Source: Micromonospora fulviviridis
Lineage (GTDB): Bacteria > Actinomycetota > Actinomycetes > Mycobacteriales > Micromonosporaceae
Length of the DNA stretch: 64,000 nt
Assembly (NCBI RefSeq): GCF_014648395.1
Contig: NZ_BMRA01000010.1
Coordinates: 124,001-188,000, forward strand
Direction of reading: 5' to 3'
Shown here: piece after piece, positions 1 through 64,000 of the stretch
Layout of the letters: every line of letters begins with the position of its first letter
How positions within the stretch are numbered: the stretch's first letter is position 1
Notes under the pieces: model-generated
Told to the model about the DNA's origin: nothing
Seen by the model: the letters and a program-made list of their open reading frames with translations, nothing else
Databases searched by the model: none
Translations under genes and position numbers: made by a program

Positions 1-504
1 GCGGGTCGCTTCGGCCTCCAGCAGTCGCCGGACCGCGGGCTCGTGGGCCTGGCGGTCCTTGGCGTGCTCGAACAGGACTTCCCAGAACGGCGTGAAGCCC
101 TCGGTGTAGGCGTTCCCGCTCTGGCTGATCAGCCCGGTGACCCGCTGGGGGTGGCGGCTGGCGATCCGCAGGCCGATCGGCGCCCCGTAGTCGTGCAGGT
201 ACAGGGCGAACCGGTCGATGCCGAGCGTGTCCAGCAGACCGAGCGTGATCTCGGTGAGCCGCTCGAAGCTGTAGTCGAACCCGTCCACTGGCGGTGCCGA
301 AGACTGCCCGAAGCCGACGTGGTCAGGGGCGACGAGGTGGAACTCGTCGGCCAGTGCGGGGATCAGGTTGCGGAACATGTGTGAGCTGGTGGGAAAGCCG
401 TGCAGCAGCACCAACGTCGGCCGGCTCGGATCTCCGGCCTCGCGGTAGAAGACCTGCTGGCCGGCGACGGTGACCAGGTGATGACGGGTGGCGAAAGGGG
501 ACAT
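1..504 (-). CDS. alpha/beta hydrolase, epoxide hydrolase / haloalkane dehalogenase type (3' part outside window)
   Basis: The first 168 residues of an alpha/beta-hydrolase are visible; the gene runs off the left edge, so the catalytic His and acid cannot be checked. The oxyanion motif HGFP lies at about residues 35-38. The nucleophile elbow reads LHDYGAPIG with Asp105, not Ser, which is the pattern of epoxide hydrolases and haloalkane dehalogenases and points to that branch rather than to esterases. A GAGGAG ribosome site sits 6 bases before the ATG at 504. The gene is divergent from a TetR gene, with two palindromes between them, so it is probably that repressor's target. The substrate cannot be told from sequence. 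Confidence 0.85.
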   Translation of the reverse strand, partial: MSPFATRHHLVTVAGQQVFYREAGDPSRPTLVLLHGFPTSSHMFRNLIPALADEFHLVAPDHVGFGQSSAPPVDGFDYSFERLTEITLGLLDTLGIDRFALYLHDYGAPIGLRIASRHPQRVTGLISQSGNAYTEGFTPFWEVLFEHAKDRQAHEPAVRRLLEAEATR

Positions 505-523
505 GCCGACTCCTCGACAACCT

Positions 524-576
524 GGAGAACGATCGTTCTCCGACTGGTTGCTACCGTAGGAGAACGACGGTTCTCT
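524..576. promoter_or_regulatory. paired palindromic TetR operators
   Basis: A perfect 18-bp palindrome GGAGAACGATCGTTCTCC lies at 524-541 and a near copy GGAGAACGACGGTTCTCT at 559-576. Their starts are 35 bp apart, a little over three helical turns. They fill the gap between the hydrolase and the tetR gene and are the obvious binding sites for that repressor, which would then control both genes including its own. Confidence 0.8.
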
Positions 577-593
577 GCGCAAGGGACTTTGAC

Positions 594-1154
594 ATGGACC
601 ACACGACGGCCGAGGCCCGTCTGCTCGACGCGGCCGACACGCTCTTCTACGACCGAGGCATCCAGGCGGTCGGCATGGACGCCATCAGGGCCGCCTCCGG
701 CGTCTCGCTCAAGCGCACCTACCAGCTCTTCCCGTCGAAGGAGCACCTGGTCGAGGCGGTGCTACGGCGGCGCGACCTGGCCATCCGCGCGGAGCTGGAG
801 GCGTACACGTCGGCGCGGACCAACCCCACCGAGCGGATCCTGGCGGTATTCGATTACCTCTACGAGTGGTTCGGCCAGCCCGACTACCGAGGGTGCGCCT
901 TCATCAACTCGTTCGCCGAACTCGGCGCCGCGTCGGAGAACGTCGTCGAGATCGTCCGTACCCACAAGCGGGCCTTCGCCGACCACATCGCCGCCCTGGT
1001 CGCGGACGCGGACCAGCCTCCGGCGCGCGCCGGGCAGCTGCTCATCCTGGCGAACGGGGCGATGGTCACCGCGGCAATCGCCGGCAGCCCGGAGCCGGCC
1101 CGCGAAGCCCGCGCAGCCGCGCGGCGCCTGCTCGACGCGGACGTCCCGGACTGA
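594..1154 (+). CDS. TetR/AcrR family transcriptional repressor
   Basis: A 186-residue protein with an N-terminal TetR helix-turn-helix (about residues 8-55; ARLLDAADTLFYDRGIQAVGMDAIRAASG, then the recognition-helix region with SLKRTYQLFPSKEHL). The C-terminal all-helical ligand-binding part has the motif FRGCAF-like YRGCAFINSFAEL, common in the branch that controls stress or detoxification genes. AAGGGA precedes the ATG by about 8 bases. It is divergent from the hydrolase at 1-504, and two matching palindromes sit between, so it probably represses that gene and itself. The inducer is unknown. Confidence 0.9.
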   Translation: MDHTTAEARLLDAADTLFYDRGIQAVGMDAIRAASGVSLKRTYQLFPSKEHLVEAVLRRRDLAIRAELEAYTSARTNPTERILAVFDYLYEWFGQPDYRGCAFINSFAELGAASENVVEIVRTHKRAFADHIAALVADADQPPARAGQLLILANGAMVTAAIAGSPEPAREARAAARRLLDADVPD

Positions 1155-1418
1155 CCGTCCCGCCGAACGAAACGGCGCCGCCGTCGATGTGGTCCATCAA
1201 CGAAAGCGGGTTGCCGGTAGCCGCCGCTGGACGCGTTGGCCGCGGTGGGAGCGGGAGATCGTCCACGACGAGCAGACCGCTGGCGCGGCAAGGGCTTCAC
1301 CCGGGAACCAAGGCCGGCCCGGCGGCGATCCGTGGCTACGACGAGAAGGTCGCCGGCGGGACCACGGCCACGGTGAAGGTGGTGCGGCCGGGCCTGCTGG
1401 TGACGGGGTCCGTGCCGG

Positions 1419-1760
1419 TCAGGGTGCGAGCTCGTCGACCACGCTGGTGCCGCCGCCCGGACGCGACTCCCACTCCCACCTCTCGTCGAGGCGTAGCCGC
1501 CCGTGCGGCATGACGTGGATGGTCGACACGCAGTGGCCGGTGGAGGTCTCGCCGCTGTCGTTGAGTTGGACGTACCGGATGTCGAGTGTGTCGCCGGTGC
1601 GGGTGCCGACGAGGAAGCCGCGACGTATGCCGCCGCCGTGGTAGGTCGCGTGGACCTCACCGTCTCGTTCCTGGTACTCGAAGACCGTGTCGGCGCCGAT
1701 CTCGCCGCCGACGTTCGCGACGGCGGCGAACCGGCGGCCGTGCAGGGAGGGTGCGGTCAT
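1419..1760 (-). CDS. small conserved protein, often mislabelled N-acetylglutamate synthase
   Basis: A 113-residue protein made of short alternating strands (SLHGRRFAAVANVGGEIGADTVFEYQ, then HATYHGGGIRRGFLVG, and a closing DERWEWES). This pattern matches a small actinobacterial and firmicute family that databases frequently call n-acetylglutamate synthase without biochemical support. It has no acetyltransferase fold or acetyl-CoA loop that I can see. It lies just downstream of, and on the same strand as, the tetR gene at 1774-2406, 13 bases away, so the two are probably co-transcribed. The function is unknown. Confidence 0.75.
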   Translation of the reverse strand: MTAPSLHGRRFAAVANVGGEIGADTVFEYQERDGEVHATYHGGGIRRGFLVGTRTGDTLDIRYVQLNDSGETSTGHCVSTIHVMPHGRLRLDERWEWESRPGGGTSVVDELAP

Positions 1761-1773
1761 GTCGTTCGTCCTG

Positions 1774-2406
1774 TCAGTCCGTGGTCGTGGAGGCCGTGCC
1801 GTCGCTGCCGCGACGCGGGGTGTGTGAGCGCGCGGTACGGAGGAGGGCGAGCGCCGCCTCTTTGGCGACGCGGGCGGCGTCGGCGTCGCCGTGATGGTCG
1901 GCGAGGATCGTGGCGCCGGTCCGGAGCGCCAGCATCTGCTTGGCCGTGCTGACGGGGTCGGTCACGGCGGCGCGACGCGCGATGTCGATCAGGACGTCGA
2001 GTTGGCGGTCCAGGTGCTGGCGGGCCACCGCGCGTGCGGGGCCGTCGTGGTGCTGGGTGGCCGCGTTGAGGATGGCGCAGCCCCGGAAGGTGGGTTCCCC
2101 GTGCCACCGCTGGAGGGCGTCGAAGACGGCGGCGAGCTGGTCGAAGGGGTCGTCGCCGGCCGCGGCCACGGCGTCGTGCACCCAGCGCAGGATGCGGTCG
2201 CTACGGGCCTGGAGGACCGCGCGCGCAAGTTCTTCCTTGGAGCCGAAGTGGCGGTAGAGCGTCTCTTTGGACACGCCCATGGTGGCGCACAGCTCGGCCA
2301 CCCCGATGCCGTCGAGGCCGCGCTGATAGAGCAGGCGGGTGGCCGTGCGCAGGATCGCCGTGCGGGTGTGCGCCGGGTCGAGCGGGGTGCCTTTGGGTAC
2401 GGGCAT
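1774..2406 (-). CDS. TetR/AcrR family transcriptional repressor
   Basis: The N-terminal helix-turn-helix covers RTAILRTATRLLYQRGLDGIGVAELCATMGVSKETLYRHFGSKEEL, a textbook TetR DNA-binding domain. The helical C-terminal domain carries FRGCAILNAA. An in-frame ATG at 2418 would add four residues but lies inside the operator, so 2406 is preferred; neither start has a clear ribosome site. It is divergent from the hydrolase-MFS pair at 2483-4494, and two palindromes lie between the genes, which suggests control of that pair and of its own synthesis. Confidence 0.88.
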   Translation of the reverse strand: MPVPKGTPLDPAHTRTAILRTATRLLYQRGLDGIGVAELCATMGVSKETLYRHFGSKEELARAVLQARSDRILRWVHDAVAAAGDDPFDQLAAVFDALQRWHGEPTFRGCAILNAATQHHDGPARAVARQHLDRQLDVLIDIARRAAVTDPVSTAKQMLALRTGATILADHHGDADAARVAKEAALALLRTARSHTPRRGSDGTASTTTD

Positions 2407-2418
2407 GACTGTGATCAT

Positions 2419-2465
2419 ACCGATCGGTTCGATCTTCTGTTAGCTTCCTTCGAACCGATCGGTTC
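2419..2465. promoter_or_regulatory. paired palindromic TetR operators
   Basis: ACCGATCGGT at 2419-2428 and GAACCGATCGGTTC at 2452-2465 share the core ACCGATCGGT, with centres about 35 bp apart. The second copy ends 18 bases before the hydrolase start and the first abuts the tetR start. Occupancy would block both divergent promoters. Confidence 0.8.
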
Positions 2466-2482
2466 TATGTATTGGGGCGACC

Positions 2483-3328
2483 ATGACCGTTGACTTCCTG
2501 ACGACCGATCCGCTGGCCACGGTGAGCCCGCCGGCCGCCACCCCGGCGGTGACGTTCGCGAGCGGCGGCGAGACGCTGCTGGGTGTCCTGCACGTTCCGG
2601 CCGGCTCTGGTCCGCACCCGGTCGTGGTGCTGCTGCACGGGTTTCCCGGCAACGAGCGCAACTTCGACCTGGCCCACGCGCTGCGTCGGGCCGGCTACGC
2701 CACGCTGGTGTTCCACTACCGTGGCTCGTGGGGTGTGGGCGGCTCCTGGTCCTGGCAGGCCGTGCTCGAAGACGCCGCCCGGGTGGTTGCCGCCGTACGC
2801 GAGGACGCCACCTCTGTCGCCTACCGCCTGGACCCGCGGCGGCTGGCCGTGGTCGGGCACAGCCTCGGTGGCTTCGCGGCGCTGATGACCGCCGCCGCGG
2901 ACCCGGCGGTGGGAGCCGTCGTCTCGGTCGCCGGCTTCGACTTCGGCGTCGCGGCCGCGGCCCTGCGGGCGGATCCCGCCCTCCGGTCGGCGTACGTGCA
3001 GGCGTGGGACGCCGAGTTGCTGCCGTTGCGGGGCACCAGCGGCGAGGCGCTCGTGGCGGAGATGGAAGCCGCCGGTGACGCCTGGCGCCTCGACCGGCTC
3101 GCGCCGCGCCTGGCGGACCGGCCGGTGTTGCTGGTCGGGACCGGCCGGGACGCGGTCACTCCCGCCGAGGTGCATCACCGGCCGCTGGTCGAGGCCTTTC
3201 AGGCGTACCCGGTGGTCCGGCTGGAACACCGGCTCTTCCCGACCGACCACGCGCTGTCCGACCACCGGGTGGCACTGGCCCGCACCATCGCGGACTTCCT
3301 CGACCTGCACCTGCGGACGCCTGCGTGA
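2483..3328 (+). CDS. alpha/beta hydrolase (serine esterase/peptidase type)
   Basis: A 281-residue cytoplasmic hydrolase. The oxyanion region HGFPG is at about 52-56, the nucleophile elbow GHSLGG has Ser127, the acid is probably Asp223 (GTGRDAVTP) and the base His256 (TDHALSDH). The spacing is complete and typical of the dienelactone-hydrolase/acyl-peptidase-like branch. The stop overlaps the GTG of the MFS gene by four bases, so hydrolase and exporter are translated together. The divergent TetR and its palindromes suggest induction by the compound that is hydrolysed or exported. Confidence 0.88.
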   Translation: MTVDFLTTDPLATVSPPAATPAVTFASGGETLLGVLHVPAGSGPHPVVVLLHGFPGNERNFDLAHALRRAGYATLVFHYRGSWGVGGSWSWQAVLEDAARVVAAVREDATSVAYRLDPRRLAVVGHSLGGFAALMTAAADPAVGAVVSVAGFDFGVAAAALRADPALRSAYVQAWDAELLPLRGTSGEALVAEMEAAGDAWRLDRLAPRLADRPVLLVGTGRDAVTPAEVHHRPLVEAFQAYPVVRLEHRLFPTDHALSDHRVALARTIADFLDLHLRTPA

Positions 3329-4494
3329 CTGGGCGGGGGTGGCGGTCGGCACGCCTCACGCTGGGCACCGCGTCGGCGCTCGGGCTCGGCCGCTTCGCCT
3401 ACGGGTTGGTGCTACCGGCCATGGCCGAGCAACTGCGCTGGGACCTGGCCCGCGCCGGCGCGATGACCACCGCCAACGGGCTCGGCTACCTCGCCGGTGC
3501 CCTGGTCACCACCGCGCTGGCGCGACGGCTGGGCCTCGGGGCGACGTTCCGACTCGGCATGGTGCTGTGCGCCGTGGCCCTCGCGGTGACGGCCGTCAGT
3601 GCCCACGATGCCGCGTTGCTTGCCGGCAGGGCGCTGGCCGGCTTCGCCGGAGCTCTGGCGTTCATCGCCGGCGCGGTCCTGGCCCCGACCACGGTCTATT
3701 TCGCCGGAACCGGGATCGGCATCGTGGTCAGTGGAGCGGCCATCCCGCCACTGTTGGACCAGCATCCGCAACGCTGGCCGCTCGCCTGGGTCGGTCTCGC
3801 GGCCGCCGCCGGGCTGGCGGCGGCGGTGAGCTGGACCGCCGCCCGACCTACGACCACCGTCAGCAGCGGGCGGCCGGCCGCCCCCGTCGGTCGGCTGTGG
3901 CCGGTCGCGTTCGTCTACCTGCTGTTCGCAGCCGGCTACCTCGCCTACGTCACGTTCCTGTCGGTGTACCTCGACGATCGGCACGCCTCGACGACGCAGA
4001 CGGCCGTCACCTGGATCCTGCTCGGCCTCGCCGTCATGGCCGCACCGAGCGCGTGGCGACGCCCAACCGGACACTGGCCGGGCGGGCGGCTCCTCGCCGT
4101 CCTGCTGGGCGTCGTCGCGTGCGCCGCCGCGCTCGTGCTGCTCATGCCCGTCCCGGCCGTCGTGATCGTCTCCGCCCTCGCCTACGGCGTGACCTTCATG
4201 GCCGTGCCGGCCGCGGTCACCGCGCTCGTCCGTGCGGCCACGCCGCCGGAGAAGGTGACCGGCACGCTGTCGACCTTCACCGTCATCTTCGCGGTGGGGC
4301 AGATGGCCGGCCCCTGGCTCGCCGGAGCCCTGGCCGACCACACCGCCCCTGGCGCCACCCTGGGCTGGACCGCCGCGCTGTGCGGCACCGCCGCGATCCT
4401 GGCCGCTACCGCCGTGAGACCGCCGCCTCGATCCTCGACGCGACATTCACCGGTCCGGCAGGACGTCGAGGGTGCGGCCCTGACGGACCGGTGA
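3325..4494 (+). CDS. YbfB/YjiJ-like MFS transporter
   Basis: A 389-residue integral membrane protein with about 12 hydrophobic segments. The N-terminus (TLGTASALGLGRFAYGLVLPAM) matches the YbfB/YjiJ branch of the major facilitator superfamily, whose substrates are mostly unknown. The GTG start shares GTGA with the hydrolase stop, so the pair forms one translational unit behind the TetR-controlled promoter. Export of a toxic small molecule or of the hydrolase product is likely from context but not shown. Confidence 0.87.
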   Translation: MTGRGWRSARLTLGTASALGLGRFAYGLVLPAMAEQLRWDLARAGAMTTANGLGYLAGALVTTALARRLGLGATFRLGMVLCAVALAVTAVSAHDAALLAGRALAGFAGALAFIAGAVLAPTTVYFAGTGIGIVVSGAAIPPLLDQHPQRWPLAWVGLAAAAGLAAAVSWTAARPTTTVSSGRPAAPVGRLWPVAFVYLLFAAGYLAYVTFLSVYLDDRHASTTQTAVTWILLGLAVMAAPSAWRRPTGHWPGGRLLAVLLGVVACAAALVLLMPVPAVVIVSALAYGVTFMAVPAAVTALVRAATPPEKVTGTLSTFTVIFAVGQMAGPWLAGALADHTAPGATLGWTAALCGTAAILAATAVRPPPRSSTRHSPVRQDVEGAALTDR

Positions 4495-4675
4495 CCGGGT
4501 TCAACCGACGCCGACGATCCCCGCGCCCACTCCGGCCGACCCGCGCCCTCCTCGCCGTAGCGCGCGTCGTGCTCCGCCACCGGATCAGCCATGCCGACCG
4601 ACCCCTGGTGATGAGTTGTCGCGCCCGCACCCGTCACACCTACGACGGGACACGACGAGGCGGAAGGATGACGTG

Positions 4676-5674
4676 ATGAGTGCGGGCATTCGGCTGAAGG
4701 AGCTGGGCGTGAGCGGGTTGGGCGAGGTCGACGAGCCGGCGTTCTCGGGACTGGCGGAGCGGCACCGGCGGGAGCTGCACGTGCACTGCTACCGGATGCT
4801 CGGGTCGTTCGAGGACGCCGAGGACACCGTGCAGGAGACATTCCTGCGTGCCTGGCGGCGGCGGGAGACCTTCGAGGGGCGGTCGACGTTCCGGGCCTGG
4901 CTGTACCGGATCGCCACCAACGCCTGCCTGGACCTGCTCGCCAAGCGCCGCCCGGAGCCCGCGACCGGCGGCGAGGTGCTGTGGCTGCAGCCCTACCCGG
5001 ACCGGCTGCTCGACGAGCTGCCCGCGGGCGACGCGGACGAGCCGGAGACCGTCGCCCTCGCGCGGGAGACGATCGAACTGGCGTACCTGGTCGCGGTCCA
5101 GCACCTCGCGCCGCGCCCGCGGGCCGTGCTGATCCTGCGGGACGTGCTCGGCTGGCCGGCGAAGGACGTCGCGGAGCTGCTCGGGGACACCGTCAACTCC
5201 GTGAACAGCGCGCTGCAGCGGGCCCGCGCCGGCATGCGGGAGCACCTGCCCGCCGAGCGGCAGGACTGGACCGGCGGCGAGGATGACGCCGAGACCCGCG
5301 AGCTCGTGCGCCGCTTCACCGACGCCAGCGTGGCCACGGACATCGGCCGGCTCGCCGCAATGCTGCGCGACGACGTCCGCTGCTCGATGCCGCCCACGCC
5401 GGGCGTGTACGTCGGCCGCGACGCCGTGGTGAACAACTGGGTCGACGACGGCTTCGAGGGCATGACGGGTCTGCGCGCCGTCCCCACCTCCGTGAATCGG
5501 CAGCCCGCCGTCGCCTTCTACCACTGGCGGAAGCGGGAGGGCGCATACCTGCCGCTGACGATCGACGTCCTGCGCATCACCGGTGGGGCGATCACCGAGA
5601 TCATCATCTTCCACGACGACCAGTTCCCGCGGCTCGGGCTGCCGGAGCGCCTGCCGGCGGACGGCACGGAGTAA
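4676..5674 (+). CDS. ECF RNA polymerase sigma factor with C-terminal SnoaL-like domain
   Basis: A 332-residue protein. Sigma region 2 (HCYRMLGSFEDAEDTVQETFLRAWRRRETFEG) spans about residues 40-75 and region 4 (LAPRPRAVLILRDVLGWPAKDVAELLG) about 145-195. After residue 200 a SnoaL/NTF2-like domain follows (ETRELVRRFTDASVATDIGRLAAML). This layout is the SigX5-like (TIGR02960) group, which lacks a classical anti-sigma gene; the extra domain is thought to regulate activity. GGAAGG lies 8 bases before the ATG at 4676. A DUF6069 membrane protein gene follows at 5959. Confidence 0.9.
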   Translation: MSAGIRLKELGVSGLGEVDEPAFSGLAERHRRELHVHCYRMLGSFEDAEDTVQETFLRAWRRRETFEGRSTFRAWLYRIATNACLDLLAKRRPEPATGGEVLWLQPYPDRLLDELPAGDADEPETVALARETIELAYLVAVQHLAPRPRAVLILRDVLGWPAKDVAELLGDTVNSVNSALQRARAGMREHLPAERQDWTGGEDDAETRELVRRFTDASVATDIGRLAAMLRDDVRCSMPPTPGVYVGRDAVVNNWVDDGFEGMTGLRAVPTSVNRQPAVAFYHWRKREGAYLPLTIDVLRITGGAITEIIIFHDDQFPRLGLPERLPADGTE

Positions 5675-5676
5675 GC

Positions 5677-5925
5677 CCGGGGCGCACGCTCGCGCTGCGC
5701 GGCGGCGCGCGCGTCGCAGTGGTCGCGGCACAGTGCTGCGACGCGTTCGGCGTCGTCACCCGCGGGCGGGTGCGGCTGGAACTGCGCGACAGCGAGCCCG
5801 GCCCGGTCCTCGGACGCGACGCCGCGTTCTGGCTCCGCGGCACCGGCGTCCGCGCCCTGCCGAACCCCGGCCGTCGCAGGGCCAGGGTGCGCATCGTCGC
5901 CGCGTCACATGCCAGTCAACACACC
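5677..5925 (+). pseudogene. 5'-less cupin-like gene fragment
   Basis: An open frame without a plausible start codon or ribosome site encodes about 80 residues with repeated strand-turn patterns (FGVVTRGRVRLELRD, then FWLRGTGVRALPNPG). It resembles the second half of a cupin-like or ligand-binding barrel. Codon use is normal for coding DNA here. The frame continues without a stop into the DUF6069 gene, but that gene has its own start and ribosome site. I take this as a remnant whose 5' end was lost, perhaps when the sigma gene arrived next to it. A short real gene starting at GTG 5719 is a weaker alternative. Confidence 0.4.
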
Positions 5926-5958
5926 CCTACGCCAGTTACCGAATACTGGAGGAACGAC

Positions 5959-6408
5959 ATGACCAGCATGAACGACACCGGGGGCATCGCGGGTCCGGCA
6001 TCGGGCCAGACCAGCCACCGACTCCGCAGGCTCGCCGGCACCGGCTTCCTCGCCACGCTCGCGGCGATGGTGGCCACCACCCTCGCTGCTGCCCTTGCCC
6101 AGGCCGTTGGTGTCGACTTCGAGGTTCCCGATGGCGGCGAGACCATCCCGCTGTCCGGGTTCGCCGTGGTGACCGGCTTCTTCTCGGTCATGGGCATCGT
6201 CATCGCTGTCGCTCTTCGTCGGTGGAGCGCTCGCCCCGCCGAGCGATTCGTGTGGACCGCAGTGTCGCTGACCGCGATCTCGTTGGTCCCGCCCCTCCTC
6301 GCCGGGGCAGACACCGCCACCACCACCGCCCTCCTCGGGCTACACCTCGTCCCTGCGACGGTGATGATCCCCACCCTGGCGCGGAGCCTCCGCACCCGGA
6401 CCGACTGA
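5959..6408 (+). CDS. DUF6069 family four-helix membrane protein
   Basis: A 149-residue protein with four hydrophobic segments (around residues 25-50, 65-87, 98-115 and 120-140) and charged cytoplasmic ends, matching DUF6069. No function is known for the family. GGAGG lies 7 bases before the ATG at 5959, which decides this start over the longer upstream frame. The gene follows the ECF sigma factor by about 280 bases and may belong to its regulon, though no promoter was identified. Confidence 0.75.
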   Translation: MTSMNDTGGIAGPASGQTSHRLRRLAGTGFLATLAAMVATTLAAALAQAVGVDFEVPDGGETIPLSGFAVVTGFFSVMGIVIAVALRRWSARPAERFVWTAVSLTAISLVPPLLAGADTATTTALLGLHLVPATVMIPTLARSLRTRTD

Positions 6409-6450
6409 CGACCCCGCAACCCCGTTCCGGCAGTGCTGGCGAGTACGAGC

Positions 6451-6990
6451 TCAGGCAGGCGGCGTGACCGGGGGCCGTAGGCCGAGCCACTGCTCGGCGT
6501 CCCAGGCGTGGAACCTCTCCACCTCGGTGAACCCCAGCTTCGCCGCGAGGCGCATCGAGCCGACGTTGGCGGTCTGGGTGGTGAGCACCACCGGCTCGCC
6601 GGGAAGGACGCCGTCGAACCAGTCGAGTGCCGCCGCGCACGCCTCGGCGGCGTACCCGACGCCCCACGCCCGCGGCAGGAACAGGTAACCGAGATCGGCC
6701 TTCCCCTCGGCGGCCGGGCGGCGGTGCCCGGTTGCTCTCCTGAGCAGGATCTGGCCGATCATCGCCCCGTCGAGATCGACGACGAGACTCCCGGGCCACC
6801 GCCCGGGCGCCGCGGGCAGCTCGCGCTCAAGCTCGTCACGCGGCCGGGGGCCGCCGAGGTAGGTGTTCACCTCCGGCGACGCCAGCAGCTCGATGAACGC
6901 CGGACGGTCCCGGGCCTCGGCCGCGCGGAGCACGAGCCGCTCGGTCCGGATCGGCTCCGGCGGCCAGGCGACGGGTCCGAGCTCAGTCAT
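6451..6990 (-). CDS. GNAT N-acetyltransferase (RimJ/RimL-like)
   Basis: A 179-residue GNAT protein starting ELGPVAWPPEPIRTERLVLRAAEARDRPAF, the usual entry of the RimJ/RimL-like group. The acetyl-CoA pyrophosphate loop region reads PRAWGVGYAAEAC, followed by NVGSMRLAAKLGF, the conserved helix and strand near the end of the fold. A 12-residue longer start at 7026 exists but the family alignment favours the ATG at 6990. It is a single gene between the DUF6069 and flavin reductase genes. The substrate is unknown. Confidence 0.85.
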   Translation of the reverse strand: MTELGPVAWPPEPIRTERLVLRAAEARDRPAFIELLASPEVNTYLGGPRPRDELERELPAAPGRWPGSLVVDLDGAMIGQILLRRATGHRRPAAEGKADLGYLFLPRAWGVGYAAEACAAALDWFDGVLPGEPVVLTTQTANVGSMRLAAKLGFTEVERFHAWDAEQWLGLRPPVTPPA

Positions 6991-7145
6991 GCCGGCCAGC
7001 CAATCAGCAGACTCGGCAGCGATCAAGAGTCGCGGCGAAAGGATGCGCCGGGCGAGGACGGGAGGTGCCGAACCCGCCCATTGATCGAATTCGCCGTCCG
7101 TTTCTCGCCAGCGGCGACGGATCGTCCGCTGGCACAGTTGCCGCC

Positions 7146-7787
7146 ATGCATCGCGTCGTCGAACCGCGAGTGCTCTACTTCGGCACTCCGGTCGTGTTGA
7201 TCAGTTCATCCAACGAGGACGGCTCGGCCAACCTCGCGCCGATGTCATCGGCGTTCTGGGTGGGGTCGTCCGGCATGCTCGGCCTGGACGAGACGTCCCA
7301 GACGACCCTCAACCTTGCCCGCACCGGGGAGTGTGTGCTCAACCTCGCCCACTCCGGCCTCGTGGCCGCCGTCGACCGGCTTGCGCTGCTGACCGGGACG
7401 CGGACCGTCCCCGACCACAAGCTGCGCAAGGGGTACCGCTACGAGCCCGACAAGTTCGGCGCCGCGGGCCTGACGCCCGTGCCGTCGGAGAAGGTGGCGC
7501 CGCCTCGGGTCGCGGAGTGTCTGGTGCACCTCGAGGCGGTGGTGAACCGGATGCATCCGTTCGGCGAGCCGGGCTCCGGCGTCGTAGCGATCGACGTGCA
7601 GGTGGTGCGGGTGCACGTCGAGCAGGATCTGCTCGTACCCGGCTCCACCCGGTACGTCGACCCGGACCGGTGGGATCCGCTCATCATGAAGTTCCTGGAG
7701 TTCTACGGCGGCGGCCACAATCTCCACCCGTCCCGACTGGCGGAGGGCTGGGGAGCGCCCCGTCGCACCCAGGTCGCCGAGCGGTGA
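7146..7787 (+). CDS. flavin reductase-like (split-barrel FMN-binding) protein
   Basis: A 213-residue protein with the split-barrel pattern of the flavin reductase-like/DIM6-NTAB group (VVLISSSNEDGSANLAPMSSAFWVGSS and later TGECVLNLAHS). These proteins bind FMN and reduce flavin or act on flavin-dependent partners. The start at ATG 7146 is chosen because upstream sequence is not conserved in type. The final TGA overlaps a GTG at 7784 that begins the adjacent monooxygenase frame, so the two were once translationally coupled. In that pairing it could have supplied reduced flavin. Confidence 0.8.
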   Translation: MHRVVEPRVLYFGTPVVLISSSNEDGSANLAPMSSAFWVGSSGMLGLDETSQTTLNLARTGECVLNLAHSGLVAAVDRLALLTGTRTVPDHKLRKGYRYEPDKFGAAGLTPVPSEKVAPPRVAECLVHLEAVVNRMHPFGEPGSGVVAIDVQVVRVHVEQDLLVPGSTRYVDPDRWDPLIMKFLEFYGGGHNLHPSRLAEGWGAPRRTQVAER

Positions 7788-8097
7788 TCGAGCCGCCGTA
7801 CCACGTCGCCATCCTGCAGTGACCCGGACCGGCGCCGATGCCGACGGGTACGCCGCGACGCTGGCCCGCATGGTCGAGCTCGCCGAGCGCCGGCCCGGAT
7901 ACCTGGGCCGGCGCTCGGCCACGACGGACGACGGCGACGAGTTGACGATCGTCTTCTTCACCGACGACGAGGCGCTCCGCGCCTGGCACGACGACCCGGA
8001 GCACCGCGCCGCCCAGCACCTCGCGCGCGAGCGTTGGTACGAGCGCTACCAGGTGCACGTGGCGAGGGTCGAGCGGGCCTACCGGTTCCAGCGGTAG
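7784..8097 (+). pseudogene. frameshifted antibiotic-biosynthesis-monooxygenase (ABM) family gene
   Basis: The GTG at 7784 overlaps the flavin reductase stop and encodes VIEPPYHVAILQ, a typical start of ABM-fold proteins, then hits TGA at 7820-7822. From 7819, one frame over, the rest of the fold continues (DADGYAATLARMVELAERRPGYLGRRSA, then WHDDPEHRAAQHLARERWYERYQVHVARVER). Joining the frames gives an intact protein of about 105 residues of the heme-degrading/quinol monooxygenase type. A change of one or two bases around 7815-7820 therefore breaks the gene, unless it is a sequencing error. Translation from GTG 7819 would lack the first beta-strand. Confidence 0.75.
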
Positions 8098-8236
8098 GAC
8101 TTGTCGGTGCGCTGTTTGTTCCAGACCTGGGGCCGGCGTAGCGGGGGTTGATCAGGATCGTCCGCACGGCGGTCCCGGACCAGGCGAGCCCGTCTCGGTC
8201 GCCTGGTCCGGTTGGCCGCTCGACGCGCCGAAGCAT
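8098..8236 (-). pseudogene. remnant of a large serine recombinase
   Basis: Read on the minus strand, about 45 codons give WSGTAVRTILINPRYAG and then, after a one-base shift, QVWNKQRTDKS. This is the recombinase-domain signature found near the middle of large serine integrases and transposases. The rest of the enzyme, including the catalytic N-terminal resolvase domain, is absent. The fragment abuts the stop codon of the broken ABM gene, marking the edge of an old insertion or deletion. Confidence 0.7.
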
Positions 8237-8273
8237 CCGGATGCCTGGCGAAGTCGCGTGAGGGAACGACGGC

Positions 8274-8855
8274 TCAGCGGACCGGCACCGGCTCGGACGA
8301 TGGCCGCCACTCTCGCCTGATCAGCCCGTAGACCCACGAGTCGGAGACCTCGCCGTTCACGACGCAGTCTTCCCGCAACGTCCCTTCACGCACGAACCCG
8401 AGCTTCTCCAGCACGCGGGAAGAGGCCACGTTGCGCGTATCGGTCTCAGCCTGGACGCGATTCAGGTCCAGCGTGTCGAATCCCCACCGCAGCAGAGCGC
8501 GCGCGGCCTCCGTCGCGTAGCCGTGGCCCCACGCCGCATCGTCGAAGCAGTAGCCCAACGACGCGCTGCGGTAGTCCGGATTCCACCGGCTCAGGCTGCA
8601 CCAGCCGATGAACGCCCCGTCGGAGTCACGATCCACGGCCAGCCTCGCCCCGGTGCCCTCCTCTGCCATCTGCCGGCAAGCCGTGATGAACCGCTCGGCG
8701 CGCACGCGATCGCTCCACGGTGGCGCGTCCCAGTAGCGCAGCACGTAAGCGCTGCTGTGCAGCGCGAAGAGGTCGTTCGTATCGGCGTCGTCGAAGGGAC
8801 GCAGTCTGAGGCGAGTGGTGTGCAGCGTGGGGGTGGGCAGCGACATGGGCGTCAT
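8274..8855 (-). CDS. GNAT N-acetyltransferase (RimJ/RimL-like)
   Basis: A protein of about 193 residues of the ribosomal-protein acetyltransferase-like GNAT group (TPTLHTTRLRLRPFDDADTNDLFALHSS). The acetyl-CoA region is WGHGYATEAARALLRWGFD and the final motif NVASSRVLEKLGFVREG. AGGAGGG lies close before the ATG at 8855 (about 4 bases) and 12 bases before a second ATG at 8846; either may be used. It is monocistronic, between the recombinase remnant and the DUF1062 remnant, and looks intact. Confidence 0.85.
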   Translation of the reverse strand: MTPMSLPTPTLHTTRLRLRPFDDADTNDLFALHSSAYVLRYWDAPPWSDRVRAERFITACRQMAEEGTGARLAVDRDSDGAFIGWCSLSRWNPDYRSASLGYCFDDAAWGHGYATEAARALLRWGFDTLDLNRVQAETDTRNVASSRVLEKLGFVREGTLREDCVVNGEVSDSWVYGLIRREWRPSSEPVPVR

Positions 8856-9114
8856 GTCCCTCCTGTGATTGGTGGCTCGATCAACCAGACATTCGGTGCT
8901 GGCCACTCGCAACGGGTTTTCGCGGCGGGTGGGCGAACGACCTGCTCGCTCATCGGCAGGTCCGGATGTACGCACCAGGGCGTTCACCTTCGTCGCCGGT
9001 ATCGGGCCGGCCCATACGCTCGTTCGCGCCCGCTCATGAGCGACCGCGCGCGGACCGTTGCGTGATGCAGACCGGGGCGCGGCCACCTCGCCGCTCGCCC
9101 CGGCTCAGGCCCAC

Positions 9115-9553
9115 GGCGGCGGCTCGCAGCAGGAAGCACCAGAAGTCCCTGTGAGTTCTGCGCTTCAGCGGGACACCGATCCTGGCGCGGCGAGCGATCT
9201 CTCCGCGGCTGATCCCCAGATCCTTGGGTGATGAGCCGTTCGGGGAGACGGGGCACGGGGCCGCCGAAGGTGACCGAAAGCTGGACGGGCCAGGGGCTTT
9301 CGGGAGGGGGCGAGGCGAACAGTCGCCAGCATGAGTCCCGCTCCAGGGCGAGCCGGTTGCGCCGGCTGCGGTCGCAGGACGCGCAGGCGACCAGGAGCCG
9401 GATGTCGAGGAGTTCGCCGTTGGCATCGACGCGGAACTTGCCGTCGCCCGGGTTGGCGAGGCTGGAATGGCAGTGGACGCAGCGGAACGGGAGCAGGGGA
9501 AGGCGCGTGCGCCGAAGGGGCCAGGACAGCACGATATGAGGACGCGTAGACAT
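9115..9553 (-). pseudogene. shortened and frameshifted DUF1062 gene
   Basis: The start (WPLRRTRLPLLPFRCVHCHSS, then GKFRVDANGELLDIRLLVACASC) is typical of DUF1062, a zinc-ribbon-like family of about 200 residues. After ASCD the sequence jumps straight to RSRRNRLALERDSCWRLF, so roughly 40-50 residues normally lying between are missing. Near 9225-9232 the frame then breaks: the family's final part (DLGISRGEIARRARIGVPLKR) continues one frame over. Both lesions together make an inactive gene the likeliest reading. The family's function is unknown. Confidence 0.65.
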
Positions 9554-9980
9554 GATCTCTCCGAAGACCTGACGGAAGGCATGGGAAAAGAGCCGACGGC
9601 GACGTCGGCGACCGATGCACGGGAAGGTGTCAGGTCTAGAGAGCAGGCGGCGTCACGCGGGGTGAAGTCCTCTGTGAGTGGGTCGGAAGAAGATCGAGTT
9701 GACGGTAGGGCGGCATTGCCTGGCGAGGCGACCCATTTTTGTCCTGGTGAAGAGCACTGCGGGGCGGGGTCGGCGAGGTGGGCACCACCCGCTCCTCTGC
9801 GGTCGCTAATGTCGCCATCGTGAGCGATCACCACGGCGACGCATAGACGCTGCACCGCAGTGGGCCTTGTGTGCAGAGGGTGGGCGCGGCTGGAGCGGAC
9901 CTGGCGGGTCGCCGGGGCTTCCCACGGGCCGGCAGCGGGTATCGAACTGGATCGTCACGAGGGCGCGAAGGTGGATCGTC
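9554..9980. other. intergenic stretch without a recognisable gene
   Basis: About 430 bases between the DUF1062 remnant and the next hydrolase. GC content is lower than around it in places (for example near 9730-9745) and no frame shows a family signature. It may hold more decayed sequence and the promoter of the gene at 9981. Confidence 0.5.
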
Positions 9981-10559
9981 ATGGCAGGTATGCGGCAGAT
10001 CCTGTTCATCCAGGGCGGCGGCGCGGGCGCGCACGACGAGTGGGACGGCAAGCTGGTCGCCAGCCTGAGGCGGGAGCTCGGGGACGGGTACGAGGTCCGC
10101 TACCCGCGCATGCCGGACGAGGACGACCCGAGCTACGCCAGGTGGAGCGCGGCCATCCGGCGTGAGATGACGGCCCTGCACGACGGCGCGGTCGTCGTCG
10201 GCCATTCGGTGGGCGCGACGATCCTCGTCAACGCGCTCGCCGAGCGGCCACCGGAGCCGGAGCTCAGGGCGATCGTGCTGGTCGCCGCTCCGTTCGTCGG
10301 TGCGGGCGGCTGGCCCGGCGACGAGTTCGAGCTGCCACACGACCTCGGCGCGAGGCTGCCCCAAGGCGTGCCGGTGCATGTGTTCCATGGGCTCCAGGAC
10401 GAGACTGCCCCACCGTCGCATGCCGACCTGTACGCCCGCGCCATCCCGCAGGCACAGCTGCACCGGTTGCCCGGGCGCGACCACCAGCTGGACAACGACC
10501 TGAGCGAGGTGGCGAAGACGATCCGTACTGGCGACCTCGGACCCGTCACCCAGGACTAG
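9981..10559 (+). CDS. small alpha/beta hydrolase (RBBP9/YdeN-like serine hydrolase)
   Basis: A 192-residue protein starting GMRQILFIQGGGAGAHDEW, with the nucleophile motif GHSVGA around residue 67, an acid in LQDETAPPSHADLY and a base in GRDHQLDNDL. Length and layout match small RBBP9/YdeN-type serine hydrolases, which act on small esters or have unknown targets. AAGGTGG lies about 8 bases before the ATG at 9981. It stands alone. Confidence 0.82.
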   Translation: MAGMRQILFIQGGGAGAHDEWDGKLVASLRRELGDGYEVRYPRMPDEDDPSYARWSAAIRREMTALHDGAVVVGHSVGATILVNALAERPPEPELRAIVLVAAPFVGAGGWPGDEFELPHDLGARLPQGVPVHVFHGLQDETAPPSHADLYARAIPQAQLHRLPGRDHQLDNDLSEVAKTIRTGDLGPVTQD

Positions 10560-10768
10560 CGAAGAGCCCAGCCCTCGTCGGGAATCCGCCGCTCGACCGT
10601 ACGACGTCCGCATCAGCAAGAGCGAGTCGCTGTCTCTATCGACCGACTGTGACGTTCCGTGACACGCGGTCAGCGGCTGGATGCGGAGCGCGCTCTGGTG
10701 CCGGGCTGGCCGGGGCCGTTCCGTGATGATTTTGTTCCTGGTCGGTGCGGCGGAGGCCGGGCCGGGGG

Positions 10769-10800
10769 TTGACCCTCTCCCCGAGGGAGGGTTGAGGCTG
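10769..10800 (+). promoter_or_regulatory. MerR-type promoter with overlapping operator
   Basis: TTGACC at 10769-10774 is followed after 19 bases by TGAGGC at 10794-10799, the long spacing typical of MerR-controlled promoters. ACCCTC (10772-10777) and GAGGGT (10787-10792) form an inverted repeat within the spacer. The promoter lies directly ahead of the merR gene, so the operon is probably autoregulated. Confidence 0.7.
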
Positions 10801-10824
10801 TTGGAGGCGTCGGTGACGGGGTTG

Positions 10825-11670
10825 ATGCCGATCGGGGTGTTCGCGCGGGCGACCCGGTTGTCCGTTCGAGTGCTGCGTAACTATGACCGGCTGGGTCTGC
10901 TCGTCCCGGCGTGGGTCGATCCGGATACCGGCTACCGCCGGTACAGCGTCGACCAGTTCGTCCGAGCGGGGCTGGTCCGGCGGCTGCGAGAGCTGGAGGT
11001 GCCGTTGCCCGAGATCGCCGAGATCCTGTCGGCCGATACCCCGGAGCAGGCACGCGACGTCATCGAGCGGCACCGGGAACGCGTGGCCGCGCGGGCGGCC
11101 CGACTCGACGAGATCGCCGGGCGGTTGAGGGCCGTGCTGGCCGAACCGGGACGTCTGCCGGGCTGGCTGCACGTGTACGAACGGTGGCGCGACGCCCAGC
11201 CCATCGCCCGCACGCTGGTGCGTGCCCCGCTGAGCGGGCTGGCCGAGGCGCTGGCGCCCGGGTTCGCGCGGCTGTTCGCCGGCCTCGCCGAGCAGGGGAT
11301 CGCCCCGACGGGGCCGACCGGGACCCGCTACCTCAGCGACGACCTCGACGCGGCGGAACTGGAGGTGGAGTTGTTCGCACCGGTGGCGCGTCCGCCCCGG
11401 CCGACCGCGGAGATCGCACCCGGGCAGCTGCCGGGGTGTCTACTCGCCGCGACCGTTCACGAGGGCGGCTACGACGACATTGAGGCCGCCTACCGATCGC
11501 TGGGGCGGTGGATCGCTGAGCAGGACCGGGTGCTGGCGGGCCCGGCCGAGGAGCGTTACCTCGTCCCGCCCATGCCCGGCGTACCCACGGCCGCGCTCCG
11601 CACGGAGATCGCCTGGCCGGTCCGACCCCCGTCCGGCCCGTCCCGGCCAGCAGCCGAGGAGACCAAATGA
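10825..11670 (+). CDS. MerR family transcriptional regulator with effector-binding domain
   Basis: A 281-residue regulator. The MerR DNA-binding domain spans about residues 1-70 (IGVFARATRLSVRVLRNYDRLGLLVPAWVDPDTGYRRYS), then a coiled helix and a C-terminal GyrI-like effector domain (from about residue 110). A GTG at 10813 with GGAGG five bases upstream could give a start four codons longer; the ATG fits the promoter and the family better. The stop overlaps the ATG of the BtrH-like gene, so the two are made together. Proteins of this build often sense amphipathic small molecules or peptides. Confidence 0.88.
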   Translation: MPIGVFARATRLSVRVLRNYDRLGLLVPAWVDPDTGYRRYSVDQFVRAGLVRRLRELEVPLPEIAEILSADTPEQARDVIERHRERVAARAARLDEIAGRLRAVLAEPGRLPGWLHVYERWRDAQPIARTLVRAPLSGLAEALAPGFARLFAGLAEQGIAPTGPTGTRYLSDDLDAAELEVELFAPVARPPRPTAEIAPGQLPGCLLAATVHEGGYDDIEAAYRSLGRWIAEQDRVLAGPAEERYLVPPMPGVPTAALRTEIAWPVRPPSGPSRPAAEETK

Positions 11671-12656
11671 TCATCGAGAACGTGGCGTTCCCCGCCGGCC
11701 GGCACTGCGAGACCACCACGCTCGGGGCCCTGCTGCACCACAAGGGCGTCGACCTGTCCGAGCCCATGCTGTTCGGCCTCGGCGAAGGTCTGGGCTTCGT
11801 CTACTGGGATGCCAGGAGCATGGACTTTCCGTTCCTCGGCGGCCGCACCAAGCCGGCCATGATCACCCGGACCGTGGCCGACCGGCTGGGCCTGACGCTG
11901 CACATCCAGGAGACCGCCTCGCCCCGCCGGGCCTGGCAGAACGTCGCCGCCGCCCTCGACGCCGGACGCCCGGTCGGCCTGCAGCTGGACTCCTACCACC
12001 TGGACTACTTCACCACGAAGGTCCGTTTCGGCGGCCACTTCGTCGCGATGTACGGCTACGACGATACCGAGGCCTACCTGATCGACACCGCCCAGCAGGG
12101 CGGCACCGTGACGACCACGCTGACGAGCTTGGAGCGGGCCCGCAACGAACGCGGACCGATGACCGCCCGCAACCTCTCCTACACCATCGCCACACCCACC
12201 GACCGGCCTGATCTGGGCGACGCCATCCGGGCGGCCATCCGCAGCAACGCACGCGCCTTCCTCACGCCACCCATCGCCAACCTCGGCCACCGCGGCATCG
12301 GCAAAGCGGCCCGACAGGTGCCGCGGTGGCTCGACCGCTGCAGCGACCCGTCCCGCGACCTCCCGGTGGCCGCGGCGCTGATGGAACGCGGCGGGACCGG
12401 CGGCGCCCTGTTCCGCAACATGTACCGAGACTTCCTCGCCGAATGCGCCACGATCGTCGACGACGACAACCTCCGCCTCGGTCACCAGCTGTACGCCGAG
12501 ATCGCCCCACTGTGGACCGAAGTCTCCAACCACATCGCCGCCGCCGGAAGAACCAGCGACCCGGACCAGCTGACCCGCGCCTCGGCAATCCTCACCGAAC
12601 TCGCCGACCGGGAACGCCACGCCATGCAGATCCTGACCGGCATTCGCACCGACTGA
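11667..12656 (+). CDS. BtrH-like (C39-like) protein with DUF4872 region
   Basis: A 329-residue protein with an N-terminal BtrH-like domain: Cys14 in RHCETTTLG, His124 in FGGHFVAMYGYDD and Asp140 in LIDTAQ form the expected papain/C39-like triad. The rest (DPDQLTRASAILTELADRE at the end) matches the helical DUF4872 part. BtrH itself transfers an acyl group in butirosin synthesis; most homologues are uncharacterised. No carrier protein or aminoglycoside genes are nearby. Overlap with merR suggests that its substrate or product is what the regulator senses. Confidence 0.8.
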   Translation: MIIENVAFPAGRHCETTTLGALLHHKGVDLSEPMLFGLGEGLGFVYWDARSMDFPFLGGRTKPAMITRTVADRLGLTLHIQETASPRRAWQNVAAALDAGRPVGLQLDSYHLDYFTTKVRFGGHFVAMYGYDDTEAYLIDTAQQGGTVTTTLTSLERARNERGPMTARNLSYTIATPTDRPDLGDAIRAAIRSNARAFLTPPIANLGHRGIGKAARQVPRWLDRCSDPSRDLPVAAALMERGGTGGALFRNMYRDFLAECATIVDDDNLRLGHQLYAEIAPLWTEVSNHIAAAGRTSDPDQLTRASAILTELADRERHAMQILTGIRTD

Positions 12657-12698
12657 CCACCTCAACGATCACCGTTCCTGCACGGCGCCCGGAACCGA

Positions 12699-13304
12699 TC
12701 AGGGCGCGTTCGCAGGCTTGGCCTTCTGCGGGTGGATGGTTTCGTGACGGGCCAGCATGGCGACGAACTCGGCGATCTTCCGCTCGCGGGTCTCCGCCCG
12801 TTTGACGGCGTTGACGCGGTAGATGAGGGCGAACCGGTTGGTCTTGGTGAGTACGTCGAACATGGCCTGGGCGGCGGGTTCGGCGGCGATGGCGGCGAGC
12901 AGGTCGGCCGGCACCTCGACTTCCGACGGCGGGGCGTAGGCGGCCGCCCACCGCCCGTCCGCCTTCGCGGCTTCCACGGCGGCGCGACCTGGGGGCAGCA
13001 TCCGTCCCTGCGCCTCCAGCCGGGCCACGTGGGCGACATTGCGTTGTGACCAGGAACTGCGGGGCCTGCGAGGGGTGAACCGGATCCAGGAGGTCTCCTG
13101 ATCCCGTTTACGGGCCTGCCCGTCGATCCAGCCGAAACACAGGGCCTCGTCGACCGCCTGCTGCCAGGTCAGCGTCGTGACTGTGCCGCCCTTCCTGGTC
13201 AGGGCGAGCCAGACACCGGGCGACGTGGCGTGGTTCGCCGACAACCACACGCGCAGCGCGTCGGCGTCCGCGACGATCAACTCATCCAGTTCGGCGCTCC
13301 CCAT
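12699..13304 (-). CDS. YdeI/OmpD-associated family protein
   Basis: A 201-residue protein with the family hallmark AVDEALCFGWIDGQARK and SWIRFTPRRPRSSWSQRNVAHVARL, followed by a C-terminal region ending in a lysine-rich tail. In enterobacteria YdeI-like proteins are linked to cationic peptide and bacteriocin tolerance, and here they are simply conserved. It follows the small membrane protein gene at 13277-13828, whose end overlaps its start by 28 bases, so the two are probably co-transcribed. Confidence 0.85.
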   Translation of the reverse strand: MGSAELDELIVADADALRVWLSANHATSPGVWLALTRKGGTVTTLTWQQAVDEALCFGWIDGQARKRDQETSWIRFTPRRPRSSWSQRNVAHVARLEAQGRMLPPGRAAVEAAKADGRWAAAYAPPSEVEVPADLLAAIAAEPAAQAMFDVLTKTNRFALIYRVNAVKRAETRERKIAEFVAMLARHETIHPQKAKPANAP

Positions 13305-13828
13305 GACGGCAGGCTATCGCTGCGCCGGTGCCGCAGCCTCAGCCGGTGGGCCAGACCGGTTTGCGACCGGCGCTGATAGGACCGGCTCGAGACGGCGAGC
13401 GCACCGCCGAACCCGGCGAACGCGACGCCCCCGACCACCCCCACCCACGGTGACCAGCCCTCGGTGGAGCCGACCGACATGCCGAGCGTTGCCGCGATCA
13501 CGGTGCCGATCCCGTACGGAACAAGGAACACCGCACCCGCCCAGCCGGGAACCAGCAGCGCCCACCGGGGGATCCGCATCCCCCACGGCCGGACCAGCGC
13601 CAGCAGCAGTAGCAAGCCCCCCACCGCCCCCAGCACGGTGAAGTCGAGTCCGTGCCGTTCCATCCAGATCAGCGGCTCGGGAGCGCCGTTCCGCTCGAAC
13701 TCCGCCGCGAGGTCCCCCTCGGGCCGCCCGGCCGCACCACCGAATGCCCAGTAGGTCTTCATCACCGCGTACGGCGTCAGCGCCAGCGCCCCAGCCCACG
13801 CCGGCGACAACGGCTTGATCAGGTTCAT
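13277..13828 (-). CDS. integral membrane protein, four predicted helices
   Basis: A 183-residue protein with hydrophobic segments near residues 8-30, 62-82, 88-112 and 122-145 and a basic C-terminal tail. It resembles the loosely defined DUF3995-type small membrane proteins, but I cannot assign it firmly. There is no strong ribosome site before the ATG at 13828. Its end overlaps ydeI-like gene by 28 bases in another frame. Confidence 0.65.
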   Translation of the reverse strand: MNLIKPLSPAWAGALALTPYAVMKTYWAFGGAAGRPEGDLAAEFERNGAPEPLIWMERHGLDFTVLGAVGGLLLLLALVRPWGMRIPRWALLVPGWAGAVFLVPYGIGTVIAATLGMSVGSTEGWSPWVGVVGGVAFAGFGGALAVSSRSYQRRSQTGLAHRLRLRHRRSDSLPSWGAPNWMS

Positions 13829-14004
13829 GCCCGCAAATCTGGCAGGTGGGCCCGGCCGGCAACTCCCGACTGGGAGGTACCGGGATCCCCCGCCTGAGGG
13901 AGCTGTGGGCGACGTGCGGGTCGCCTGTCACGGGAACAAGATCCTCCGGTGGCGGGCCAGCGATCGCCGAGCGTGGAACAGGGCCTGGAGCGTGTTGGGA
14001 AAGT

Positions 14005-14040
14005 GCTGGTCACAGCCGCTTCTGGCGGACTGTGACCAGC
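14005..14040 (-). terminator. stem-loop terminator
   Basis: GCTGGTCACAG (14005-14015) pairs perfectly with 14030-14040, and an inner CCGC/GCGG stem closes a TTCTG loop. It sits 20 bases after the stop of the reductase gene at 14061. A T-run is missing, as is usual in actinomycetes. Confidence 0.75.
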
Positions 14041-14060
14041 GCCGTCGCCTGGAAGGCCGG

Positions 14061-14942
14061 TCAGCGCACCAGCAGGTCGATCACCCCCGTGAGGTCCTCC
14101 TCGCCGCTGCCCTCGGCCAGGCGGCGGCGCATCAGCTCGAAGTAGGGGCTGAGCAGTTCCGGGCTGACCCCCTGCTGCTCGGCGGTGTCCAGGAAGGTCG
14201 GCGTGCCGGCCACCTGCATGGCGAGATTGGAGACGACACCCTTGGTGTAGTCGCCGCTCCGCAGTTGGGCGGCGGTCTGGTGAACTGCCGGGGCCATCGC
14301 GACGAGCCAGTCGGCGAGCAACGGGGCCACCGACGTGGGGTCGATGTCCTCCTTGCGGATCAGGGCGAAGGCGTGCGCCGCCCCGGCGAACATCCCGTAC
14401 ATGGCGCTGAGCAGAGCCACGTCGTGCAGGGCCGCGAAGCCCGCGTCCTGGCCGACGTAGGTGGTGCCGGCCGCGACGCCCAGCGTCTCCTGGTGCCGCT
14501 CGAACAGCTCCCGGGAGCCGCTGTAGAAGACGTAGCCGCCGGCCTCCGGGACGCCGATCATCGGCGGGACAGCCATGATCCCGCCGTCCAGGTAGCGGGC
14601 GCCGCGCGCGCCTGCCCACTCGGCGCGGGCGCGGGCCTGGGCCGGGGTGCTGGTGGTCAGGTTGACCAGATCCTTCCCGGCCAGGTCGGTGCCGGCCAGC
14701 ACCTCCTCGACCGAGGCGTCGTCCAACAGACAGACGACGAGCAGGGTGTTCGCTGCGACGGCCTCAGCGGCGCTGTCCGCGACCGTCGCTCCCACGGCGG
14801 AGAGCGCCGCGGCGCGGGCCGGGGTGCGGTTCCAGACGGTGAGCGGGTGGCCGGCGGCAAGCCAGGTACGGGCCAGCGCGGTGCCCATCGCGCCGAGGCC
14901 CAGCAGCGTGACGGGAGTCTTCTCAACAGTGTTCGGTGCCAT
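14061..14942 (-). CDS. NAD(P)-binding 6PGDH-like dehydrogenase / imine reductase family
   Basis: A 293-residue protein. The N-terminal Rossmann domain begins VTLLGLGAMGTALARTWLAAGHPLTVWNRTPARAAAL, with WNRT typical of NADPH-dependent beta-hydroxyacid dehydrogenase and imine reductase relatives. The C-terminal helical half (residues 170-290) matches imine reductases rather than 6-phosphogluconate dehydrogenase. The canonical catalytic Lys of hydroxyacid dehydrogenases is not evident; the corresponding region reads GFAALHDVALL. It is divergent from an HxlR regulator, which probably controls it. Confidence 0.85.
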   Translation of the reverse strand: MAPNTVEKTPVTLLGLGAMGTALARTWLAAGHPLTVWNRTPARAAALSAVGATVADSAAEAVAANTLLVVCLLDDASVEEVLAGTDLAGKDLVNLTTSTPAQARARAEWAGARGARYLDGGIMAVPPMIGVPEAGGYVFYSGSRELFERHQETLGVAAGTTYVGQDAGFAALHDVALLSAMYGMFAGAAHAFALIRKEDIDPTSVAPLLADWLVAMAPAVHQTAAQLRSGDYTKGVVSNLAMQVAGTPTFLDTAEQQGVSPELLSPYFELMRRRLAEGSGEEDLTGVIDLLVR

Positions 14943-14970
14943 GCCGATTAGGCTGGCCGCGGGCCTTGTG

Positions 14971-15000
14971 GTGATCAAGTACGCACTTCGGAGTGGGTGG
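14971..15000. promoter_or_regulatory. possible HxlR operator
   Basis: CACT-TCGG-AGTG at 14984-14995 is a short inverted repeat in the gap between the divergent reductase and hxlR genes. Position fits an operator for both promoters, but the repeat is short. Confidence 0.35.
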
Positions 15001-15038
15001 TTACCTCGGGGTGAGCGAGCACGTCGGGAGGGTGGGGC

Positions 15039-15461
15039 ATGACGACGCTGAACCGGCCGGGCGCACCGGACGGACACGCCTGCGGCATCGACACCGCGAT
15101 GGAGGTGATCGGTGGCAAGTGGAAGGTGCTGATCCTCTGGGCACTCCACGAGCACCCCCACCGCCGCTTCGGCGAGCTGCGTCGACTGCTGCCGGGGATC
15201 ACCGAGAAGGTGCTGGCCTCCCACCTACGTGAGATGGAAGCGGACGGTGTCGTGCGCCGCGTCTCCTACGACGAGGTGCCGCCCCGCGTCGAGTACTCGC
15301 TGACCGAGGACGGCGTGCGCCTGAACGGCGCACTCCAGCCGCTGGCCGCCTGGGGACGCGAGCGGCCCGTCGCTCGACGGCCGGAGGGGGAGGCGGGTCG
15401 CCAGACGTATGAGGCGCGCGCCGACGCCATGGCATCCGACGTCGCCGGTCGCGAGCTTTGA
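15039..15461 (+). CDS. HxlR family transcriptional regulator
   Basis: A 140-residue winged-helix protein with the full HxlR signature: CGIDTAMEVIGGKWKVLILWALHEHPHRRFGELRRLLPGITEKVLASHLREMEADGVV. One cysteine (Cys15) sits at the usual redox-sensing position before the domain, so it may sense oxidants, electrophiles or aldehydes. GGAGG lies 6 bases before the ATG. It is divergent from the reductase gene at 14061-14942, its likely target. Confidence 0.9.
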   Translation: MTTLNRPGAPDGHACGIDTAMEVIGGKWKVLILWALHEHPHRRFGELRRLLPGITEKVLASHLREMEADGVVRRVSYDEVPPRVEYSLTEDGVRLNGALQPLAAWGRERPVARRPEGEAGRQTYEARADAMASDVAGREL

Positions 15462-15676
15462 GATTGCGCGTATGGGCAGGTTGGCGCTGTTCGGACCCGG
15501 CGCGATCGTGAAGTGCGTGAGATGGCGTCGCGGCGGGCCGGACTGCTGAAGGCGGAAACGACGGACGAGGTGCTCGTGGCGCTGCGCGGGCATGGTCCGC
15601 CTCAGCCCTCACGCCGCCCGATTCCCCCGTTCAACCGGTACTGGATCGGGTGACACCCGTGGCGTAGCCCGGGCGG

Positions 15677-15701
15677 CCGTCCCGACCCGGGGTCGGGACG
15701 G
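15677..15701 (-). terminator. stem-loop terminator
   Basis: CCGTCCCGACC (15677-15687) pairs perfectly with 15691-15701 around a CGG loop. It follows the stop of the small gene at 15734 by about 30 bases on the minus strand. Confidence 0.7.
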
Positions 15702-15733
15702 CGGGTCCAGTCGCGTCCGGTTCACGGCCCGGC

Positions 15734-15922
15734 CTACGGGCGGTCGACGATGGACAGTCGGAGGCCGGTCTCTGTTTCCTCGACGAGCACGCGTTCGCCG
15801 TGGCTGTGGTCCGGCAGCATCGCGTCGTACAGCTCTTCGTTGCTGATTTCCACGGTGCCACCAGCCCGGCCGATGAGGACGTTGAGTACGGCGCGCAGGT
15901 TGACGTCGCTGAGGTAGCGCAT
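15734..15922 (-). CDS. small conserved acidic protein of unknown function
   Basis: A 62-residue protein (MRYLSDVNLRAVLNVLIGR, then EISNEELYDAMLPDHSHGERV). The layout of one helix pair followed by two strands is coherent and the codon use is normal. The ATG at 15922 has GGAG about 9 bases upstream; an in-frame ATG at 15961 would add 13 residues but has no ribosome site. A stem-loop follows the stop. I do not recognise a named family. It may be co-transcribed with the DUF5994 gene upstream. Confidence 0.55.
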   Translation of the reverse strand: MRYLSDVNLRAVLNVLIGRAGGTVEISNEELYDAMLPDHSHGERVLVEETETGLRLSIVDRP

Positions 15923-16091
15923 GGGGGTTGTCTCCGTAGGTCCTGCTGCTGGATTCGACATGAGGGTGGTTCGGTCCCGGCGGCCGGGATGACGTCGGGG
16001 AACCGGTCGACGTGGCGAGGTGCTGCCTGTCCCCGCAGGCGGTGGTGGCGCGGCGGCGTCCGCCGGGCCACCGGTCCCGGCAGGGCCGGCC

Positions 16092-16793
16092 TCACCGACC
16101 TGTCGACTCGCCGAGCTCGGCGGGGTCGAGATTCAGGGTCGCGAGCAGCCCGGTGTGCCGGGTGGTGTCGACCTGCTCCGGCAGCTCCCGCTCGACCCAG
16201 TCGGCCCTGGTGTGCTGGCCGCGCCGGCGCAGTGCGGAGACGATCGTGTCCCGGGCGATGGTCATGTTCTGCTCCTCGGTGGCGATGGTGGGAAGGTTGT
16301 CGGTCCTTCGCTGCCTCGGCGAAGGTGCTGCCGGCGCGGGTGCCGGTTCCGCGGCGACGGTGAGCAGCCGGGGAGCATGGACCCTGTTGCCGGCCGTGGC
16401 GGCTCGCTCCATCGCCGCTTCGGCCAGGTCGACCGGGGTGTCCGGCGGGACGACCAGCAGGTCGACCCGGTCGTCGTTGCGGCAGATGGCGGTCAGCAGG
16501 CTGGCGGGCTGACTGGTGAAGTAGCCCAGCCGCACCACCCTGCCGTCGATGGTCAGGCGGCGTGGATTGCCGTCCCAGATGTCGGTGTTGAGGAGCAGCC
16601 GGACGATCGGCCCGTGCAGCAGGTCGATGGCGAGGACGAGGCCGGGCAGCTCCGCGAGCGGGTCGGTCGACCGGGGCCACCAGCCGCCGTCGAGCAGCGT
16701 GCGCGCGGACCGGGTGGGTTCGGTCCGCAGGCGCGGCGTCGAAGGCGGCGCTGGCGGCGACGGGGGAGCGAGGGCGCTGGTCGATGGCGTCAT
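16092..16793 (-). CDS. DUF5994 protein with an in-frame second small protein at its end
   Basis: The first 130 residues after the leader match DUF5994 (DGGWWPRSTDPLAELPGLVLAI, DGRVVRLGYFTSQP, VDLLVVPPDTPVDLAEAAMERA). From residue 177 a different unit begins: MTIARDTIVSALRRRGQHTR through to the end, about 57 residues. GAGGAG stands 7 bases before that internal ATG (16265), so it can also be translated on its own. Either a stop between two neighbouring genes was lost, or a full-length fusion and a short form are both made. The function of both parts is unknown. Confidence 0.7.
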   Translation of the reverse strand: MTPSTSALAPPSPPAPPSTPRLRTEPTRSARTLLDGGWWPRSTDPLAELPGLVLAIDLLHGPIVRLLLNTDIWDGNPRRLTIDGRVVRLGYFTSQPASLLTAICRNDDRVDLLVVPPDTPVDLAEAAMERAATAGNRVHAPRLLTVAAEPAPAPAAPSPRQRRTDNLPTIATEEQNMTIARDTIVSALRRRGQHTRADWVERELPEQVDTTRHTGLLATLNLDPAELGESTGR

Positions 16794-17403
16794 GGTGGAT
16801 CCTTATCGCCGTGACCGCGGCGTAGCGGTGGGTCGTGCGCGTGGTGGGGCCATCCGCCCGGCGGGTGCCGGTTCGCCGACCCGTCCGGCCGGGTCGTCGG
16901 TCGCCCCGCTCGGCGGCGGCGCCGCGCTGGGTGACGCGGGCGGTGCGGATCAACAGGGCGACGATCGCGAGCGGGCGTCGCGGCGCGGACGCCGGTCCGG
17001 GTCGCGCCGGCGCGGGTCAACGGCACCCGGCCCGGTGGGCGGGGGAGTGCGTCCGGTCTCCTACGGAGGGTCGGTCGGGCCGCGGCGGATCGGGTGCTTC
17101 GGGTACGAGCATGGCATCCCCTCGGGCGAGCCGGCGTGGCGGGCACCTCAGGAGTGGGATGTCGTCGGTTCCGGGATGGCCCCAGCCTACGCCTGTCCGG
17201 GCCGGTCAGGCGGCGACGCCGCGACAGGGAGCCGCAGCTCAGCTCGAACGACCCGTGGTCGGCGTCCGCCCGGACGACGCGCAGCTACGACGGCCCGGGG
17301 AGATGCGGGTCTCGGCGTGTCGCTTCCCGGTGGGCCCGGCGGCGGGCGTGGCTACGATGAGGCCGGTCGACGCCGGGGCGTCACCGGCACGAGGGAGGCC
17401 ACG
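16794..17403. other. 610-base gap with the lysX promoter region
   Basis: No frame in this stretch shows a protein signature; long open frames result from the high GC. TACGAT at 17353-17358 is a possible -10 box for lysX, giving a leader of about 40 bases. Confidence 0.45.
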
Positions 17404-20400
17404 TTGACCCCGAGCACCGCGTCGCGGACGGTGGCGGACGCCCGGCGCGCCGACCGGGACTGGCGGCGCCAGGTGCCGAGGGCCTTCGCCACCCTGCTCT
17501 GGGTGATCGCGGTGGTCTGCGCGCTGGCCGCGCTGAGCAGCGCCGTCCGCTCCGACATCCAGCCGGTCCGCACCGCCATCGACGCCCTGCTGCTGCCCGC
17601 CCCGGCGAACCTGGCGTACGCGGTCTTCCTCGGCACCCTCGCCTCGGCGGTGCTGCGCCGCAAGCGGCTGGCGTACTGGGTGCTGGTCGTCTACTTCACC
17701 CTGAGCCTGGCCGTCGGCGTGCTGGCCGGCGTGCTGCTGCTGGTGGTCGGCAGCAACGACCTCACCGACGACGCCGGGGAGCGGCTGTTCACCTCGCTGG
17801 AGACGGTCGGGGTGTGGGTCGGCATAGCCTTCGCCGCCGGGGCGCTGGCCCTGCTGCTGGCCGCCCGGCGGGAGTTCTACGCCCGGGTGCGCAGCGGCAG
17901 CCTCCGACGGGCCCTGGGAGTCTTCCTCGGGTTGGCGGCGGTCGCGGTCGGGCTCGGCTACCTGCTGCTCCTCGTCGAGCCGGGCAGCCTGCGCACCTGG
18001 GTGGACCGGCTCGGCTACGCCGTCGAGAAGGTGTTCGGCGGCGCCATCACCCTGGACGTCACCCGGCAGGGGCAGGCGCCCGGCTGGGTCAACCTGCTGA
18101 TCGGCGGCTTCGGCGGGATCGCCTTCGTGGCCGGCCTCTTCACCCTGCTCCGGTCGCAGCGGGCCGCTGCCGTGCTGCACCCTGACGAGGAGGAGCGGAT
18201 CCGGGAACTGCTCGCCCGGCACGGCGGGCGCGACTCGCTCGGCTACTTCGCCACCCGCCGGGACAAGGCGGCGATCTTCTCGCCCAGCGGCAAGGCGGCG
18301 ATCACCTACCGGGTGGTCAACGGGGTCAGCCTCGCCAGTGGGGACCCGGTGGGGGACCCGGAGGCGTGGGGGCCGGTCATCGAGGCGTGGCTCGAACAGG
18401 CCGGCGCGTACGCCTGGACCCCGGCGGTGATGGGCACCAGCGAGGCGGGCGCCAAGGCGTACCACCGGCACGGGCTGAAGGTGCTGCACCTGGGGGACGA
18501 GGCGATCCTGCTGGCCCGCGAGTTCGACCTCGACGGGCGGGACATGCGCCCGGTCCGCCAGGCCGTGCACCGGGTGGAGCGGGCCGGCTACACGGCGCGG
18601 GTGCGCCGGCACGCGGAGATCCCGGCGGCGGAGCTGTCCGAGCTGGCCAGGCTGGCCACCGCCTGGCGGGACACCGAACACGAGCGGGGCTTCTCCATGG
18701 CGCTGGGCCGGCTCGGCGACCCGGCCGACGGCGACTGCGTGCTGGTCGAGGCGCGGGACGCGGGCGGCCGCGTGCGGGCGCTTCTGTCGCTGAGCCCGTG
18801 GGGAGCCGACGGGCTCTCGCTGGACCTGATGCGCCGGGACCGGTCGGCCGAGAACGGGGTCACGGAGTTCCTGGTCGCGGCGCTGATGGGCACGGCGCCC
18901 CGGCTCGGCGTCGAACGGGTGTCGCTGAACTTCGCGGTGTTCCGGTCGGTCTTCGAGCAGGGCGCGAGGATCGGCGCCGGCCCGGTGATCCGGCTCTGGC
19001 GGCACACCCTCCTCTTCTTCTCCCGCTGGTGGCAGCTGGAGTCGCTGTACCTCTCCAACGCCAAGTACCAGCCGCACTGGACGCCGCGCTACCTGTGCTT
19101 CGCGGAGCGCCGGGAGTTGGCCCGGGTGGGCCTCGCCGCGGCGATCGCCGAGGGCTTCGTCGCCCTGCCGGGCGGGCGGCCCAGTCCGCTGCACGGCGCG
19201 CCGCCGGCCGGCGGCGGAGTGGGCTACGTGCCGCCGGCCGCCGCGACGGTCCGGGCCGTGCCGCCGGGGCCGGCGGAGGTGCACCTCCCCGAGCAGATCC
19301 GGGTACGCCTGGCGACGCTCGACCGGCTGCGCGCCGAGGGCGTCGACCCGTATCCGGTGGGGTTCGCGCGTACCGACGGTTGCGCGGCGGTCCGGGCGCG
19401 GCACGCCGGGCTGGCGCCGGACACCGGCACCGGGGAGACCGTGTCGGTGGCCGGCCGGGTGTTGCTGGTCCGCGACCACGGGCGCATCTGCTTCGCGACG
19501 ATCAGGGACGGCAGCGGCGACCTGCAGTTGGTGCTGGAGCACGACCTGGACCGGTGGCGTGCCACCGTCGACATCGGCGACCACGTGGGTGCCACCGGCG
19601 AGGTGTACGCGACCCGGCGCGGCGAGGTGTCGGTGCGGGTGGCCGACTGGCGGCTGACCGCCAAGTGCCTGCGCCCGCTGCCGGACAAGCACCACGGGCT
19701 GGCCGACCCGGAGGCCCGGGTCCGGCAGCGCTACCTCGACCTCGCCATCGATCCGGCGGCGCGGGACCTGCTGCGGGCCCGCGGCGCCGCCCTGCACAGC
19801 CTGCGGCGCTCCCTGGCCGACCGGGACTTCCTGGAGGTGGAGACGCCGATCCTCCAGCGGGTGCACGGCGGCGCGAACGCCCGCCCGTTCGTCACCCACA
19901 GCAACGCGTACGACCTGCGGCTCAGCCTGCGGATCGCACCCGAGCTGTATCTGAAGCGGCTGGCCGTCGGCGGGATGGAGCGGGTGTACGAGCTGGGCCG
20001 GGCGTTCCGCAACGAGGGCGTCGACCACAGCCACAACCCGGAGTTCACGGTGCTGGAGGCGTACCAGGCGTACGCGGACTACCACGTGATGCGCGAGCTG
20101 GCCCGGGAGCTGATCGTCGCGGCGGCGGTCGCGGTGCACGGGTCGCCGGTGGTGCGCCGCCCCGGGACGGGCGACACCGTGGACGTCGGGGGCGAGTGGC
20201 CGGTCCGCACGGTCAACGAGGCGGTCTCCGCGGCGCTCGGCGAGGAGGTCTCCGCCGACACCGACCTGGCCGCCCTGCGCAAGCTCTGCGACGCCGCCGG
20301 GGTCGCGTACGACCCGCGCTGGGAGCGCGGCGCGGTGCTGCTGGAGCTGTACGAGCGGCTGGTCGAGGCGCGCACCGAGGCGCCCACGTTCTACCTGGAC

Positions 20401-20739
20401 TTCCCGACCGACGTCTCGCCGTTGACCCGCCAGCACCGGGACGACCCCCGGCTGGCCGAACGGTGGGACCTGGTGGCGTTCGGGATGGAGCTGGGCACCG
20501 CGTACTCGGAGCTGGTCGACCCGACGGAGCAGCGGCGCCGGCTCACCGCGCAGTCGTTGAACGCGGCCGGCGGTGACCCCGAGGCCATGGAGCTGGACGA
20601 GGACTTCCTCACCGCGCTGGAGTACGCCATGCCGCCCACCGGCGGCCTGGGCCTGGGCGTGGACCGGCTGCTGATGCTGCTGACCGGCCGGTCGATCCGG
20701 GAGACGCTGCCCTTCCCGCTGGTCCGGGAATCCTCGTGA
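17404..20739 (+). CDS. lysX: bifunctional lysylphosphatidylglycerol synthetase / lysine-tRNA ligase LysX
   Basis: A 1111-residue fusion. Residues 1-250 hold about six to seven membrane helices. Residues 255-590 form the MprF-type DUF2156 domain (GGRDSLGYFATRRDKAAIFSPSG) that transfers lysine from Lys-tRNA to phosphatidylglycerol. An OB fold follows at about 640-730, then a class II lysyl-tRNA synthetase core with motif 2 FRNEGVDHSHNPEFT near 868 and motif 3 GLGLGVDRLLMLL near 1079. This is the actinobacterial LysX layout; it makes the membrane less negative and helps resist cationic peptides. The TTG at 17404 has GAGGGAGG 5 bases upstream and is preferred over the much longer open frame. Confidence 0.95.
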   Translation: MTPSTASRTVADARRADRDWRRQVPRAFATLLWVIAVVCALAALSSAVRSDIQPVRTAIDALLLPAPANLAYAVFLGTLASAVLRRKRLAYWVLVVYFTLSLAVGVLAGVLLLVVGSNDLTDDAGERLFTSLETVGVWVGIAFAAGALALLLAARREFYARVRSGSLRRALGVFLGLAAVAVGLGYLLLLVEPGSLRTWVDRLGYAVEKVFGGAITLDVTRQGQAPGWVNLLIGGFGGIAFVAGLFTLLRSQRAAAVLHPDEEERIRELLARHGGRDSLGYFATRRDKAAIFSPSGKAAITYRVVNGVSLASGDPVGDPEAWGPVIEAWLEQAGAYAWTPAVMGTSEAGAKAYHRHGLKVLHLGDEAILLAREFDLDGRDMRPVRQAVHRVERAGYTARVRRHAEIPAAELSELARLATAWRDTEHERGFSMALGRLGDPADGDCVLVEARDAGGRVRALLSLSPWGADGLSLDLMRRDRSAENGVTEFLVAALMGTAPRLGVERVSLNFAVFRSVFEQGARIGAGPVIRLWRHTLLFFSRWWQLESLYLSNAKYQPHWTPRYLCFAERRELARVGLAAAIAEGFVALPGGRPSPLHGAPPAGGGVGYVPPAAATVRAVPPGPAEVHLPEQIRVRLATLDRLRAEGVDPYPVGFARTDGCAAVRARHAGLAPDTGTGETVSVAGRVLLVRDHGRICFATIRDGSGDLQLVLEHDLDRWRATVDIGDHVGATGEVYATRRGEVSVRVADWRLTAKCLRPLPDKHHGLADPEARVRQRYLDLAIDPAARDLLRARGAALHSLRRSLADRDFLEVETPILQRVHGGANARPFVTHSNAYDLRLSLRIAPELYLKRLAVGGMERVYELGRAFRNEGVDHSHNPEFTVLEAYQAYADYHVMRELARELIVAAAVAVHGSPVVRRPGTGDTVDVGGEWPVRTVNEAVSAALGEEVSADTDLAALRKLCDAAGVAYDPRWERGAVLLELYERLVEARTEAPTFYLDFPTDVSPLTRQHRDDPRLAERWDLVAFGMELGTAYSELVDPTEQRRRLTAQSLNAAGGDPEAMELDEDFLTALEYAMPPTGGLGLGVDRLLMLLTGRSIRETLPFPLVRESS

Positions 20740-21392
20740 GCCGGTTCGACCGGGCCCGGGCGCTGCCGGGGCTGGCGCTCGGGCTGGCCGCGGTCCTCTA
20801 CTCCTCGTGGCTGATCGGACCGCTGCTGAACCCGTCGTTCGGCCTCCTCGACGGGTACGCCAGCGAGCTGGCCGCCCGGGACCAGCCGTACCACCTGGTG
20901 TTCGGCCTGGGTGACCTGGTCGTCGGCGCGCTCGCGTCGGCGACCGGGTTGGCGCTGGCCCGGCGGGCCCGGGGCTGGCCGCGGTGGGCCTGGTGGGGGC
21001 TGGTCGCCTTCGGCGTGGCCACCGCGCTGGACGGCACGGTGAGCTCGATGGACTGCGCGCCCTCGGCCGACGCCCGCTGCGCCCGGCTGGCGGAGCTGGG
21101 CGCGCTGTCCTGGCGGGACCAGGGGCACTCGGTCAGCTCGTCGGTGGCGATCACCGCCGCGCTGGCCTCACTGCTCGCGTTGCTGGTGAGCCGGCGCGAT
21201 CGTCGCGCGTCGTTCCGCTGGGGGCTGGCGGTGGCCGCGGTGCTGCTGGTGGGCACCGCCGGCACGCTGGTCGAGCTGATCCACCCGGACGCGGCGCTGG
21301 GCGCCTGGCAGCGGGTCCAGCTGCTCGGCCTCTCCGGCTGGCTGCTCTACGCCGGCGGCACCGTTGCCGCGCCGGGTGACACCGGGTCCTAG
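20736..21392 (+). CDS. DUF998 family membrane protein
   Basis: A 218-residue protein with six hydrophobic segments and the DUF998 pattern of a first loop ELAARDQPYHLVFGLGDLVVG and a later SMDCAPSADARC. The GTG start overlaps the lysX stop (GTGA), so it is translated with LysX. DUF998 proteins have no proven role; the coupling suggests help in membrane lipid modification or movement of lysyl-phosphatidylglycerol, which is inference only. Confidence 0.82.
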   Translation: MSRFDRARALPGLALGLAAVLYSSWLIGPLLNPSFGLLDGYASELAARDQPYHLVFGLGDLVVGALASATGLALARRARGWPRWAWWGLVAFGVATALDGTVSSMDCAPSADARCARLAELGALSWRDQGHSVSSSVAITAALASLLALLVSRRDRRASFRWGLAVAAVLLVGTAGTLVELIHPDAALGAWQRVQLLGLSGWLLYAGGTVAAPGDTGS

Positions 21393-21510
21393 GCCGGCCG
21401 GGAGAAGTGGTCGGGACGGCTCACCCCCACCTCGGCCGGCGGCGGGCGCGGGGAATGTGAGATCCATTGCCCTGGGAAGGCCCGGACCAGCCCGGGACGT
21501 TGTGCCGCAC

Positions 21511-22563
21511 ATGCCGGATACGGATGTGGTGGTTGTCGGGGCTGGGCAGGCGGGGCTCTCCAGCGCGTACCACCTGCGCTCCGCCGGTCTCGACTTCGTG
21601 GTTCTGGACGCCGACCCGGCGCCCGGCGGGGCCTGGCAGCACCGGTGGCCGACGCTGCGGATGGCAACCGTGAACGGGATCTTCGACCTGCCGGGCATGC
21701 ATTTCCCGCCGCCGTCGCCGGACGAGCCGGCCGCCGACGCGGTGCCGGCCTATTTCGCCGCCTTCGAGCGGGAATTCGGCATCGATGTGCGGCGCCCGGT
21801 GGCCGTCACGGCCGTCCGGGACGCCGGCGACGGTCGCCTCCTCGTGGAATCGGACAACGGCACCTGGACCACCCGGGCACTGATCAACGCCACGGGAACG
21901 TGGACCAGGCCGTTCGTGCCGTACTACCCCGGGCAGGAGTCGTTCCGCGGGCGGCAGCTGCACACCGCCCACTACCGGGGGCCGGCGGAGTTCGCCGGCA
22001 AGCGGGTGGTGGTCGTCGGGGGCGGAGTGTCGGCCGTGCAGCTCATGATCGAGATCGCCGACGTCGCGGCGTCGACGACGTGGGTCACCCGCCGGCCGCC
22101 GGTGTTCCGGGACGGGCCGTTCACCCCGGACTACGGACGCGAGGTGGTCGCCAGGGTGGACGCACGGGTACGGGCCGGCCTGCCTCCGGGCAGCATCGTC
22201 AGCGCGTCCGAGCTCGCGTGGACACCGCTGCTGCGCGAAGCCCGGGACCGCGGTCTCCTCGTACGCCGGCCGATGTTCGACCGGATCGTGCCCGAGGGCG
22301 TCCGGTGGCGCGACGGCACGGCTCAGGACGCGGACGTCATTCTCTGGTGCACCGGCTTCCGGCCGGCGCTGGACCACCTGGCCCCGCTGCGGCTGCGCGG
22401 GCCCCGCGGCGGCATCGTCATGGACGGCACCCGCGTGGTCGCCGACCCCCGGATCCACCTGGTCGGCTACGGGCCGTCCGCGAGCACGGTCGGCGCCAAC
22501 CGGGCCGGCCGGGCCGCCGTCCGCGAGCTGCGCACACTCCTGGCGGCGCCCGCCACGGTCTGA
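21511..22563 (+). CDS. CzcO-like FAD/NAD(P)-binding oxidoreductase
   Basis: A 350-residue flavoprotein. The FAD fold begins TDVVVVGAGQAGLSSAYHLR at residue 3. The second dinucleotide fold reads KRVVVVGGGVSAVQLMIEIAD near residue 165, and ILWCTGFRPALDHL is the ATG-like motif near 280. This is the Pyr_redox_3/CzcO group, related to flavin monooxygenases but lacking a clear substrate hint. No ribosome site is obvious at ATG 21511. It is separated from the DUF998 gene by 118 bases and probably has its own promoter. Confidence 0.85.
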   Translation: MPDTDVVVVGAGQAGLSSAYHLRSAGLDFVVLDADPAPGGAWQHRWPTLRMATVNGIFDLPGMHFPPPSPDEPAADAVPAYFAAFEREFGIDVRRPVAVTAVRDAGDGRLLVESDNGTWTTRALINATGTWTRPFVPYYPGQESFRGRQLHTAHYRGPAEFAGKRVVVVGGGVSAVQLMIEIADVAASTTWVTRRPPVFRDGPFTPDYGREVVARVDARVRAGLPPGSIVSASELAWTPLLREARDRGLLVRRPMFDRIVPEGVRWRDGTAQDADVILWCTGFRPALDHLAPLRLRGPRGGIVMDGTRVVADPRIHLVGYGPSASTVGANRAGRAAVRELRTLLAAPATV

Positions 22564-22579
22564 CCGCACGTGCGGGGCG

Positions 22580-22613
22580 CGGGCCGGGCCGACGAACACG
22601 ACGGCCGGGCCCG
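22580..22613. terminator. bidirectional stem-loop between convergent genes
   Basis: CGGGCCGGGCCG (22580-22591) pairs with 22602-22613 with one mismatch around a 10-base loop. It lies between the convergent flavoprotein and secreted hydrolase genes. Confidence 0.65.
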
Positions 22614-22617
22614 GTCC

Positions 22618-23523
22618 CTAGCGCACGCCCTCGAAGGCGATGGCCGGATCGGTCTGCGCGGCCCCGCCCCAGACCGCCTCGTCGTACGTGGCGTCACCGT
22701 TGAGGTGGCGGAGGAACCACTGGGTGAGCAGCCGCCGGCTGAGCTGCAACTGGGTGGCTCGGCTGACGCCCCCGCTGTCGCAGAAGAGGGACGAGCTGTC
22801 CATGAAGCCGCAGTGGTAACCGCCCCGGATGGTTCGCAGCTGCTTGGCGGGCGGCTTGCTGTCGTAGATGGGCCGCTGGTGGCCGGCGACCCCGGCGATG
22901 GTGTCGCGGTCGCCGGCGACCAGCTGCACCGGGATGCCGAGTGTCGCCGCGGCCGCCTTGGCGGAGGGGTTCGTCTCGGCCGCGGCCAGGTTCGCCACGG
23001 TCACGACGCGGGGGTTGCGCGCCGCGGCGAGCAGGCTCGCCCCACCGCCCATCGAGTGCCCGGACAGGGCGAACCGGTCGGTGTTGACGTGCCCGGCGAA
23101 ACGGGATCCGGTCGTGGTGTCCTGCGCCGCCGTCCAGGCGAGTGCGGCGTTCAGATCGTCGGCGAAGGCGCTGTGATCCGGCGAGAATCCGCCCTGGGAA
23201 CCGGGGGCGACGACGATGAAGCCCCACGTGGCCAGGTGGCTGAGGGTCGAGTAGTAGCGGGAGATCCCCTGGAGGAAGCCGTGCCCGAAGGCGATGGCGC
23301 GGAAGCGGCCGGGGGCGACGGGTCGGGCGTTGCCGGCCGCGGTCGCCGGGTAGTAGATCCGGGCTGAGAAGCTTCGTCCGTTGGCCTGGACCGTGGTGTC
23401 GACGTAGCCGGCGGCGTACCCGCCCGGGCTTCCCGGATCCGGCACGGCCGCGTCGACGCCGACGGGTGCGGAGAGCACCAGGGCGACGACCAGTGCGCCG
23501 GCCGTCACGAGTCTCCTGAACAC
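22618..23523 (-). CDS. secreted alpha/beta hydrolase (PET-hydrolase/chlorophyllase-like)
   Basis: A 301-residue protein with a Sec signal peptide (RRLVTAGALVVALVLSAPVGVDA). The mature part carries FGHGFLQG (oxyanion), GHSMGGGAS (nucleophile Ser), GDRDTI (acid) and GGYHCGFMD (base). Cysteines in YHCGFMDSSSLFC could form a disulfide. It resembles secreted cutinase/PETase-like and chlorophyllase-like lipases. The GTG at 23523 has AAGGAGGT just upstream, which decides the start over longer frames. It is monocistronic. Confidence 0.85.
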   Translation of the reverse strand: MFRRLVTAGALVVALVLSAPVGVDAAVPDPGSPGGYAAGYVDTTVQANGRSFSARIYYPATAAGNARPVAPGRFRAIAFGHGFLQGISRYYSTLSHLATWGFIVVAPGSQGGFSPDHSAFADDLNAALAWTAAQDTTTGSRFAGHVNTDRFALSGHSMGGGASLLAAARNPRVVTVANLAAAETNPSAKAAAATLGIPVQLVAGDRDTIAGVAGHQRPIYDSKPPAKQLRTIRGGYHCGFMDSSSLFCDSGGVSRATQLQLSRRLLTQWFLRHLNGDATYDEAVWGGAAQTDPAIAFEGVR

Positions 23524-23693
23524 GGCTACCTCCTTCGGTTCACGGACACGAACGTCTATGAAGGACAGCACCGGCACGGTGCCGCGCGCACAGCCCGGTT
23601 GAGCAATAACGCGGGTGTTATGACCGCTGGCGAGAGGGTCGCGACGCCGGCGGTGCCCTGGTCGAGGGGCGGTGACCGCCGGGCGATGGAGAT

Positions 23694-23730
23694 GCAGCAG
23701 GGCGCGTCGACAGTCGACGCACCCTGCTGC
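23694..23730 (-). terminator. very strong stem-loop terminator
   Basis: GCAGCAGGG and GCGTCGAC (23694-23711) mirror 23713-23730 with a single mismatched pair, an 18-bp arm around A23712. It starts 8 bases after the stop of the GHL10 gene on the minus strand and would end that transcript. Confidence 0.85.
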
Positions 23731-23737
23731 TGGAGGA

Positions 23738-26155
23738 TCAGGCGAGCTCGGCCCATCGGCCGTACATGTGCAGGTCGCGTACGGTGCGTCGGGTGAGGTC
23801 CGGCTGCACCGCGTCGCCCCAACGGCCCGCCGCGGTGGCCGCCTTGCTCAGCTGCGCGGCGGCCACGTCGACCGACTGGGCGGGCAACCCGTCGGCCAGC
23901 AGCCGCTCCGCGGCGTCGAGGCGGGACCGGACCTCGGCCGTGGTGGCCGCCGGGGCGCAGGCCGTGGCCTCCGCCAGGGTGGCGCGCAGCGCCGCGACGC
24001 CGGTACGGGCGGCAGCGCGGTAGTTGGCGTGGGGGACCACCGAGCGGGCCCGGAACGTCCCCTCGCGCAGCGCCTCCTGCTGGCGGGCGTTGAGCTGGTT
24101 GTACGCGAACAGGGCGGCGCCGTCGGAGTCGGCGTCGTTGACCGCCTGCACCTGATCGAGCATCAGGTCGGGTGAGGAGCCCCGCAGCGGCCCGTACGTG
24201 GCGGTGTAGAGCGGCACCGCGCCGACCCGCCGGCGCATGACGGCGGTGTCGTGGCCGACGGAGTCGGCGGAGGTGCCGAAGGACATCCCGGTGAGAAAGT
24301 CGAGCGTTCCGGCGTCCACCCAGGCGCCCCAGTTCTGGAACTTCTTGGCCAGCCCGTCGGTCGGGTCGGCGAAGACGGCGGCGGAGAGCTTCCGCTCGGC
24401 GGCCACCCGCTTCTGCAGGGTGCGTACCTGGTCGACGAAGGTGGTGACCTGCTTCTCCCGCCAGGCGTTCCAGGTGGGCCACTGCGGCGATTCGGGGGTC
24501 AGGGTGTACGGGTCGACGCCGTGCTCGGCGGCGAAGGTCCGGCGGCTGTACTCGGAGTAGGAGAAGTCGGCGCCGTAGGGCAGGGAGACCGGGTAGCGGA
24601 TGTAGTCCAGGTGCAGCCCGTCCACGGCGTAGCCGCGCAGGATCTCCTCGAACATCGCCAGCACGTGCGAGCGCACCGCGGGGATCGCCGCGTCCATCCA
24701 GTAGTAGCCGGGCTCCATCCGGGACGGCTGCGGGCCGGCCTTGCCGACGTCCTCCCGCTCCACCGCCGCCCACTCCGGGTGGGCCTTGAGCACCGGCCCG
24801 CCGCCGGCCTCGATGCCGACGAAGAAGGTGTGCGTCCAGGCGTGCAGCTCGATGCCCCGGGAGTGCGCTTCGTCGATCCAGACCCTCAGCGGGTCGAAGC
24901 CGCGCATCTCGGGCCGCTGCGCCGGCATGCCTGCCTGCTCGGCGACGGCGCTCGGGTAGATGGTGTAGCCGCCCCAGACCGTCTCCAGGAAGACCATGTT
25001 GAACCCGGCGGCGGCGATCCGGTCCAGCGAGGCGCGGATCTGCTCCGGGCTGGTCTCGATGGGGCGCACCCACAGGCCCCGGCCCTCGACGGGGCGGGAC
25101 TCGCGGGCCCGGTACCCGGCCACGTCGGCCCGCCGAGCGGCGTCGCGGGCCAGCTGTGCCGAGCGTTCCGGCTCGCCGGCGGCGGCCTCGCGCGCCTGGT
25201 CGAGCAGGTCGCCGGCCTCGGCCAGTGCGGCGTCGACGGCGGCCGGGTCGATCTTCAGGCAGGTGGCGGTGGCGGCGCCCTTCGCCTGCCGGGCGGCCGT
25301 GACCGCCCGCTCCGCGCCGAGCAGGAAGCTGTCCGCGTCGACGTCGACCGTGACCGTGGCGCCGGTGACCGTCACCTTCGCGCCGAGCGGGGCGTTCCCC
25401 TCCAGCCAGGAGCCCCGCGATCCGTGCCCGGAGAGCACGAAGCCGTCGGCCGGGATGACACTGTTGCCGCCCTGGCGCGAGACCACCCGCCCGTCCCGGA
25501 CGGTGATCTCGTATCCGTAGTCGTTGGTGCCGGTGCGCTCCCGGCCGGCGGCCGGCGTGTACGCGATGAGCTGCTCGGCGCCGCGGCAGCCGGGGAAGCA
25601 CTGCCCCTTGGCCGGGTCGACCCCGTCGGGGTTGGTCGCGGCGGTCGGGTCGGTGGCGTCGAGGGTGGTGGCGGCCCGCCGGATCAGGAGGTTACGCAGT
25701 TGCACCCGGTCGCCGGCGTGCAGCTTGTCGCGCAGCCACCGCCGGTCGTCGGTGCCCCCGGTCTCGGGCGGGGACGCCGACAGCACCACCCCGTCGGCGG
25801 GGATGGCGTTGTTGCCGGGCTTGGGGCAGGGGTCGAAGGCGGTGCAGACGCTGAGCACCTCGTACGTCCCGCCGCCGGCGGCGCGTAGCACCGCCTCGCC
25901 GCCGAAGGCGTTGGTCTTCGTCTCCGCGCCGGAGTCCGGGGTGTAGAGGGCGAGCACGCCGGCGGCCCGCGAGGAGGGGTCGATGGCATCGATGGTGGCC
26001 GTGGCGCCGTCGGCGGCGACGACGGTGGGCAGGCCCGATTCGGCGGCGGCGGTCTCCGCTGCGGCGGGGGCGGTCAGCAGGCCGAGCAGGATCGCGCCGG
26101 CCGCCCCGCTGACGGCGGCCCGTCGCAGGTGTGTGGGGGAAGGCATGCGCCTCAT
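23738..26155 (-). CDS. secreted GHL10-type glycoside hydrolase (DUF187/YngK-like)
   Basis: An 805-residue exported protein. A signal peptide covers about residues 1-33. Residues 40-280 contain two related beta-rich modules with internal similarity (the motifs NNAIPADGVVLS and NSVIPADGFVLSGHG). The catalytic (beta/alpha)8 domain lies at about 350-690 (GRGLWVRPIETSPEQIRASLDRIAAAGFNMVFLETVWGG, WTHTFFVG, DGLHLDYIRYP). This is the GHL10/UPF0748 group, likely active on cell-wall or surface glycans, with an uncertain bond specificity. The C-terminal 110 residues are helical. It is divergent from the sugar ABC operon and shares its GntR operators. Confidence 0.88.
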   Translation of the reverse strand: MRRMPSPTHLRRAAVSGAAGAILLGLLTAPAAAETAAAESGLPTVVAADGATATIDAIDPSSRAAGVLALYTPDSGAETKTNAFGGEAVLRAAGGGTYEVLSVCTAFDPCPKPGNNAIPADGVVLSASPPETGGTDDRRWLRDKLHAGDRVQLRNLLIRRAATTLDATDPTAATNPDGVDPAKGQCFPGCRGAEQLIAYTPAAGRERTGTNDYGYEITVRDGRVVSRQGGNSVIPADGFVLSGHGSRGSWLEGNAPLGAKVTVTGATVTVDVDADSFLLGAERAVTAARQAKGAATATCLKIDPAAVDAALAEAGDLLDQAREAAAGEPERSAQLARDAARRADVAGYRARESRPVEGRGLWVRPIETSPEQIRASLDRIAAAGFNMVFLETVWGGYTIYPSAVAEQAGMPAQRPEMRGFDPLRVWIDEAHSRGIELHAWTHTFFVGIEAGGGPVLKAHPEWAAVEREDVGKAGPQPSRMEPGYYWMDAAIPAVRSHVLAMFEEILRGYAVDGLHLDYIRYPVSLPYGADFSYSEYSRRTFAAEHGVDPYTLTPESPQWPTWNAWREKQVTTFVDQVRTLQKRVAAERKLSAAVFADPTDGLAKKFQNWGAWVDAGTLDFLTGMSFGTSADSVGHDTAVMRRRVGAVPLYTATYGPLRGSSPDLMLDQVQAVNDADSDGAALFAYNQLNARQQEALREGTFRARSVVPHANYRAAARTGVAALRATLAEATACAPAATTAEVRSRLDAAERLLADGLPAQSVDVAAAQLSKAATAAGRWGDAVQPDLTRRTVRDLHMYGRWAELA

Positions 26156-26164
26156 CGTGAGCCG

Positions 26165-26180
26165 AGTGGTACGGACAAGT
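26165..26180. promoter_or_regulatory. GntR/HutC-type operator, copy 1
   Basis: AGTGGTACGGACAAGT differs at one base from the reverse complement of the copy at 26275-26290. It lies 10 bases before the GHL10 start. The shape (ACTGGT...ACCACT) resembles the DasR-responsive element of streptomycetes. Confidence 0.75.
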
Positions 26181-26274
26181 CAAGACTTCGGTTCGAGACT
26201 CAAACCGGACAACTGGTCCCGAAAACCGAGCTCGCACTTGACCTGAATGGTGATCGTGGTCCACTCTCTGCCCA

Positions 26275-26290
26275 ACTGGTCCGTACCACT
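26275..26290. promoter_or_regulatory. GntR/HutC-type operator, copy 2
   Basis: ACTGGTCCGTACCACT sits 25 bases before the binding-protein gene. Partial copies lie between the two full sites: ACTGGTCCC at 26212-26220 and GTGGTCCAC at 26256-26264. The GntR/HutC regulator at 29479-30207 is the natural ligand. Confidence 0.78.
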
Positions 26291-26314
26291 ACCCCCCATG
26301 CATGGAGGACCCTC

Positions 26315-27622
26315 ATGAGGCGTACCCGCGCCTTCGCCGCCGCCGCGCTGGCGGCCGCGCTCTTGCTCAGCGGCTGCGGCCTGTCCAGCGGTGACGACGC
26401 CGGCTCGGCCGGCTCCGGCAAGATCGAGGGCGAGGTGAAGGGTGAGATCACCTTCGCCACCCTGGCGCTCAAGCCGACCTTCGACGACTACATCAACGGC
26501 CTGATCAAGAGCTTCGAGGCCAAGCACCCGGGCACCACCGTCAAATGGGTCGACCTGCCGTTCCAGGGTGCGCAGGAGAAGATCACCAACGACGCCCAGG
26601 CCGGCACCCTGCCCGACGTGGTCAACCTCAACCCGAACTTCGCCCAGAAGCTGGAGAAGCAGGGCGTCTTCGTGGACATGGAGGCCAACGCCGGCGACGT
26701 GAAGGCCAACTTCGTGCCCGGCGCGTGGGACGCGTTCAAGGTCCCGGGCCAGGCCGGCTCCTACGGCCTGCCGTGGTACCTCACCAGCGAGATCACCATG
26801 TACAACAAGGACCTGTTCGCCAAGGCCGGGCTGGACGCGAACACCCCGCCGAAGACCATCGACGAACTGCTCACCCAGGCCAAGCAGCTCTCCGCCGCCG
26901 GCAAGGGGCAGTTCTACGGCTGGCACCCGGCGCTGGAGAACAGCTTCGTCCCCAACCTGGCCAAGCTCGGCGTGCCGCTGCTCAACGACGGCGCCACCAA
27001 GTGGACGTTCAACACCCCCGAGGCCGTGCAGTACGTGACCCGGGTGCGCGAGCTGTACGCCAGCAAGGCCATCGCGCCGGACTGGCTGACCCAGGACCAC
27101 GCCAAGGAGACCGAGGCGTACTCGGCCGGCCGCGTCGCGCTCTTCCCGTCCGGGCCGAACTTCCTCAAGGTGGTCGGCCAGAACGCCCCGGCCGTCGCCA
27201 AGGCCACCGCCGTCGCCCCGCAGATCGCCAGCGCCGACGGCACCACAAACATGTCCGTGATGGGCCTGCTGGTGCCGAAGAAGAGCAAGAACCCGGCCAC
27301 CGCGCTGGAGTTCGCGAAGTTCGTCAGCCACGCCGAGAACCAGCTCGCCTTCGCCAAGATCGTCACGATCCTGCCGTCCACCGCCGAGTCTCTGAAGGAC
27401 CCGTACTTCAGCCAGGTGGACACCGCCGACCCCACCTCGCTGGCGCGGAAGATCTCCGCCGAGCAGATCGCCAAGGCCCGGAACCTCACCCCGGTCCAGT
27501 GGGACGACCGGACCAAGGCGGTGGTCATCGGCAAGATCCAGCTCGCCGTCCAGGGCGACCTCGACCCCAAGACCGCCCTGGACCAGGCCGTGGACGAGGC
27601 CAACAAGCTGCTCGCCCGCTGA
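26315..27622 (+). CDS. carbohydrate ABC transporter substrate-binding lipoprotein
   Basis: A 435-residue lipoprotein: signal sequence with lipobox LLLSGC (Cys22) and then a cluster-B solute-binding fold (TFATLALKPTFDDYINGLIKSFEAKHPGTTVKWVDLPFQGAQEKI; later GRVALFPSGPNF). This layout is the family 1 sugar-binding type (MalE/UgpB). GGAGGA lies 5 bases before the ATG at 26315. It is the first gene of the chain that runs to 37464. The context predicts an amino-sugar or mannose-containing oligosaccharide as ligand. Confidence 0.9.
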   Translation: MRRTRAFAAAALAAALLLSGCGLSSGDDAGSAGSGKIEGEVKGEITFATLALKPTFDDYINGLIKSFEAKHPGTTVKWVDLPFQGAQEKITNDAQAGTLPDVVNLNPNFAQKLEKQGVFVDMEANAGDVKANFVPGAWDAFKVPGQAGSYGLPWYLTSEITMYNKDLFAKAGLDANTPPKTIDELLTQAKQLSAAGKGQFYGWHPALENSFVPNLAKLGVPLLNDGATKWTFNTPEAVQYVTRVRELYASKAIAPDWLTQDHAKETEAYSAGRVALFPSGPNFLKVVGQNAPAVAKATAVAPQIASADGTTNMSVMGLLVPKKSKNPATALEFAKFVSHAENQLAFAKIVTILPSTAESLKDPYFSQVDTADPTSLARKISAEQIAKARNLTPVQWDDRTKAVVIGKIQLAVQGDLDPKTALDQAVDEANKLLAR

Positions 27623-27631
27623 CCGACGACC

Positions 27632-27665
27632 GGCGCCGCCCGACGGTCACCCGCCGGGCGGCGCC
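27632..27665 (+). other. stem-loop between binding-protein and permease genes
   Basis: GGCGCCGCCCG (27632-27642) pairs perfectly with 27655-27665. In the gap after a binding-protein gene such a structure usually protects the upstream message or partly stops transcription, giving more binding protein than permease. Confidence 0.6.
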
Positions 27666-27695
27666 GCCACCCCTCCACGACAGGAGCTCACCGAC

Positions 27696-28580
27696 GTGAT
27701 CGGCCGTCGCTGGTACGTACCCTGGCTCTTCCTCGCCCCGGCGCTGCTCGTCACTGCCCTGATGACCTGGGGCCCGCTGGCCAACACCAGCGTCCTCGCC
27801 TTCACCGACGCCCAGGCGCTCGGCGGCGGGCAGTTCACCGGCGCGGAGAACTTCACCCGCCTCGCCGAGGACACCGAGTTCTTCCGGGCGCTCGGCAACA
27901 CCGCTCTCTACCTGGTCGTCGTCGTGCCCGCCCTGGTGCTGCTGCCGCTGCTGCTGGCCCAGCTCGTGCACGCCAAGCTGCCCGGCATCGGGGCGTTCCG
28001 GGCCGTGTTCTACTCGCCGGTCATCGCCTCGATGGTCGTGGTCGGGCTGATCTGGAGCTGGCTGCTCTCCTCCGACGGCCTGGTCAACGCCGTGCTGGTG
28101 AAGCTGCGGCTGGTCGCCGAGCCGCTGCCCTTCCTCACCGACGCCACCCTGCTGCTGTTCTCCTGCATGCTGGTGACGGTCTGGAAGGGCCTCGGCTACT
28201 ACATGGTCATCTACCTGGCCGCCCTGTCGAACGTGCCGAACGAGCTGTACGAGGCCGCCCGCGTCGACGGCGCCGGCGCGGTGCGCCGGTTCCGGTCCGT
28301 CACCGTGCCGACCGTCCGACCCACCATGCTGCTGGTCGGCACCCTGTCCGCCATCTCCGCCACCAAGGTCTTCGCCGAGATCTACGTGATGTCCTCCGGC
28401 ACCGCCGGACCCGGCGGGCAGGCCAAGTCGATCGTCTACTACATCCGCGAGGTCGGCCTCGGCGTCGACGGGGAGGTCGGGTACGCCTCGGCGATGAGCC
28501 TGGTGCTCTTCGTCGGCACCCTCGGCCTCTCCGTGCTGGCGCTCGTGCTGCGCCGCCGCGGCGAAAGGAACGAGGCATGA
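27696..28580 (+). CDS. carbohydrate ABC transporter permease (MalF type)
   Basis: A 294-residue membrane protein with six helices. The EAA loop is ELYEAARVDGAGAVRRFRSVTVPTVRPT near residues 185-215, typical of MalF-like permeases. The GTG start at 27696 follows AGGAGCT. Its stop overlaps the ATG of the next permease. No ATPase gene is present in the chain, so a shared ATPase of the MsiK type elsewhere in the genome is expected. Confidence 0.9.
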   Translation: MIGRRWYVPWLFLAPALLVTALMTWGPLANTSVLAFTDAQALGGGQFTGAENFTRLAEDTEFFRALGNTALYLVVVVPALVLLPLLLAQLVHAKLPGIGAFRAVFYSPVIASMVVVGLIWSWLLSSDGLVNAVLVKLRLVAEPLPFLTDATLLLFSCMLVTVWKGLGYYMVIYLAALSNVPNELYEAARVDGAGAVRRFRSVTVPTVRPTMLLVGTLSAISATKVFAEIYVMSSGTAGPGGQAKSIVYYIREVGLGVDGEVGYASAMSLVLFVGTLGLSVLALVLRRRGERNEA

Positions 28581-29482
28581 GCGTGCGTGAGCGTACGGAC
28601 CACCCGCGCGCCGCCGCCGCGCCCCGGGGCGGAAGGCCGACGCGGGGAGGCGGCCGCGCGGGACGGATCGCCGTCCCGGCACTGCGCTACGTCCTGCTGC
28701 TGATGATGACCGTCCTGCTGGTCGGGCCCTTCCTCTGGCAGCTGTCGACCGCGCTCAAGAGCACCGGCGAGCCGATCTACGGCCCCGACACGACCCTGCT
28801 GCCGGCCCACCCGACGCTCGTCAACTTCGGCAAGGTCGCCGACGTCATCCCGGTGTGGCGCTACATCGGCAACTCGGCGATCGTCGCGTTCGCCAGCGTG
28901 CTCACCAACTGCCTCTTCGGCGCCATGGCGGGCTACGCGCTGGCCCGGATGCGCTTCCGCGGCCGGGGCGCGGTGTTCGCCGCCGTACTCGCCTCGCTGG
29001 TCGTGCCGTTCGAGGTGATCATGGTGAACGTCTTCCTCACCGTCCGCAGCCTCGGGCTGGTCGACACCCTCCTCGGCGTACTGCTGCCCGGGGCGGTCTC
29101 CGGGCTGTCCATCCTGGTCATGCGCACCGCCTTCCTCGCCCTGCCGAAGGAGACCGAGGAGGCCGCCGCCATCGACGGCGCGGGGGAGTGGGCCCGCTTC
29201 TGGCGGGTCGCCCTGCCCAGCGTGCGCGGCTCCCTCGCCGTGGTCGGCGTGTTCAGCTTCCTGTTCGCCTGGGACGACTTCCTCTGGCCGCTCATCGTGC
29301 TGAAGAATCCCGACAACTTCACCCTCACCGTCGGGCTCCAGTACCTCTCCGGCACCTTCACCAACGACCAACGGGTCGTCGCCGCTGGCACGATGATCGC
29401 GGTCATACCGCTGCTGGCGGTCTTCTTTGCCCTGCAGCGGATGTTCTTCCGGGGGATCGGAGAGGGAGGGGTGAAGGGGTGA
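28577..29482 (+). CDS. carbohydrate ABC transporter permease (MalG type)
   Basis: A 301-residue membrane protein. A basic cytoplasmic N-terminus of about 35 residues precedes six helices; the EAA loop is ETEEAAAIDGAGEWARFWRVALPSVRGS near 195-220. It pairs with the preceding permease to form the pore. ATGA overlap at its start and GTGA overlap at its end link it to both neighbours. Confidence 0.9.
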   Translation: MSVRERTDHPRAAAAPRGGRPTRGGGRAGRIAVPALRYVLLLMMTVLLVGPFLWQLSTALKSTGEPIYGPDTTLLPAHPTLVNFGKVADVIPVWRYIGNSAIVAFASVLTNCLFGAMAGYALARMRFRGRGAVFAAVLASLVVPFEVIMVNVFLTVRSLGLVDTLLGVLLPGAVSGLSILVMRTAFLALPKETEEAAAIDGAGEWARFWRVALPSVRGSLAVVGVFSFLFAWDDFLWPLIVLKNPDNFTLTVGLQYLSGTFTNDQRVVAAGTMIAVIPLLAVFFALQRMFFRGIGEGGVKG

Positions 29483-30207
29483 CCGCCAACACCGGCAAGA
29501 CCGCGTGGAAGCACGAGGCGCTGTACACCGCACTACGCGCCGAGATCGGCTCGACGTTGCGGCCGCACGACCCGCTGCCCAGCGAACGGGAACTCGTCGC
29601 CCGGTTCGGGGTCAGCCGGGCCACCGTGCGGCAGGCCGTCGGCCGGCTGGAGGAGGAGGGCCTGGTCTACCGGGCCCAGGGCTCGGGGACCTTCGTCGCC
29701 GACCCGGCCACCATCTCCAAGTCACTCGCGCTGACCTCGTTCAGCGAGGACATGCGCAGCCGCCGCCTCACCCCGGACTCCCGGCTGCTGGATTTCACGC
29801 TGACCGAGGCCGGGGTGGCGGTGGCCCGCGACCTGTCCCTGTCGCCCGGCGCCGAGGTCGCGCACATCCGCCGCCTCCGGCTCGCCGACGGGCTCCCGAT
29901 GTGCATCGAGGAGGTCTGGCTGCCCACCGAACGGGTCGGGGAGCTGGACGCCGCCGTCGTCGGCGGCTCCCTCTACGGCGCGCTCGGCGCGCGCGGCGTC
30001 CAGCCGCACCACGCCGACCAGGTGATCGCCGCGACCGTGGTGGACGCGGACCAGGCCGCGCTGCTCGGTGTGGCCCCGTACTCGCCCGCGCTGCGGGTCG
30101 ACCGGATCACCTACGACCAGGCCGGCGTCGCGATCGAGCGCGCCGAGAGCATGTACCGCGCCGACCGGTACGACTTCCGCATCACCGTGATCCGAAGGAC
30201 GTCATGA
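29479..30207 (+). CDS. GntR/HutC family transcriptional regulator
   Basis: A 242-residue regulator. The winged helix (HEALYTALRAEIGSTLRPHDPLPSERELVARFGVSRATVRQAVGRLEEEGLVYRAQGSGTFVADP) is followed by a UTRA effector domain from about residue 85 (ALTSFSEDMRSRR onward; RADRYDFRITVIR at the end). It belongs to the HutC subfamily, which includes DasR, the GlcNAc-metabolism regulator. Its gene sits inside the operon, overlapping both neighbours. It probably binds the two 16-bp sites near 26170 and 26280 and senses a phosphorylated sugar of the pathway. Confidence 0.92.
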   Translation: MTANTGKTAWKHEALYTALRAEIGSTLRPHDPLPSERELVARFGVSRATVRQAVGRLEEEGLVYRAQGSGTFVADPATISKSLALTSFSEDMRSRRLTPDSRLLDFTLTEAGVAVARDLSLSPGAEVAHIRRLRLADGLPMCIEEVWLPTERVGELDAAVVGGSLYGALGARGVQPHHADQVIAATVVDADQAALLGVAPYSPALRVDRITYDQAGVAIERAESMYRADRYDFRITVIRRTS

Positions 30208-31142
30208 CCCACCCCCTCGTCGCCGCCGTCGACATCGGCGGCACGAAGACCGCAGTCGCGCTGGTCCGTGACGGAGCCGTGCTGGCCCGTACCCAGGCGC
30301 CCACCCCGGCCCGCGACGGCGCCGCCGCCGTTCTCGACAACGTCGCCGCGCTCGTCCGATCCCTCGGCGACGCGCCGGTGGCCGTCGGCGTCGGCGCTCC
30401 CGGACTGGTCGACCCGTCCACCGGGCTGCTCACCGCCGCCACCTCCTCGATCAGCGACTGGTCCCGCGTGGACGTCCCCGCGGCGCTGCGCGCCCGCCTC
30501 GGCCTGCCCGGGGTGGCACTCAACGACGTGCAGGCGTTCACCCTCGGCGAAGCCGTGCACGGCGCCGGACGCGGCCTACCGATCGTCATCGGGGTCGCCG
30601 TGGGCACCGGGATCGGCGGCGGGGTGCACGTCGCCGGGACGCTGCTCACCGGACGGCGCGGCGCCGCCGGCCACCTCGGTCACATCCCCGTCCCGCAGGC
30701 CGTCGGCCGACCCTGCCCGTGCGGCGTCACCGGCCACGTCGAGGCGGTCGCCGCGGGCCCGGCCATCGCTGCCGCCTACGCCGAGCACACCGGCGACGTC
30801 ATCGCGCTGCCGGAGGTGGTGCGCCGCGCCCACCGTGGCGACGCCACCGCCGCACGGGTGCTCGCCGAGGCGGGCGCGGCCCTCGGCACCGCGCTCGCCG
30901 GCCTCGCCAACGCCCTCGACCCGGACCGCATCGTGCTCGGCGGCGGGGCGGCCGTACCCGAACTGGTGGCCGCCGCCGAACCCGCCTTCGCGGCGGCCTG
31001 CATGCCGGTGCTCGGCGCGGTGCCGCTCGTCCCCGCCGCGCTCGGCGGCGACGCTCCGCTGGTCGGCGCCGCCGAGGCGGCTTGCCGGGGGCTAGGCCTC
31101 ACCAGCGACGCGGGCCGTGACGGCGGGGAGGCCGGCCGGTGA
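30204..31142 (+). CDS. ROK family sugar kinase, probable N-acetylmannosamine kinase
   Basis: A 312-residue ROK kinase: ATP-binding AAVDIGGTKTAVAL at the start, GVGAPGLVDP, then AAGHLGHIPV and PCPCGVTGHVE. The zinc motif normally ends CxCGxxGCxE; here the third Cys is His, still a possible zinc ligand. Position in one chain with NanE makes ManNAc the best guess for the substrate, giving ManNAc-6-phosphate, but GlcNAc, mannose or glucose cannot be excluded by sequence. ATGA overlap with the gntR stop. Confidence 0.85.
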   Translation: MTHPLVAAVDIGGTKTAVALVRDGAVLARTQAPTPARDGAAAVLDNVAALVRSLGDAPVAVGVGAPGLVDPSTGLLTAATSSISDWSRVDVPAALRARLGLPGVALNDVQAFTLGEAVHGAGRGLPIVIGVAVGTGIGGGVHVAGTLLTGRRGAAGHLGHIPVPQAVGRPCPCGVTGHVEAVAAGPAIAAAYAEHTGDVIALPEVVRRAHRGDATAARVLAEAGAALGTALAGLANALDPDRIVLGGGAAVPELVAAAEPAFAAACMPVLGAVPLVPAALGGDAPLVGAAEAACRGLGLTSDAGRDGGEAGR

Positions 31143-32617
31143 TGCGTCTCGCCCTGGTTCCCCTCGACGACCGGCCGGTCTGCCGGTCGCTGCCGGCGAT
31201 GGTCGCCGCCGTCGCCGGCGCCGCCGTGGAGGTGCCGCCGGCCGACCTGCTGCCCGCCAGCCGCCGCCCCGGTGACCCGGACGGGCTCGCCGGCTGGCTC
31301 GGCAGCCGCCGGGCCGACGCCGCCGTCGTCGCGCTGGAGACGCTCGGCCTCGGCGGCCTGATCGCCTCCCGACTGCACGACGACCCGGCCACCGCGGTAC
31401 TGAACCGGTGGTCCGCCCTCTCCGACGGGCCCTCCCCGGTGTACGCCGCGACCGTCGTGCAGCGCACCCCGGACGCGGACGACGCCGGCGAGGAACCCGA
31501 CTACTGGGCCCGGTACGGGCGGGCTCTGCACGCCTACTCCGCGGCGCTGCACCGGGATCTGGGCGCGCCGGAGCGGCCGCACACCGAGGTGCCGCAGGAC
31601 ATCCGGCGCGACTTCCTGCGTCGGCGGCAGCGCAACCACGTGCTCAACCAGGCCGCGCTGGGGCTCGCCGCGCACGGGGTGCTGGACACCCTCGTCATCG
31701 GCGCGGACGACACCGCCGTCGCCGCCGTCGGCACCGCCGAGTGGGAGTGGCTGCGGACCTGGACCGGCTGGCTGGAGGTGACCGACCGGGTGCTCGCCCA
31801 CCCGGGCGCCGACGAGATCGGCGCGGTGCTGGTGGCCCGGGCCCTCACCGCCGCCGCCGGACACGCGCCCCGCGTCGCGGTCGCCTGCGCCGAACCCGAC
31901 GGCCTGGACCGGGTGGCCCGCTACGAGCCGGTCCCGGTCGGCGCGGGCATCGCCAGTCAGGCCGCCGCCGCCGGGGCGGGCATCGTGGACCTCGCCGACG
32001 CCGACACGGTGCTGGTCGTCCACCCGCCGCAGCCCGGTGACGCCGACTGGGCCACCGCCCCGCCGGACGACACCGACCCGGCCCCGGCGGCCCGGACCGC
32101 GGCGCTGGTCCGGCGGCTGCTCGCCGACGGGCGACCGGTCGCCCTGGCCGACTGCGCGCTGGGCAACGGCGCCGACCCCCGCCTCGTCGCCGACCTCGCC
32201 CGCGACGGCGCGTACGCCGCGCTGGCGGGATTCGCCGGCTGGAACACCGCCGGCAACACGGTGGGCAGCGCCCTCGCCACCCTGGTCGCGTACCAGGTCG
32301 GACGGGCCGCCGGCACGCTGGACGAGGCCGCCGCCCGTCGGCTGCTCGCCCACCGGCTCGTCGACGACCACGTCTGGATGTCGTACGCCCGACCGCGGCT
32401 GCGCCGGGAGCTGGGCACCGACCCGACCCGGCACGACCACATCGCCGAGGCCGACGTCCCGGCGGTCACCGCCCGGATCGCGCAGCTGCTCGGCGAACGG
32501 TGGCGGCAGCTGTCAGCGGTGCCCGGCCTCGCCGTGGCCCCCGCCTCGGTGACTCTGCCCTGGCACCGCACCTACGAGATCGACTTCACCCTGGAGGACA
32601 CCGGTGAGCAGCCCTGA
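31139..32617 (+). CDS. DUF4127 family protein
   Basis: A 492-residue cytoplasmic protein matching DUF4127: the start RLALVPLDDRPVCRSLPAM, the middle RRRQRNHVLNQAALGL and VIGADDTAVAAVGTAEWEW, and the end TLPWHRTYEIDF. No function has been shown for the family. It is translationally coupled on both sides (GTGA with the kinase stop, overlap with the FAD oxidoreductase), which argues for a catalytic role in the same pathway. The conserved Asp/Arg/Asn pattern at the start could form a sugar- or metal-binding site; this is speculation. Confidence 0.85.
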   Translation: MMRLALVPLDDRPVCRSLPAMVAAVAGAAVEVPPADLLPASRRPGDPDGLAGWLGSRRADAAVVALETLGLGGLIASRLHDDPATAVLNRWSALSDGPSPVYAATVVQRTPDADDAGEEPDYWARYGRALHAYSAALHRDLGAPERPHTEVPQDIRRDFLRRRQRNHVLNQAALGLAAHGVLDTLVIGADDTAVAAVGTAEWEWLRTWTGWLEVTDRVLAHPGADEIGAVLVARALTAAAGHAPRVAVACAEPDGLDRVARYEPVPVGAGIASQAAAAGAGIVDLADADTVLVVHPPQPGDADWATAPPDDTDPAPAARTAALVRRLLADGRPVALADCALGNGADPRLVADLARDGAYAALAGFAGWNTAGNTVGSALATLVAYQVGRAAGTLDEAAARRLLAHRLVDDHVWMSYARPRLRRELGTDPTRHDHIAEADVPAVTARIAQLLGERWRQLSAVPGLAVAPASVTLPWHRTYEIDFTLEDTGEQP

Positions 32618-34271
32618 GCCGACCCTGACCGCCGACGTGGCCGTGGTCGGCGGCGGGTTCGGCGGCGTCGCCGCCGCGCTCGCCGCGGCCCGGGCCGGCG
32701 CCACCGTGGTCCTGGTCGAGGAACACTCCCGGGTCGGCGGTCAGGTCACCACCCAGGCCCTGCCGGCCCTGGACGAGCACCCGCACATCGAGAGCTTCGG
32801 CGCCTCGGCCAGCTACCGCGCGTTCCGCGACACCGTCCGCGCCCACTACGGCGGCGTGGCCAACCCGGGTGGCGGCTGGGTCAGCCGGCTCTGCTTCGAA
32901 CCGGCCGTCGCCCAGCGGGTGCTGGACACGAGCCTCGCCGACGCGAAGGTGACCGTGCTGACCGGGCTCGCGCCGGTGGCCGCCCGGGTCGAGGCCGGCC
33001 GGGTCCGCGACGTCACCTTCTCCGACGGCACCGTGCTGGCCGCCGCGGTCTTCTGCGACGCCACCGAACGCGGCGACCTCGCCCCTCTCGCGGGTTTCGC
33101 CACCGTCACCGGCTCCGAGGGACGCGACGCGTACGGCGAACCGGACGCAGTGCCCGGCGGTCCCGATCCGGCCGCCCAGCAGTCGTTCACCTGGTGCGCC
33201 CTGGTGGAACACGACCCCGGCGCCGACCACACCGGCCCCGCCCCGGCCGACTACGCCGCCCTGCGGGACCGGCTCTCCTTCGACATCCCCGGCTGGGACG
33301 GCGGAGTCCACCGGTACCGGATGTTCACCGACGGCCCCGACGGCAAGCCGCCGTTCTGGACCTACCGCCGGCTGCGGGCCACCGCACCCGAGCTGGTGGT
33401 GCTCAACTGGGCGACCAACGACTGCGCGGGACACGACCCGATCGGCGACCCGGCCGGAGCGGAGCGCGCCGGCCGGGAACTGACCGCCGCGTTCGTGCAC
33501 TGGCTGCGCACCGAGGCGCCCCGCGAGGACGGCGGGCGCGGCTTTCCCGGCCTGCGCCTGGCGCCCGAGGCCGCCGGCACGCCCGACGGCTTCGCCGAGG
33601 CCCCGTACCTGCGGGAGGCGCGGCGGATCGTGGTCGACCGGCCGGTCACCGGACACGACCTCGCGCCGCTGCCCGGGCGTGCCCGTGCCCGGCACCTGCC
33701 CGGCTCGCTCGGCGTCACCTGGTACCACGTCGACCTGCACGAACGCACCGGCCACCCGGCCCCCGTCTACCGGGAGACCGCGCCGTTCACCATCCCCGCG
33801 GCGAGCCTGGTTCCGCGCGGCGCGGTCAACCTGCTCGCCGCCGCCAAGAACCTCGGCGCCACCCAGGTCGCGGCCGCGGCGTACCGGGTGCACCACGGCG
33901 AGTGGGCGGTCGGCGAGGCGGCCGGCGCGCTCGCGGCCCGCGCCGCCCTGGACCGCCGGCCGGTGTCCGACGTCCGGGACCCGGCGTTCCTGATCACCGT
34001 CCAGCGCGACCTGGTGGCCGCCGGGGTGCCGCTGGCCTGGGTCGCCGACGTGCCGGCGGAGCATCCGCGCTTCGCCGCCGTGCAACTGGCCGCCGCCCAC
34101 GGCGCCCTGGACGGGGAGCGGGCCCGTGACCTGGCCGTGGAGCCGGACCGGCCCGCCGGACCGGCCGACGTGGTCGCCGCCCGCGAGGCCGCGCTCGCCC
34201 TCGGCGCCGCGCCGTCCGCCGTGGACACCGACCGCCCGTTCGGCGCCGTACTGGAGGACATCACCCGATGA
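32604..34271 (+). CDS. FAD-dependent oxidoreductase (FAD_oxidored, PF12831 type)
   Basis: A 555-residue flavoprotein. The FAD fold starts TADVAVVGGGFGGVAAALAAARAGATVVLVEEHSRVGG. FSDGTVLAAAVFCDATERGDLAPLAG and LLAAAKNLGATQVAAAAYRVHHGEWAVGEAAGALA are the typical further FAD-contact regions of PF12831. Family members lie in polysaccharide-use clusters of many bacteria and are often called xanthan-lyase-related without evidence. The GTG start overlaps the DUF4127 gene by 14 bases. An oxidative step on a sugar or glycoside is the simplest role. Confidence 0.87.
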   Translation: MSSPEPTLTADVAVVGGGFGGVAAALAAARAGATVVLVEEHSRVGGQVTTQALPALDEHPHIESFGASASYRAFRDTVRAHYGGVANPGGGWVSRLCFEPAVAQRVLDTSLADAKVTVLTGLAPVAARVEAGRVRDVTFSDGTVLAAAVFCDATERGDLAPLAGFATVTGSEGRDAYGEPDAVPGGPDPAAQQSFTWCALVEHDPGADHTGPAPADYAALRDRLSFDIPGWDGGVHRYRMFTDGPDGKPPFWTYRRLRATAPELVVLNWATNDCAGHDPIGDPAGAERAGRELTAAFVHWLRTEAPREDGGRGFPGLRLAPEAAGTPDGFAEAPYLREARRIVVDRPVTGHDLAPLPGRARARHLPGSLGVTWYHVDLHERTGHPAPVYRETAPFTIPAASLVPRGAVNLLAAAKNLGATQVAAAAYRVHHGEWAVGEAAGALAARAALDRRPVSDVRDPAFLITVQRDLVAAGVPLAWVADVPAEHPRFAAVQLAAAHGALDGERARDLAVEPDRPAGPADVVAAREAALALGAAPSAVDTDRPFGAVLEDITR

Positions 34272-34957
34272 CCGTGCTCGACACGATCCGTGGCCGGCTG
34301 GTCGTCTCCTGCCAGGCCGACCCCGGCGAACCGCTCGACGACCCGACGCACATCGTGGCGCTCGCCCGCTCCGCGCTGCGCGGCGGCGCCGCCGCGATCC
34401 GCGCCCAGGGCCTGCCCGACCTGCGGGCACTGCGCGCCGCACTGCCCGACACCCCGCTGATCGGCCTGGTCAAGAGCGGCGCCTCCGGCGTCTACATCAC
34501 CCCGACCCTGGCGCACGCCGAGGCGGTGGCGGCCACCGGCGTGGAGATCGTCGCGCTCGACGGCACCCGTCGGCCCCGGCGGGACGGGCTCACCCTCGCC
34601 GAGACCGTCGCCCGGCTGCGGGAGACCCACCCCACGGTGCTGGTGATGGCCGACGTGGCCGACGCGGCCGACGGGCACGCCGCCGTGGCCGCCGGCGTCG
34701 ACCTGGTCGGCACCACCCTGTCCGGCTACACCGGCGGCGCGGTGCCGCGCGACCCGGACCTGGCCCTCGTCGGCACGCTGGCCGACACCCTGCCCGTGCC
34801 GGTCATCGCCGAAGGCAGGATCAACACCCCCGAGGAGGCCGCGGCGGCGCTGCGCCGAGGCGCCCACGCCGTGGTGGTCGGCACCGCCATCACCCGGCCC
34901 GCCGTGGTCACCGCACGCTTCGCCGCCGCCCTCGTCACCAGCCGGGAGATGTCATGA
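34268..34957 (+). CDS. nanE: N-acetylmannosamine-6-phosphate 2-epimerase
   Basis: A 229-residue TIM barrel of the NanE family: RLVVSCQADPGEPLDDP at the start, the catalytic lysine in LIGLVKSGASGVYITPT and the glutamate in VIAEGRINTPEEA, then the phosphate-binding AVVVGTAITRP. It converts ManNAc-6-phosphate to GlcNAc-6-phosphate, which enters central metabolism through NagA and NagB. ATGA overlaps link it to both neighbours. No NanA sialate lyase gene is present in the window. Confidence 0.92.
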   Translation: MTVLDTIRGRLVVSCQADPGEPLDDPTHIVALARSALRGGAAAIRAQGLPDLRALRAALPDTPLIGLVKSGASGVYITPTLAHAEAVAATGVEIVALDGTRRPRRDGLTLAETVARLRETHPTVLVMADVADAADGHAAVAAGVDLVGTTLSGYTGGAVPRDPDLALVGTLADTLPVPVIAEGRINTPEEAAAALRRGAHAVVVGTAITRPAVVTARFAAALVTSREMS

Positions 34958-37464
34958 CCGTCCACGTCGTCAACCACACGCACTGGGACCGCGAGTGGTA
35001 CCGGCCGATGGAATCGTTCCGCGCCCGCCTCGCCGAGCTGGTCGCCCGGGTCTGCGACCAGCTCGACACCGGTGAGCTGCGCCGCTTCCACCTGGACGGG
35101 CAGACCGTCACCGCGCTCGACGCGCTCGCCGTCCGTCCCGACCTCGCCGAGCGGGTACGCGCCCACGCCGCCGGCGGCCGGCTCTGCGTCGGCCCCTGGC
35201 ACGTGCTCGCCGACAACCAGCTCGTCTCCGGCGAGAATCTGATCCGCAACCTGCTGACCGCCCGCCGGGTCGCCGCCGAGCTCGGCCTGCGACTGGCCGA
35301 CGTCGGCTACTGCCCGGACGCCTTCGGCCACCCCGCCGACCTGCCCCGGGTGCTCCGCGGCTTCGGCCTGGACACCGCGCTGGTCTGGCGGGGGGCACCG
35401 CCGCAGCGGAGCCGGTTCCGCTGGCGCTCCCCCGACGGCTCCGAGGTCCTCGCGGTCAACCAGGGCTACTACGAGCCGGAGGTGCTCTGGGAGGCGGCCT
35501 CCGCGGCCGACCGGCTCGCCACCTTCCGTGACAAGCAGGCCGGCCGGGACGCCGACGGGCCGTACCTGCTGCTCAACGGCGGCGACCACCTGGCGCCGCG
35601 CCCGCTGCCCGCCGGCCTGGGCGACGGCGCGGCCGTGGAGAGCACCCTCGCCGAGTACTTCGCCGCGGTCCGCGACGCCGTGCCGACCGAGGCGGTGGTC
35701 ACCGGCGAGCTGCGCCACCCCGGCGACTGGCTGACCTTCGTGCTCGCCGGCACCCTCTCCACCCGGCTGTATCTCAAGCAGGCCAACGCGGCCACCGAGA
35801 CGCTGCTGGAGTCCTGGGCCGAGCCGCTGACCGTCCGCGCCGGACGCGCCACCGCCACCGGCCTGCTCCGGCACGCCTGGGACCTGCTGCTCGCCAACGC
35901 TCCCCACGACTCCATCTGCGGCTGCTCGGTGGACGAGGTGCACCGGGAGAACGAGGTCCGCTTCGCCCGGGCACAGCAGGTGGGCGAGCACCTCGTCGAG
36001 CGGGCGCTGCTCGACCTCGGTCTGGACACCCGGCCGGCCGGCGACCCGGTCACCGACGCCGCCGCCGTGGTGGTGGTCAACCCGCACGCCGCGCCGGTCA
36101 CCGGACCGGTCACCGTGGACGTGCACACCGCTCCCGGGCACACCCTCGCCGGCCTGTACGACGCCACCGGCCACCCGGTGCCGTACGAGCTGCTGGAGAC
36201 CGAGTCGACCCCGCTGTTCTGCGCCGACCTGGACATCCTGCCCGACACCCGGGACACCGTCCGGCACCGGATCGCGTTCGTCGCCGACGCGCCGGCCGGC
36301 GGCTGGACCGGCTACACCGCCCCCGTCGCCCCGGGCGAGCCGGCCGTCGTGCCGGCCGGGTCGGCCGGGCGGAGCGTGACCCGGGACGGCTGGACCCTGA
36401 CCGTCGCCGGGGACGCCTCGTTCACCCTGGTCGACGCGGCCACCGGACGGAACCTGCCCGGGCTGGGCCGCCTCGTCGACGTGGGCGACGCGGGGGACAC
36501 CTACACCTACGACCCGCCACGGACCGACGAGGCGGTCGTACCCGTGCTGCGGGAGGCCCGCGTCCACGAGACGGACGTCGCCTCCCGGATCGTCGTCCGC
36601 GCCGACCTCGACATTCCGGCCGGCCTCACCGCCGACCGCGCCGCCCGCTCCACCGACCGCGTCGTGCTGCCGCTGACCATCACGGCCACCATCTGGGCCG
36701 GCGTGCCCGAGCTCGACTGGCGGCTGGAGTTCGACAACACCGCCGACGACCACCGGCTCCAGGCGCACTTCCCGACCGACGCCACGGCGACGACGTGGGT
36801 CGCCGACACCCACTTCAGCCTGCTCGAACGGCCCCTCAAGGCACCACTCGGGCCGCTGCCCGAGCAGCGGGGGTACGAGGCCGACGCCGGGGTGGCGCCG
36901 GTCCGGTCCCTGGCCACCCTGCCCGGGCTGGCCGTCCTCGCCCCCGGCCTGCCGGAGGTGCAGGGCATCGAGGGGGAGCGGCCGTCGCTCGCCGTCACCG
37001 TGCTCCGCGGGGTCGGCTGGCTCTCCCGACCGGACCTGCGAGCCCGGACGGCGGGCGCCGGCCCCCAGCTGCCCACCCCGGAGGCTCAGTGCCGGCGGCG
37101 GATCACCGCCGCCATCGGCCTGCGCCTCGACGCCGACGAGAGCTCGGTGACGGCCGCGGCGGCCCGGCGGCGAGCGCCGCTGCGCGCCTGGCAGCTGCGG
37201 CCGGGCGCGCCGGCGCCCGCGCCGGTCTCCGGGCTGCGGGTGGACGGGGCGCAGGTGTGCGCGTACAAGCCGGCCGAGGATGGCGACGGTGCGGTGCTGC
37301 GCCTGTCCAACCCCACCTCCGCCGAGGTGGTGGCCACGGTGTCCGGTGTCGACGGCGCCCTGGTCGAGTGTGACCTCGCGGAGCGGCCGACCGGGGCGAC
37401 GCCGATCGGGCACCGGGTGACCCTGGGCCCGTTCGCGACCCGCAGCTTCCGCGTCACCGGATGA
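34954..37464 (+). CDS. glycoside hydrolase family 38 (alpha-mannosidase-like)
   Basis: An 836-residue cytoplasmic enzyme. The zinc-binding start VNHTHWDREWYRP and the nucleophile Asp in GYCPDAFGHPADLPRVL (about residue 116) are intact; NAPHDSICGCSVDEVHRENEVRF is the conserved helical motif near 312-335. The large beta-sandwich C-terminal half completes the GH38 fold. No signal peptide is present, so it works on imported oligosaccharides. GH38 members cleave alpha-mannosides; an ManNAc-containing substrate would be new. It is the last gene of the chain, with a strong stem-loop behind it. Confidence 0.92.
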   Translation: MTVHVVNHTHWDREWYRPMESFRARLAELVARVCDQLDTGELRRFHLDGQTVTALDALAVRPDLAERVRAHAAGGRLCVGPWHVLADNQLVSGENLIRNLLTARRVAAELGLRLADVGYCPDAFGHPADLPRVLRGFGLDTALVWRGAPPQRSRFRWRSPDGSEVLAVNQGYYEPEVLWEAASAADRLATFRDKQAGRDADGPYLLLNGGDHLAPRPLPAGLGDGAAVESTLAEYFAAVRDAVPTEAVVTGELRHPGDWLTFVLAGTLSTRLYLKQANAATETLLESWAEPLTVRAGRATATGLLRHAWDLLLANAPHDSICGCSVDEVHRENEVRFARAQQVGEHLVERALLDLGLDTRPAGDPVTDAAAVVVVNPHAAPVTGPVTVDVHTAPGHTLAGLYDATGHPVPYELLETESTPLFCADLDILPDTRDTVRHRIAFVADAPAGGWTGYTAPVAPGEPAVVPAGSAGRSVTRDGWTLTVAGDASFTLVDAATGRNLPGLGRLVDVGDAGDTYTYDPPRTDEAVVPVLREARVHETDVASRIVVRADLDIPAGLTADRAARSTDRVVLPLTITATIWAGVPELDWRLEFDNTADDHRLQAHFPTDATATTWVADTHFSLLERPLKAPLGPLPEQRGYEADAGVAPVRSLATLPGLAVLAPGLPEVQGIEGERPSLAVTVLRGVGWLSRPDLRARTAGAGPQLPTPEAQCRRRITAAIGLRLDADESSVTAAAARRRAPLRAWQLRPGAPAPAPVSGLRVDGAQVCAYKPAEDGDGAVLRLSNPTSAEVVATVSGVDGALVECDLAERPTGATPIGHRVTLGPFATRSFRVTG

Positions 37465-37500
37465 CACCGGACGGGCGCCGGCATCGAGGTCGAGCGCGAG

Positions 37501-37532
37501 GGCCGGCGCCCGGCGGGTGCCGGGCGCCGGCC
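37501..37532. terminator. bidirectional stem-loop terminator
   Basis: GGCCGGCGCCCGGC (37501-37514) pairs perfectly with 37519-37532 around a GGGT loop. It lies between the convergent GH38 and fasciclin genes, closing both transcripts. Confidence 0.85.
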
Positions 37533-37539
37533 GCGCGCG

Positions 37540-38190
37540 TCAGGGCAGGTCGATCGGGCGCAGCACCCGGTCGACCGCGTGGGCGATCTGCTTGTTGCCC
37601 TTGTTGAGGTCGAAGCGCACGACCCGGGCGTCGCGGTCGCTGCTGTCGGCGTCGACCAGCCGCACCTGCCGGCCGTACCAGCAGCGCTTGACGTCCACCT
37701 CGACGGTCGCGCCCAGCGCGGTGGTCAGCTCCGCCCCGTCGGCCTTGAGCGCCGCCCTGCGGTCGATCGTGGCGCCCGGCACCACGTGGTACAGCAGCAC
37801 GTCCTCCACGGTGTCCGTGCCGAGGCCGGCGACGGCGTCGAACGCCGCCCGCTCGCCGGGGAGCGTGCGGGCGTGGGTGATGTCGCGGACCAGCTCCCGG
37901 AAGGCGTAGTCGTTCGGCACGAACGCGGTCAACGGGACCGAGCCGTCGGTGAGCACCTTCACCGGGGAGTCCGGCTTCGCCTGCAACACCGCCAGCACCG
38001 CCGCGGTGAGCACGTCGAAGTCCCGGGGGTTGCGGTCGAAGCCGCTGGTGTCGGCCGTGAGAACGGCGGCCAGCGAGCGAGTCCCGGACTGCGACGTGGC
38101 CGCCTGCGCGGGCACGGCGACGGCGGTGGTGGCCATGGCCGCAGCCGTGGCGCCCACCGCGACGCGGGCGGCGACGCGAGAGAAGTTCAT
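37540..38190 (-). CDS. secreted fasciclin-domain protein
   Basis: A 216-residue exported protein: signal peptide (AARVAVGATAAAMATTAVAVPAQA) and one fasciclin domain, with TDGSVPLTAFVPNDYAFRELV as the H1-like box and DVLLYHVVPGATIDRRAAL as the H2-like box. Fasciclin proteins mediate surface adhesion; the bacterial roles are mostly unknown. AAGGG precedes the ATG at 38190. A single cysteine is present in the mature part. Confidence 0.87.
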   Translation of the reverse strand: MNFSRVAARVAVGATAAAMATTAVAVPAQAATSQSGTRSLAAVLTADTSGFDRNPRDFDVLTAAVLAVLQAKPDSPVKVLTDGSVPLTAFVPNDYAFRELVRDITHARTLPGERAAFDAVAGLGTDTVEDVLLYHVVPGATIDRRAALKADGAELTTALGATVEVDVKRCWYGRQVRLVDADSSDRDARVVRFDLNKGNKQIAHAVDRVLRPIDLP

Positions 38191-38392
38191 GGGTAAGCCC
38201 TTCGTCGATGGACCCAAGCGGTGACTGTCGTCACGACCCTTGTTCGGCCCGAACGTCTCCGGTGGATGCACCCGATGCCACGGATCGTCATCCCCGCCCG
38301 GCACGTTCCCGGTCGGTCGATCATTGTCGGCTGCCGGGCCGCTGCCGTACGCTCGTGCTCGGCCCGCCCTCACGGTCCTGTGAGGAGCAGTC

Positions 38393-39646
38393 ATGCCCTT
38401 GAACCGCCTGCTGACCTTGGGGGTCGGCGTCTGCGCGGTGGTCACGTTCACCCTGCCGGCCGCCTCCGCGACGGCTGCCCCGTCCACCCACCGCACCGGC
38501 GGCAGCCTGGTGCTCGTCGGCGGCGCGCTCGCCGACGACAACAGCGAGATCTACGGCGACATCGTCCGGCTGGCCGGTGGCCCCGGAAAGGCCCGGATCG
38601 GCATCTTCACCGCCGCCGCCCCGGTGCCCTCCGAGGACCCCGACGCCGGCACCCCCGACTGCAACAACAGCGTCTGCAACGGCGACTACTACGCGGACCT
38701 GTTCCGGACGTACGGCGTGGCCGACGCCCAGTGGATCCCGATCGACCTGGACCATCCGACCGCGGCCGACGACCCGGCCGTGGTCCGGCAGATCGAGTCG
38801 ATGAGCGGGTTCTTCTTCGGTGGTGGTGACCAGTACCGCTACGTCACCACCATGACGAGGGGCGCGTCGCAGCGCGACAGCGCGGCGCTGGCCGCCGTCC
38901 GGCGCAAGCTGCGGCACGGGGCGGTGGTCGCCGGCACCAGCGCCGGAGCCCAGATCATGGCCGGTCGGGACATGATCACCGGCGGGTCGACCGAGCCGGG
39001 CCTGCGGGACGGCGCGAAGCCCGGCTACTTCGACGACCCGGACACGCTCGGCTACCTGCCGCACGGCGGGTTCGGGTTCTTCACGGCCGGCCTGGTGGAC
39101 ACCCACTTCTCCCGCCGGGGCCGCGAGGCGCGCTCCATCCGGCTCGCCTCGGACACCCACCACCCACGGGTCTTCGGGCTGGACGAGAACACCGCCCTGG
39201 AGGTGACGGGCGTCGGCGGGCACGGCCCGGCGCTGCGGGTGCTCGGGCAGCGCGGTGTCAGCGTGCTCGACCTGCGCCGCGCCCGGGTGACCGACCACGG
39301 CGGGGTGTGGGGCATCGAGGGCGTGCGGTGGAGCCGGCTCACCGCGGGGGACGCGTACCGGGCCGCCGGGTGGCGGACCGTGGTGGGCGCGGGCAAGCCG
39401 CCGGTCACCCCGGCGGAGGGTCCGTGTGCCGTCGCGCCGTCCACGGACGTCTTCTACGACTACGCCATGGTCGAACTGGTCGAGGGGCTGGCCGCCCAGG
39501 CCGGTTGCGCGTCCGTCGGCGGCACGTCGTACGAGAAGGACCCGCAGTGGGAGGCCCACCTGACGCGCGGCCACGGCTTCGCGGCGTACCGGGGCGCGAC
39601 GGCGACCACGTTCACCGACGTGGTGATCGGCATCGCGCCGGCGTGA
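38393..39646 (+). CDS. secreted S51 peptidase, cyanophycinase-like
   Basis: A 417-residue exported protein. A signal peptide runs to about residue 28. The S51 fold follows: GGSLVLVGGALADDNSEIY, IGIFTAAAPVP, SGFFFGGGDQYRYV and the nucleophile in VVAGTSAGAQIM (Ser near 185), then GFGFFTAGLVDTHFSRRGREAR. This is the layout of cyanophycinase, which cuts cyanophycin into beta-Asp-Arg. About 100 extra residues at the C-terminus with paired cysteines are not part of the core. AGGAG lies 6 bases before the ATG. It has no RpiR-type site upstream that I can see. Confidence 0.87.
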   Translation: MPLNRLLTLGVGVCAVVTFTLPAASATAAPSTHRTGGSLVLVGGALADDNSEIYGDIVRLAGGPGKARIGIFTAAAPVPSEDPDAGTPDCNNSVCNGDYYADLFRTYGVADAQWIPIDLDHPTAADDPAVVRQIESMSGFFFGGGDQYRYVTTMTRGASQRDSAALAAVRRKLRHGAVVAGTSAGAQIMAGRDMITGGSTEPGLRDGAKPGYFDDPDTLGYLPHGGFGFFTAGLVDTHFSRRGREARSIRLASDTHHPRVFGLDENTALEVTGVGGHGPALRVLGQRGVSVLDLRRARVTDHGGVWGIEGVRWSRLTAGDAYRAAGWRTVVGAGKPPVTPAEGPCAVAPSTDVFYDYAMVELVEGLAAQAGCASVGGTSYEKDPQWEAHLTRGHGFAAYRGATATTFTDVVIGIAPA

Positions 39647-39758
39647 CCCGGTAGGCACCCGCCGTCCTGACCGGCGGTGCGCTCCCGCCCCCGTGGCGGC
39701 AGCGCACCGCCGGTCGGTGTCGTCCCGGCCCGGACCATCGGCAGCCGGTCGCGGCGCT

Positions 39759-39811
39759 GTAACAGAGGTTACGTATTGAGTGTTGTGATAGCTGGATGTA
39801 ACTTCTGTTTC
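39759..39811 (+). promoter_or_regulatory. two RpiR-type operator sites before the second S51 gene
   Basis: GTAACAGAGGTTAC at 39759-39772 is a perfect GTAAC-N4-GTTAC palindrome. GTAACTTCTGTTTC at 39798-39811 is a degenerate copy. The same motif recurs before the transporter genes at 42282-42295. Confidence 0.75.
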
Positions 39812-39839
39812 ATTGATCCGTGGCCCCTTGGAGGTGCCC

Positions 39840-41264
39840 ATGTTCCCTGCCCGCAACCCCCGCCGCGTCGCCCTGGTGGCGGCCGCCGCCGCGCTCCTCA
39901 CCATCGCCCCGATCGGGGCCACCGCCGCGCACGCACAGGTCACCAGGGTCCGCCAGGGCAGCGCCACCGACGTGAGCCGGGCGGCCTGGTCCGGCCCGGC
40001 GTACACGATGAACGGCTCGGGCGGGATCGTCACCGCGACCATGAGCAGGGCGGTCGACGCCATCCGCGGCGGCACCGGGGCGATCGACGTGGTGGTCGTC
40101 GCCGGTTCCGGGTCGGGGACCCCGGAGTGCGACGTCATCACCGGACTGGCCGGGATCAACTCCTGCACCACCCTCACCCTGACCGCCGCCCGCGACGGCA
40201 ACGACAGCCAGGTCAACACCGACATCCGCAACGCCGAGTTCGTCTACTTCGCCGGCGGCGACCAGTGCAACTACGTGGCCTGGAAGGGCACCGCGCTGGA
40301 GGCGTCGGTGGAGTCGGTGGTCGCCAAGGGCGGCGGGGTCGGCGGCGGCAGCGCCGGTCACCACGTCAACAGCGACATCGTCTACGACGCCTGCGCCGCG
40401 AGCGCCACCTCGTCGACCGCGCTGGCCAACCCGTACGACCGGTCCCTGACCTTCACCACCGGCATGTTCCGCTGGCCGAACTACGCCAACACCGTCAACG
40501 ACTCCCACTTCGTCACCCGCGACCGGATGGGCCGGACCATGGCGTTCGTCGCCCGAGCCGTGAAGGACGGGCTGGCGAGCGGTGGCAAGGCGTGGGGCGT
40601 CGGGGTCGAGGAGGGCGCCTCGCTCTACATCGACCGCAACGGTCTGGCCACGTTGAGCGGTCCCAGCGCGTACGTGGTGCTCGGCGACCACCAGCCCGAG
40701 GTCGCCGTCTCCGGACAGCCGCTGACCTACACCAACTTCAAGATCTGGAAGCTGAGCGGCGGCCAGACGTACGACTTCGCCAACCGTCCCACCTGCGGCT
40801 ACTACCTCAAGAGCGTGCGGGCCGGGGTGCCCGACGGCAGCCTCTACAGCGGCACGCCGGTCACCGACTGCTCCGCCCCGCCGCCCTCCGGCGGGTCCAG
40901 CTACGTCGAGGTGGAGCCGAACGACTCGCGCACCGCGGCCAACGACATCGCCGCGCTGACGTACCCGGCCACGGTCACCGGCGACATGAAGAGCGGCACC
41001 GACCGGGACTACTTCGCGCTGACCCTCGCCGGCGGGCAGACGCTCACCGCCACCTGCGCGATCCCGACCGCGTACGATGCCGACCTCTACCTGCTGAGCT
41101 CGACCGGAAGCACGCTGACCCGGTCGGTCAACGACGGCGCCGGCGCGGACGAGTCGATCACCCTGACCCGGACCGCGTCCGGCTCGGCGACCTACTACCT
41201 CGACCTGGAGGCGTACTCCGGCTCCGGCACCGCGGACTACTCCTGCGCACTCACCCGGTCCTGA
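39840..41264 (+). CDS. secreted S51-like peptidase with C-terminal PPC domain
   Basis: A 474-residue exported protein. The signal peptide ends near residue 33. The S51-like part shows VYFAGGDQCNYVAWKGTALE and GGGVGGGSAGHHVNSD, where Ser replaces the GTSAGA context of the neighbouring enzyme by GGSAGH; the serine itself is kept. After a Pro/Gly linker at about 352-360, a bacterial pre-peptidase C-terminal (PPC) domain follows (YVEVEPNDSRTAANDI to the end). Four cysteines lie in the core. GGAGG is 5 bases before ATG 39840. RpiR-type sites lie just upstream. Confidence 0.85.
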   Translation: MFPARNPRRVALVAAAAALLTIAPIGATAAHAQVTRVRQGSATDVSRAAWSGPAYTMNGSGGIVTATMSRAVDAIRGGTGAIDVVVVAGSGSGTPECDVITGLAGINSCTTLTLTAARDGNDSQVNTDIRNAEFVYFAGGDQCNYVAWKGTALEASVESVVAKGGGVGGGSAGHHVNSDIVYDACAASATSSTALANPYDRSLTFTTGMFRWPNYANTVNDSHFVTRDRMGRTMAFVARAVKDGLASGGKAWGVGVEEGASLYIDRNGLATLSGPSAYVVLGDHQPEVAVSGQPLTYTNFKIWKLSGGQTYDFANRPTCGYYLKSVRAGVPDGSLYSGTPVTDCSAPPPSGGSSYVEVEPNDSRTAANDIAALTYPATVTGDMKSGTDRDYFALTLAGGQTLTATCAIPTAYDADLYLLSSTGSTLTRSVNDGAGADESITLTRTASGSATYYLDLEAYSGSGTADYSCALTRS

Positions 41265-41359
41265 CCCGGCACCCCCCCAGGGTCCGCGGGGCGGGGTGCC
41301 GCCCGCCCCGCGGACCCGCCGTCCCCGACGCCCCGACCGAGGGCCGTTAGGCTCGGCGC

Positions 41360-42244
41360 GTGCCGAACCCCGAACCTGTCGACGAACCCCACGGCGTGGG
41401 AGTCGCCGCGCTGATCCGCCAGCGGCTGGGCGAGTGCAGCCCGGCCGAGCGCCGGGTCGCCCGCGCCCTGCTCGCCTCCTATCCGTCCGCCGGGCTGGGC
41501 ACGGTCGCCGCGCTGGCCGAGCGGGCCGAGGTGAGCGCTCCGACGGTGTTGCGCTTCCTGTCCCGGCTCGGGTTCGGCGGCTACCCGGAGTTCCAGCGGG
41601 CGCTGCGCGAGGAGTTGGCCGAGCGGGAGACCTCGCCGCTGACGGCGTACCGGGCGACCGAGCGCACCGGCGTGCCGCCGGAGGGTGCGCTGCCCCGGGC
41701 CGCCGCGACCCTGCCCGAGGCGGTCGCCGGGACGCTCGCCGAGCTGCCGCAGGGTGAACTGGACGCCGCCGTGCGTCTCTTCGCCGACCAGCAGCTGCGG
41801 GTCACCGCGGCCGGCGGTCGCTTCTCCACGCTGCTCGCCCACTACCTGGTGCTGCACCTCATGCAGGTGCGGGGCAACAGCCGGCTGCTGCCGGCCGGCC
41901 CGGTGGAGCGCACCGACATGCTGGTCGACGTGGGCCGACGCGACCTCGTCGTGCTCTTCGACTTCCGCCGTTACGAGGAGGCGACCCTCGCGCTGGCTCG
42001 CAACGTCACCGCGCGGGGCGCCAAGGTGGTGCTCTTCACCGACCGGTGGCTGTCCCCGGTGGCCGGCCTGGCCGAGGTGGTGCTGCCCAGCCGGGTCGAG
42101 TCCCCCTCGCCGTACGACAGCTTCACGCCCACGTTGGCGCTGGTGGAGACGCTGGTCGCGGCGTTGATCGACCGGCTCGGTCCGGTGGCCGGCGCCCGGC
42201 TCAAGGCCATGGAGGCGGCCCAGCAGGCCCTCGGCGAGGGCTGA
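41360..42244 (+). CDS. MurR/RpiR family transcriptional regulator
   Basis: A 294-residue regulator. The N-terminal RpiR helix-turn-helix (GECSPAERRVARALLASYPSAGLGTVAALAERAEVSAPTVLRFLSRLGFGGYPEFQRALREEL) is followed by a SIS domain at about 125-280 (VTAAGGRFSTLLAHYLVLHLMQVRGN; LVVLFDFRRYEEATL). SIS domains normally bind sugar phosphates, yet the neighbours handle peptides and amino acids. TAGGCT 6 bases before the GTG suggests a leaderless message. It is the likely ligand of the GTAAC-N4-GTTAC sites on both sides. Confidence 0.9.
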   Translation: MPNPEPVDEPHGVGVAALIRQRLGECSPAERRVARALLASYPSAGLGTVAALAERAEVSAPTVLRFLSRLGFGGYPEFQRALREELAERETSPLTAYRATERTGVPPEGALPRAAATLPEAVAGTLAELPQGELDAAVRLFADQQLRVTAAGGRFSTLLAHYLVLHLMQVRGNSRLLPAGPVERTDMLVDVGRRDLVVLFDFRRYEEATLALARNVTARGAKVVLFTDRWLSPVAGLAEVVLPSRVESPSPYDSFTPTLALVETLVAALIDRLGPVAGARLKAMEAAQQALGEG

Positions 42245-42252
42245 CGACGACG

Positions 42253-42295
42253 TTACAGAAAATTGTAATCTCGCCGAGATCGTAACGTGGGTTAC
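42253..42295 (+). promoter_or_regulatory. two RpiR-type operator sites before the amino-acid transporter operon
   Basis: TTACA-N6-TGTAA at 42253-42268 and GTAACGTGGGTTAC at 42282-42295. The second is the same GTAAC-N4-GTTAC palindrome as at 39759. Both lie between the rpiR stop and the binding-protein start. Confidence 0.75.
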
Positions 42296-42338
42296 AGTCC
42301 GGGGGCTGGTTGACACCTGGCCCCCGGAAGGACACCCC

Positions 42339-43286
42339 ATGCGCATCCGCCAGTTCGCCCTGGTCGGCGCGACCACGGCCCTGCTCGCCGCCACCGCCGC
42401 CTGCGGCGGCTCCACCACCTCCGCCGGCACCTCCGGCGACCAGATCAAGCCCGTCTCCGTCACCATCGAGGGCGTCGGCGCGGTCGACACCGACGACAAG
42501 CTCGCGAAGAAGGTCCCCGCCGAGGTGCGCGACCGGGGCAGCCTCACCGTCGCCACCAACGCCCCCTACCAGCCGTTCATCGACTTCAAGGTCGAGGGCA
42601 AGACCGACGAGTTCAAGGGGCTGGACTACGACCTGTTCCAGGCCGCCTCGGCCCGGCTCGGGCTGAAGGCGACCTTCTCCCAGCAGCCCTTCGACGGTCT
42701 GGTCCCCGGCCTCCAGGCCGGCAAGTACGACGCCATCGCCGGCGGCATCACCGACAAGAAGGAGCGCCAGCAGGTGGCCACCTTCGTCGACTACTCCGCC
42801 TCCGGCACCGGGTTCCTGGTGGCCACCGGCAACCCGCTCGCCGTCAAGAGCGTCGCCGACCTGTGCGGCCGCAAGGTCGCCGTGCAGAAGGCCAGCAACC
42901 AGGCGAAGAACCTCACCGCGTACGCCAAGGAGAGCTGCGGCGGCAAGCCCGTCGAGGTCAAGGAGTACCCGGAGAATCCGCAGGCCGTGCAGGCGCTGAT
43001 CGCCGGCAACGTCGACGCGGTCGCCGCCACCAAGGTCAACCTGGTGGACACCGCCGCCTCGCTGCGCGGCAAGGCCGAGCTGGTCGACGACCCGTCGGCG
43101 CCCAACGGCTGGCTGGCCAGCCCGAACGGGTTCGGTTTCCTCAAGGCCAACAAGGAACTGGCCGGGGCGTACCAGGCCGCCGTGCAGTCGCTCATCGACG
43201 ACGGTACCTACGACAAGATCCTCGCCCGGTGGAAGCAGACCCCGATCGCGGTCAAGCAGGCCACCATCGACCAGGCCATCGACTGA
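42339..43286 (+). CDS. polar amino-acid ABC transporter substrate-binding lipoprotein
   Basis: A 315-residue lipoprotein with lipobox ATAAC (Cys24 region) and a family 3 solute-binding fold: [38 protein letters not shown], then [44 protein letters not shown]. An ordinary family start ([10 protein letters not shown]) is intact, with the Arg/Asp ligand motif less clear. It is the first gene of a four-gene transport and hydrolysis operon, with RpiR-type sites before it. Confidence 0.9.
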
Positions 43287-43314
43287 CCCCGGCGGACCAC
43301 CACCCCTGATCCGC

Positions 43315-43369
43315 GGTCGCCGGGCGCCCTCCACTTCCGTGAGGGCGGGCCCGGAGGCGCCCGGCGACC
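43315..43369 (+). other. long stem-loop between binding-protein and permease genes
   Basis: GGTCGCCGGGCGCC (43315-43328) pairs perfectly with 43356-43369 and the stem extends by CTCC/GGAG with one bulge. It could raise the ratio of binding protein to permease by partial termination or message protection. Confidence 0.65.
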
Positions 43370-43402
43370 GCCGCCATCTTCCTCCGCAGGAGGCACCGCA
43401 GA

Positions 43403-44257
43403 ATGACCACCGACACCACCGCGGTACGCGTCGTTCCCGTCCGCCACTACGGGCGCTGGCTGACCGCGCTGATCGTGTTCGGGCTGGCCGCCCTGTTCCT
43501 CCGGGCGCTGTTCACGAGCCCCAACCTCGAACCCGGCACCATCACCCACTACCTGTTCAAGGACTACGTCCTCGACGGCGTGGTCACCACCCTCTGGCTG
43601 ACCCTGCTGGCCATGCTGCTCGGCACCGCCGGTGGCATCGTGCTCGCCGTCATGCGGCTGTCGGAGAACCCCGTGCTCCGCGGCGTCTCGTGGACGTTCA
43701 TCTGGGTCTTCCGGGGCACCCCGCTGCTGGTCCAGATCATCTTCTTCGGCTTCCTCGGCGCGCTCTTCCCCCGGATCACCCTGACCGTGCCGTTCACCGG
43801 CACCGTCCTTTTCGACCGGCCCACCAGCGTGGTGGTCACAGGAACCGTCGCCGCCGTACTCGCCCTGTCGCTCAACGAGATGGCGTACGCCGCCGAGGTG
43901 ATCCGCGGCGGCATCCTCGCCGTGGACGGCGGACAGACCGAGGCCGCCGCCGCGCTCGGCATGAGCCCCACGCTCACCCTGCGCCGGGTGGTGCTGCCCC
44001 AGGCCATGCGGGTGATCATCCCGCCGATGGGCAACGAGACCATCACCATGCTCAAGTCGACCGCCCTGGTGTCGATCATCGCCGGGCGCGACCTCATGAC
44101 CGCCGTGCAGACCGTCTACCAGAACAACTACAAGGTGATCCCGCTGCTCGTGGTGGCGGCGATCTGGTACCTCGCCCTGGTCAGCCTGCTCTCGGCCGGC
44201 CAGTGGCTGATCGAGCGGCGCTTCGGGCGCGGCTTCACCCGGGGAGGCGTGCGATGA
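43403..44257 (+). CDS. amino-acid ABC transporter permease (HisM/GlnP type)
   Basis: A 284-residue membrane protein. It has an N-terminal helix, a large outside loop, then the HisM-type core with [31 protein letters not shown] and the EAA loop [33 protein letters not shown] near 195-225. GGAGG lies about 10 bases before the ATG. It forms the pore, probably as a homodimer, since no second permease gene is present. Confidence 0.9.
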
Positions 44258-45015
44258 CTCCGATGGTGCGCGCCGAGAGCGTCACCAAGCGGTTCGGCCC
44301 GGTCGAGGTGCTCAAGGGCATCGACCTGACCGTCCGGCCCGGCGAGGTGGCGTGCCTGCTCGGCCCCTCCGGCTCCGGCAAGTCCACCTTCCTGCGCTGC
44401 ATCAACCACCTGGAGCGCATCGACGGCGGCCAGCTCTGGGTCGACGGCGAACTGGTCGGCTACCGCCGCCACGGCGACAAGCTGCACGAGCTCAAGGCCC
44501 GCGAGGTGGCCGTGCGCCGCCGGGACATCGGCATGGTGTTCCAGCGGTTCAACCTCTTCCCGCACCTGACCGCGCTCGGCAACGTCATCGAGGCGCCGGT
44601 CCGCGTCCTCGGCATCCCGCGCGAGCAGGCACGGGAGCAGGCCATGCGGCTGCTCGACCGGGTCGGGCTGACCGAGCGCGCCGGCAACTATCCGAGCCAG
44701 CTCTCCGGCGGCCAGCAGCAGCGCGTCGCCATCGCCCGGGCCCTGGCCATGCGCCCCAAGCTGATGCTCTTCGACGAGCCCACCTCCGCGCTCGATCCCG
44801 AGCTGGTCGGCGAGGTGCTCGACGTGATGAAGGGGCTCGCCGCGGACGGCATGACCATGGTGGTGGTGACCCACGAGATGGGCTTCGCCCGCGAGGTCGC
44901 CGACCAGGTCGCGTTCCTCGACGGGGGAGTGGTGGTCGAGTCCGGCACCCCGACCGAGGTGCTCGGCAACCCCCGCCACGACCGCACCCGCGCCTTCCTC
45001 GACAAGGTGCTCTGA
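44254..45015 (+). CDS. amino-acid ABC transporter ATP-binding protein (GlnQ/HisP type)
   Basis: A 253-residue ATPase with Walker [11 protein letters not shown]-loop [18 protein letters not shown], signature LSGGQQQR, Walker [15 protein letters not shown] and the switch His in VVTHEMGF. The HisP/GlnQ group drives polar amino-acid import. ATGA overlap with the permease stop and a one-base overlap with the peptidase start (TGATG). Confidence 0.93.
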
Positions 45016-46184
45016 TGGACCCGCTGCTCGCGGCAGCCGGCGACCGGCTGGCCGCATACCACGACCGCCTCGCCCAGCTGGTCGCCGTCGACTCCGGCTC
45101 CCGGCAGGTCGACGGGCTGCGCACCGCCGCCGACCTCGTCCAGACCTGGTGCCTCGCCGCCGGGCTGGCGGTCGAGCGGGAACCGGTCACCGACCCGGCC
45201 GGCACGCCGCTCGGCGACGTGCTGATCGCCCGCCGCCGGGGCACCGGCAGCCGCCGGATCCTGCTCGCCGGGCACCTCGACACGGTCTTCCCGCCCGGCA
45301 CGGCCGCCGCCCGGCCGTTCCGGATCCACGACGGCCGCGCGTACGGGCCGGGAGTCAGCGACGACAAGGGCGGCCTGCTCGCCGGCCTCGCCGCCGTCGA
45401 GGTGCTGGCCGCGCTGAACCTCGACGGGTACGAGGAACTGACGCTGGTCTGCACCCCGGACGAGGAGATCGGCTCGCCCGGCAGCCGGCCGCTGCTGCGT
45501 ACCCTCGGTGCCGCGGCCGACGTGGCGCTCTGCCTGGAGTGCGCCCGCGACAACGGCGACCTGGTCTCGGCGCGCAAGGGCGTCGCCGACCTGGAGGTGA
45601 CCCTGCGCGGCCGGGCCGCCCACGCCGGCATCGAGCCCGAACGCGGCGCCAACGCGCTGCTCGCCGCCGCCCGGCTGACCGTGGCACTGGACCAGCTCAA
45701 CGGGCGCTGGCCCGGCGTGACCGTGAACGTCGGGCTGCTGGAGGCCGGCGGGCGGCCCAACGTGGTGGCCGACCACGCCCGGATGCTGATCGACCTGCGC
45801 GCCTGGCACACCGGCGAGTACGAGGCCGCGCTCGCCGAGATCCGCCGGCTGGTCGCCGCCCCGCCCGTCTCCGGAGTCCGCGCCGAGCTGGCCGTGCACG
45901 CGCCCACGCCGCCGTGGGAGCCGGGCGAGGGCGGGCGCTGGCTGACCGAGCTGGCGGCCAAGGTCGGTGCCGGGCTCGGCGTGCCCGTGTCGCACACCGC
46001 CACCGGCGGCTGCGCCGACGCGAACCTCCTGGCCGAGGCGGGCGCGGCCGTCCTGGACGGGCTCGGGCCGATCGGCGGCGCCGACCACAGCCCGCACGAG
46101 TGGCTCGACCTCGACTCCGTCGTCCCACGCGTGGCGCTGCTGGCCGGCCTCATCAACCTGGTGGGCACGGCCGACCGGCCCTGA
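45015..46184 (+). CDS. M20 family metallopeptidase (carboxypeptidase G2-like)
   Basis: A 389-residue cytoplasmic zinc peptidase. The metal site residues lie in [13 protein letters not shown] (His), [13 protein letters not shown] (Asp), [13 protein letters not shown] (catalytic Glu and metal Glu) and [14 protein letters not shown] (His). The lid domain (about 180-295) begins [28 protein letters not shown]. The family cleaves C-terminal Glu/Asp residues, acylamino acids or dipeptides. Coupling to the amino-acid transporter indicates that the imported molecule is hydrolysed inside the cell. Confidence 0.9.
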
Positions 46185-46196
46185 GGCCGCCCGCAC

Positions 46197-46241
46197 ACGA
46201 GCAGAGCCGCCCTCCGGTCACCGGACGGCGGCTCTGCTCGT
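46197..46241 (+). terminator. strong stem-loop terminator
   Basis: ACGAGCAGAGCCGCC (46197-46211) pairs perfectly with 46227-46241, and TCCGG/CCGGA extend the stem inside. It ends the transporter-peptidase operon 12 bases after the stop. Confidence 0.88.
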
Positions 46242-46449
46242 CGCGCCCGGGATGGAGCGCCACGTTCCGCTGCCGCACGAACGGATGACCACCGCGTGAT
46301 CCAGGGGTTGGTCGCTGCGCCGCCTGCCATCCTCGGTGGGCCGGGTGGCGTCACCGGTCTCCGCCTTGTGCGCGGGATGGACGGATGCCGCTCGTCACCG
46401 GGTGAGCACGAGCGCCGGCGATCGACGGGACAGGACAGGAGAGACGTAC

Positions 46450-46803
46450 ATGTCGCAGCCTCCTGGTGTCGGGCAACCACCGGCCGTCCGGCGTACCGAG
46501 CTGCAGCGGCACCCGGCCTCCGTACCGGGCCGGTTGATCGTCCAGACGCTGTTCGAGATCCCGGTGGGGCTGGCGTCGGGCCGGCACAGGCACCCCGGTG
46601 AGGAGGTGGGCTTCCTCATCCACGGCACGGTCGCCATGGAGTTCGACGACCGGCCCACGCTGACCATCCACGCCGGGCAGCCCTTCCTGATCCCACCCGA
46701 AGTCGTCCACAACGCGCGGAACATCACCGACGACGTCACCACCATGATGCTCTCGACGTACTTCGTCGACGAGAACGAGCCGCTGGTGACGCAGTGCCAC
46801 TGA
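46450..46803 (+). CDS. cupin-domain protein
   Basis: A 117-residue single cupin barrel. The first metal motif is GRHRHPGEEVGFLIHGTVAMEFD (two His and Glu) and the second is GQPFLIPPEVVHNARN (His). ACAGGAGAG lies about 9 bases before the ATG at 46450. It is followed after 22 bases by an alpha/beta-hydrolase, so the two are likely co-transcribed. The group includes sensors and small oxidases; no specific role can be read. Confidence 0.82.
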   Translation: MSQPPGVGQPPAVRRTELQRHPASVPGRLIVQTLFEIPVGLASGRHRHPGEEVGFLIHGTVAMEFDDRPTLTIHAGQPFLIPPEVVHNARNITDDVTTMMLSTYFVDENEPLVTQCH

Positions 46804-46825
46804 CCGAAGAGGGATCGCACCCTCG

Positions 46826-47575
46826 ATGAACCGAGAAATGATGTCCACGGCCACTTCGCGTCCCGGCGCGCCCACGGTTGTCCTGGTGCACGGCGCCTTC
46901 GCCGACAGTTCCTCGTGGAACGGGGTCGTGGCGCGGCTGCTGGCCGCCGGCGTCGCGGTGAAGGCGGTGCCGAACCCGTTGCGCGGCATCGCGGAGGACG
47001 CCGCGTATGTGGCGAGCGCGTTCCAGCAGACGCAGGGTCCGGTGCTGGCCGTGGGCCACTCCTACGGCGGGGCCGTCATCACCAACGCCGCGTCGCGGGT
47101 CGACAACGTGGTCGGCCTGGTCTACGTGGCGGCCTTCGCCCCCGACGAGGGCGAAACCCTGATGGACATCGAGGGCAACTCCAAGGACAGCGTCCTGACC
47201 TCCGCGCTGGCGCCCGCGCAGTACCCGACCGCGTCGGGGACCGAGGCCGAGTTCCTCATCGACCCGGCGAAGTTCCACGACGCGTTCGCCGCCGACGTCG
47301 CTCCGGAGGACGCCACGGTCATGGCGGTCACGCAACGCCCCGCCTCCTCGCTGGCCTTCTCCACACCGACGACGAACCCGGCCTGGAAGAAGCTGCCCTC
47401 CTGGGCCGCCGTCGCCACCGGCGACAAGGCCGCCGGCAGCGACGTGGTGCTCCACATGGCCGAACGCGCCGGTGCCACGATCACCAGGATCGACGCCTCC
47501 CATGTCGTCATGGTCACCCAGCCGCAGGCCGTCACCGACGTCATCATGCAGGCCCTCGACGGTCTCTCCCGGTAA
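46826..47575 (+). CDS. alpha/beta hydrolase (EstC/MenH-like)
   Basis: A 249-residue hydrolase: VVLVHGAFADSSSWNGV as oxyanion loop, nucleophile in AVGHSYGGAVIT (Ser near residue 79) and base in DASHVVMVTQPQAVTDVI (His near 232). The SYGG elbow and the 'ADSSSW' motif are typical of a group annotated as arylesterases or salicylate-esterase-like enzymes. GAGGG lies about 9 bases before the ATG. Pairing with the cupin gene points to one small pathway. Confidence 0.87.
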   Translation: MNREMMSTATSRPGAPTVVLVHGAFADSSSWNGVVARLLAAGVAVKAVPNPLRGIAEDAAYVASAFQQTQGPVLAVGHSYGGAVITNAASRVDNVVGLVYVAAFAPDEGETLMDIEGNSKDSVLTSALAPAQYPTASGTEAEFLIDPAKFHDAFAADVAPEDATVMAVTQRPASSLAFSTPTTNPAWKKLPSWAAVATGDKAAGSDVVLHMAERAGATITRIDASHVVMVTQPQAVTDVIMQALDGLSR

Positions 47576-47745
47576 GCCGTACCCATACCCACAAGCCCTG
47601 CGCTGTCAGCTGACCGCCGAAGCCTGCGGGCTGCCGGTGGTCGCCGGACAGGTCGGGGCGAGCGCACTCGGTACCATCCTGATGCAGGGGCGGGACTCCG
47701 GCACCGCGGGTCCTCCTTCGCGAGACCCAGGATGGGCGGCTGAGG

Positions 47746-48519
47746 ATGCGGATCGCACTGTTCGTCACCTGCCTCGCCGACACCCTCTTCCCCGAGGCGG
47801 CCAAGGCGACCGTACGGCTGCTCGAACGCCTGGGCCACGAGGTGGTCTTCCCCGAGGACCAGACGTGCTGCGGGCAGATGCACGTCAACACCGGCTATCC
47901 GGACGAGGCGCTGCGCCTCGTGCGCCGGCACGTGCGGGTGTTCGCCCCGTACGACGTGGTGGTGGCGCCGTCCGGCTCGTGCGTGGGTTCGGTGCGGCAC
48001 CAGCACGCGACGGTGGCGCGCCGGGCCGGGGACGAGCGGCTGGCGAGCCGCGCGGAGGAGGTGGGCGCGCGGACGCACGAGCTGTCGGAACTGCTGGTCG
48101 ACGTGCTGGGGCTGACCGATGTCGGGGCGTACTTCCCGCACCGGGTCACGTACCACCCGACCTGTCACTCCCTCCGGATGATCCGGGTGGGGGACAAGCC
48201 GCTGCGGCTGCTGCGCGCGGTGCGGGGTCTGGAACTGGTGGAGTTGCCGCAGGCGGAGCAGTGCTGCGGTTTCGGAGGGACGTTCGCGGTGAAGAACGCC
48301 GACACCTCGACCGCCATGCTGGCGGACAAGATGCGCAACGTGCTGGCCACGAGGGCGGACGTCTGCACGGCCGGGGACGCCTCCTGCCTCATGCACATCG
48401 GCGGCGGGCTGTCCCGGCTGCGGGCGGGGGTGCGGACCGTGCACCTGGCGGAGATCCTCGCCAGCACCGAGGCGGATGCCCGCGGCGCCGGCCGGGACGC
48501 GGCGGGGGTGGCCCGGTGA
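47746..48519 (+). CDS. lutA: lactate oxidation iron-sulfur subunit LutA
   Basis: A 257-residue protein with two CCG domains: FVTCLADTLFPEAA and QTCCGQMHVNTGYPDEA in the first half, YHPTCHSLRMIR and QAEQCCGFGGTFAVKNADTSTAM in the second. This is LutA/YkgE, part of the LutABC complex that oxidises L-lactate to pyruvate. It overlaps lutB by four bases. The start has only a weak ribosome site. Confidence 0.93.
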   Translation: MRIALFVTCLADTLFPEAAKATVRLLERLGHEVVFPEDQTCCGQMHVNTGYPDEALRLVRRHVRVFAPYDVVVAPSGSCVGSVRHQHATVARRAGDERLASRAEEVGARTHELSELLVDVLGLTDVGAYFPHRVTYHPTCHSLRMIRVGDKPLRLLRAVRGLELVELPQAEQCCGFGGTFAVKNADTSTAMLADKMRNVLATRADVCTAGDASCLMHIGGGLSRLRAGVRTVHLAEILASTEADARGAGRDAAGVAR

Positions 48520-49982
48520 CGGCCCCGGGCCGGCCCGCCGGCGCCACCGGAGATGGGACCACGTTCCTGGGCATGCCGGCGACCGCCCCGCCCGGGGTGG
48601 GCCACCTGCGTGGCGACGAACCGTTCCCCGCCGCGGCCCGGCGGGCGTTGGGTGACGCCCAGCTTCGCCGCAACCTGCGGCACGCCACCACGACGATCCG
48701 CGACAAATCGGGTGCGGTGATCGGTGAGGTGCCGGACTGGCAGGAGCTACGCGCCGCCGGCCGGGCGATCAAGACCGACACCATGGCCCGCCTTCCCGAG
48801 CTGCTCGAACAGCTGGCGGCGGCGGTCACCGCGGCCGGCGGCACGGTGCACTGGGCGGCCGACGCCGTCGAGGCCAACCGGATCGTCGCCGATCTGGTCC
48901 GGGCCACGGGCGCCGACCGGGTCATGAAGGTCAAGTCGATGGCCACCCAGGAGATCGGCCTCAACGAGGCCCTCGAGGCCGCCGGCATCGAGCCGGTCGA
49001 GACCGACCTGGCCGAGCTGATCGTCCAGCTCGGGCGGGACAAGCCCAGCCACATCCTGGTGCCGGCCATCCACCGCAACCGGGCCGAGATCCGGGAGATC
49101 TTCCTGCGCGAGATGCCCGGCGTCGATCCGGGGCTGACCGACGAGCCGGCGGCCCTGGCCGCCGCCGCGCGCCGGCACCTTCGGGAGACGTTCCTCAGCA
49201 CGCGGGTGGCCGTCTCCGGGGCCAACTTCGCCGTGGCCGAGACCGGCACCGTCGCGGTCGTCGAGTCCGAGGGCAACGGGCGGATGTGCCTCACCCTGCC
49301 GGAAACCCTGATCACCGTGATGGGCATCGAGAAGGTCATCCCCACCTGGCGGGACCTGGAGGTCTTCCTCCAGCTGCTGCCGCGGGCGTCGACGGGGGAG
49401 CGGATGAACCCCTACACCTCGATGTGGACCGGCGTCACCCCCGGCGACGGCCCGCAGCAGGTGCACCTGGTGCTGCTCGACAACGGGCGCAGCGCGGTGC
49501 TCGCCGACGAGGTGGGCCGGCAGGCGCTGCACTGCATCCGCTGCTCGGCCTGCCTCAACGTCTGCCCGGTCTACGAGCGCACCGGCGGGCACGCCTACGG
49601 GTCGGTCTATCCCGGGCCGATCGGGGCGGTGCTCTCCCCGCAGCTGACCGGCGTCGCCGACAACGCCTCCCTGCCGTACGCCTCGTCGCTCTGCGGGGCC
49701 TGCTACGACGCCTGCCCGGTGATGATCGACATCCCGTCGATCCTGGTCCACCTGCGCGCCGAGGCCCCGCACCCGAGAGCCGAGGCCGCGACCATGGCCG
49801 CCGCCGCGTACACGATGGACCACCCGGCGCTGTACGCGGCCGCGCAGCGTGGCGCGAGGCTCGCCCGGCTCGCGGGTCCGCGCGGGCGGGGTCTGCCGCC
49901 TCCACTGTCCGGCTGGACGGCCAGCCGCGACCTGCCGGCCCCGCCGCCGCAGACCTTCCGTGAGTGGTGGGTCGAGCGGTGA
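48516..49982 (+). CDS. lutB: lactate oxidation iron-sulfur subunit LutB
   Basis: A 488-residue protein. An LUD domain (VSGANFAVAETGTVAVVESEGNGRM) fills the middle. Two 4Fe-4S motifs follow near residues 345-360 and 395-405: CIRCSACLNVCPVY and CGACYDACPV. The end holds the LutB C-terminal DUF3390-like region. GTG start overlapping lutA (GTGA) is favoured over the long upstream frame. LutB passes electrons within LutABC. Confidence 0.93.
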   Translation: MTAPGRPAGATGDGTTFLGMPATAPPGVGHLRGDEPFPAAARRALGDAQLRRNLRHATTTIRDKSGAVIGEVPDWQELRAAGRAIKTDTMARLPELLEQLAAAVTAAGGTVHWAADAVEANRIVADLVRATGADRVMKVKSMATQEIGLNEALEAAGIEPVETDLAELIVQLGRDKPSHILVPAIHRNRAEIREIFLREMPGVDPGLTDEPAALAAAARRHLRETFLSTRVAVSGANFAVAETGTVAVVESEGNGRMCLTLPETLITVMGIEKVIPTWRDLEVFLQLLPRASTGERMNPYTSMWTGVTPGDGPQQVHLVLLDNGRSAVLADEVGRQALHCIRCSACLNVCPVYERTGGHAYGSVYPGPIGAVLSPQLTGVADNASLPYASSLCGACYDACPVMIDIPSILVHLRAEAPHPRAEAATMAAAAYTMDHPALYAAAQRGARLARLAGPRGRGLPPPLSGWTASRDLPAPPPQTFREWWVER

Positions 49983-50581
49983 GCTCCCGTGACCTCATCC
50001 TCGGTCGGCTCCGGTCCGCCCTCGGCGAGCCACGGCCGGCACCGGTCGAGGTGCCCCGGGACTACCGGCCCGCCGGCGCCGTCGCCGCCGACGTCGACCT
50101 GTTCGTGGACCGCCTCACCGACTACCGGGCCACCGTGCACCGGTGCGCCACGCCCGACGTCGCCCGGGTGGTCGACGACGTGCTCGGCGGCCGGCAGGTC
50201 GTCGTGCCGGCCGGGCTGCCCCGGCACTGGCTGCCCGACAGCGTCGACGTGCTGCCGGACGACGACCTCCCGACGGGGCGGGTCGCCGCCGTGGACGGGG
50301 TCGTCACGGCGGCGGCGGTCGCCGTCGCCGAGACCGGCACCATCGTGCTCGACGGTGGCCCGGACCAGGGCCGTCGGGTCATCACGCTGCTGCCCGACGT
50401 GCACGTGTGCGTGCTGCGGGCCGACCAGGTCGTCGCCACCGTGCCGGACGCCCTCGCCCGGGTCGATCCGCACCGGCCGCTGACGTGGATCAGCGGGCCG
50501 TCGGCCACCAGCGACATCGAACTCAACCGGGTGGAGGGCGTCCACGGGCCTCGCCACCTGCACGTGGTCATCACGGCGTGA
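49979..50581 (+). CDS. lutC: lactate utilisation protein LutC
   Basis: A 200-residue LUD-domain protein: SSRDLILGRLRSALG at the start and AAVAVAETGTIVLDGG, then PLTWISGPSATSDIELNRVEGVHGPRHLHVVI at the end, as in LutC/YkgG. The GTG at 49979 overlaps the lutB stop. No LutR/GntR gene or lactate permease is adjacent, so control and uptake lie elsewhere. Confidence 0.92.
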   Translation: MSSRDLILGRLRSALGEPRPAPVEVPRDYRPAGAVAADVDLFVDRLTDYRATVHRCATPDVARVVDDVLGGRQVVVPAGLPRHWLPDSVDVLPDDDLPTGRVAAVDGVVTAAAVAVAETGTIVLDGGPDQGRRVITLLPDVHVCVLRADQVVATVPDALARVDPHRPLTWISGPSATSDIELNRVEGVHGPRHLHVVITA

Positions 50582-50744
50582 ACCGGGCCGGCGGGCGTCA
50601 CGACCGGGGCCGGCCGTGTCGAGCGCACCGCGCGCTGGGCCACCCTGGCGTGGCCGGCACCCGCTCGCCGGACCGGTCCTCTTTGCCAATAAGACGCCGA
50701 CCCGGTCACCGGGCGCGCCGCGAACGACCGCGGCCGCCGCCGCA

Positions 50745-51560
50745 TCACCTCTGCTTCGCGGTACCCCGGTCCAGAGCCGCGATCTCGCGTACGGCCGCGG
50801 TGATGGCCCGGAAGTCCTTCTTGAGCAGTGCGCCGTGGTTGCTGGCGACCTTCGCGCTGATCCGGATGTTCGGGTTGCGGGCGGTCACCGCGTCGAGGCC
50901 GGTGCGGATCCGTTCCTGCTCGTCACCGCGGCTTCCGAAGGACGTGCCCGAGGCGATCACGTACCGTGCCGGGACGGCGATGGTGTCCAGCACGGGGCCC
51001 AGCTCGCGCTCGCGGGAGAGCCTGCCGAGCTCGATGTTGCTGTCCGCCTGCTGTCCGGCGGTCATCCGCGGGGCCAGGCCCGTCGGGCGCAGCAGCGGAA
51101 GGAACCAGCTCATCCGCCGGAACAACTTCCGGATCCGCTGCTCCATGGCCTCGTCGAGCCAGTCGTACGGGAAGGCGCCGTCGACCATGACCGCACCCAC
51201 GGCACGGTCCGGATTCCGGCCGGCCCAGTGCGCCGCGACGACCGCCCCGTAGGACCAGCCCACCGCCAGCGCCCGGTCCACGCCCCGGGCCGCGAGCACG
51301 GCATCGACATCCCGGACGGCGGCCTCGAAGGAGTAGTCCGCCGAACGCCTCGACCTGCCGCGTGCCCGCTCGTCGTAGGTGATGTGCCGCCACCCCGTCC
51401 CCAGGTCGGCGACGACCCGCCGCCAGTATCCCTGCGTGGCGAACTGACCGTTGAGGTAGACCACGGGGACACCGGGACCGCCGGTGTCGGTGACGGCCAG
51501 GGCCGTGTCGTCCACCGGGACCATGCCGGTCCACGTCGTACGGGTGCCGTTCTTCGTCAT
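50745..51560 (-). CDS. alpha/beta hydrolase
   Basis: A 271-residue hydrolase (VYLNGQFATQGYWRRVVADLGTGWRHITYDERARGRS). The nucleophile elbow is VGWSYGAVVAAHWAG (Ser near 97) and the base is probably His in SNHGALLKKDF. A Trp before the Ser distinguishes it from GHSxG enzymes. The ATG at 51560 has GGAG upstream. It lies 296 bases after the tandem GNAT gene on the same strand; the gap holds no convincing gene. Confidence 0.82.
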   Translation of the reverse strand: MTKNGTRTTWTGMVPVDDTALAVTDTGGPGVPVVYLNGQFATQGYWRRVVADLGTGWRHITYDERARGRSRRSADYSFEAAVRDVDAVLAARGVDRALAVGWSYGAVVAAHWAGRNPDRAVGAVMVDGAFPYDWLDEAMEQRIRKLFRRMSWFLPLLRPTGLAPRMTAGQQADSNIELGRLSRERELGPVLDTIAVPARYVIASGTSFGSRGDEQERIRTGLDAVTARNPNIRISAKVASNHGALLKKDFRAITAAVREIAALDRGTAKQR

Positions 51561-51856
51561 GTGTGTCTCCTGGTCGTGCGGGGGCGTCTCGGACATTGCG
51601 GCGGGCGGGCCGGCAGTGCTGGTTCGGGTGGGGATGTCGCCGTGGGCCCCGTGCGTCCGGGCCCCTGGCGGAGCTCTCGCCCGGCCCGGGCCGGCCGGCG
51701 CCGCGGGTGTCGCCCGCCCGCGTCCCGGCGGGCACCGGGGAGCCGGTGGGGCGGTTCGGCGGATCTGCTCGCGCAGGGGGATCGAACGGCCCTGACCTCG
51801 CCGACGACGGTGCGCGAACAGCGCAGTGGCGGCGAGGAGCGCCAGGTGGGGTCTGT

Positions 51857-52666
51857 TCAGGACCGGCCTCCTTCCGACAGTTCGTAGATGTGCACCCGGC
51901 GGAGAGTGCGGAAGCCGAGGTGCTCGCGTGTGGCGACCAGGCGCGGGTCGTCCTCGGCGCCCGCGGTCTCGATCTCGTCGACGTGGGGGTGGACCTCGCG
52001 CAGCCGCTGGATCAGGGCGGCGTTGACCCAACGGCTCAGCCGCCGTCCGCGGTGGCCCGGGAGCACGGCCGGTCCGTACTGGTGGGCGCGGGGATCGGAG
52101 GGCGCGCCGACGACCGCCAGGGCGTAGGCCGCCACCTCGCCGTCCGCGTCCGCGGCGGTCAACACGGCGTTGCCGGGCCGGCTCGGGCTCCGGATCAGAT
52201 CCTCGACGCGAGGCGCGGCGAAGAGGTCGCCGGTCCAGTGGGTCAGGCGGTAGCCGGGGTGCTCGGCGTCCACCAGTTCACCCAGCCATGCCTGGTGGAC
52301 GTCGCAGTAGGTGAGCAGCTCGTGGCGCCAGGATCGGGTGTGCCGGAAGCCGTGCCGCCGGCAGAACGCCTGTCCCGGTGAGCCCACGGCCACCTTCGTG
52401 ACCAGGCGCGGCGGGGTGGCCTGCTCCCGGACCGCGGTCAGGAGCCGCGAGCCGACCCCGCGACGCCGCCACTCGGGCTGCACGTACAGCCTCAGCTCGG
52501 CGGCGCCCGGCTCCGTGGCCGGGGCGATGGGCAGCAGGAAGTCGAGCCCGAGGGGGCTGATCGGCCACAGGCCGGCCACCCCGGCCACGACCCCGCGTTG
52601 CGCCAGAGCCCGCCACCGCGGGGCACCGGACTCCGGTGCCGCCACGATGTCCAGCAGAGGTTCCAT
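51857..52666 (-). CDS. tandem GNAT acetyltransferase
   Basis: About 269 residues with two GNAT folds. The first has LRLYVQPEWRRRGVGSRLLTAV (acetyl-CoA loop RRRGVG) followed by FCRRHGFRHTRS. The second has YGPAVLPGHRGRRLSRWVNAALIQRL, where GHRGRRLS stands in for the loop, followed by REHLGFRTLRRV. Such pairs resemble mycothiol synthase or aminoglycoside-modifying types, but no specific match is claimed. A start 22 codons earlier (52732) is open; those codons have low G/C at third positions, so 52666 is preferred. Confidence 0.78.
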   Translation of the reverse strand: MEPLLDIVAAPESGAPRWRALAQRGVVAGVAGLWPISPLGLDFLLPIAPATEPGAAELRLYVQPEWRRRGVGSRLLTAVREQATPPRLVTKVAVGSPGQAFCRRHGFRHTRSWRHELLTYCDVHQAWLGELVDAEHPGYRLTHWTGDLFAAPRVEDLIRSPSRPGNAVLTAADADGEVAAYALAVVGAPSDPRAHQYGPAVLPGHRGRRLSRWVNAALIQRLREVHPHVDEIETAGAEDDPRLVATREHLGFRTLRRVHIYELSEGGRS

Positions 52667-52850
52667 GGCAAGAACCATCGCCCGACCGTCGGTGCCGAAC
52701 AATGTGAAAGATCGAATCGCCGCATTAGCCACCGGTTATCGCTGACCGGCGCCCGCCGCTCCACGGTCGCGCCCTCGCGACCGCCGTAGACTTCCGGGCG
52801 GCGTACGTCATGACGGTTTCGGACGCTGAGCAAGGGGGAGAGACGGCCGA

Positions 52851-53750
52851 GTGGAGCTGCGCGACATCGAGATCTTCCTGACGCTGGCCGCGGAGCTTCA
52901 CTTCGGGCGTACGGCCGAACGCCTCCGGGTGTCCCAGGCGCGGGTCAGCCAGTCGATCAAGCAGCAGGAGCGCCGGATCGGCGGTGCCCTGTTCGAGCGG
53001 ACCAGCCGCAGCGTGCGGCTCACCCCGCTCGGCGAGCGGCTCCGCGCCCGGCTCGACGTGGGCTACGGCGAGATCATGGCGGGCCTCGACGAGGCTGCCG
53101 CCACCGCTCGCGGGCAGGTCGGCACGCTGACCATCGGCACGTTCGACGCGCACGCCCAGGAGATCGCCGCCGTTCTCGACCTGTTCCGGCAGCGGCATCC
53201 GCAGTGCGAGGTGCGCATGCGCGAGATCCTCCCCACCGACCCGTTCGGCGGGTTGCGCTCCGGTCGGGTGGACGTCGGACTGCTCTGGCTACCGGTCCGC
53301 GAGCCCGACCTCGTCGTGGGGCCGGAGCTGTTCACCGAGCCTTTGGTGCTCGCCGTCGCGCCCGATCACCCGCTCGCCGGGCGGGGCCAGGTCGAGATGG
53401 AGGATCTCGGCGACTACCCGGTGGTGTATCCGGACGGGCCCGTTCCGGACTACGTGTGGGAGGCGCACACCGCATCCGTGACACCGGCCGGCCGGCCGAT
53501 CCGGTCCGGGGCCACCGTGACCACCCTCGCGGAGGCCTTCGCGGCGATCAGCGCCGGTGGCGTCATCTCACCCATCGGGTCGTACACGGCCGCCTCCCGG
53601 CTGCGCCGCGACATCACGTTCCTGCCCATCATCGACGGGCCGATCATGCGCTACGCCCCGGTGTGGCGCAGCACCGGTGAGACTCCGCTGGTCCGCGCCT
53701 TCCTCCGGGCCGCCGGGGACGCGCCCGTCCACACCCATGGCGCGGCCTGA
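52851..53750 (+). CDS. LysR family transcriptional regulator
   Basis: A 299-residue LysR protein: MELRDIEIFLTLAAELHFGRTAERLRVSQARVSQSIKQQERRIGGALFERTSR is the DNA-binding part, followed by a periplasmic-binding-like effector domain (GTLTIGTFDAHAQEIAAVLDLFRQRHPQCEVRMREI). GGGGGAGAG precedes the GTG. It is divergent from the tandem GNAT and hydrolase genes, which are its likely targets. Confidence 0.9.
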   Translation: MELRDIEIFLTLAAELHFGRTAERLRVSQARVSQSIKQQERRIGGALFERTSRSVRLTPLGERLRARLDVGYGEIMAGLDEAAATARGQVGTLTIGTFDAHAQEIAAVLDLFRQRHPQCEVRMREILPTDPFGGLRSGRVDVGLLWLPVREPDLVVGPELFTEPLVLAVAPDHPLAGRGQVEMEDLGDYPVVYPDGPVPDYVWEAHTASVTPAGRPIRSGATVTTLAEAFAAISAGGVISPIGSYTAASRLRRDITFLPIIDGPIMRYAPVWRSTGETPLVRAFLRAAGDAPVHTHGAA

Positions 53751-53781
53751 CCGCGCCTGCCCGGTGCGGCGCCGCACAGCC

Positions 53782-54624
53782 TCAGATCGTGCGCCGTAGC
53801 GCGGTCTCCACGGCGTCGATCAGCGGATCACCGTCGGTCCGCGGGTGCCGTGCGAGACCGAGCTCGACGTCCGGCAGGGTGGGCAGGACGTCTGCGTCGT
53901 GGCAGGCCATGGCCGGTTCGAGGTTCGTGGGCATGAGCGCCGCGACGCCGAGCCCGGCCCGTACCGCGGCGAGCACCCCGACCAGGCTGTTGCTCTCGAA
54001 CGCCACCCGCCAGGGCCGCTCCACACGTTCCAGCGTCTCCAGGACCGACGTACGCCAGGCGCACGTGTTCGAGAACAGCACCACCGGCAGGGGATCGGCG
54101 GCCACGTCCACCCCCGGGCCGATCGCCCAGACCAGCGGGCGGCGTACCGTCCAGCGCGGCGACCCGGGGAGGTCCGGCACCTCGTCGAGCACGAGGTGGA
54201 CGCGGCCCGCGTCGTAGGCCTCCCGCATCGCGGTGCCGGACAGGCTGAGCACCTCCAGGGTCGCGCCGGGGTGCAGCCGGGCGAGGTCGGCGAGGGCCTG
54301 CGGAAGCTGGGACGCGGCGAGGTCTTCGAGCAGCCCGATGCCGCAGCGGCCGGTGAGCGCGCGCCCGGTCTCGGTGAGCGCCTGTGCGGAGAGCGCGAGA
54401 ATGCGTTCGGCGTACGGCAGGAGCTCCGCACCCGCCCGGGTCGGCGAGACGCCGGACGGCGACCGGTAAAGCAGCGGACGACCGACGACGCTCTCGAGCC
54501 TGCGCAACTGCTGGCTGAGCGCGGGCTGGGTCTGTCCGAGCGCGGTCGCGGCGCGGCTGATGCTGCCCGCCCGTACGGCGGTGACGAACGTGCGGAGCAA
54601 CGCGGTCTCGAGATCCCTGGCCAT
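53782..54624 (-). CDS. LysR family transcriptional regulator
   Basis: A 280-residue LysR protein: LLRTFVTAVRAGSISRAATALGQTQPALSQQLRRLESVVGRPLLYRSPSGVSPTRAG at the start and a shorter effector domain. It is divergent from the MFS gene at 54696 with a 71-base gap that contains the A/T-rich stretch AAGAATCGATTATGCG, a possible LysR box. It probably controls that exporter. Confidence 0.9.
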   Translation of the reverse strand: MARDLETALLRTFVTAVRAGSISRAATALGQTQPALSQQLRRLESVVGRPLLYRSPSGVSPTRAGAELLPYAERILALSAQALTETGRALTGRCGIGLLEDLAASQLPQALADLARLHPGATLEVLSLSGTAMREAYDAGRVHLVLDEVPDLPGSPRWTVRRPLVWAIGPGVDVAADPLPVVLFSNTCAWRTSVLETLERVERPWRVAFESNSLVGVLAAVRAGLGVAALMPTNLEPAMACHDADVLPTLPDVELGLARHPRTDGDPLIDAVETALRRTI

Positions 54625-54695
54625 AAGAATCGATTATGCGCGCTCCAACAAATCAAGTGGTTCCTATGGCCCTGCCGAGGATCTAGCGTCATGCG

Positions 54696-55937
54696 GTGAC
54701 GAGATACCGAGAAGTGCTCGCCCTGCCCGGAATGGCGGCGCTGCTGGGCGTTTCGCTGCTCGCCCGCGCCGCGATCACCGCCGACGTGATGGCGCTGACG
54801 ATGTATGTCGTGCTCGGCCTGGGCATGAGTTACGCGGCAGCGGGCGGTGTGGCGGCGGCTCTGACCGCCGGGGTGGCGCTGGGCGGGCCGCTGCTCGGCC
54901 GCATGATCGACCGGCGGGGCCTGCGCATCGTGCTGCTGGCCACCGTCGCCCTCCAGGTCGTGTTCTGGCTGAGCGTGCCGATCCTGCCGTACGCGGTACT
55001 GCTGGGCGCCGCCTTCGCGGCGGGTCTGCTGATGGTGCCGGCCCAGGCGGTGACCCGGCAGGCGATCGCCGCGATGACGACGGCGGGACTCCGCCGGGCC
55101 GCGTTCGCGCTGGAGGCGGTGCAGGGCGAGTTGTCGTACATCGTGGGCCCGGCGGTGGTGATCCTCGGTGCGGCGATGACGTCCCCCTCGGTGGTGGCGT
55201 GGGGGGTCGGCGCCGCCATCGCGGCCGGTGGAGCCGGGATCGCCCTGCTCAATCCGCCGCTGCGTGCCGAGGGCGAGGCGGATGCCGGCGCGGGCGGACG
55301 GCCCCCGCGCCGGGAGCGGCTGGGCGCCGGCATCGTTGCCGCCCTGACCATGGCGTTCGGCACCACGACGCTGCTCAGCGGCGTGGACCTCGCCATCGTC
55401 GCCACGCTTCGGGAAGCAGGTCAGGTGTCCTGGGCCGCCGTGGTCGTCGCCGTCTTCGGCGTCGCCTCCGTCGCCGGTGGGCTGATCTACGGCGCGCTGT
55501 CCCGGCCGCTGCCCACGTGGTTGCTGCTCGGCCTGCTCGGGCTCGTGACGATTCCCGCCGGGCTCGCCCACGACTGGCCCTGGTTGTGCGCGGCCGTCGT
55601 CGGCGCCGGGCTTCTCACCGCGCCGACGCTGTCCACGGTGGCCGACGCGGTGAGCCGGCTGGCGCCCGCCGGCGCGCGGGGTGAGGCCACCGGCCTGCAA
55701 TCCTCGGCGCAGAGCGCGGGTTTCGCGCTCGGATCCCCGCTCGTCGGGTTGGCGATCGACGCCTCCGTGCCGGCGGGCGGCTTCGCGGCGGCCGGGCTGG
55801 CCGGCCTCGCCGCCGCGCTGACCGGATGCGTGCTGTCCCGCCGCTCGCCCCGAACGCGGTCTCCGCTCATCCATCCCGGTGGCGCCGGGGCGCCGGGCCT
55901 CGAACCGCGCGGGGCCGGCGCCCGGCCCGGCACATGA
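54696..55937 (+). CDS. MFS transporter
   Basis: A 413-residue membrane protein with about 12 hydrophobic segments and a loop of about 25 polar residues in the middle (near 195-215). The loop GPLLGRMIDRRGLRIV is the MFS motif A. The GTG start lies 6 bases after TAGCGT, so the message looks leaderless. The C-terminal tail is proline- and glycine-rich. The divergent LysR suggests inducible export; the substrate is unknown. Confidence 0.85.
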   Translation: MTRYREVLALPGMAALLGVSLLARAAITADVMALTMYVVLGLGMSYAAAGGVAAALTAGVALGGPLLGRMIDRRGLRIVLLATVALQVVFWLSVPILPYAVLLGAAFAAGLLMVPAQAVTRQAIAAMTTAGLRRAAFALEAVQGELSYIVGPAVVILGAAMTSPSVVAWGVGAAIAAGGAGIALLNPPLRAEGEADAGAGGRPPRRERLGAGIVAALTMAFGTTTLLSGVDLAIVATLREAGQVSWAAVVVAVFGVASVAGGLIYGALSRPLPTWLLLGLLGLVTIPAGLAHDWPWLCAAVVGAGLLTAPTLSTVADAVSRLAPAGARGEATGLQSSAQSAGFALGSPLVGLAIDASVPAGGFAAAGLAGLAAALTGCVLSRRSPRTRSPLIHPGGAGAPGLEPRGAGARPGT

Positions 55938-56020
55938 GGTACGGGCTCCTGCCTAGCGGCTCGTGTCCACGCGGGACCTGTCCGACCCGGACGACCTGAC
56001 CTCCGCCGGCGACCGGCCGG

Positions 56021-56428
56021 TCACGGTACGGCTGTCCCGGCGCGCGCCTGACCGGCCGGCTGGAACAGCTCGATCAGGTTGCCGGCGGGGTCGGCCAGCA
56101 GGATCTGCTGCCCACCCGGGCCGGCGACGACCTCGCTGCGGAAGGGCAGCCCCGCCGCCCGGTGCCGCTCGATCTCGGCAGCCAGGTCGTCGACGATGAG
56201 GTGGATGCGGTTGCGGCCAGGGTCGGCGGCGTCCTCGGGCGTGGCCCGGGCGCCCGAGCTGGCCGGCCCGGACAGCAGCAGTCGCAGGGGGCCGCGGACC
56301 ACCTCGGCGAAGGCGGGTGCGGCGTCGGCGCCCAACCGGAAGTCGAGGTGGGTGGTGTAGAAGTCGACGGCTGCCGCGACGTCGTCAACCAGGTAGCGGA
56401 CGCTGGCGTACTCGTGGCTTGCGGTCAT
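56021..56428 (-). CDS. VOC (glyoxalase/bleomycin-resistance fold) protein
   Basis: A 135-residue protein with two babababb modules: SVRYLVDDVAAAVDFYTTHLDFRLG and HLIVDDLAAEIERHRAAGLPF, then GGQQILLADPAGNLIELFQP. Conserved positions for metal (His in HLIVDD, Glu in NLIELF) are present, as in glyoxalase or fosfomycin-type enzymes. It has no cysteine, so it is not the C-As lyase ArsI although the neighbour is arsenic-like. Its ATG lies within the last 44 bases of the ArsR-ArsC gene. Confidence 0.85.
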   Translation of the reverse strand: MTASHEYASVRYLVDDVAAAVDFYTTHLDFRLGADAAPAFAEVVRGPLRLLLSGPASSGARATPEDAADPGRNRIHLIVDDLAAEIERHRAAGLPFRSEVVAGPGGQQILLADPAGNLIELFQPAGQARAGTAVP

Positions 56429-57197
56429 GGCGCGAACCCCCTTGCTCGAGGACGGGTAGCAGATGGCGGATGCGGTTGTCGATGTCGGCCGCGGTGCGGG
56501 TGAAGGCCCGATGGCCGGCCTGCTCGCTGTCACCGGCCGACGCGGGGTCGGGGATGCTCCAGTGGATGCGGCGCGGGTGCTGCGGGAACTCCGGGCAGAC
56601 CTCGCGGGCCCGGTCGCACAGGGTGATCACGTAGTCGAACCGGCGGCCGCTCAGGGTGTCCAGGTGGCGCGGGCGCTGGTCGGAGACATCGATGCCGTAC
56701 CGGTCGCGGAGGACCCGCACGCCGCCGGGATGCAGTCGTGGGCCCGGCCGGCTCCCGGCGCTGCTCACCTCGACGTGTCCCGCCGTGTGCCGGCGGAGCA
56801 GGGCTTCCGCGATCGGTGAGCGGCCGCTGTTGCCCGTGCACACGAACAGCACGGCGAGGCGGCGCGGCCGCCGGGCGGGCGGCGGTGGTGTGCCGCTGCC
56901 CGGACGCAGGGCCGGATGCAGGGCGGCGCCCACGCCGGCGAGCCCTTCGGCGCAGCGGTCCAGATCGAGGTGGTAGTAGCTGTCGCGGCCGTCGAAGCTG
57001 CTCCGGGTGGCGGCGACCAGACCGCCGTCCCGCAGCAGCCGCAGGTGGTAGGAGACCAGGTTCGGCGGCTCGCCGGTGAGCGTGGCCAGCTCCCGGACCC
57101 GCAGGTCGCTGCCGGCGAGCTCGGTCAGCAGCCGCCAGCGCAACGGATGAGCGGCCAACCGCAGGAACGCGGGGGCGGCGTGCCCGGACGCACTCAT
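56385..57197 (-). CDS. ArsR repressor fused to arsenate reductase-like phosphatase
   Basis: A 270-residue fusion. Residues 8-95 are an ArsR winged helix (HPLRWRLLTELAGSDLRVRELATLTGEPPNLVSYHLRLLRDGGLV). Residues 112-245 form a low-molecular-weight phosphatase/ArsC domain with P-loop CTGNSGRS (Cys120, Arg126) and an acid loop in SIPDPAS. The usual paired metal-binding cysteines in the ArsR helix are missing, so if it senses arsenite the site differs. Coupling to a VOC gene is translational. A 16-bp palindrome lies just upstream. Confidence 0.88.
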   Translation of the reverse strand: MSASGHAAPAFLRLAAHPLRWRLLTELAGSDLRVRELATLTGEPPNLVSYHLRLLRDGGLVAATRSSFDGRDSYYHLDLDRCAEGLAGVGAALHPALRPGSGTPPPPARRPRRLAVLFVCTGNSGRSPIAEALLRRHTAGHVEVSSAGSRPGPRLHPGGVRVLRDRYGIDVSDQRPRHLDTLSGRRFDYVITLCDRAREVCPEFPQHPRRIHWSIPDPASAGDSEQAGHRAFTRTAADIDNRIRHLLPVLEQGGSRHDRKPRVRQRPLPG

Positions 57198-57211
57198 GAC
57201 TCGGACGATAC

Positions 57212-57227
57212 ATCAAATCTGTTTGAT
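57212..57227. promoter_or_regulatory. ArsR-type operator
   Basis: ATCAAATCTGTTTGAT is a palindrome (ATCAAA-N4-TTTGAT) 15 bases before the start of the ArsR-ArsC fusion gene. Its A/T content and arm length match ArsR-family operators, so autoregulation is likely. Confidence 0.78.
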
Positions 57228-57341
57228 CGATAGTGCGATCGGAAGGGCTGACGGCCGCCAGGCGTCGCACCTGGGGGCACCGATGGTCGCCTACCCTGGC
57301 ACCCACGCCACCGGACCCGTCACCCCTTCGGGAGCCGCGCC

Positions 57342-57521
57342 ATGCCTCTGCACATCCAGCGAGGGCTGGGCCTCATCGGATTCGCCCTGCTGCTCGGCTT
57401 CGTGGGTCTGGTCTGGACCGCCAACCTCTTCGGGGTGGCCGACGAGCACGCCCGCCGGATCGCCCGCGGTTCCTTCACCGGCTGCGGTATCGGCTACCTG
57501 ATCGCGCCGCCGACGGACTGA
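57342..57521 (+). CDS. small membrane protein
   Basis: A 59-residue protein with one long hydrophobic helix (GLIGFALLLGFVGLVWTANLFG) followed by a charged turn (DEHARRIARG) and a short hydrophobic end. GGGAG lies 7 bases before the ATG. Codon use is normal. The size and layout look real, but I do not recognise a family. Confidence 0.55.
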   Translation: MPLHIQRGLGLIGFALLLGFVGLVWTANLFGVADEHARRIARGSFTGCGIGYLIAPPTD

Positions 57522-57536
57522 CGGGAACGGGCGGTG

Positions 57537-58094
57537 TCAGCCCCGGGCGGGCGCGGCGGTGGGCCAGAGCACTCCGTCCAGGAAGTCCTCCACCGCCGTG
57601 GCGGTCTCGGCCAGCACCGCGGCCGACCTCGCCAGCGGACCCGGTACGCGCAGCCCGTGGTCGGCGCCGGCCACCTCGCACACGTACGGGGACAACTCGC
57701 GGGCCAGGTCCGGGCGCCAGCTGGGGTCCGCCGTACCACCGATGAGCAGGCACGGCGCGCCGGCCCGGCGGAGGCCGTCGACCACCTCCGGGCGGTGCAG
57801 CAGCGGCGTGATCCAGATGGCCGGCAGCCGTCGTTCGGCGGCGAGACCGGCGGCGAGCGTGCCGAGCGAGTTGGCGATGATCAGCGGCTCGGGCAGGTCG
57901 CGCAGCGCCGCCGCGATCTGTGCGACGGCCCACGGGCCGCGTGCCGCCGGCTCAGCCGGCACGTCTTCCCGCCACGACACGCGGTGCAGGTCGCCACCGC
58001 GCATCCGCGCCGCGTCCGCGGCGAAGAGTTGGTGGGGCACATGGCAGCAGCCACCGCTACCCGGAATGACCAGCACCGCTCGGCGCGCCGACAT
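57537..58094 (-). CDS. small alpha/beta hydrolase (RBBP9/YdeN-like)
   Basis: A 185-residue protein: VLVIPGSGGCCHVPHQLF, nucleophile in IIANSLGTLAAGLAA (Ser near 75), acid in IGGTADPSWRPD and base in GADHGLRVPG. The Asn before the Ser replaces the usual His/Tyr but the elbow is kept. The start at ATG 58094 has GGGAGGTG just upstream. It is monocistronic. Confidence 0.8.
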   Translation of the reverse strand: MSARRAVLVIPGSGGCCHVPHQLFAADAARMRGGDLHRVSWREDVPAEPAARGPWAVAQIAAALRDLPEPLIIANSLGTLAAGLAAERRLPAIWITPLLHRPEVVDGLRRAGAPCLLIGGTADPSWRPDLARELSPYVCEVAGADHGLRVPGPLARSAAVLAETATAVEDFLDGVLWPTAAPARG

Positions 58095-58309
58095 GGCACC
58101 TCCCCGTGGCCAGGAACCCCCTCGGCAACCTACCCGTCGACGCGCCGGCCGGTGTGCCGCGGCGGCGCGGGCCGGGGCCCGTGGGCGCCCTGCGGAGTCG
58201 GACCCGTCCGCGAACCGAATCCGCGCCCGGTGCAACCTTCCTGCCGGCGGCCGGCGACATAGAGACGACCGGAGCACCACGGCCCACGCCCGCGGAACAA
58301 GGGAGCAGG

Positions 58310-58834
58310 ATGCGGCCCGACCTCGAACGGGAGTACGTCGAGTACGTGACAGCGCGGTTACCGCGGCTGCATCGCACCGCGTACCTCCTCTGCGCCGACG
58401 CCTTCCAGGCGGACGACATCGTCCAGGCGACGCTCACCGCTCTCTACCTCAACTGGACGCGGGCCGCCGGCGCCGACAACCTCGACGGCTACGTGCACCG
58501 GATCCTGGTGCGCCGATACCTCGACGAGCGGCGACGCGGGTGGTCGAAGGTGCTGCTCGGGGACCGGCTGCCCGATCTCCCCGTCCCCGCGGAACAGGGC
58601 ATCGAGGAGCGGGACACGCTGTTGGCGGCGTTGCGGTCGCTGCCCAGGGGCCAGCGCGCGGTCGTGGTGCTGCGCTACTTCGGTGACCTCTCGGTCGAGG
58701 CGACCGCGGAGGCTCTCGGCTGCTCGGCGGGCAACGTCAAGAGCCAGTGCGCACGGGGACTCGCCGCGCTGCGTGTGGCGCTGGGCACCGGGCGTCCGGT
58801 CGTGATCGCACAGGGGGAGAGGGCTCGGCCATGA
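58310..58834 (+). CDS. SigE-family ECF RNA polymerase sigma factor
   Basis: A 174-residue sigma factor of the actinobacterial SigE-type (ECF) group: EYVTARLPRLHRTAYLLCADAFQADDIVQATLTALYLNW (region 2) and LRSLPRGQRAVVVLRYFGDLSVEATAEALGCSAGNVKSQCARGLAALR (region 4). GGGAGCAGG precedes the ATG at 58310. Its stop overlaps the ATG of the membrane-anchored gene that follows, which is probably its regulator. Confidence 0.9.
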   Translation: MRPDLEREYVEYVTARLPRLHRTAYLLCADAFQADDIVQATLTALYLNWTRAAGADNLDGYVHRILVRRYLDERRRGWSKVLLGDRLPDLPVPAEQGIEERDTLLAALRSLPRGQRAVVVLRYFGDLSVEATAEALGCSAGNVKSQCARGLAALRVALGTGRPVVIAQGERARP

Positions 58835-60006
58835 ACGACGAACAGGAACTGCGGAACCGGCTGCGCGCCATCGAGGTGCCGGCCAGCCGGATCGAGATCG
58901 ACGGGTTGGTGCGCGCCGGCCGCCGGCGCGCCTTTCGCCGCCGCTCGGTTGTGGGGGCCGGAGGCGTGGCGCTGGCGACAGCGCTGCTGCTCACGGCGCC
59001 GTCGATCCTGACGACAACGGGCGCGCGGCCGGACGCCGCCCCGGCCGGCCCCGCGCCGGGCGCGACCGGAGCGCCGGAGCCGGCCGGCGCGGACCGGACC
59101 GCGACGGCCCCGGCCGCAGCGTGCCAGCCGAGCGAACTGCCCCTCCCGGCCGGGATGAAGAACGTCACGGCCGCGGGCGTCGACCCCACCGGACGGTACG
59201 TGGTCGGCAACGACGTCGTCGGGCAGGACTTCCGGCCGGTCCTGTGGACGGACGGGAAGCCGCAGGCGCTGCCGGTGCCCGGCAGATCCGTCCAGGTGAC
59301 CGCCGTCAACGCCGCCGGCGTCGCGGTCGGCCTCGTGGAGGACGGGCGGCAGGAGTACGTCTTCCGCTACCAGAAGGGTGCCTACACCCGGCTGCGCACC
59401 CCGCCGGGGAACTGGCACGTGTACCCGACGCCCGGGATCAACGCGGCCGGTGACGTCGTCATCAACGCGGAGCCGAGCGGCAACCACGGCGGCGAGGGCA
59501 GCATCGTGCTGCTCTGGCGGGCGGGCTCGACGGAAGCGGTCAAGCTGCCCCTCCCGGACGGCGCCAACGTCTTCGACATCACCGACGACGGGACCGTCGT
59601 CGGCGCGATGTACCGGAAGGGCGTCGCGAGCGCGGCGTACGCCTGGGACCAGCAGGGCAGGGGCCGGAAGCTGACGGCGCCGGCCGGTCAGACCGCCGCC
59701 GGCTACGCGGCACAGGGCGACTGGGCGACGGGCGGCCTGTGGCCGTCCAGGTCCGCGGCCCTGTGGGACCTGCGGACCGGTGCGCTCACTCCGCTGACGG
59801 CGGACGGTCCCGGCGACGCGGTCAACGCCGCCGGCTGGGTGGTCGCCGGCGGCCTCCTCCTGCGTGACGGCGCGGCGGTCGAGCTGCGGATGCCCGGCGG
59901 GCAGGAGGACCTGGCCGTGGCCGTGTCCGACACCGGACTGGTCGTTGGGCACGCGCGGCCCGGCGGCGACGCGGAGAACGCCGGTCCGCGGGTGTGGCGG
60001 TGCTGA
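58831..60006 (+). CDS. membrane-anchored HAF-repeat protein, probable sigma-factor partner
   Basis: A 391-residue protein. A basic cytoplasmic N-terminus (residues 1-38, LRNRLRAIEVPASRIEIDGLVRAGRRRAFRRRS) is followed by one membrane helix (about 40-62), a Pro/Ala-rich outside linker (70-97) and a repeat domain. At least five repeats share the shape of INAAGDVVINA or VNAAGVAVGLV, as in HAF-type repeats, which suggests a beta-propeller. ATGA overlap with the sigma gene and this topology fit an anti-sigma role, though no known anti-sigma domain is visible. Confidence 0.75.
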   Translation: MNDEQELRNRLRAIEVPASRIEIDGLVRAGRRRAFRRRSVVGAGGVALATALLLTAPSILTTTGARPDAAPAGPAPGATGAPEPAGADRTATAPAAACQPSELPLPAGMKNVTAAGVDPTGRYVVGNDVVGQDFRPVLWTDGKPQALPVPGRSVQVTAVNAAGVAVGLVEDGRQEYVFRYQKGAYTRLRTPPGNWHVYPTPGINAAGDVVINAEPSGNHGGEGSIVLLWRAGSTEAVKLPLPDGANVFDITDDGTVVGAMYRKGVASAAYAWDQQGRGRKLTAPAGQTAAGYAAQGDWATGGLWPSRSAALWDLRTGALTPLTADGPGDAVNAAGWVVAGGLLLRDGAAVELRMPGGQEDLAVAVSDTGLVVGHARPGGDAENAGPRVWRC

Positions 60007-60022
60007 CGCACCCGCCGCCCGG

Positions 60023-60337
60023 TCAGCCACGCTCCTGGCACGGTACGCAGAAGCGAGCTGAGGGCAGGATCTCCAGCCGGGCCGACGGGATGTCCTGGCC
60101 GCAGCTCTCGCAGACGCCGTAGCTGCCCTCGGACATGCGCCTCAGCGCCTGGGCGGTGTCGGCGATGCCCTGCTGGGCCACCTCGATCAGCCGGCGGAGG
60201 GTGTCCGGGTCGTGGCCGCCGTGGTCACGCTGCCGAGAGAGCAGCGTCAGCTCTGTGAGCTGGTCGGTGTGCTCCCCGAACTGGCGTTCCAGCAGTTCGC
60301 GCAGCGTCTCGGTGCGGTCGTCGAGGGTGTGTGTCAT
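60023..60337 (-). CDS. DksA/TraR-type zinc-finger protein
   Basis: A 104-residue protein with a helical coiled-coil-like part (RETLRELLERQF to TAQALRRMSEG) and a C4 zinc finger: GVCESCGQDIPSARLEILPSARFCVPCQ (C-x2-C-x17-C-x2-C). Actinobacterial members are shorter than DksA and their effect on RNA polymerase is largely untested. It follows the actin-like gene by 32 bases on the same strand and is probably co-transcribed with it. Confidence 0.88.
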   Translation of the reverse strand: MTHTLDDRTETLRELLERQFGEHTDQLTELTLLSRQRDHGGHDPDTLRRLIEVAQQGIADTAQALRRMSEGSYGVCESCGQDIPSARLEILPSARFCVPCQERG

Positions 60338-60369
60338 GGTCGGTGGTCCTCTCTGGTGGAAGGTCGGGT

Positions 60370-61185
60370 TCAGTCGCTGGCGGGGTGTCGGGTCGCCGCG
60401 ACGGCCGCCATGCCGGCGCCGGTCAGCGCGGCGGTGCGCGGTGACGCGGCGCGGTGCACGGTCGCGCCCAACGTGGCGACCAGCCGGGCGGTCAGGTCGG
60501 GCCGGGTGGCTCCGTCCCCGACCACGATCACGCCGCGGGCCAGGGAGGCGCGGATCAGCGGCCGCACCGCCGGCTCCTGTCGCAGCTCGCGGATCAGCCT
60601 GGTCGCGGTCTCAGCGAGCATGGCGGCGGTCACCGCGTGGTTCAGGTCGCGGGTGCCCACCTCGGCGCGCCGGGCCGCCACCACCCGGCCGTCCTCCAGC
60701 AGGGCCACCTCGGTGAGCTGCGCGCCGATGTCGGCGAGCAGCAGGGTGCCGGCGGCGGCGCCGGCACCGATGGCGCCCGCGCGGACGCTGTCGACGAAGA
60801 GAATTCGGGACGGCGCGAGTACGGCGTTGAGCACGCGGCGTGTCACCTCCTGGTCGGCCGGAGTGGCGAGCACCGGACGGCAGGCCACGACGAGCGCCCC
60901 CACCGGCACCGGGGTGCGGTGCTCGCGCAGTAGCCGCCTCAGCTCGGTGGCGCAGGCCGGGCCGTCGACGACCCGGCCGCGCCGCACGACCGGTGTCCGC
61001 AGGCCCTGGCCGACCGGGACGCTCAGCACCCCGCCGGGTCCCAGCCAGATCCGCAGCTGGGCGCTGCCGAGGTCCACGGCGATCGGCTCGGGACGGACGG
61101 CCACCACCGGGCGGGTGGTGTGGGACCGGCCGACCAGCATCCCGGTGCGTGCCGGAGGGGGAACGGAAGTGACGTTGCCGGACAT
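60370..61185 (-). CDS. actin-like ATPase (MreB/Hsp70-fold) protein
   Basis: A 271-residue protein of the actin/Hsp70 fold: phosphate-1 AVDLGSAQLRIWLG near residue 35, a phosphate-2-like VDSVRAGAIGAGAAAGTLLLADIGAQLTEVALLED near 130 and GVIVVGDGATRPDL near 220. It is shorter than MreB (about 340) and has no MreC/MreD or division genes near it. AGAGG lies 5 bases before ATG 61185. In related actinomycetes similar genes are called rod-shape-determining, but the role is unclear. A DksA-like gene follows. Confidence 0.75.
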   Translation of the reverse strand: MSGNVTSVPPPARTGMLVGRSHTTRPVVAVRPEPIAVDLGSAQLRIWLGPGGVLSVPVGQGLRTPVVRRGRVVDGPACATELRRLLREHRTPVPVGALVVACRPVLATPADQEVTRRVLNAVLAPSRILFVDSVRAGAIGAGAAAGTLLLADIGAQLTEVALLEDGRVVAARRAEVGTRDLNHAVTAAMLAETATRLIRELRQEPAVRPLIRASLARGVIVVGDGATRPDLTARLVATLGATVHRAASPRTAALTGAGMAAVAATRHPASD

Positions 61186-61273
61186 ACCGACCTCTTTTAC
61201 GTAGCGATGCACAGCCGTCCGGTGGACGGGGCGGGATGCGGTGGGCGGGTGGCCGAGTCGTGCTGGGCGACCG

Positions 61274-61468
61274 TCAGGCCGCTGCGCTCGACGGCGTCAG
61301 CCCGCCGGGGGCACAGGGCGTCGGCAGTCCGCCGGCGGCGGGGAGACGTGGCCGATCCCGGAGGGGAACGCCGCCGGCCGGACCTGGAATCCGGGCCGGT
61401 CCACGCCGGGACAGCGGCGGACAACCGGCGGACACGGGCGGCGTAGCCACCGGCGTGCGGGTCATCAT
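61274..61468 (-). CDS. possible small proline-rich ORF
   Basis: A 64-codon frame (start MMTRTPVATPPVSAG) with a strong GAGGAGG 5-8 bases before two adjacent ATG codons. Composition is Pro/Gly/Arg-rich without structure, and chance is not excluded in this GC content. It is the only candidate gene in the 61186-61712 gap. Confidence 0.25.
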   Translation of the reverse strand: MMTRTPVATPPVSAGCPPLSRRGPARIPGPAGGVPLRDRPRLPAAGGLPTPCAPGGLTPSSAAA

Positions 61469-61712
61469 CACCGCCTCCTCGCTGTTTCGGGTGCCGCGTC
61501 GGACCTCCAGCGTCGCCCGGAAGCAGAGGGTTGGCATTGCGCGCGACCGGCCAATAAAAGCCCGCTTCATTGCCGGCCGCCGGAGAACTCCATCGCGTGC
61601 CGTCCGGCTGCCGTCACCGCTCGTGGCGGCCCGCGATCCGCGGCCGGCCCCCTGGGGGCGTCCCTGCGTCGGGCCCCCGGAGCGAGATTCGGCGGACGCT
61701 ATGGTTGGCCGC

Positions 61713-61937
61713 ATGCGGAACCAGCAGCACCCCGTCGGCGTAGGGCGGCCCCTCGCGCTGTCGATGCTGGCCGTGCTGGCGGTTGTCGTCGCGGCGGTTC
61801 GTGCCGGCCGCGCGCTCGGTGTGTGCATCGTGGTCCGCCTGAGCCGCGCCGTCGCGGGCTGCGTTCCCGCCTGGTCGGCCGATCGGGCGCCGCCGGAGGT
61901 CGGGACAGCCGCTCGACCGTCCACCGCGTTGCCGTAG
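61713..61937 (+). CDS. possible small membrane or secreted peptide
   Basis: A 74-codon frame (MRNQQHPVGVGRPLALSM) with a basic start and one hydrophobic stretch (LALSMLAVLAVVVAAV). TATGGT lies 7 bases before the ATG, which would make the message leaderless. The C-terminal half is of low complexity and no family is recognised. Confidence 0.3.
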   Translation: MRNQQHPVGVGRPLALSMLAVLAVVVAAVRAGRALGVCIVVRLSRAVAGCVPAWSADRAPPEVGTAARPSTALP

Positions 61938-61991
61938 CGCCGACCCGCTCCCGGCCGGCCCTGGGCAGCCGTCCCGCAAGGAGCTTTCCCC

Positions 61992-62222
61992 GTGAACATC
62001 GAACGCACGACCCTGCCCGGCATCGGAGTACGACACACCTTCACCACCGGACAGGGCCGCCGGATCGGCATCGTGGAGTACCAGGCGGGCGACCGCCGGG
62101 ACGTCGTCCACGATGACCCCGACGATCCCGACCGCATGATCAGCTTCACCCTCACCCGTACCGAGGCCAGCGCGTTGGCCGCCCTGCTCGGCTTCCCGGA
62201 ACTGGTCGCCGTCCCGGCCTGA
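61992..62222 (+). CDS. short KhtT-like N-terminal domain protein
   Basis: A 76-residue protein starting MNIERTTLPGIGVRHTFTTGQGRRIGIVEYQAGDRRDVVHDDPDDPD and ending in TRTEASALAALLGFPEL. This matches the N-terminal half of KhtT/TrkA-C regulators of K+/H+ antiporters. The C-terminal RCK_C ligand domain is absent and no antiporter gene follows. AAGGAG lies 8 bases before the GTG. It may be a free-standing domain or the remainder of a longer gene. Confidence 0.7.
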   Translation: MNIERTTLPGIGVRHTFTTGQGRRIGIVEYQAGDRRDVVHDDPDDPDRMISFTLTRTEASALAALLGFPELVAVPA

Positions 62223-62226
62223 GCCG

Positions 62227-63489
62227 CTACGCCGGCAGCGGCCGGCGAGGCCAGTCCAGGGCCCGCGCGCCGAGTACGGCGGCGTGCAGGGTGAACCTGT
62301 CCCGCGGATCGGCGGGGTCGTAGCCGCTCAGCGCCCGGATCCGGTCCAGCCGGTAGGTGACGGTGCGGACGGACACGTGCAGGCGACGGGCCGCGTCGGT
62401 GGCGACCTCGCCGCAGGCGAAGTACTCGTTCAGGGTGTCCAGCAGCGGCTCGGCGCCGCCCCGGGCCTGGCTCAGCGGCGTCAGCACGGCCTGCACGAGG
62501 TCCACCATCGCCGCCTGATCCCGCAGCAGGACCCGGTAGATGAGCAGGTCGTGGGCGTCGATCACGGGTGTGTCGGCGTGCAGTCGCCGCGCCGTGGTCA
62601 GCGCCTCGCGGGCCTCCTCGTAGGAGCGGGCGATGCCGTACAGGCCCGGGTGCGGGCGGCCCACCGCCACCTGCCATGGCCGGCCCCGCACCAGACGGTC
62701 CAACTCGCCGTGCATCAGCCGCCCCAGATCGGCCACCGGCCCGCCGTCGCCCCCGCCCCGGTCGGGCGTCACCGTGTCCGCCGGGGCGATCACCACGAGC
62801 AAGCCCTCCTTCGTGGCCACCAGCACGTCCCGATCGCCCAACCGGTCGAAGATGACCCGCTCCAGGGCGCTGATCGCCGCCTCGGTGTCCGGCAGCCGAT
62901 GACCCGGCGAGGCCAGCGCGACCTGGTGCACGCGGGCCAGATCCAGCCCGAACGGCTCGGCCCGCTCCACCAACCCGCCGAGGTCGGAGTCCCCGCGCAG
63001 CAGGTCGTCGACGAGTTCCCGGCGCAGGGCCTCCTCCCGGCGAACCAGTTCCCGGCGGGCCGCCGCATAACCCTCGGCGAGAGTGGCCACGGCGGCGTCA
63101 ACCACGTGGAGCACGGCGTCCGCCGCCGCGCGTACCGTCTCGCTGTCGGTGGAACGGGCCAGGTGCGGCAGGTGCCGCCAGAGCCGCCGTGCCGCGGACA
63201 GGTACAGGCGGACGGCCCGGCCCGCCGACACGCCCTGCTCGGCGGCGCGTCGGCCGAGCGCCCCCACCGCGTCGAGTTCGCCGCGGCGCGGCCGGCGGCC
63301 GGTCACCGCCGCGTCCGTCAACAGCCGCAGGTAGTCGCCGAGCAACTCCACCGGCACGCCGCCGGCGTCGGCGCTGGCCCCGCGGGCCACCTCGGTCAGC
63401 CACCCGTCATCGCCGCGGGCCCCGGCCGCAGCCGGTCGGCGGGTGCTCTCGGTCATCGCGGTCTCCCTGGGCGTCGCCGGATCGGACAC
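62227..63489 (-). CDS. PucR-type transcriptional regulator
   Basis: A 420-residue regulator. The N-terminal half is helical and of unknown type (RAVRLYLSAARRLWRHLPHLAR). The middle has a GGDEF-like PucR region (YGIARSYEEAREALTTARRLH), and the end is the PucR HTH (LLDTLNEYFACGEVATDAARRLHVSVRTVTYRLDRIRALSGYDPADPRDRFTLHAAV). The start may be ATG 63489 or 63456. It does not overlap the KhtT-like gene, with which it converges. Confidence 0.87.
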   Translation of the reverse strand: MSDPATPRETAMTESTRRPAAAGARGDDGWLTEVARGASADAGGVPVELLGDYLRLLTDAAVTGRRPRRGELDAVGALGRRAAEQGVSAGRAVRLYLSAARRLWRHLPHLARSTDSETVRAAADAVLHVVDAAVATLAEGYAAARRELVRREEALRRELVDDLLRGDSDLGGLVERAEPFGLDLARVHQVALASPGHRLPDTEAAISALERVIFDRLGDRDVLVATKEGLLVVIAPADTVTPDRGGGDGGPVADLGRLMHGELDRLVRGRPWQVAVGRPHPGLYGIARSYEEAREALTTARRLHADTPVIDAHDLLIYRVLLRDQAAMVDLVQAVLTPLSQARGGAEPLLDTLNEYFACGEVATDAARRLHVSVRTVTYRLDRIRALSGYDPADPRDRFTLHAAVLGARALDWPRRPLPA

Positions 63490-63616
63490 CGGCCCGATTC
63501 GTCCAGCCTATGGGGGCGGGCACGGCGCCGACGGGCTCGCGGGTCGACGAAGCGGTCCGCGTCCCGCGCCGGAACGGGACATCCATTCCGGGCATCGCGA
63601 TCTACACTCCGGCCTC

Positions 63617-64000
63617 GTGCCGACGAAGACGACGATGCCGAGCAGATGCCCGGCGTGTGCCCAGGACCTGGTCCTGGTCGACGCCGCGGCGGTCTCCTGG
63701 TGTCCTGCCTGCCGGTGGAACCTCGACGTGTACGACCCGGCCCTGGCGCCGTGGCGCGGCACCACGATGATCGGCCGGTGGGGGTTCCGGCGTGGGCTGG
63801 AGCTCGACCGGGCGACGCATGAGGAGCTGCTCGCCGACCCGGAGGTACGCCCGACCGGGCCGTCACCGGGTGAGGTCTGGCTGGTGGCGGTGTCCGTGGT
63901 GCTGACCCTGATCGGGGTGGCCGCGGTGGGCTACCTCGGCTGGCTGGTCGTGGCCGATGCCCTGCCGCCGGGGGTCCGGCTGGTGCTGGCGATTCCCGCC
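63617..64000 (+). CDS. zinc-ribbon membrane protein (cut by right edge)
   Basis: The first 128 residues are visible. A zinc ribbon CPACAQDL...WCPACRW lies at residues 11-33, and a hydrophobic segment at about 95-118 (VWLVAVSVVLTLIGVAAVGYLGWLVV) begins the membrane part. The layout resembles the start of ribbon-containing M48-type membrane peptidases, but the catalytic HExxH would lie beyond the window. TACACT 8 bases before the GTG suggests a leaderless message. Confidence 0.7.
   Translation, partial: MPTKTTMPSRCPACAQDLVLVDAAAVSWCPACRWNLDVYDPALAPWRGTTMIGRWGFRRGLELDRATHEELLADPEVRPTGPSPGEVWLVAVSVVLTLIGVAAVGYLGWLVVADALPPGVRLVLAIPA

Follow-up and report, generated by a model that had tools for sequence, protein, structure and literature searches.

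Nan (sialic acid) operons, in which an importer is followed by NanA, NanK and NanE, are the closest described counterparts of the locus considered here. The locus lies in a 64,000-nucleotide stretch of the Micromonospora fulviviridis genome (the window), and shares with Nan operons a sugar importer, a ROK kinase and NanE, with ManNAc-6P as the likely common intermediate. Unlike Nan operons, it has neither NanA nor a sialidase, and carries DUF4127, PF12831, GH38 and GHL10 genes instead.

Two of its proteins can also be compared with described enzymes. Like GH38 alpha-mannosidases and MngB, the GH38 protein has the catalytic N-domain and has kept the metal-site residues: H10, D12, D122 and H318, which we take to be the zinc and nucleophile residues, are conserved in at least 95% of 23 sequences. 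Unlike GH38 alpha-mannosidases, it has no C-terminal PF07748 domain by Pfam, and although it resembles MngB in scoring 324.7 bits to NF007331 (mannosylglycerate hydrolase), this is far under the equivalog cut-off of 1138 bits. The GHL10 protein has Cwp19 as its only PDB relative at E<=0.001, and shares a PF02638 domain and a signal-like N-terminus with Cwp19 and with DigH, which we take to be a GHL10 member. Unlike these proteins, it has about 370 residues ahead of the PF02638 domain with no Pfam match, and much of this part is covered by an alignment to a homologue on a Priestia plasmid (32% identity, 712 columns). The accessible part of PMC12288456 describes DigH as a hydrolase of denuded glycan, and does not use the name GHL10.

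Gene order and putative operators

The coordinates and families of all ten genes were re-checked and stand as first read. The features of the locus are as follows.

23738..26155, minus strand: GHL10 (PF02638) glycosyl-hydrolase-like protein, predicted secreted, 805 aa, divergent from the operon; PF02638 91.6 bits, cut-off 27.9
26165..26180, no strand: left arm of an operator-like inverted pair, adjoining the GHL10 start codon; AGTGGTACGGACAAGT, 94% complementary to the right arm
26275..26290, no strand: right arm of the operator-like inverted pair, upstream of the SBP gene; perfect TGGTCCGTACCA at 26277-26288
26315..27622, plus strand: SBP, sugar-binding lipoprotein of a carbohydrate ABC importer; PF01547 126 bits, LLLSGC lipobox-like N-terminus
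27631..27666, plus strand: strong RNA hairpin in the gap between SBP and permease 1; stretch 27620-27697, MFE -38.9 kcal/mol, z -3.2
27696..28580, plus strand: ABC permease 1; PF00528
28577..29482, plus strand: ABC permease 2; PF00528, 4-nt overlap with permease 1
29479..30207, plus strand: GntR/HutC-type regulator with UTRA effector domain; PF00392, PF07702
30204..31142, plus strand: ROK-family sugar kinase; PF00480 194 bits
31142..32617 (or GTG start at 31139), plus strand: DUF4127 (PF13552), 491 aa; PF13552 390.5 bits, cut-off 27
32604..34271, plus strand: FAD-dependent oxidoreductase, PF12831; 267.7 bits, cut-off 27
34268..34957, plus strand: NanE, N-acetylmannosamine-6-phosphate 2-epimerase; PRK01130 259.4 bits, cut-off 189
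34954..37464, plus strand: GH38 alpha-mannosidase-like enzyme; PF01074 90.5 bits, cut-off 25
37501..37532, plus strand: terminator-like 14-bp hairpin 3' of GH38, without a T-run; stretch 37462-37545, z -4.3

The sequence-only reading had described a chain of eight overlapping genes and a divergent secreted hydrolase. The eight genes from permease 1 to GH38 do overlap consecutively, by 1-14 nt, but the chain totals nine, with the SBP gene set off by a 73-nt gap that holds the strong hairpin. The divergent hydrolase was recovered as described, with GHL10 on the minus strand behind a signal-like N-terminus. That GHL10 and the operon stand under common operators is plausible given the inverted pair between the divergent starts, whose 16-bp arms lie 10 nt (GHL10 side) and 25 nt (SBP side) upstream of the start codons. 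An exact TGGTN4ACCA occurs upstream of SBP in 19 of 65 related-locus regions and is absent from the other 46; at the loci's own base rate about 0.018 would be expected per region and about 1.2 over the 65, these being kin sequences that are not independent. The GntR-UTRA regulator may repress from such sites.

The identity of NanE is safe. It scores over the curated NCBIfam cut-off, K69, D129 and E182 are conserved in at least 95% of 60 NanE sequences, and Lys69 and Glu182 are presumably the catalytic residues of published NanE work. ManNAc-6P is therefore a likely intermediate. The kinase had been called NanK-like, a label that the curated models do not bear out: its best NCBIfam score, 133.9 bits to the N-acetylmannosamine kinase model PRK05082, is under the cut-off of 283, and it reaches 111.2 of 450 bits with a second such model, NF047821. 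We propose ManNAc or mannose as its substrate. The lack of a NanA lyase, in turn, holds for the entire genome, in which the best TIGR00683 match has 117.8 bits against a cut-off of 382, and sialic acid is thus an unlikely source. A Pfam scan of the cluster proteins found no sialidase, and the genome's one BNR_2 match is weak (34.0 bits, cut-off 31.4) and lies on a different contig. NagA is present elsewhere in the genome; NagB (TIGR00502) was not found there.

DUF4127 in this genome and on plasmids

The DUF4127 protein matches PF13552 over its full length (model positions 2-488 of 489), its AlphaFold2 model has a mean pLDDT of 96.6, and 51 residues are conserved in at least 97% of 82 sequences. 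Neither Foldseek nor a sequence comparison found a PDB relative at E<=0.001, and a literature search for the string DUF4127 returned no paper and no function. DUF4127 occurs a second time in the genome, next to another NanE and together with two permeases, an SBP, an FAD enzyme and a LacI regulator; this copy begins with a twin-arginine-like signal. A PLDxRP-type motif is present in 119 of the 120 listed relatives of the second copy; 108 of these 119 have a signal-like N-terminus (RR in 48), and eight of the 120 have an LPXTG C-terminus. By the same rule, none of the 117 motif-bearing relatives of the window DUF4127 (120 listed) has a signal-like N-terminus. These calls follow our own hydrophobicity rule, not a trained predictor, and cover 120 relatives listed of 294 and of 200. 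Judged from their termini, close relatives of the window protein look cytosolic and the sister subfamily looks exported, in some cases sortase-anchored. An enzyme family that would work within the cell, outside it and fixed to the wall can probably do without an exchangeable cofactor and has a polymer or oligosaccharide as its substrate, which would suggest a hydrolase or lyase.

It had been suggested that the same gene set be sought in other genomes, and it was largely found again in other phyla. DUF4127 matched in eight records of a plasmid collection. Two Priestia megaterium plasmids carry a row of GHL10, SBP, two permeases, FAD, GH38, ROK, an esterase and DUF4127, followed by ROK, ManA, PTS EIIC, NanE and RpiR; the esterase, which adjoins DUF4127, is AXE1, and ManA is mannose-6-phosphate isomerase. 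Proteins of the window and of the first plasmid are 22-43% identical (GH38 28% over 828 columns, DUF4127 26%, NanE 43%), the FAD enzymes being weakly similar (22%, E 1e-5) with the Priestia protein still a strong PF12831 member. No GntR counterpart was found on the Priestia plasmid, where its place is taken by RpiR. On plasmids of Carnobacterium and E. faecalis the arrangement is NanE-HAD-DUF4127-PTS with an RpiR regulator, in which the HAD protein looks like a phosphatase. In the E. faecalis locus the PTS IIA belongs to the lactose/cellobiose class, whose members take up disaccharides. Apart from DUF4127, no glycosidase stands beside NanE in the Carnobacterium locus annotation, and none was found in the 12 of 21 listed ORFs scanned in the E. 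faecalis locus. The RpiR regulators of the Bacillota DUF4127 loci belong to the same family as SpNanR of the sialic-acid (Nan) system, which binds ManNAc-6P according to the accessible part of PMC12713135. Deinococcus has FAD-DUF4127 with GH3 and GH20, and NanE was not found nearby; an Alkaliphilus copy of DUF4127 sits among unrelated genes.

Since a PTS delivers a phosphorylated sugar and the first recognised reaction after that is the one of NanE, the strongest candidate for the maker of ManNAc-6P in the Carnobacterium and E. faecalis loci is DUF4127. As the sole glycan-enzyme candidate found beside NanE in these two PTS loci, it is most economically read as cutting a ManNAc glycoside. DUF4127 could instead be a non-homologous replacement for NanA that splits a nonulosonic acid to ManNAc in a sialic-acid-like pathway. 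The importer-DUF4127-kinase-NanE layout does match Nan operons minus NanA, and the genome has no NanA over cut-off. Nevertheless, we regard this as highly improbable, given that sister DUF4127s look exported and in part sortase-anchored, which is unusual for an aldolase, that the E. faecalis DUF4127 is paired with a disaccharide-class PTS IIA, that the GH38 and ManA neighbours point to mannose, and that the only BNR_2 match is weak and outside the cluster. It is also rather unlikely that DUF4127 acts as an isomerase, epimerase, dehydratase, esterase or deacylase on a ManNAc sugar before NanE, with GH38, GHL10 and other hydrolases doing the cleaving. The two PTS loci, as far as annotated or scanned, offer no other glycosidase to cleave, export and sortase anchoring fit the cleavage of a polymer, and in Priestia an esterase, AXE1, is encoded separately beside DUF4127. 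Our own reading is glycoside cleavage: DUF4127 would free ManNAc or ManNAc-6P from a glycoside and would probably form a new glycosidase family, though in its strict form, as cleavage of a ManNAc glycosidic bond, this reading of the gene context is a tentative one.

Recurrence of DUF4127 and its neighbours

A scan of one genome per species gave 463 DUF4127 relatives, of which the best 80, from named genomes, were analysed; near relatives are over-represented in such a set and kin loci are not independent, and in 22 of the 80 loci the flank on one side is shorter than 9 kb. Neighbours were counted per domain within 10 kb of DUF4127, using profiles built from the DUF4127 loci. An ABC permease is found in 62 loci, NanE in 58, GntR in 56, a ROK or BadF kinase in 55, FAD in 41, GH38 in 28 and GHL10 in 14. 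Every GH38-bearing locus has FAD, and GHL10 is accompanied by GH38 in 13 of its 14 loci. A smaller set of importer, GntR, kinase, NanE and DUF4127 recurs as well, for example in Microbacterium and Devosia. Six Chloroflexota loci have a GH38 from another group; in the single exemplar of this group that was scanned, all four GH38 domains are present. The sequence-only reading had recorded the DUF4127 gene correctly but given it no special role, whereas DUF4127 is the common core of a wider system.

The same reading had named conserved clusters lacking NanE or the kinase as evidence against it. This is borne out in part: NanE is absent within 10 kb in 22 of the 80 loci, 12 of them with a flank shorter than 9 kb and ten with no such short flank. 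It is present in 26 of the 28 GH38 loci and in all 55 kinase loci, and stands without a kinase in three. When 11 of the 22 genomes were searched whole, NanE was found outside the flanks in nine and was absent from two (L055 and L079); three Kitasatospora genomes searched alongside them have NanE at the locus itself. Eight of the 22 loci share a Nonomuraea/Jiangella-type architecture (L039, L050, L055, L056, L058, L063, L079 and L082) with LacI and FAD and no kinase; the exemplars of its neighbour clusters 15 and 22 have no Pfam match. The product of DUF4127 is thus not always destined for NanE.

These counts also bear on the role of mannose. The locus might simply serve to use alpha-mannan or N-glycans, NanE and ROK merely processing GlcNAc or ManNAc side products, as GH38, and ROK and ManA in Priestia, could imply. 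We find this distinctly improbable: of the 55 NanE-kinase loci, 28 lack both GH38 and FAD in the 10 kb around DUF4127, which makes mannose handling optional and leaves NanE as the common part.

Among Actinomycetota DUF4127 is rare (6 of 296 genomes, that of M. fulviviridis counted in). It occurs in 18 of 150 Micromonosporaceae genomes, all 18 of which have NanE over cut-off, vs 40 of the 150 overall (hypergeometric p 1.4e-12, relatedness uncorrected). By listed coordinates, NanE lies within 9 kb of 19 of the 20 DUF4127 genes in this family, the exception being in G433, and the distance is 1.77-1.81 kb in seven genomes that we call window-type (G000, which is M. fulviviridis, G317, G345, G369, G379, G380 and G429). 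Exactly these seven of the 150 carry a full-length close GH38, and exactly these seven a close FAD enzyme (67-100% identical); the genome identifiers agree between the scans wherever they are given, which covers part of the 150. Nineteen genomes hold weaker GH38 relatives, with the close form also present in one of them, and the number with weaker FAD relatives is much larger; G402 has two DUF4127 genes and neither close GH38 nor close FAD. Within this sample the window cluster occurs as a unit, all-or-none. The nearest named relatives of the window DUF4127 and GH38 are Micromonospora proteins.

Such a distribution can be set against the recycling of peptidoglycan or wall-polymer fragments, in which a DigH-like GHL10 would act on denuded strands and ManNAc would come from the linkage disaccharide of teichoic acids. 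The linkage unit of teichoic acids contains ManNAc. This, together with the likeness of GHL10 to Cwp19 and to DigH, speaks for recycling, but GH38 and ManA imply mannose, a sugar that the linkage unit lacks, and a cluster as sporadic as this one (7 of 150 genomes) is unlike housekeeping recycling. We consider it improbable.

A proposed route from polymer to GlcNAc-6P

The ten-gene set of this soil actinobacterium probably takes up and degrades a sugar polymer that includes mannose and N-acetylmannosamine. Sialic acid had earlier been judged a less likely entry sugar than ManNAc or a ManNAc/mannose glycan, and this remains the best-supported reading given that NanE passes its cut-off, that NanA is lacking and that Priestia adds ManA, although the substrate itself is one that we infer. 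The mannose part would be contributed by GH38 here and by ManA in Priestia. We think it quite likely that the operon serves the catabolism of a ManNAc-yielding glycan, and we lean slightly towards a module for polymers or oligosaccharides of ManNAc and mannose in which DUF4127 is the ManNAc-supplying step. Broadest, and doubtful as a whole, is the proposal that DUF4127 is a new glycan-cleaving family and the first dedicated N-acetylmannosaminidase, with cytosolic, Tat- or Sec-exported and sortase-anchored forms, and the centre of a module that is widespread and moves horizontally (Actinomycetota, Chloroflexota, Bacillota, Devosia, Deinococcus) and that recycles mannosamine-containing polymers such as EPS and wall polymers.

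What matters most is a widely distributed DUF4127-NanE module that carries a testable enzymatic prediction. Were DUF4127 a mannosaminidase, a domain of unknown function would gain one, and the family could serve as a genomic marker of mannosamine turnover and as a tool to cut ManNAc-containing polymers. A literature search for the string 'mannosaminidase' returned no paper. Amino sugars, mannosamine included, serve as indicators of microbial necromass in soil. The accessible part of a 2024 study reports that on average 100% of the mannosamine of four cultures was in the EPS fraction (PMC11014887).

In the pathway that we envisage, the chemistry of NanE, ROK, GH38 and the ABC importer is family knowledge, and we infer the substrate, the order of steps, the activity of DUF4127, the specificity of the kinase and the repression. 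A secreted GHL10 would open the polymer, and the SBP and permeases would bring the fragments in. GH38 would then remove alpha-mannose in the cytosol, and DUF4127 would release ManNAc from its glycoside, or ManNAc-6P in the PTS versions. ManNAc would be phosphorylated by ROK, if the kinase has this specificity, NanE would convert ManNAc-6P to GlcNAc-6P, and NagA, encoded elsewhere in the genome, could continue from there. The FAD enzyme may perform a redox step close to that of NanE; Kitasatospora has three loci where, at the DNA level, FAD and NanE lie in one open frame without a stop.

Plasmid-borne gene sets and a shared reading frame

A nearly complete version of the DUF4127 gene set is carried on two Priestia megaterium plasmids (L091:8139-32076 and L092:7380-31317), where the clusters add ManA, PTS, an AXE1 esterase and a second GHL10-type gene, and in three Kitasatospora genomes a single open reading frame spans the FAD oxidoreductase and NanE (L007:11776-14241, L015:11575-14040 and L018:11638-14106).

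On both Priestia plasmids, a further PTS/6-phospho-beta-glucosidase cluster comes after the DUF4127 gene set. In a Subdoligranulum plasmid region (L089:8995-13722), the gene after DUF4127 belongs to PF02522 (Antibiotic_NAT family), and farther along comes a DUF4434 gene.

Other DUF4127 loci

The genome that holds the window has another DUF4127 locus, on contig C6 (L003), whose DUF4127 protein bears a Tat-like signal:

L003:8291-16545, minus strand: DUF4127, NanE, two permeases, SBP, PF12831-like FAD enzyme, LacI regulator

One Micromonosporaceae genome has a tandem pair of DUF4127 genes (G402:C1:1987440-1990635). Clusters of the Nonomuraea/Jiangella type (L079:2195-7262; similar in L039, L055, L056 and L082) encode a DUF6351 protein that resembles tannases, together with a conserved protein about 650 aa long, an exemplar of which had no Pfam match.

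Other genes of the window

Near the operon and its divergent GHL10 gene lie:

22618-23577, minus strand: PET-hydrolase-like (PF12740) alpha/beta hydrolase, immediately downstream of GHL10
38393-39646, past the downstream end of the operon: cyanophycinase-like protein of the Peptidase S51 family

The gene following the latter (39813-41264) had no Pfam match. Elsewhere in the window, positions 16549-20739 form one long ORF, the C-terminal half of which presumably resembles a LysX-type lysyl-tRNA synthetase.
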